Source: a virus
Virus record (IMG/VR): IMGVR_UViG_3300022858_000245
Span: 1 to 20,015 of that record
Strand: one strand, 5' to 3'
DNA: 20,015 bases
The notes below the pieces were generated by a model. That model worked only from the letters and a program-made list of their open reading frames with translations. It searched no databases and had not been told where the DNA came from. The translations under genes and the position numbers were made by a program. Positions 1 to 20,015 of the stretch are shown here, piece by piece; positions within the stretch are counted from its first letter, which is position 1, and the number at the start of each line of letters is the position of its first letter.

Positions 1-16
1 ATCATAGTATATTCTT

Positions 17-50
17 AGTATTATATTCTAAGTATTATATTCTAAGTATT
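17..50. repeat. 14-bp tandem repeat
   Basis: The unit AGTATTATATTCTA occurs at 17-30 and again at 31-44, followed by a partial third copy at 45-50. A degenerate copy may precede it at about 6-16. The function is unknown. It sits at the start of the AT-rich non-coding block. Confidence 0.75.
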
Positions 51-730
51 TAATACTATTATATATTATACTATAGTATATACTCTATTATATCATTATG
101 ATTGTCTATTATAAAGACTAAATACTATTATTAATAATATATACTATATACTGAGTACTGTGTACTGGGGGAGGGATTGTAATATACTGTATTTGTTAGA
201 CAAATATACTTAGTTACTAGATATACAATTATATCATTATAACCATACAATATCATTACACTATATCACAGTTATATACCAATAGTTTACATAATATGAG
301 TGCCAATGGTGGAGTATATGCACCAATAAGGGGTAATATTATTTATATACCATGATATAATATTAGTATGATTATTTATTATACTCAGTGTGATTAATAT
401 TACGATATCATAATGTTTATATATTTATTATTAGTTTATTTAATAGTATGTGTGTACTAATGGTATATGTATAAAGGATATATGTAGAGGGTGGGTACGT
501 GGGTTCGAATATGGGGATATAATGTATTAGGTAGTGGTACCACGGCTTATATATATAGAAAAATTAAAAAAATAGAGAAAAAATAATAAAAAATAATAAT
601 TCTGTACCTGAGTAGGGTATGTTATGGAGGATAAAATAGACATAAATACCTGTTATGCACCCAGATTTCTTTTCCATTGACACTATTTTAGTATATAGAA
701 GGCTGTATATACTATTATCATTTTATACTA

Positions 731-758
731 TCTTATCCTTTAAGACTCTTATCCTTTA
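731..758. repeat. 12-bp direct repeat TCTTATCCTTTA, 16-bp period
   Basis: TCTTATCCTTTA is present at 731-742 and 747-758. The core TTATCCTT recurs in inverted orientation as AAGGATAA at 810-817. The spacing, near one and a half helical turns, and the position 170-200 bases upstream of the promoter at 927-955 would suit operator sites. No binding protein can be named. Confidence 0.4.
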
Positions 759-926
759 CCTATCATATTCTTATTTTTAGTTAAAGTATTATCAGATGAT
801 TAGTAGAACAAGGATAATACTAACATGGGAAAAACTATTCTTAACTACTAATACTATCCTATCATAGGGAATCTTTATAGGGTATCTTATGTCAGCTAAA
901 CTTTTTGCCATATTACTGCTTTTAAC

Positions 927-955
927 TTGACAAAACATTTTTACCATGCTAGTAT
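927..955 (+). promoter_or_regulatory. Strong sigma70-type promoter with extended -10
   Basis: A perfect -35 hexamer TTGACA (927-932) is followed by a 17-bp spacer and TAGTAT (950-955), which matches TATAAT at four of six positions. TG at 947-948 forms an extended -10 (TGC before the hexamer). Transcription would start near 962, about 27 bases before the first gene, whose SD lies at about 974-985. No other good promoter was found until 14083, so this one may drive the small-gene block and the sugar cluster. Confidence 0.7.
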
Positions 956-988
956 AGGTATAGTGGTTAATGAGAAGGGAGAAGAGAC

Positions 989-1252
989 ATGGGAATTTGT
1001 GAAAGTGCATACGGTACAGTGGACCGTGGGGAGACAACCTGCGATTACAAAATGACTAGAACTGAGGATGTGGAGACAGCATGCTGTGGCAAGATAATCC
1101 TCGACACTACGAATTACTGTCCAATGTGTGTGGACAAGGATATGGAGATAATGCGACTCAAGGCTGCGATATGCTCACTGGAGGTAGAAATTGCCAACCT
1201 TAATAATCACATAAGGGTTATTAGCCCGGATGGATGGTCTGAATGCTATTAA
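989..1252 (+). CDS. Small Cys-rich protein with zinc-ribbon-like motif
   Basis: This 87-residue protein is not recognised. It has a CC pair at 32-33 and CPMC at 44-47, a plausible four-Cys metal site. Residues about 50-75 have a charged, Leu/Ile-rich pattern that could form a short coiled coil. The purine-rich SD (GAAGGGAGAAG) ends a few bases before the ATG. It is the first gene after the promoter at 927-955 and the first of a run of tiny genes. The gene call is good; the function is unknown. Confidence 0.65.
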   Translation: MGICESAYGTVDRGETTCDYKMTRTEDVETACCGKIILDTTNYCPMCVDKDMEIMRLKAAICSLEVEIANLNNHIRVISPDGWSECY

Positions 1253-1272
1253 CGGAGGAAGATGGGGGAATT

Positions 1273-1392
1273 ATGCTGGAGGCTGGGGTAGTAGTTAATG
1301 AGATACTATCCGAGATCAGAGTAATCGCTAAGAGACAGCAGGAGATGGTGGAGAATGAAAAGGATACGGAAACAAACAAGAATAGTGGGTAA
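1273..1392 (+). CDS. Very small hypothetical protein (39 aa)
   Basis: An ATG at 1273 is preceded by GGGGGA at about 1263-1268 and GGAGG at 1254-1258. It opens a frame of 39 codons that starts MLEAGVVVNEILSEIR and ends at TAA 1390-1392. The predicted peptide is amphipathic and helical. It overlaps the next gene by 38 bases in another frame, like other overlaps in this block. Nothing identifies a function, and a chance frame is possible. Confidence 0.4.
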   Translation: MLEAGVVVNEILSEIRVIAKRQQEMVENEKDTETNKNSG

Positions 1393-1633
1393 GTTTGGCG
1401 GGAAACGTATAAAAACTACTGCAAAGAAGTGGATGAAAATGACTGATGCTAGCCCAGAAACACCTATCTCCTTCAAGGAAGACGTTGAATCTACTAAGGA
1501 AATACTAAATGATAGGAATGAAACCCTTAGAAGTGTAAGGAGAAAACTGGAGAACAATGAGGAGCTGACCAAGGAAGAAAGATTTTACGTGGAGGAACTT
1601 AGTAAGATGGGGGAGGATGAGAATGGGGAATAG
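1355..1633 (+). CDS. Small hypothetical protein, basic N-terminus and acidic C-terminus
   Basis: This 92-residue protein is not recognised. The first 30 residues are rich in Lys and Arg (MKRIRKQTRIVGKFGGKRIK). The last 50 residues are Glu-rich and predicted helical. The strong purine SD GGAGATGGTGGAGA lies just before the ATG. Its 3' end overlaps the start of the next gene by 11 to 17 bases. The charge split would suit a nucleic-acid-binding adaptor, but this is only a guess. Confidence 0.55.
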   Translation: MKRIRKQTRIVGKFGGKRIKTTAKKWMKMTDASPETPISFKEDVESTKEILNDRNETLRSVRRKLENNEELTKEERFYVEELSKMGEDENGE

Positions 1634-1835
1634 CCATACAAATGATATGATTGATGTAGAGATATCAAGGATTATTATGATTGATGGTAGGATTATTGAT
1701 GCAAGCAGAGAGGGTGATTGCTCATTCCAGCTACAGATGCCACATAGATATTGGGCAATAAAAACATGTGATGGTAAGGAAGTATCAAGACATCAGGTGA
1801 GGAATATCGCATCAATATACTGGAGGTTAAAATAA
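1623..1835 (+). CDS. Small hypothetical protein (70 aa)
   Basis: The protein is not recognised. It is a compact, mixed alpha/beta-looking sequence with IIMIDGRIIDASREGDCSF in its first half. I chose the ATG at 1623 because GGGGAGG at 1610-1616 is then at proper spacing. The in-frame ATG at 1617 sits directly against that SD. It overlaps the previous gene by 11 bases, as expected for coupled translation. Confidence 0.55.
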   Translation: MGNSHTNDMIDVEISRIIMIDGRIIDASREGDCSFQLQMPHRYWAIKTCDGKEVSRHQVRNIASIYWRLK

Positions 1836-1847
1836 GGAGTGGAGATA

Positions 1848-1961
1848 TTGGGACTAATTTTATTAGGAATGTTTGTGCTGTATTTCGGTGCGGGTGTAAT
1901 CGTTTCGTTTGTGTTGTTGCCAATGGCACTGTTCATTAGTGCGATCAAGGAGGATAAGTAG
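1848..1961 (+). CDS. Tiny single-pass membrane protein (37 aa)
   Basis: This frame starts at TTG 1848, with GGAGTGGAG (1837-1845) as SD, and ends at TAG 1959-1961. The peptide is almost entirely hydrophobic (Leu, Val, Phe, Gly) from residue 2 to about 32 and ends in the charged tail IKEDK. This is one membrane span. An ATG at 1869 is an alternative, shorter start. Tiny membrane proteins in phages can be holins, spanins or superinfection factors, but nothing here decides. The gene lies in a run of overlapping small genes. Confidence 0.5.
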   Translation: MGLILLGMFVLYFGAGVIVSFVLLPMALFISAIKEDK

Positions 1962-1962
1962 C

Positions 1963-2103
1963 GTGGAGATAAAACCGACAACGATAATATACAGTGCCGC
2001 GGTTAAAGTGATAGAGGATCACGGGTATGTGGTCGTAAATAAAGACATGCTGGTCAAGAAGGCAGGTATAATAGTAGCTAAGGAGTTGGGGGTAGAATGC
2101 TAG
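1963..2103 (+). CDS. Small hypothetical protein (46 aa)
   Basis: A GTG start at 1963 has a perfect SD, AAGGAGG, at 1948-1954. The stop overlaps the next start by 7 bases. The peptide begins MEIKPTTIIYSAAVKVIED and is predicted alpha/beta without membrane segments. A longer in-frame start at 1909 lies inside the preceding membrane-protein gene and has no SD, so I reject it. The function is unknown. Confidence 0.5.
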   Translation: MEIKPTTIIYSAAVKVIEDHGYVVVNKDMLVKKAGIIVAKELGVEC

Positions 2104-2303
2104 ATTGGGCAGCTGGCATATTTGAATTATGTGGTGCGTGGAGCATAGGGAATAAGAAGAGATATAGCTTTATTCTGTTTGCGGTATGCAATGTATTGTG
2201 GATTATCTACTGCCTGACCAACGATACTACTTATGGATTACTGATAGTCGTAGTACCTATGTTTTTTATTAACATTAGAAACTTTATTAAATGGGGGAAG
2301 TAG
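2097..2303 (+). CDS. Small membrane protein, PnuC-like fragment or holin-like
   Basis: This 68-residue protein has two hydrophobic segments, at about 24-42 and 45-60. The pattern GAWSIGNKKR, then an aromatic span, then INIRNFIKW resembles the terminal repeat of PnuC-type nicotinamide riboside transporters and small phage proteins annotated as such. The resemblance is from memory and is weak. It could equally be a two-span holin. The ATG overlaps the previous stop (ATGCTAG) and the TAG abuts the neuB-like start directly, so it is probably co-translated with its neighbours. Confidence 0.6.
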   Translation: MLDWAAGIFELCGAWSIGNKKRYSFILFAVCNVLWIIYCLTNDTTYGLLIVVVPMFFINIRNFIKWGK

Positions 2304-3206
2304 ATGGTAAAAGTAATAGCAGAGCCAGCAAATTACTGGCAAGGGGATCACAAGTTACTACACCAGGCAGCATACGCAGCAGCAGCAGCAGGTTGCTCTA
2401 TGTTCAAGGTTCAGCTTTACGATACAGGTAATATGGGAAAGGAGTGGGCTGACAAGAGACTATTCTATAAACAATCTGAGCTTGAGGTTGGATCGCTTTC
2501 CGATATAGCTAAAACAGTTAAAACGCTAGGAATGGAACTCCTTATTACTATTAGCCAGATTCAATTATTGGATACAGCTTTGAGGTTTTCAAGTAACATT
2601 AAAATAGCATCTGGACAATTTGATAATGAGCTTGCATGTGAATTAATGAGGAGTAATAAAATAAAGAAGCTCGTAATTTCAACCGGAATGATGGAGACGG
2701 TAATACCGGATACCCCTGATAGATGTGGAACCCTTGAACATATACGTGACTTTGCACTTAATAGTCACATACCTGAAATTGTGGTTATGCATTGCGTCTC
2801 TCTTTACCCACCGTCTGAATCAGAAATGAACATGGATAGAATTGATAGACTTCGGGAATTTTTTGAGGACATACCAAATGTTGAGATAGGATATTCGGAT
2901 CATGCAGCAGATAATCTTCCTGGATTAATAGCAGTTGCCAAGGGTGTGAAGTATGTAGAGATACACATGGCTATTAGGGGTATGTTTGGTCCGACATCTG
3001 AGATAGCGAGTACCGGTGAAGAGCTATCTACTGAGATTCTGAATTTCAAGAAGATTGAAACAATGCTTGGGAACGGCCAACTAAAGATGCAGGACAGGGA
3101 ATTGCCAATGAAGGAGAGGTACTCGACCAGGTGGAAGAATAGATTGATTATTATTAAAGGGAGTGTTCTTCCTAGTGGAACAGTGGTGCCCTTTGAAAGA
3201 AAATAA
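2304..3206 (+). CDS. neuB: NeuB-like nonulosonic acid (sialic acid) synthase
   Basis: This is a PEP-dependent synthase of the NeuB family, which condenses phosphoenolpyruvate with N-acetylmannosamine or a related hexose to give a nine-carbon sialic-type acid. Visible TIM-barrel motifs are AEPANYWQGD (6-15, family AEIGxNHxGD), FKVQ (34-37), KIASGQFDN (100-108), STGMM (126-130), MHCVSLYPP (162-170) and GYSDH (196-200). H200 and H221 (VEIH) match the two metal-ligand histidines. The usual NH in the first motif is NY here. At 300 residues it is about 40-50 shorter than typical NeuB; the C-terminal SAF (antifreeze-like) domain seems cut after its first strands. The start ATG follows the upstream TAG directly, with GGGGGA as SD. 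NeuC-like and NeuA-like genes follow downstream. Confidence 0.9.
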   Translation: MVKVIAEPANYWQGDHKLLHQAAYAAAAAGCSMFKVQLYDTGNMGKEWADKRLFYKQSELEVGSLSDIAKTVKTLGMELLITISQIQLLDTALRFSSNIKIASGQFDNELACELMRSNKIKKLVISTGMMETVIPDTPDRCGTLEHIRDFALNSHIPEIVVMHCVSLYPPSESEMNMDRIDRLREFFEDIPNVEIGYSDHAADNLPGLIAVAKGVKYVEIHMAIRGMFGPTSEIASTGEELSTEILNFKKIETMLGNGQLKMQDRELPMKERYSTRWKNRLIIIKGSVLPSGTVVPFERK

Positions 3207-3227
3207 CACATGGAATGGGGGAAATAT

Positions 3228-3998
3228 ATGAAACATAAGACAAAGGTAGCAATAGTCATACCAGATACACATGCACCTCTACAAGATACTAAGGCGGTCA
3301 ATATAGTGTGCAAGGCAATAGAGCTAGTGAAGCCAGACACTGTCATACATCTTGGTGATGTCGGTGAGTGGAATTCTGTATCCTACTGGAAGTACAAAAA
3401 GAAAAAGAGACCACCGCTAGAATTCATCATAAATGATCTGGAGAAGGATGTTAAGGCAACAAATAAACTTCTAGACAAATTTGACGAATCATGCAAGAAG
3501 GCTGGGGTGAAGAAAAAGCATCTATTACTTGGGAATCATGATGAGTGGTTAAATAATTTCATAGATGAGCATCCATACCTGGAGGATAAATATTCACCAC
3601 AGGCATGCATGAGGTTGGAGGAGAGAGGCTATGATTGGTTGCCATATGATGATTTTCTAAAGATAGGATATCTACACTTTCATCATGGTGGTCATTATAC
3701 TGGCCTATATCATGCAAGACACACGGTTGTGCAGCTTGGTGTCAATGTTATGTATGGGCACTTCCACGATGTGGCGAGGGAGAGTGTTGGTAACTTTGAT
3801 GGTGTCCATGCAGCATTCTGTATAGGGTGTCTAAAAAAATGTCAGGCATCATCGAATAAATGGCTCAAAGGGAGAAAGGTAAATTGGTCACTTGCATTTG
3901 CGATAGTACACTGGAATCCAGATGGTACATTTGTGGTTAATGTAGTTGATATAACAGATGGGAGGACATTCGTTTATGGAAAACCAATCAGAGGGTAG
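3228..3998 (+). CDS. Calcineurin-like metallophosphoesterase
   Basis: The 256-residue protein carries the metallophosphatase signature in order: DTH (13-15), GD (43-44), GNHDE (102-106), HHGG (152-155) and GHFH (177-180). These residues bind a dinuclear metal centre and hydrolyse phosphomonoesters or diesters. I chose the ATG at 3228 because GGGGGA (3217-3222) is well placed; an ATG at 3210 lacks an SD. The substrate is unknown. Its place between neuB-like and neuC-like genes allows a role as a sugar phosphatase, but phage phosphoesterases of this type also act on proteins or nucleic acids. Confidence 0.85.
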   Translation: MKHKTKVAIVIPDTHAPLQDTKAVNIVCKAIELVKPDTVIHLGDVGEWNSVSYWKYKKKKRPPLEFIINDLEKDVKATNKLLDKFDESCKKAGVKKKHLLLGNHDEWLNNFIDEHPYLEDKYSPQACMRLEERGYDWLPYDDFLKIGYLHFHHGGHYTGLYHARHTVVQLGVNVMYGHFHDVARESVGNFDGVHAAFCIGCLKKCQASSNKWLKGRKVNWSLAFAIVHWNPDGTFVVNVVDITDGRTFVYGKPIRG

Positions 3999-4623
3999 GA
4001 AGGTAGTAGTGGTGAGGTCTCCAAGACAAGCCTGGAAGATTACAAGGATGTTCGATTTCGTAGGATTCAACGTAGGGGACTTAATATTTACCAATCATCG
4101 TACCAGTATATTTGCTAGGCTTATAAGGTTTGCCGGGATACTTAGCGGGGTAATTCCAGTATGTAATCACGTAGAGATGTATACTGGTGCTGGTAAGGCA
4201 TTTTCAGCCGACAGGGTTATGACATATCATAATATTGATAGATACTTCAGGGGGGGGCACGACATATATTTCTATCGTGATTTAACTATCTCAGCAGATG
4301 AAAAGAACGCCCTAGTTGCTGAGACGAGAAACTGGGTCGGTCTACCATATGATATCCTAGGGATAGTATGGCAAGTGCTAGACACTATAACCGGGAAGAA
4401 CTTTTCTGAGAAGTATAATCATGGGATACTAGCATATTGCTCAGAGTTGGTCCAGAGGATATATAAAAATGGCACTGGCAGGTCTATATCGGATGAGAAG
4501 GTCGGTGCTGCAACGCCAAGCGACATAAGATTGTATGTTGATAAGTTACCTAATTGGGAATGTGTTTTTAAAATGGTTAAAATTGGTAAGAACTGGACTG
4601 TGTCCACTAGTAGGAGGCTCTAA
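3976..4623 (+). CDS. YiiX-like NlpC/P60 cysteine hydrolase
   Basis: This 215-residue protein looks like a circularly permuted papain-fold NlpC/P60 enzyme of the YiiX/YebB type. It has the start-of-domain motif GDLIFT (34-39), a catalytic-type His in NHVEMY (H65) and a late catalytic-type Cys in YCSELV (C155), the order expected for the permuted group. Such enzymes cleave peptide or amide bonds, some in cell walls or lipids. No signal peptide or membrane span is seen. The start at 3976 has GGGAGG (3960-3965) upstream; an ATG at 3958 without an SD is the alternative. A run of eight G (4250-4257) lies inside the frame. It might be a lysis enzyme, but its place within the sugar cluster is unusual. 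Confidence 0.7.
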   Translation: MENQSEGRKVVVVRSPRQAWKITRMFDFVGFNVGDLIFTNHRTSIFARLIRFAGILSGVIPVCNHVEMYTGAGKAFSADRVMTYHNIDRYFRGGHDIYFYRDLTISADEKNALVAETRNWVGLPYDILGIVWQVLDTITGKNFSEKYNHGILAYCSELVQRIYKNGTGRSISDEKVGAATPSDIRLYVDKLPNWECVFKMVKIGKNWTVSTSRRL

Positions 4624-4928
4624 TGAAATATGTCTATGTTGAGTTCTACGATTTAGTTTATGCATCGGCATGGGACGAGGAGGCTCTGGAGATTGAGGAT
4701 ACCATTCATATTGGGATTGGGATTCTATTGGAGGATAAGCCTACGCATATAACAATTGCAATGGCTATTGGAAATAACCCGAAGCAACCATTCTCTAGAT
4801 TATTGATACCACGACAAATGATTATAAAATCAGTGGAGTTTGATAGTAATATGTTTACCGATAGATTAATGATAGATGGATACGGGAGGATAGATTGTGA
4901 AGAAGAAACTAGCCATAGCTATCACTAA
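4623..4928 (+). CDS. Hypothetical protein (101 aa)
   Basis: Not recognised. It is a predicted beta-rich, acidic small protein without a signal peptide or cysteine motif. The start overlaps the previous stop in TAATG, with a perfect AGGAGG at 4612-4617. Its 3' end overlaps the neuC-like gene by 32 bases. This tight coupling to neuC may mean a shared role, but nothing in the sequence shows one. Confidence 0.65.
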   Translation: MKYVYVEFYDLVYASAWDEEALEIEDTIHIGIGILLEDKPTHITIAMAIGNNPKQPFSRLLIPRQMIIKSVEFDSNMFTDRLMIDGYGRIDCEEETSHSYH

Positions 4929-6027
4929 TAGAAGTAGCTATAATCGCGTCAAGACAATTATACGGAACCTGCCAGCTGGAATAGTACCGTGTTTAATACT
5001 TGGCTCAAGTGTGTTTCTCTATAAATATGGTAACGTTATCGACGATATCAAGAATGACTTTCCGGATATTGAGCGTTTCAGAATAAACATGGCTGTTGAA
5101 GGTGACACAGTTGGAAAGATGCCTAAGACAGTTGGGGTGGGGGTCATAGAGATAGCGACCCTACTCGAGTTACTGAGGCCAGATGCAGTAATAACAATAG
5201 CTGATAGGTTTGAAACTATGGCTACGGCAATAGCAGCATCATATATGAATATACCACTAATACATATTCAGGGTGGTGAAACATCTGGTACAATAGATGA
5301 CAAGGTTAGGGATGCCATCACTCAATTATCGGATTACCACTTTCCAGCCACAGCAACTGCCGCAATCAATGTAACGGCAATGAATAAACATGCATTACTT
5401 AGGGTAAATACATTTAACTATGGATGTCCGTCAATGGATTTACTATTTAGGGCTGGTATATGGCTACCGTCGGAACTTGATTGCATAGTCAATAAACGTG
5501 GAACCGGACAGAGACTGGACTTCAACGAGAAGTTTATCATAGTCATGTTACACCCCGACACAGTTAAGCCAATAACTTCAAGTCAGATGGATGTCTTTAT
5601 AGACATACTATCCACTGTTGATATACAGAAGGTGATATTTTGGAATAACATTGACCCTGGTGGTGAACAAATAGCTAAGGCATATAGGGAGTCTAAGCTA
5701 GGTAGTGCTGGATGTCCAACTAGATTCATTCGGCATATAGACCCAGGGGATTTTGGAACCCTATTATCAGAAACATCCTGCATCATAGGTAACTCATCTA
5801 CAGGTATTCGTGAGGCAACATACATGGGTACACCATCACTAAGTGTAGGCAGTAGGCAAGATGGCAGGGTTGGTGGGGAAAACATTACTAGGTGTGGGTT
5901 CGATCATTATGATCTACTGTTTTTCCTAAATCAACAACTGAAATCAAAGTATGAACAGAGTAACCTTTTTGGTGTTGGGAATGCGGGTAAACTAATAGCT
6001 TCAAAAATATGGGAGATACTAAAATGA
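4897..6027 (+). CDS. neuC: NeuC-like UDP-GlcNAc 2-epimerase (hydrolysing)
   Basis: This enzyme should convert UDP-GlcNAc (or a related UDP-sugar) to free ManNAc-type sugar and UDP, the step before NeuB. The 376-residue length is typical. Seen motifs are ADRFE (102-106), HIQGGETSGTIDD (123-135), a GNSSTGIRE nucleotide-binding segment (298-306) and GSRQDGR (318-324). The usual RHAITK stretch reads RDAITQ (138-143), a mild departure from what I recall for the family. The start is GTG 4897, with GGGAGGA (4884-4890) as SD; the frame opens inside the previous gene. The stop overlaps the following small gene in ATGA. The related WecB (non-hydrolysing) is an alternative, but the GGE...IDD region favours the NeuC/LegG group. 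Confidence 0.88.
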   Translation: MKKKLAIAITNRSSYNRVKTIIRNLPAGIVPCLILGSSVFLYKYGNVIDDIKNDFPDIERFRINMAVEGDTVGKMPKTVGVGVIEIATLLELLRPDAVITIADRFETMATAIAASYMNIPLIHIQGGETSGTIDDKVRDAITQLSDYHFPATATAAINVTAMNKHALLRVNTFNYGCPSMDLLFRAGIWLPSELDCIVNKRGTGQRLDFNEKFIIVMLHPDTVKPITSSQMDVFIDILSTVDIQKVIFWNNIDPGGEQIAKAYRESKLGSAGCPTRFIRHIDPGDFGTLLSETSCIIGNSSTGIREATYMGTPSLSVGSRQDGRVGGENITRCGFDHYDLLFFLNQQLKSKYEQSNLFGVGNAGKLIASKIWEILK

Positions 6028-6167
6028 GCCAAGGAAGAAAACCAATTCACGTATGTGATCCAGCTTCAGCTGAACAGATTAGAAGAGCTCTGTTAATACC
6101 TAGTGGATACATGAAAAGGGCGGAAAAGCTATTGAAGAAAACAGGGGGAAAGATAAATGACAAGTAG
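6024..6167 (+). CDS. Very small hypothetical protein (47 aa)
   Basis: An ATG at 6024 overlaps the neuC-like stop (ATGA) and has GGGAG at 6011-6015 as SD. The frame runs to TAG 6165-6167 and overlaps the methyltransferase start at 6157 by 11 bases. The peptide starts MSQGRKPIHVCDPASAEQIR and is basic and helical in its second half. It fills an otherwise empty gap with proper coupling on both sides, which supports it as real. The function is unknown. Confidence 0.55.
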   Translation: MSQGRKPIHVCDPASAEQIRRALLIPSGYMKRAEKLLKKTGGKINDK

Positions 6168-6798
6168 GGGGGAATGGAATAAGTTTTGGAAGAATAACAG
6201 TGTAAAAGTATTAAATATAAATCCATTTGTATTCAACCTAAACTACATAATTGAATGTCTCAATAAGCACTATGGGGCAATGGAAGACAATATGGAGTTT
6301 CACGATCTTGTTAGCCTTGAAGTTGGGTGTGGTAGGGGCATACTCAGTGATCTACTCGACGCATGCTTTGTGGAGACACACAAGATTGATAAGTACTATA
6401 CTGCGTGGAATAATAAGGGGTTTCAGAAAGCAGATGTATTTGATATGCCATTTTCAAAATCGAGATTTGACCTGGCATTCTCCTATGGACTGTTAGAACA
6501 TTACGATTTTGACGATCAGCTTGCAATAATGCGAAAGATGCTATACGTAACTAAGCCAGGTGGTATAAATATCCACTACGTAGTTCCAAGGAAGCTAACA
6601 AACATAATGGAGAGTACGAGTGTTAGGCGTAATTCATGTAAGGGTCTGAGAAGATCATTTGAAAATCAGTGGGTTTTCCCAGTGCTGCCACTATTTGATT
6701 GGAAGACAAATAAGTGGTTAGGTAAGGGGTTTTTTATTGTACTTGAGCGTGGCAAGGAGTTTAGCTATTATAACGGATGTTTTGACAACGTGAGGTAG
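6157..6798 (+). CDS. Class I SAM-dependent methyltransferase
   Basis: The 213-residue protein has methyltransferase motif I LEVGCGRGI (54-62), an acidic post-II position ID (77-78), ADVFDMPF (92-99), the FDLAFSYGLLEHY stretch (104-116) and TKPGGI (132-137). It belongs with the Methyltransf_11/25 type, which methylate small molecules and sugars. It lies between neuC-like and neuA-like genes, so the substrate may be the nonulosonic acid or its precursor; this is inferred from context only. The SD is AGGGGGA at about 6143-6149. The C-terminal 60 residues are less typical and may form a substrate-binding lid. Confidence 0.85.
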   Translation: MTSRGEWNKFWKNNSVKVLNINPFVFNLNYIIECLNKHYGAMEDNMEFHDLVSLEVGCGRGILSDLLDACFVETHKIDKYYTAWNNKGFQKADVFDMPFSKSRFDLAFSYGLLEHYDFDDQLAIMRKMLYVTKPGGINIHYVVPRKLTNIMESTSVRRNSCKGLRRSFENQWVFPVLPLFDWKTNKWLGKGFFIVLERGKEFSYYNGCFDNVR

Positions 6799-6800
6799 AT

Positions 6801-7439
6801 ATGAAAATAAATGCACTAATTACAGCTAAGTCGAATAGTACTAGAATTCCATATAAGAATGTAACCTTTGTGGCCGGGAAACAACTATATAAGTGGACAA
6901 CTGATTTCCTAGAAAGGTACTACTTCATGTTTGAAAATATATATTTCTCATCTAATAAACCAGAGATGTTCGGTTTTAGTGGGACGAAAATAAGAGCAAT
7001 CAAAAGACCTGCGATATTATGCAGTGACAGCCTATCACATATGGCAACAGTTAAGCATGCCATATCAAGAATGATACGCGATGGAAGTAATCCAGATTAC
7101 ATAATGTTGTTTCAGCCAACAAATCCGTTTAGGAGTTTTTCTGACATCGTTAGTGCCATAAAGATAGTTAGGGATAATAATAGCGTAGACATGGTATGCT
7201 CGCACTATCACGATGACAATTTAGAGCCTAGCTACATAAGGCATGCACGTAATTCACATCCATCAGATACTGCCGTCAAGATTAAGAGTGGGAACCTTTA
7301 TCTATGGAGGAGGAGATATATATCTGAGGGACATCTTGGATGCTATGTGTCAATCAGGATTCCAAAGTACCGTGGATATAATATAAATGTCCCGTCTGAT
7401 ATTCCAATAGCCGAGGCACTATATAAATACAATTATTAA
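6801..7439 (+). CDS. neuA: NeuA-like CMP-nonulosonic acid cytidylyltransferase
   Basis: This enzyme should activate the nonulosonic acid with CTP to form CMP-sugar. It has the nucleotidyltransferase loop AKSNSTRIPYKN (9-20; family consensus ARxGSxRxPxKN, with Lys for the first Arg), RP (69-70), LFQPTNPFR (103-111), GNLYLWRR (164-171) and a late acidic motif PSDIPIAEAL (198-207) in the metal-binding position. The length (212) is near that of single-domain enzymes. It starts 2 bases after the methyltransferase stop, with a GAGGTAG SD. KdsB is a possible relative, but the nearby neuB and neuC homologues favour NeuA. Confidence 0.87.
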   Translation: MKINALITAKSNSTRIPYKNVTFVAGKQLYKWTTDFLERYYFMFENIYFSSNKPEMFGFSGTKIRAIKRPAILCSDSLSHMATVKHAISRMIRDGSNPDYIMLFQPTNPFRSFSDIVSAIKIVRDNNSVDMVCSHYHDDNLEPSYIRHARNSHPSDTAVKIKSGNLYLWRRRYISEGHLGCYVSIRIPKYRGYNINVPSDIPIAEALYKYNY

Positions 7440-7452
7440 AGGGGGTAGTTGA

Positions 7453-8475
7453 ATGATGTACTCTATGGTAGGGCTTAGTTTAGGGGCAACATTGCTTGAG
7501 TCCTGGGAGATTGGCGAGAGCATAAAAAGGAAAATACATCTAAGGTCGGACGAGAAGGTGTTAATAATGTCAGATGATATATTCAGGCCGAATACTGTAT
7601 TGCATATGGAGGTTTTAGATTATGTTATAAAGACAGTTGGAAGAGATAATGTCATAATAGTAGTGGCATCTGGAATGCACAGGGCTAGCACGCTACAAGA
7701 AATTGAGTCTAAGTTTAGTGCAAAACTAGATGGAATAAGATTATATAGGAACTCACCATTAGTTAGTTTTCCATTTGCTGACTTTTCGGAATATACTAGG
7801 ATTAGCATTGGAACAATAATGCCACACATATTCGTCAAGAGGAGTGGTGGTGGCAAGGTTGTTGTTCCTGGTCTTACATCTGTCGCAGGTGCTATTAATT
7901 TTCATAAACTGACTAGGTCTGAGGCCGTAAGGTATATTAGGAGAATAGAGAGGGGTATAGACTATGTTGTTAGCGGTGTCATAAATAGACTTGGCGAGGT
8001 TGTAAACATAGTAATAAATGATATTCCAGTGCGGTTAAGCGAGGAAAGAATGTCTAAATATAATTTCGGTGTAATACTAGACGAGCCCGCAGATGTTGTA
8101 GTACTCGAACCATTATTTAAAAATGGGGACTTCATGCAAGCGATGAATGTGCTTCGACTGTGTAAATATAATATTGTTAATGATGGTGGAACAATCTGTA
8201 TAAAATGTTCTCCAAAGGATGGAATTGGTGTACACTACATATTTCAGCAGGTTAATGGTATCAAGCCAGCTAAGTTTGACGTTGCATTCTCGGAGTTAAT
8301 AGGTGACAGGAAGCTGGCGGTAATATGCCCAACTATATCTAGGCTACAAATAGATGAGTGCTTTGAGAAACCAATTACTCATTATAAAACACCATTTGAC
8401 TTATACGACAACTGTACCAATCTAAAGGTCTCACACTATTTAGGAGCAGATGTCATGCTTCCCCAAGGAGAGTAA
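7453..8475 (+). CDS. LarA-family nickel-pincer 2-hydroxyacid racemase/epimerase homologue
   Basis: The protein resembles lactate racemase LarA (N-terminal domain DUF2088). The residues known to be important in Lactiplantibacillus plantarum LarA appear in order and at matching distances: D42/R45 (DIFRP, for D72/R75), H76 in GMHR (H108), H125 in MPHI (H174), K135 in GGGK (K184) and H151 in NFHK (H200). The last three have exactly the 10- and 16-residue spacing of LarA, as I recall its numbering. The lysine covalently holds the nickel-pincer nucleotide in LarA. The length is 340, shorter than the usual about 420. A C-terminal NDGGTICIKCSPKDGIG (243-259) also fits. The family racemises or epimerises 2-hydroxyacids. 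It sits between neuA-like and maf-like genes. No LarB, LarC or LarE cofactor gene is visible here, so cofactor would have to come from the host or from elsewhere in the phage. The SD is GGGGG, 8 bases upstream. Confidence 0.78.
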   Translation: MMYSMVGLSLGATLLESWEIGESIKRKIHLRSDEKVLIMSDDIFRPNTVLHMEVLDYVIKTVGRDNVIIVVASGMHRASTLQEIESKFSAKLDGIRLYRNSPLVSFPFADFSEYTRISIGTIMPHIFVKRSGGGKVVVPGLTSVAGAINFHKLTRSEAVRYIRRIERGIDYVVSGVINRLGEVVNIVINDIPVRLSEERMSKYNFGVILDEPADVVVLEPLFKNGDFMQAMNVLRLCKYNIVNDGGTICIKCSPKDGIGVHYIFQQVNGIKPAKFDVAFSELIGDRKLAVICPTISRLQIDECFEKPITHYKTPFDLYDNCTNLKVSHYLGADVMLPQGE

Positions 8476-8478
8476 TAA

Positions 8479-10425
8479 ATGAGCATATATTCCGAGAACA
8501 TAGCGGCACTAGATCGTAATTATCCAGATTTAAGTGAGAGGGTTAAACACCTAAAGGATGACTACAGTGTGAAAATCAGAAATACTGGTCAGGAGGGAAT
8601 GTGCACGTGTATTCTCGGTGATGGTGATAGTGATGGTAGGACGTTGAACTCTACGGAAAATCCACTTGAGGAGGCCAGGAGATATGTGAGAATGGTTGTA
8701 GGTGATGAGGATAAGGCCGGACTAGTGGTTATGAGTGGACTTGGAATGGGGTATTACCTCCAGGCATTATTTGATGGCAAGTTATATCCGGGCTCAGTTG
8801 TCCTGGTGTTCGAACCTGATATACAGCTCTTCAAAAAATTCATAGAGAACAGACATCTACAGCTAACTGTGGACGGTAAGAATATAAATATTTTTGATGC
8901 CGGTTGTGTAAGATTTCTAGTTGGATTACCAGTTGATAAGGTGTACTCCGTTGTCTATGACATACTACAGGACGTTGGCAAAAATTATTTCTCAAGTACT
9001 GAATTCATAGAACACCCAAAACTAATTAGAGTTGCGAAGCAGTACTATAAACCAGTCTTCTCAGAATTGAGCAGGGTGTTTTATGATATTAGGTCTTCTT
9101 TTGGTAATGATCCAGAGGATAGCTGGTTCGGGGTGGACCATCAATTCCAAAACCTTGACATCATACTAAATAATCCTGGGGTTAGTGGGTTAAAGAATAA
9201 ATTTAAGGATGTTCCAGCAGTTATAGCGGCAACTGGGCCTTCACTCGATAAGAATATAGACCTGCTCCATAGTATAAAAGATAAGGCTGTATTCTTTGCG
9301 GCAGATGCATCACTGAATTCATTTCTAAATTATAGTACTCCTATAGTTCCAGATATTGTATGTTCACTTGAGAGGAACCTAACAACCAGGGAGCACTTCG
9401 CTCAGATACCAGACGACAAGAAGGTGCTAATGAGGGACATATGGCTTGCAGCCTGTCCAGTAGTCAAACCGGAGGTCTACGAGGAATGGCACGGTAAACA
9501 TATGATTGTGTTTCGTGATTTTGCGCACTTTAAGTGGCTTGGTCTCGATAAGGGCATATTGAATACTGGGAAGTCTGTAACAAATCTAGCCTTTATGGTT
9601 GCATATTATATGGGGTGCTCACCAATAGTATTAGTTGGGCAGGACTTGGCATTTGCCCCAGATGGTAAGACACACGTGAACGGGGCAACACATGCTAGTG
9701 ATGGGATGAGGAAGTCACAGTTAATGAATCAGCAATGTGAGGTTATGGGTAACGACGGCAAAGCGATAAAGTCTCTGGATACATGGGTCGGCATGAGGAG
9801 AAGATTCGAGAAGGATATAGAGGAGCTGAAAGTTAAGTGTGTCAACGCCACAGAGGGTGGTGCATTAATCAAGGGAACCAAGATAATGAGATTCAAGGAT
9901 GCAATTGAGCAGTTTATGACGAAGGATATCGACGTACAATCAATACTTAGTGATAACTTAACCAGACTATCCGATGAGGACGTACAGAGGGATTTTGACA
10001 TAGTAAATAAGAATGTGAAGGACGGCGTTGACTACTACAAGGTAACTCTTGACAACATAGATATAGCCAAGGATTGTATAGAGGAATATTTTAGTGGGGT
10101 AGTTAAGGATGGTATCAATGATACATATTTAGAGAAAATACTTGAGTACTGTGAGAATCTAAAAATGGAGATATTGAATCATCCAATGTGCTATCATTCT
10201 GCTATGCACGTAATACAGTCTGTGACACTTGGGTGCACAAATACAAACAAGGCAATCGACAGGAGATACGATGGCGCGGAGAAGAGCATGGCAAAGCTAA
10301 TAGTGGTTTTCAAGTTATTCTGTAGTCTTGAGATATTATTTAAAAAAATGAATAGCGGTGTTAGGGGAAACTATGGCAAGTTTATTAGGGAGTTCAGGCC
10401 GGACATGCAGGGTGTGTGGGATTGA
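8479..10425 (+). CDS. maf: Maf/DUF115-type nonulosonic acid glycosyltransferase
   Basis: This 648-residue protein matches the Maf (motility accessory factor) family, which transfers nonulosonic acid from its CMP form to Ser/Thr of flagellin. Seen are an N-terminal VVMSGLGMGYYLQAL (83-97) and VLVFEPD (108-114), then the DUF115/MptE-like core: AATGPSLDKNIDLL (250-263), FFAADASLNSFLN (272-284), PDIVCSLE (291-298), NTGKSVTNLAF (362-372) and GQDLAFAPDGKTH (387-399). The C-terminal third is helical. It starts 3 bases after the larA-like stop, with an AAGGAGAG SD. It is the last of the sugar cluster and directly precedes the packaging genes. A pterin pyrophosphokinase (MptE) function is unlikely given size and context. 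Confidence 0.85.
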   Translation: MSIYSENIAALDRNYPDLSERVKHLKDDYSVKIRNTGQEGMCTCILGDGDSDGRTLNSTENPLEEARRYVRMVVGDEDKAGLVVMSGLGMGYYLQALFDGKLYPGSVVLVFEPDIQLFKKFIENRHLQLTVDGKNINIFDAGCVRFLVGLPVDKVYSVVYDILQDVGKNYFSSTEFIEHPKLIRVAKQYYKPVFSELSRVFYDIRSSFGNDPEDSWFGVDHQFQNLDIILNNPGVSGLKNKFKDVPAVIAATGPSLDKNIDLLHSIKDKAVFFAADASLNSFLNYSTPIVPDIVCSLERNLTTREHFAQIPDDKKVLMRDIWLAACPVVKPEVYEEWHGKHMIVFRDFAHFKWLGLDKGILNTGKSVTNLAFMVAYYMGCSPIVLVGQDLAFAPDGKTHVNGATHASDGMRKSQLMNQQCEVMGNDGKAIKSLDTWVGMRRRFEKDIEELKVKCVNATEGGALIKGTKIMRFKDAIEQFMTKDIDVQSILSDNLTRLSDEDVQRDFDIVNKNVKDGVDYYKVTLDNIDIAKDCIEEYFSGVVKDGINDTYLEKILEYCENLKMEILNHPMCYHSAMHVIQSVTLGCTNTNKAIDRRYDGAEKSMAKLIVVFKLFCSLEILFKKMNSGVRGNYGKFIREFRPDMQGVWD

Positions 10426-10897
10426 ACTGAGCAAGTATAATACGTACACGTCGAGTATGGTGCGTAACGACTGGATATGCAAGGATTGTAAGCGTAGTAC
10501 TATAGAGAAGGCACGTAACGAGAAGAGGGGAAAAGAATTAGACAGGTCTAGTACGGCAGGTGCCAAGGAAATGATAAAGGCCACTGAGAAGCTAAGGGTT
10601 GACAGTATGTATGACCTATTAATTAGCAACATTGGAAACCCCTCAGCCAATTGTAAAATAATATTATACCTCCTCTGCTCCGTGGATATTCTGTCCGACA
10701 ATAAGATGTCTAGAGTTATTGATATTGCAAATGGGGTAATAAAGTCAGCTATGGTGCATACAGATGTTAGAATTAAATTAGCAACAAATTTACGGGCATT
10801 ACTGTCGGACGGCAAGAAGGAGATGCCAAAGAATTTTTCATACGAGGAGTTGGTTGGTGGAGATACAGCTAATATAGAGTTGGAGGTTTTCACATAG
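10373..10897 (+). CDS. Zinc-ribbon protein in the small-terminase position
   Basis: This 174-residue protein has two CxxC pairs, CRVC (12-15) and CKDC (36-39), forming a zinc ribbon, followed by a basic helical stretch and a helical C-terminal half. I chose ATG 10373 with AGGGG upstream; an in-frame GTG at 10358 is possible. It overlaps maf by 53 bases and shares one base with the terL start. Its position before terL suggests a small terminase subunit or other DNA-binding packaging factor, but I see no sequence proof. No HNH histidines are seen, so an HNH nuclease is unlikely. Confidence 0.6.
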   Translation: MASLLGSSGRTCRVCGIELSKYNTYTSSMVRNDWICKDCKRSTIEKARNEKRGKELDRSSTAGAKEMIKATEKLRVDSMYDLLISNIGNPSANCKIILYLLCSVDILSDNKMSRVIDIANGVIKSAMVHTDVRIKLATNLRALLSDGKKEMPKNFSYEELVGGDTANIELEVFT

Positions 10898-12672
10898 TGA
10901 GTACAATTAACTTCGACATATCGAGGCTTGGAGAATATGATTACTATTCTCCGCGGCTACTATGTGTTCAAACTGATGTTGGTCTTGTGAAGTTCGACAT
11001 AGGGAATCGCTTTGTTCAGAAAGAGATTAACAAGGTGTGGAATGTTGCAGAGTCACACAAAAAGCCTGTCAAGTTAATAATATTAAAGGCCAGGAGGCAC
11101 GGGGTTTCTACCTATGTTCAGAGCAGGATGTTTCATAAATGTCATACCATCTCACATAGACACGGAATAACCATAGCTGCCGATGATAAGGGGTGTTCAT
11201 ATATCCATAACATGTCTCATATATTCTATGAGTATCTACCAACGGAATTAAGGCCAGCTGTTAGATTTAAAAGTAAGTCACAGTTATATTTTGACCTACC
11301 ACAGAGATTGGTTAAGTCAGGCAGACATGGTCTGAAGTCCTCAATGAGAACAGTATCATGTACCGATAAGGCAGGACTTGGTACTGGTCAGCACTTCATA
11401 CACTTCTCGGAGTACGCATTTTATAGAGATGCTGATACTGTGAGAACATCTGTGATACCTACCGCATTTAAGACCCCCGGAACATTTATAGTGTTGGAGT
11501 CAACGGCTAATGGAATGACTGGTCAGGGTGAACCGTTTTATCAGGAGTGGTTAAGGGCTGTTAAGGGTACAAGCGCATTTAAGCCACTATTCTATAGTTG
11601 GTTACAGCACGAGGATTATAGAATAGTATTAACAGGTAGTGATGAGGAGGAGATAAGGGATACACTAGACGATGAGGAGAGATACATTGTTGGCTCCAAG
11701 GGTGGTACGCTTGAACAACTAAAGTGGCGTAGAGAACAGATCGGTTTGCTTGGTCAGGGAGCTGGGATAAATACTAAGACAGCATTGGAAAACTTTCACG
11801 AACAATACCCAACGACAGATACGGAGGCATTTATAGTAAGCGGTAAACCTGTTTTTGATAGGGCAGCACTACGAGCGTATAAGGAGCGCGTGAAGAAGCC
11901 AATGTGGATTGGTGATATAGTAGGGTGCATGTTAGAGTCTAACATAGTTGGTAGTCTACAAATTTGGGAGCAACCAATAGATGGTGAGAAGTACGTTGCG
12001 TCAATTGATCCATCATCTGGCGAGCCCGGTGATACGGATTTCGGTGCGATAGAGGTGTTTCGTGTACTGGATAGGAGGGATGGTGGTTTAGTTGCAACTC
12101 AATGTGCTGAGTGGCACGGTAAGATGGATACTGACATAGTGGCACAGTATGCAGTTACTCTTGCCAAGAAGTATAATAACGCCATCATAGCACCAGAGGT
12201 GTGTGGATATGGTCATTCTGTATTGAAGGAAATACAGAAGATGGATTATTGGAATATATTTAAGCGTAGGGTTGTGGATTCGGTAAATCATAAACCAACA
12301 ACAAAGTTGGGGTGGAAGACGGATGCAACCACTAAACCAATGCTAGTCTCCTTTGCTAGACAATGTGTCGAGAATAGAAAAGTTGGAATTAAAAGTTCCA
12401 TGTTAATACATGAGATGACCATCTACGTTAAAGATAATATGGGAAGTGGTACCAGTGCGTATGGTAGGGGCAAGGATGACCTAGTCGATGCGTTTATGAT
12501 TAATATGTTGGTTACGGATATTGAATACGGTGATTCCCATGTAGATAGTGTTGGAGTGCTTGAGAATAAAATAGAGTCAAAGATAACCAAGCTAGCTGAG
12601 AAGAAGGATAAGCTACACTATGATACTTGGGATGGGAGAAAGAAGAATAAAGGACACTGGTTAAATTTATAG
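10897..12672 (+). CDS. terL: Terminase large subunit
   Basis: The packaging motor ATPase and nuclease. The ATPase domain has a Walker A variant KARRHGVST (64-72), Walker B-like FIHFSEYAF (167-175) with catalytic Glu at 172, and a coupling motif LESTANG (200-206). The RNase H-like nuclease domain has ASIDPSSGEPGD (368-379; D371), an acidic residue in APEVCG (E434) and GRGKDDLVDAF (523-533). At 591 residues the length is normal. It starts at GTG 10897, which shares one base with the previous TAG, with GGAGG upstream. Confidence 0.92.
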   Translation: MSTINFDISRLGEYDYYSPRLLCVQTDVGLVKFDIGNRFVQKEINKVWNVAESHKKPVKLIILKARRHGVSTYVQSRMFHKCHTISHRHGITIAADDKGCSYIHNMSHIFYEYLPTELRPAVRFKSKSQLYFDLPQRLVKSGRHGLKSSMRTVSCTDKAGLGTGQHFIHFSEYAFYRDADTVRTSVIPTAFKTPGTFIVLESTANGMTGQGEPFYQEWLRAVKGTSAFKPLFYSWLQHEDYRIVLTGSDEEEIRDTLDDEERYIVGSKGGTLEQLKWRREQIGLLGQGAGINTKTALENFHEQYPTTDTEAFIVSGKPVFDRAALRAYKERVKKPMWIGDIVGCMLESNIVGSLQIWEQPIDGEKYVASIDPSSGEPGDTDFGAIEVFRVLDRRDGGLVATQCAEWHGKMDTDIVAQYAVTLAKKYNNAIIAPEVCGYGHSVLKEIQKMDYWNIFKRRVVDSVNHKPTTKLGWKTDATTKPMLVSFARQCVENRKVGIKSSMLIHEMTIYVKDNMGSGTSAYGRGKDDLVDAFMINMLVTDIEYGDSHVDSVGVLENKIESKITKLAEKKDKLHYDTWDGRKKNKGHWLNL

Positions 12673-12680
12673 GAGGCAGC

Positions 12681-14066
12681 ATGAAGGAAAGGGATATAAG
12701 CTTTGGAGACCCTACATTATCAGAAGAATATGAAGAGGGGGTAAGGTCGTGTGAGATATGTGGCAATGATACATACGCAACCCTACATGAGAGGTGTAGG
12801 TGGAAGGGTAGTAACTACCTAGTTAGTAAGGATAAACACCTATTTCACAAGACTGATGTTATATGTAATAAGTGTGGACTGGTGTATAAAAACCCAATGA
12901 TGAGCGAGGAGTCAACTGACAGATTTAATAAGGTTGATTACCCGAAAATATATCATGGGGGAAATATAGGCGGTATATGTAGGCAGGAAGTTGGTAATAG
13001 CGTACTGGTAGCGGCACCATTCTTCGATTGGATAGAATCAAACAATATAGAAATCCTGGATAAGAAGATACTTGACATTGGATGTGGGATAGGAACAATA
13101 CTAGGTGGACTAAAGGTTATGGGTGGAGATGTCACTGGGATAGATGCTAGTGAGAGAAATAGGGATATAGGGGAAAAGCTATATGGTGTAAAAATAGTAT
13201 CGGCATCACTCTTCGATGATTCAGAAATTACTGGCAACGAGTACGATATTATAACAATTATGAACTCTCTGGAGCACTTCTACTCCCCCAAGGATGTGTT
13301 AAGGAGGGTTCATAAGTTACTAAGGAAAGATGGTAAATTAATAATAGAGGTTCCGTCTATGGAGTACCCATATGCCAGAACTACCCCAGATGGGTTTCTG
13401 TCGTCAGCACATCTGTACACATTCTCAGAGCAAACGATAAGGTTCCTGCTGGCAGTATCTGGATTCGAGGTAGACGGCATTGTTCATGAGGGTCACAATA
13501 AGTGTATGTATATAACAGCACATAAACTTACAACATTCAATGATTATGTAATTACTGACACAATAGACACAGATACAATGCTAAAGAGATACAAGGGAAT
13601 ATTCAACGAGACTGCGCTTCAAGACATTAACGCTAAGAAAATCACCAAGATGATAGTTGAGCATAGCCCTATGAGTGAGGTTAACGATGAGATAGGTAAG
13701 TTTAAATATACATCTAATGTTATTAGGAGTGCAATTGGCTTTGCCATGTTGGAGCGCGGTCTTGCCCCACCAACTATGGTACATGAGATTCTTACCCACT
13801 ATAATCACGATCAGTCGTATACATTTGATTGTAATTATGGGACATTCCTAACCGGAAGAGCCTTAGCTTCATTACTGATGGGTGACACTATGGGTGGTAA
13901 GAAGACACTCCTGGAGGCAATAAAATATTTTCCAAATATATTAACTAGGAATTTCTTCAAGAATCTATGTGTGGAGGGCATAATGTCTGAAAGCACACTG
14001 GAGCGGAGTACGTACTACAGGTGCTATAAGCTATTGAATGATCTAGGGATTAAAAAAAAGTTGTGA
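12681..14066 (+). CDS. Zinc-binding class I SAM methyltransferase with C-terminal helical domain
   Basis: This 461-residue protein has an N-terminal zinc-ribbon (CEIC 24-27, CNKC 62-65), then a methyltransferase domain: ILDIGCGIG (130-138), GIDAS (153-157), IMNSLEHF (193-200), KLLRKDGKLIIEVP (212-225) and HLYTFS (244-249). This domain order is common in methyltransferases of sugar and polysaccharide clusters. From about 290 a helical region of some 170 residues follows that I do not recognise; it may be TPR-like. It lies between terL and portal, an unusual place, with an AGGAGG SD. It may act in the sugar system or modify a virion protein. Confidence 0.82.
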   Translation: MKERDISFGDPTLSEEYEEGVRSCEICGNDTYATLHERCRWKGSNYLVSKDKHLFHKTDVICNKCGLVYKNPMMSEESTDRFNKVDYPKIYHGGNIGGICRQEVGNSVLVAAPFFDWIESNNIEILDKKILDIGCGIGTILGGLKVMGGDVTGIDASERNRDIGEKLYGVKIVSASLFDDSEITGNEYDIITIMNSLEHFYSPKDVLRRVHKLLRKDGKLIIEVPSMEYPYARTTPDGFLSSAHLYTFSEQTIRFLLAVSGFEVDGIVHEGHNKCMYITAHKLTTFNDYVITDTIDTDTMLKRYKGIFNETALQDINAKKITKMIVEHSPMSEVNDEIGKFKYTSNVIRSAIGFAMLERGLAPPTMVHEILTHYNHDQSYTFDCNYGTFLTGRALASLLMGDTMGGKKTLLEAIKYFPNILTRNFFKNLCVEGIMSESTLERSTYYRCYKLLNDLGIKKKL

Positions 14067-14082
14067 AAAACTGGTTATCGAC

Positions 14083-14111
14083 TTGACAAAAACTAATTTA
14101 CAGTGTATAAG
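14083..14111 (+). promoter_or_regulatory. Sigma70-type promoter directly before a start codon
   Basis: A perfect TTGACA (14083-14088), a 17-bp spacer and TATAAG (14106-14111) form a strong promoter in the gap after the methyltransferase gene. The predicted start of transcription, near 14118, is only about two bases before the ATG at 14120. Its transcript would be nearly leaderless for that gene, and the visible SD (AAGGAGAAGG) overlaps the -10 region. It may mainly serve later reading frames, or be a chance match. Confidence 0.5.
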
Positions 14112-14119
14112 GAGAAGGT

Positions 14120-14911
14120 ATGGCTACGAAATTAGCAAAGAAAAGGAAAGTCATTACTAAGGAAGAGCTTCAAAAGGATATCTTTGATGAGGATATTGGG
14201 GTTACGCCTGGGCCAGATAAACCACCCGATGACGATGTAGATGCACATGATGACATTATTGGCTCAGATGAAGACAAACTCTCCAGTCTTAAAGAGGAAG
14301 TGCTGAAGGAATTTGGTAAGGATGGTGTGGAGGAATTTAATCGTAAAATGGAGGGGTCGGATAATGAAAAAAAAGATAGTGTCAGTGCTGAGGAAGGGTG
14401 CAAAGATAGTGGGAAGGGCAATCCTATTTTGCCTGATCGAAGAGATGTCAGACAGGAAAAGGAAGTAGCTAGTGGGGTTTCTGAGTACAAATCTGATATC
14501 AAGTCAACTGAACTAATCGAGTTAAATAGGTGCGCAAATTTTATATTAGGTTGTCTACCGCCTGGAATAAAAAAAGATTTCGAGGTAGCTGCATATGATA
14601 ACAGGATAGAGGATATGGGCATATATATGTTGGGTCTACTGAACCAAGCGTATAAAATGGGAGACTATTATAATCCAGACGTTGAGAAAGAATGGGAAAT
14701 GAAAACAATAGGTTACAGGGGAGACCTTCTCTGCCAGCAATGTGGGAAGGTAATAATAAATCCAAGAAATATAAATCAGGTGTTCTGCAATAATCTGTGT
14801 GCAAGGAACTCCAAAAGATATGCAACGGGGATCATTAAGCCAGTTGAGAGGGAGTTACCTACTGAGGATCAGGAAGATAAAAAATCGTATGAGAAGGAAT
14901 TAATTGGATAA
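14120..14911 (+). CDS. Acidic protein with C-terminal zinc-binding motif
   Basis: This 263-residue protein is not recognised. Residues 1-15 are basic and about 20-125 are rich in Asp, Glu, Ser and Pro and probably disordered. A helical section follows (130-185), and the C-terminal domain has four cysteines, CQQC (205-208) and CNNLC (223-227), suggesting a zinc finger. It lies just before the portal gene and is followed by an intrinsic terminator. A role in head assembly or packaging is possible from position alone. Confidence 0.7.
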   Translation: MATKLAKKRKVITKEELQKDIFDEDIGVTPGPDKPPDDDVDAHDDIIGSDEDKLSSLKEEVLKEFGKDGVEEFNRKMEGSDNEKKDSVSAEEGCKDSGKGNPILPDRRDVRQEKEVASGVSEYKSDIKSTELIELNRCANFILGCLPPGIKKDFEVAAYDNRIEDMGIYMLGLLNQAYKMGDYYNPDVEKEWEMKTIGYRGDLLCQQCGKVIINPRNINQVFCNNLCARNSKRYATGIIKPVERELPTEDQEDKKSYEKELIG

Positions 14912-14918
14912 ATAATGT

Positions 14919-14950
14919 GGGTCTCATTAAAAAATATGAGACCCCTTTTT
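14919..14950 (+). terminator. Intrinsic terminator
   Basis: A perfect 9-bp stem, GGGTCTCAT (14919-14927) with ATGAGACCC (14936-14944), encloses an 8-base loop and is followed by CTTTTT. It lies 8 bases after the stop of the acidic protein gene. It would separate the preceding transcripts from the portal gene unless read-through occurs. Confidence 0.85.
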
Positions 14951-14991
14951 AAGTTAATAGTTAGTATACTCATAATTAATAGGTAAAATAT

Positions 14992-16797
14992 ATGTCTGAT
15001 GAGCAGATTGGTACCAAGAGTGAGGACATAACTAAATATCTTGATGGTATAGACGGTGAGATGGATGAGTATAAAACCAGATACGTATCAAAAGAGTGGG
15101 ATGATATCCCAAGTTTTTACTTAGGTAGGAGTCATTGGGGTGAAGAGAGGCCATCACATAAGGCATCTCCCGTGCTAAACTTCCTAAGACAGGCCATTGA
15201 AAGGAAGACATCAATGATGACAGATACAAAGCCATTTGTTGATGTTCTACCATTTTATGATCCACTACAGGATGTGGCTGATGCCCTAGTTGAGATCATG
15301 AGGGCTAAGTGGTCTGAGTATTCTCTTGATATGACAATTACTGACATCATATTTTATTCAGAGTTATTTGGTACGTGTGGTGTAAATACTATATATGATA
15401 AGACGTTAGACTGGGGAAAGGGAGATTCAACTGTACACTGCGTTGACCCTAGGAATCTTAACTTTGACCCGAACATAACAGCACCACAGTACTTAGATCA
15501 AGCACAGTATCTTAGGATGGAGGGTATATACACCACTAGGGAATTGATGAACAGGTATAATAATAAGGATATAAAGCCGGACGCACCACACTCATTTCTC
15601 AAAGAAGCTAAGATGACTGAGAAGAGGGGAAGAATGGTTAGGCAGGTTCAGAAGTTACTAACCAGAAAGTCTGCACTGGAACGATCTCTCGTAAGAGAGT
15701 ACTGGCTTAAAGATCATACAATGGTTAATGGGAAACAGAAATATCCAAAGGGTAGGCATATAATAATAGCAGGTGGGGAACTCGTGGTTGATGACCATAA
15801 TCCATATTGGGATGGGATGCACCCAGTTGACATACTTACTTGGCATCGTGATCCTGATACTGCCTGGGGTGTTGGTGAGATATCGGACCTTAAGGAATTA
15901 CAGAGATTGCTCAATAAGTTAGTTACCATCATAGTAGAAAATGGTATGTTGATGACTAATGCAATCTGGATAGGTGATGCTAATGCATTAGAACCTGAGG
16001 ATTGGGAGAACCTTGATAATGTTCCAGGACTGAAAGTTAAAATAAAACCAGGATCAAATCTCAAGAGGGAGACCGGACAACCATTACCATCTAGTATATT
16101 TGATATAATAAAATACGTTGAGTCTGCAATTGAGAAGCTATCTGGGAATACAGAGGTTGTATCTGGTGGAGTTCCAGGACAAGTTAGATCGGGTAGTGCT
16201 ATTGAGGCATTACAGACCGCAGCCATGGCAACGATCAGGCTGAAGTCAAGACTAGTTGAATCTCTTCTGGAGAGAGTTGGGCAGAAGTTGATATCGAGAA
16301 TCTTTCAGTTTCAGGACACCAATAGGCTGATGTGGCGATTAAAGAATGACAATGATTATGAGAGTTTTAAGTTTGCAGCCGATGTTCTTAGGGGAAAGAT
16401 TCCAGAAGCGAAGAAATATATGAAAAATCCCAAGGATGCATGGAAGAATTTTCTTTTTAAAGTTAGACCTGGTTCATCTCTGGCAATGAATAACTGGCAG
16501 AAATCTATGATGGCCCTACAACTATATCAGGCACAGCCTAGGCCATTAATAGATAAAGAAAGCGTACTTGAGACTCTGGATTGGCCTAATAGAACTGAGA
16601 TACTTAGGAGACTAGAGGAGCAGGAGGCTAATCAGATGGAGATGGCTATGCAGATGCAGGAAGCTGGTGGACAAGGTGGCGGTGTTCCAGGGGAAGTCAA
16701 ACATGCTGGGAGTATGCCGAGTATAGCAAATATAAAAGGTACACACTTCGATCAAGGAGTGCGGGAAGGTATAAGTAAAAATACGGGGATTCAATAA
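14992..16797 (+). CDS. Portal protein
   Basis: The 601-residue protein fits the phage portal: position after terL and before scaffold and capsid, length, and an N-terminal pattern with PVLNFLRQAIERKTSMM followed by a conserved-looking PFYDPLQDVADAL. The middle has DVTG-type alternatives (DWGKGDSTVHCVDPRNL), and the C-terminal third is helical with a Gln/Met-rich end. The portal forms the dodecameric ring through which DNA is packaged and ejected. The SD is weak (only AGG at about 14981-14983). A TATACT at 14965-14970 could be a -10 element, but no good -35 is seen. The start overlaps the 3' region after a terminator, so it needs its own promoter or read-through. Confidence 0.85.
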   Translation: MSDEQIGTKSEDITKYLDGIDGEMDEYKTRYVSKEWDDIPSFYLGRSHWGEERPSHKASPVLNFLRQAIERKTSMMTDTKPFVDVLPFYDPLQDVADALVEIMRAKWSEYSLDMTITDIIFYSELFGTCGVNTIYDKTLDWGKGDSTVHCVDPRNLNFDPNITAPQYLDQAQYLRMEGIYTTRELMNRYNNKDIKPDAPHSFLKEAKMTEKRGRMVRQVQKLLTRKSALERSLVREYWLKDHTMVNGKQKYPKGRHIIIAGGELVVDDHNPYWDGMHPVDILTWHRDPDTAWGVGEISDLKELQRLLNKLVTIIVENGMLMTNAIWIGDANALEPEDWENLDNVPGLKVKIKPGSNLKRETGQPLPSSIFDIIKYVESAIEKLSGNTEVVSGGVPGQVRSGSAIEALQTAAMATIRLKSRLVESLLERVGQKLISRIFQFQDTNRLMWRLKNDNDYESFKFAADVLRGKIPEAKKYMKNPKDAWKNFLFKVRPGSSLAMNNWQKSMMALQLYQAQPRPLIDKESVLETLDWPNRTEILRRLEEQEANQMEMAMQMQEAGGQGGGVPGEVKHAGSMPSIANIKGTHFDQGVREGISKNTGIQ

Positions 16798-17072
16798 TGG
16801 GTTCATTTAAGGTTGGTGGCAAAGTCTATAATAGTATGAAGGCGTATAGGGATAGGGATAAGACTACTACTAGCACAACCTCCTCTGTACAGCCAACTAC
16901 TACCACTACTATCCCGAGGAAACCTCCACCGAGAGGTAAGAGGCCAGAGCCTAAATTACTAGAGAAGAGGAAGACGACTACTACTACCAGTCAGCAGGTT
17001 GAGAAGGCAAAGGGTATCATAGGTGAGATGCGAAAGAGGAAGAGAAGTTGGGATGCAACGCTTAAAGAGTAG
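16797..17072 (+). CDS. Thr/Pro-rich basic small protein
   Basis: This 91-residue protein is not recognised. It is low-complexity: runs of Thr (TTTSTTSS at about 23-30, TTTTT at about 35-39 and 60-64), a Pro/Arg/Lys-rich middle and a basic helical end. The start overlaps the portal stop in TAATG. Repeated ACT codons give the DNA a simple-repeat look. Dense Ser/Thr makes it a candidate acceptor for O-linked sugars from the Maf-like enzyme; this is an inference. Confidence 0.65.
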   Translation: MGSFKVGGKVYNSMKAYRDRDKTTTSTTSSVQPTTTTTIPRKPPPRGKRPEPKLLEKRKTTTTTSQQVEKAKGIIGEMRKRKRSWDATLKE

Positions 17073-17077
17073 GCGTA

Positions 17078-17083
17078 TATAAT
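17078..17083 (+). promoter_or_regulatory. Possible -10 box before scaffold gene
   Basis: A perfect TATAAT lies just after the stop of the Thr-rich gene. No good -35 is seen at 16-18 bp upstream, so a phage-specific or activator-dependent factor would be needed. The predicted start near 17090 would place the hairpin at 17091-17131 at the very 5' end of the mRNA. Confidence 0.3.
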
Positions 17084-17090
17084 GTAAGCG

Positions 17091-17131
17091 ATTAGCCGAG
17101 TTTCAATATTATGTTGAACAGCAAGGCTAAT
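17091..17131 (+). promoter_or_regulatory. Two-part stem-loop in scaffold leader
   Basis: ATTAGCC (17091-17097) pairs with GGCTAAT (17125-17131), and an inner stem TTCAA (17102-17106) pairs with TTGAA (17114-17118). No T-run follows, so it is not an intrinsic terminator. It could stabilise the mRNA 5' end. The rest of the gap to 17199 shows only the scaffold SD. Confidence 0.45.
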
Positions 17132-17199
17132 GACAAAAACCAATATCTGGACTGTCTAATAAGCAGTAATGCCTTGGGCAACAATCAGAGGGAGGAAAC

Positions 17200-17907
17200 A
17201 TGGCAACATCAAGCGACACAGTAACTAGTACGGTCACGGTCACCGCTATTCAATCTAGTGGTACAGCCGAGGTATCATTCGACATCAGTAAGGTTGACAT
17301 CAATTCTTTACCAGATGAGTATCAGAAAATTATTAAGGGCTATCAGGGTGATTATACCAAGAAGACCCAGGCAATTTCTGAGAGGAGTAAGGAGATGCAG
17401 GATAAGATAGCAACAGCCGAGAAGTGGACTGGATGGTATGAGCAGAACAAGGGGCTCATCTCAGAGTTCAACGACTGGAGAGGCAAGGTTGATCTTGCAG
17501 GTGATGATGACGATCCTGATTCGAATGATAACGACGAACCATTAACGGCAAGTGCATTGAAGAAACTGGAGAAAAAAATCGACGAGAGAAATACGCAGTC
17601 AGACAATGCCTTCTCTCAGGGGTTCCAGATGCTTGTGAAGTTACAGGGATTACAGATGCGTAGTGGAACAGATATAACTCCAGACCCGGAAAAAATCATA
17701 AAGTATGCAAAGGAAAATAGTATCACGGATATTGAAGCTGCATACGAGGGTGCCTACAAGGATGAAATTCTTACTGCAAAGATAGCAAAAGCTGTAGCCG
17801 TAGAGAAGGAAAAATGGGAGTCGAACAATAAAGCTGATGTCCTGAACGCAAATATGCCGAAAGGTAGAGAAGTACGCAAAGTATTGGCTAGGGACAGAAA
17901 GAAGTAA
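17200..17907 (+). CDS. Probable capsid scaffolding protein
   Basis: This 235-residue protein is charged and mostly helical. It has a Ser/Thr/Val-rich N-terminus (1-25), an acidic loop GDDDDPDSNDNDEP (101-114), coiled-coil-like stretches on both sides and a very basic C-terminus (GREVRKVLARDRKK). A basic helical C-terminus that contacts coat protein is typical of scaffolds. Its place between portal and major capsid gene supports this. The SD is a strong GGGAGG (17188-17193) before the ATG. Direct homology was not checked. Confidence 0.7.
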   Translation: MATSSDTVTSTVTVTAIQSSGTAEVSFDISKVDINSLPDEYQKIIKGYQGDYTKKTQAISERSKEMQDKIATAEKWTGWYEQNKGLISEFNDWRGKVDLAGDDDDPDSNDNDEPLTASALKKLEKKIDERNTQSDNAFSQGFQMLVKLQGLQMRSGTDITPDPEKIIKYAKENSITDIEAAYEGAYKDEILTAKIAKAVAVEKEKWESNNKADVLNANMPKGREVRKVLARDRKK

Positions 17908-17915
17908 TTTGATCT

Positions 17916-17952
17916 GTTACCCCTAGTCTTAAAGATAACTTTAGGAGGTAAC
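17916..17952 (+). promoter_or_regulatory. Hairpin sequestering the capsid gene SD
   Basis: GTTACCCCTA (17916-17925) pairs with TAGG-A-GGTAAC (17942-17952), a 10-bp stem with one bulged A and a 16-base loop. The SD AGGAGG (17943-17948) lies wholly in the 3' arm. When folded it would block ribosome access to the capsid start at 17955, pointing to translational control. Confidence 0.6.
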
Positions 17953-17954
17953 AA

Positions 17955-18890
17955 ATGAGTAAGCTAAACGTTACGGAACTCGATGCCTTTGTAAGGGACG
18001 AAGTTCTAGTAAAAATAGAATCACAGATAGTAATGAACAACATCGTTCTTGCTAGGCTTGAAGGCAAGGGCAAGTACGTTGCAGATTCTGGTGAGCATAT
18101 TAGAACTGGTGCAAGGTATGCACATCTCCCTGGTGGGTTTTACGAGCGAGGGGCAAAGTTCTCAACCACCCAGAAGCAAACAGTTAAAGAGTATATTCAC
18201 GACTGGAAGATGGCCTATGTTGATGTAACTATCGACGGGTGGACCGAATCCATCGCAATGGGCTCTAATCGCATTAGGAATATTATTGAGGATAAGATGG
18301 ATAATGCCGAGGAGACCATGTCTAAAATTCTAAATGACGGTATGCGCTCCGGTGGGGCCGACGGCAGCATAGATGGATTACCAGCTATTTGTGACGATGG
18401 CACCAACTATGCAACATATGGAACCCTCACCAGGTCTAAGGATACCTGGGCTAAGGCTCAGCTAGACGGTACTGGTGGTGCATACAGTAACTCCATGTTC
18501 CAGACCATGTACGGTGATTGTAGCAAGAATAACAAGCACCCCGACATGATAATTACAACCCAGGCTGTTTATAATTCCATTTGGGCGAAGATGACACCTC
18601 AGCAGAGGTATAATCAGAATTCTGCTCATGCGGATATTAGGGCACTTGGTTTTAACGGTATCGAATTTAATGATGCCATAGTAGTAGTGGAAGACGACCT
18701 AACGGCTGGTCTTGCATTTTTCCTGAACACTGACTATCTAGAGTTCGTTGTCCATAAGGACAGAAATATGGACTGGCAGGATTTTATGACTCATCTAGAC
18801 GAAGATGCCAAGACTGGTAGATTCTACTGGATGGGAAATCTTATCTGCCCAGCACCAAGATACCAGGGTCAGGTTCAAAGCATAACTTAA
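17955..18890 (+). CDS. Probable major capsid protein
   Basis: The 311-residue protein follows portal and scaffold, has the best SD of the window (TTAGGAGGTAAC) and has the length of an HK97-fold coat protein. The sequence has an N-terminal helical arm, a Gly-rich loop region (SGEHIRTGARYAHLPGG, about 41-57), a helical spine-like stretch (IRNIIEDKMDNAEETMSKIL, about 98-117) and a late beta-rich domain ending in PAPRYQGQVQSIT. The assignment is mainly from position, length and expression signals. Codon use looks a little richer in C and G than in the sugar cluster, as expected for a highly expressed gene. Confidence 0.78.
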   Translation: MSKLNVTELDAFVRDEVLVKIESQIVMNNIVLARLEGKGKYVADSGEHIRTGARYAHLPGGFYERGAKFSTTQKQTVKEYIHDWKMAYVDVTIDGWTESIAMGSNRIRNIIEDKMDNAEETMSKILNDGMRSGGADGSIDGLPAICDDGTNYATYGTLTRSKDTWAKAQLDGTGGAYSNSMFQTMYGDCSKNNKHPDMIITTQAVYNSIWAKMTPQQRYNQNSAHADIRALGFNGIEFNDAIVVVEDDLTAGLAFFLNTDYLEFVVHKDRNMDWQDFMTHLDEDAKTGRFYWMGNLICPAPRYQGQVQSIT

Positions 18891-18905
18891 TATTAACATG
18901 ATAGG

Positions 18906-18957
18906 CCTCCTAGGGGTTGCCCATAACCCCTTGGAGATTTGCCCAAATCAAAGGAGG
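18906..18957 (+). promoter_or_regulatory. Leader with nested hairpin and anti-SD
   Basis: CCTCCT (18906-18911) is an exact complement of the downstream SD AGGAGG (18952-18957). Between them is a hairpin, AGGGGTT (18912-18918) with AACCCCT (18925-18931), lacking a T-run. The two together could form a long-range structure that hides the SD of the gene at 18966. The inner hairpin may also protect the capsid mRNA 3' end. Confidence 0.45.
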
Positions 18958-18965
18958 ATTTTACA

Positions 18966-19691
18966 ATGGACAGAGTACTAACAGAGAATGGCCCTTCCAG
19001 AATTTCAGTGCAGGGTATTCGAGAAGTAGAAACAGCACCAACTACGGTTGTTGGTAGTGTTAAAAACATAGGCTTTGGTAAAGAGGTTGTATATTGCCGA
19101 CTAGGAACTGCAACTGCTACATTGACCAAGGGTATGTTGCTCCAAGGGAAGGCTTGCGTGGCACATCATCAGAATATAACTGCCGCTGCTACTGCATCAG
19201 TTGGTGATAAGTTTCTCTCACTAACAATAGGTGCTACATCATGTGCTAAGAATTTTTATAAGAATGGAGTTTTACTAATGAACACTTCCGCTGATTCTTA
19301 TATGATTCAAGGTAATGATTCTGCTGCCTCGGCTGGTACGCTTAATCTTTATCTTAAGGATGGCCTAGAAGTTGCAGTTGCCGCACAGACCTGCGCTGCT
19401 ATTCCCAATCCGTATGATGGTGTATTTCCAAAGATTGATAGTGGAACTATGACTGCCCTAGCAGTTGGTGTTACCCTAGCAAGTGCAACCAATACTGGCA
19501 ATTTGTATTGCTATCTTGGCAAAAAGGGTATTTGGCCCGTCAAGAAAGAGGGTACATGGATTGTTGGTGCCCATCTGACTCCTGGTAGTTCCATAGGCAC
19601 TATGATGCCTCGTGCTACGACTCAGACAGGTATCGCTCGTGTGGTTGCTACAGCAGCTGCTACCTTCGGTCTTGCAGACTTTAATCTGTAA
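18966..19691 (+). CDS. Probable virion protein after the capsid gene
   Basis: This 241-residue protein is Ala/Thr/Gly/Ser-rich and predicted beta-rich, with low charge, typical of head decoration or head-fibre proteins. I chose ATG 18966 because AAGGAGG (18951-18957) is well placed; longer in-frame starts lack an SD. Thr-rich stretches (ATATLTKG, TAAATAS) could suit O-glycosylation. I do not recognise a family. It follows the capsid gene with a 75-base leader. Confidence 0.65.
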   Translation: MDRVLTENGPSRISVQGIREVETAPTTVVGSVKNIGFGKEVVYCRLGTATATLTKGMLLQGKACVAHHQNITAAATASVGDKFLSLTIGATSCAKNFYKNGVLLMNTSADSYMIQGNDSAASAGTLNLYLKDGLEVAVAAQTCAAIPNPYDGVFPKIDSGTMTALAVGVTLASATNTGNLYCYLGKKGIWPVKKEGTWIVGAHLTPGSSIGTMMPRATTQTGIARVVATAAATFGLADFNL

Positions 19692-19716
19692 ACGATATTA
19701 ATATGTAAACAATGTG

Positions 19717-19756
19717 GGGATGACCACTGAGTCATTCGGGGGTTATCCCTATTTTT
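19717..19756 (+). terminator. Probable intrinsic terminator or attenuator
   Basis: GGGATGACC (19717-19725) pairs with GGTTATCCC (19741-19749), nine pairs with one G-U, with a 15-base loop, followed by TATTTTT. It would end the capsid transcript or reduce read-through into the gene at 19777. The T-run is shared with the palindrome at 19748-19765, so the two structures exclude each other. Confidence 0.55.
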
Positions 19757-19768
19757 AAAAATAGGAGG
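19748..19768 (+). promoter_or_regulatory. Palindrome overlapping SD of the last gene
   Basis: CCTATTTTTAAAAATAGG (19748-19765) is a perfect 18-base palindrome, and its 3' end forms half of the SD AGGAGG (19763-19768). As RNA it would be a hairpin with few loop bases, or it could be a protein-binding operator in DNA. It overlaps the 3' arm of the terminator-like hairpin, so the two could alternate. Confidence 0.5.
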
Positions 19769-19776
19769 AATTAGAA

Positions 19777-20015
19777 ATGAGTCTAGCTGAAGGAATAAGA
19801 GAGGTTGTAGCCGATGTAGGCGTTCAAACAGCTGACATTAACACTGGTGCCATTACCGCAGCTTTACTTGGTGGTAGTGCAGTAACTACAGCTAAACTAG
19901 CTATAGCGGCCGGGAAATGGATTACTGGTACGTTTGGTGTTGCTGGTACGTCAACAGCTTTTTCATTAACAATGACAGGTGCATGTACAATTATTCAAGC
20001 TATAGTTCAACTCTC
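19777..20015 (+). CDS. Virion-like protein, cut by the window end
   Basis: The ATG at 19777 has an AGGAGG SD at 19763-19768 and opens a frame of 79 complete codons that is still open at the window end. The peptide starts MSLAEGIREVVADVGVQTAD and continues in a Gly/Ala/Thr-rich sequence with a hydrophobic pattern (TAALLGGSAVTTAKLAIAAG). Its composition matches the previous gene. A decoration or fibre-related function is possible, but nothing is recognised. Confidence 0.6.
   Translation, partial: MSLAEGIREVVADVGVQTADINTGAITAALLGGSAVTTAKLAIAAGKWITGTFGVAGTSTAFSLTMTGACTIIQAIVQL

Follow-up and report, generated by a model that had tools for sequence, protein, structure and literature searches.

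A clade of tailed phages carries among its packaging genes a real and conserved cassette, whose chemistry is of a known kind although its setting and some of its parts are new. On balance we favour the view that the cassette is a phage-borne set for nonulosonate-like O-glycosylation of proteins, and that its likeliest acceptor is a virion protein. The gene families, their order, their conservation and their residue patterns are matters of direct observation.

The gene row

The DNA is virus record IMGVR_UViG_3300022858_000245, positions 1-20,015, and this whole stretch of 20,015 bases is called the window below. According to its ORF list, the cassette and the packaging and structural genes are all encoded on the + strand. 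The first part of the row consists of a NeuB-family nonulosonate synthase-like protein of 300 aa (2304..3206), a metallophosphoesterase (3210..3998; PF00149, PHROG 221), a permuted papain-like (YiiX/C92) protein resembling C92 peptidases (3958..4623; PF05708, below cut-off), a small ORF (4623..4928), the hydrolysing UDP-GlcNAc 2-epimerase NeuC (4897..6027), a SAM-dependent methyltransferase (6157..6798; PF08241, 39.8 bits) and a NeuA-family CMP-nonulosonate synthetase-like protein (6801..7439). The row continues with a protein of the LarA family of NPN-dependent 2-hydroxyacid racemases/epimerases (7453..8475), a Maf/DUF115 glycosyltransferase of 648 aa (8479..10425), a zinc-ribbon protein which is kept in the clade and occupies the small-terminase position (10358..10897), the terminase large subunit TerL (10897..12672), a second methyltransferase (12681..14066; PF13489, 63.9 bits), a P22/SU10-type portal (14992..16797), a small protein with threonine runs (16797..17072), a scaffold-like protein and a SU10-type major capsid protein (MCP; 17955..18890). 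The cassette genes almost abut and have Shine-Dalgarno-like sites; a promoter scan gave a result at about chance level. The match of TerL to phage terminases (PHROG, tblastn) marks the phage origin of the DNA, and the annotated MCPs nearest to that of the window are distant and mixed.

The original prediction had named four of these genes, NeuB, NeuC, NeuA and Maf, on one strand and next to the terminase, and this arrangement is indeed what we see. Its gene set was incomplete, since it passed over the conserved methyltransferase and the LarA-like gene, and it likewise made no mention of the phosphoesterase, the C92-like peptidase and the ORF at 4623-4928 in the same interval. The metallophosphoesterase is present in the window and in the related contig L006 and was not found in L007 or L011, and it therefore does not belong to the core. 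The C92-like protein, seen in the window only, probably lies outside the cassette.

Conservation in the phage clade

A second record, IMGVR_UViG_3300025669_001056, overlaps window positions 7499-20015 with 99.98% identity (two mismatches, one gap) and reaches further into the structural region. The same gene order recurs in diverged phage contigs at 24-60% protein identity. Two diverged phages in which the row is complete came from a NeuC search, and profiles of Maf and of the terminase added more. In all viruses with sufficient sequence (the window, L006, L007/L010 and L011) the order is NeuC, methyltransferase, NeuA, LarA, Maf, TerS, TerL, and whatever part of the row is visible in L012, L013, L014, L024 and L025 matches it. 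Maf is carried by all nine viruses of the terminase clade whose records extend upstream of TerL. NeuB is near the core row rather than adjoining it, because in three relatives a ribonucleotide reductase sits between NeuB and NeuC. Two records of the clade are about 60 kb long.

The cassette is absent from relatives whose terminase is no more than 35% identical, a group in which about 30 records extend 2.5 kb or more upstream of TerL. Maf identities follow terminase identities (Spearman 0.82 over 21 non-independent pairs), which is what vertical inheritance would give; LarA identities do not track them (Spearman 0.14). Judged by these comparisons, the cassette is a constant component of the packaging genes in one clade of tailed phages.

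A bacterial glycosylation island misjoined to phage DNA had been named as something that would refute the prediction. We found no point in support of it, and its probability is practically nil: because the overlapping contig is 99.98% identical and the diverged phages keep the gene order, a misjoin is ruled out, and the contig can be taken as a genuine phage sequence, as had been claimed.

The enzymes

The family membership of the four originally named genes is borne out by HMM searches (PF03102, TIGR03568, PF02348 and PF01973) and by the fold of NeuA. The further claim that their key motifs are intact stands for NeuC, by both its score and its motif, and does not stand for NeuB and NeuA.

NeuC scores above the curated cut-off of TIGR03568 (242 against 235.9 bits), a model matched by all four phage members, and its top PDB match is human GNE (4zht). 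It has the motif GGE.SGTIDD in the GNE-like form (GGETSGTIDD in the window, GGEVSGTIDD in L006, GGEISGTIDD in L011, with the variant GGEKTGSIDD in L007), which is of the GNE/NeuC type and not of the diNAcBac-epimerase form; this motif may set the specificity of the enzyme. Among annotated phages, the sole NeuC match was to a Moritella contig that had been classed with them. The bacterial NeuC neighbourhoods examined contain NeuB and, in most cases, NeuA; LarA and Maf were not found in them.

NeuB belongs to its family (PF03102 87 bits against a cut-off of 22, TIGR03569 83 bits, PseI 66 bits), with the PF03102 barrel domain found in the window, L007 and L011. The scores of both NeuB and NeuA are far under the equivalog cut-offs, and the Neu, Leg and Pse models score them weakly and alike. 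In the alignment H200, H221 and K35 of NeuB are invariant; from knowledge of the family we take the two histidines to be metal ligands and the lysine to be the PEP lysine. Two other features depart from the usual picture. The C-terminal SAF domain is missing, as the aligned proteins of all four phages end ahead of it, and an acidic active-site position, presumably that of E134 in meningococcal numbering, is occupied by Gln105, which is Gln in all four phages and Asp or Glu in all six bacterial rows. The nearest solved relative, 6ncs, is a short Leptospira NeuB, and a short SAF-less NeuB is also found in a cyanophage (Kyanoviridae AG-345-L05, LR756508), so that the missing domain need not imply a loss of function.

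By sequence NeuA is borderline (PF02348 22.8 bits against a cut-off of 22.6), and the model is matched by NeuA of all four phages. Its AF2 model (pLDDT 86.9) finds the CMP-Neu5Ac synthetase 6ifd as the first fold match (Z 23.5), with KdsB lower at 19.8, and it matches CMP-sialate, CMP-Kdn and CMP-Pse synthetases ahead of other nucleotidyltransferases; the predicted fold is thus of the CMP-nonulosonate synthetase type. In the alignment the metal-binding Asp is replaced by Asn196 (5/5 phages carry Asn here and 5/5 bacterial rows carry Asp), and the RRQ substrate loop is deleted in all phage rows. We read the changes in NeuB and NeuA as selected and not as decay, because they are common to all the phages. 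However, with NeuB lacking the SAF domain and the acidic residue, and NeuA the metal Asp and the loop, one or both may not run the textbook reaction. The proposition that NeuC, NeuB and NeuA suffice to reach CMP-Neu5Ac is therefore not secured by homology.

The LarA-like protein matches PF09861 with 47.6 bits and has profile matches to Mar2 and LarA, and the top 19 Foldseek matches of its structure model, which is of moderate quality (pLDDT 69), are all of the LarA type. L. plantarum LarA binds NPN and performs catalysis with R75, H108, H174, K184 and H200 (PMC11770544); the equivalents of all five are present here as R45, H76, H125, K135 and H151. H125, K135 and H151 are kept in 7/7 rows and H76 in every row covering the position. 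The survey of the LarA superfamily mentions some unicellular eukaryotes besides bacteria and archaea, and neither phages nor viruses (PMC11770544), and a phage lactate racemase had no matching report in open-licence papers. Of the LarB/C/E proteins that supply NPN, the LarC family had no match in four phage records, so the cofactor would come from the host. We guess that the enzyme acts on a hydroxyacid group carried by the sugar. The first methyltransferase has homologues 39-45% identical in the same place in the row. The second is fixed across the clade in the slot between TerL and portal, and is a possible tailoring enzyme.

Maf matches PF01973, the MptE-like catalytic domain, with 136 bits (cut-off 34.6), and this domain is found in all seven homologues. 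The Maf N-terminal domain PF20157 is found in four of the seven, the window protein not being one of them, and the PseD model NF050051 gives 174 bits, under its cut-off of 670. In 299 Pseudomonadota genomes only weakly similar bacterial Mafs were found, the best match to a Maf of the sampled Pseudomonadota has 78 bits, a pattern scan of GTDB genomes gave no close relatives, and there was no match among annotated phages.

A proposed pathway and its alternatives

In our opinion, the best reading of these sequences is a specialised nonulosonate-like pathway with transfer by Maf to Ser/Thr. NeuC would convert host UDP-GlcNAc to ManNAc, to which the short NeuB would add PEP, giving a nine-carbon keto acid that the NeuA-like enzyme would activate, using CTP. 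Tailoring of the sugar, or of a hydroxyacid group that it carries, may fall to the methyltransferase and to the LarA-like enzyme with its host-made NPN. In the cytoplasm, Maf would then join the sugar to a Ser or Thr residue of a protein. Product and acceptor had been labelled as inferred from the beginning, and we too infer both, together with each reaction and the benefit to the phage.

To our knowledge, the Maf acceptors known to date are flagellins. Here a virion protein appears the likeliest acceptor, because the cassette sits with the packaging genes. A small ORF with threonine runs of the PTTTTT type lies directly 3' of the portal in the window, L015, L010 and L013, and in a weaker form in L028; 855 kb of cassette-less terminase relatives contain one Thr-run ORF, in another setting, the coverage of this slot not being matched between the two groups. 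The Thr-run protein beside the portal is thus our first candidate acceptor, and it stays a candidate because L011 has Maf without Thr runs. The position in the packaging block and this ORF by the portal favour the virion over the host as the source of the acceptor. Of the two acceptors originally suggested, the virion accordingly gains indirect support, and host flagellin gains none from our data.

The same chemistry could nevertheless be directed at the host, with the phage re-glycosylating flagellin or another surface protein so that competitor phages are blocked or motility is altered. This agrees with the action of characterised Maf enzymes on flagellin (PMC4065374, PMC11339370), and with the alteration of host nonulosonates by prophage epaA/epaB in Acinetobacter (PMC12053666). 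We consider it unlikely, given that the cassette is placed among packaging genes and that no flagellin was found in four phage records, possibly incomplete, a finding that says nothing of the host's own. Moreover, no integrase was found in the two relatives of about 60 kb, whose records may also be incomplete, which makes a lasting change of a lysogen less likely. Another view, to which we give slightly more weight and still regard as rather improbable, is that NeuB and NeuA have been repurposed: they would make or activate a keto-acid sugar other than the Neu, Leg or Pse types, or one of them would be non-catalytic, with the LarA-like enzyme in a new route. Gln105, Asn196 and the loop deletion common to all the phages, the scores far under equivalog cut-offs and the unexplained LarA-like enzyme in the row point this way. 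On the other hand, the metal histidines and PEP lysine of NeuB are retained, short NeuB relatives are known in Leptospira and other phages, the NeuA fold is nearest to CMP-nonulosonate synthetases, and NeuC and Maf, which flank the pathway on either side, are ordinary.

A role of the DUF115 protein as a pterin kinase like MptE, with unrelated cargo as neighbours, is very improbable. The name of its catalytic domain model and a weak top PDB profile match to archaeal MptE would suggest so, but the protein has 648 aa against about 240, four of seven homologues have the Maf N-terminal domain, the PseD model gives 174 bits, and NeuC and NeuA are constantly alongside. We thus keep to the phage-borne glycosylation set with a virion acceptor. 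Its most specific form we put forward only tentatively: these phages would modify proteins of their own head or portal region with a novel nonulosonate, which needs a nickel-pincer epimerase and is made by active-site variants of NeuB and NeuA.

Relation to known systems

Proteins with sialic-acid-like sugars are known from cells. In open-licence papers we found no earlier report of phage nonulosonate synthesis with a Maf. If our reading is true, this would be complete phage-encoded nonulosonate synthesis with transfer to protein, as well as phage use of NPN chemistry, and phages could place an acidic sugar on a chosen protein independently of the host's own pathway. The cassette would tie LarA chemistry to glycans; that we know of no nonulosonate pathway with a LarA enzyme counts against our reading. 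The NeuB and NeuA variants raise the question of which textbook active-site features such enzymes can do without, and the six-gene set is small and testable for glycosylation of virion or host proteins.

Among the closest parallels is Maf flagellin glycosylation in bacteria (Aeromonas, Campylobacter, Clostridium), with NeuB/NeuA-type synthesis of the donor and transfer by Maf to Ser/Thr. Unlike these systems, the phage set lies in a packaging block and has no phage flagellin, its NeuB is SAF-less, its NeuA is altered, a LarA-like enzyme is added, and its Maf is distant from those of the sampled Pseudomonadota. Bacterial Maf enzymes use CMP-nonulosonate donors, but different donors are also tolerated, as are acceptors of chimeric make-up (PMC11339370). 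The LarA-like protein shares with the LarA superfamily (PMC11770544) the fold and all five NPN/catalytic residues, and differs in being about 80 residues shorter, phage-encoded and part of a sugar cassette. The NeuB of the Kyanoviridae phage is likewise short and without SAF, but no NeuC, Maf or LarA was found within 8 kb of it.

We know of no nonulosonate synthesis in the virion glycosylation of mycobacteriophages. Their virion proteins are modified by phage-encoded glycosyltransferases (Freeman et al. 2023, cited in PMC12619734); the likeness is in the phage-encoded glycosyltransferase, with a virion acceptor being a proposal in our case, and the difference is that those phages use other glycosyltransferases. 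EpaA/EpaB of Acinetobacter prophages (PMC12053666) are similar in being phage genes that act on a nonulosonate, but they alter a capsule sugar made by the host, whereas the present phages appear to encode synthesis, activation and transfer to protein.

The interval between the terminase and portal genes holds a second methyltransferase across the whole terminase clade, and the divergence of this gene tracks that of Maf (Spearman 0.83). In the window it lies at 12681-14066 and carries CxxC motifs at its N-terminus. A strong terminator-like hairpin is seen at 14919-14944, 3' of the ORF that comes after this methyltransferase, and the cassette-terminase transcript may end there. At the start of the window, the stretch 1-980 is AT-rich (26% GC) and without phage ORFs; it leads up to a promoter-like site (927-955).

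In three diverged phage contigs with the same cassette row, NeuB and NeuC are separated by a gene for the large subunit of ribonucleotide reductase (L006, 2709-4505; L007, 8244-10004; L011, 2797-4548); the window has no such gene in this interval. In L007, NeuB is followed by a thymidylate synthase-like gene. Among the mapped relatives, a permuted papain-like YiiX/C92 protein (3958-4623) is present in the window only, and it is possible that this is a lysis or amidase gene. The structural region of a 62-kb relative, L016, encodes Laminin-G/concanavalin-like domain proteins (1028-1918 and neighbours).

NeuB homologues lacking the SAF domain occur in other phages, namely the cyanophage Kyanoviridae AG-345-L05 (MH319754, 7776-8609), where surface-sugar genes surround the homologue, and a 484-kb phage (LR756508, 7746-8648).
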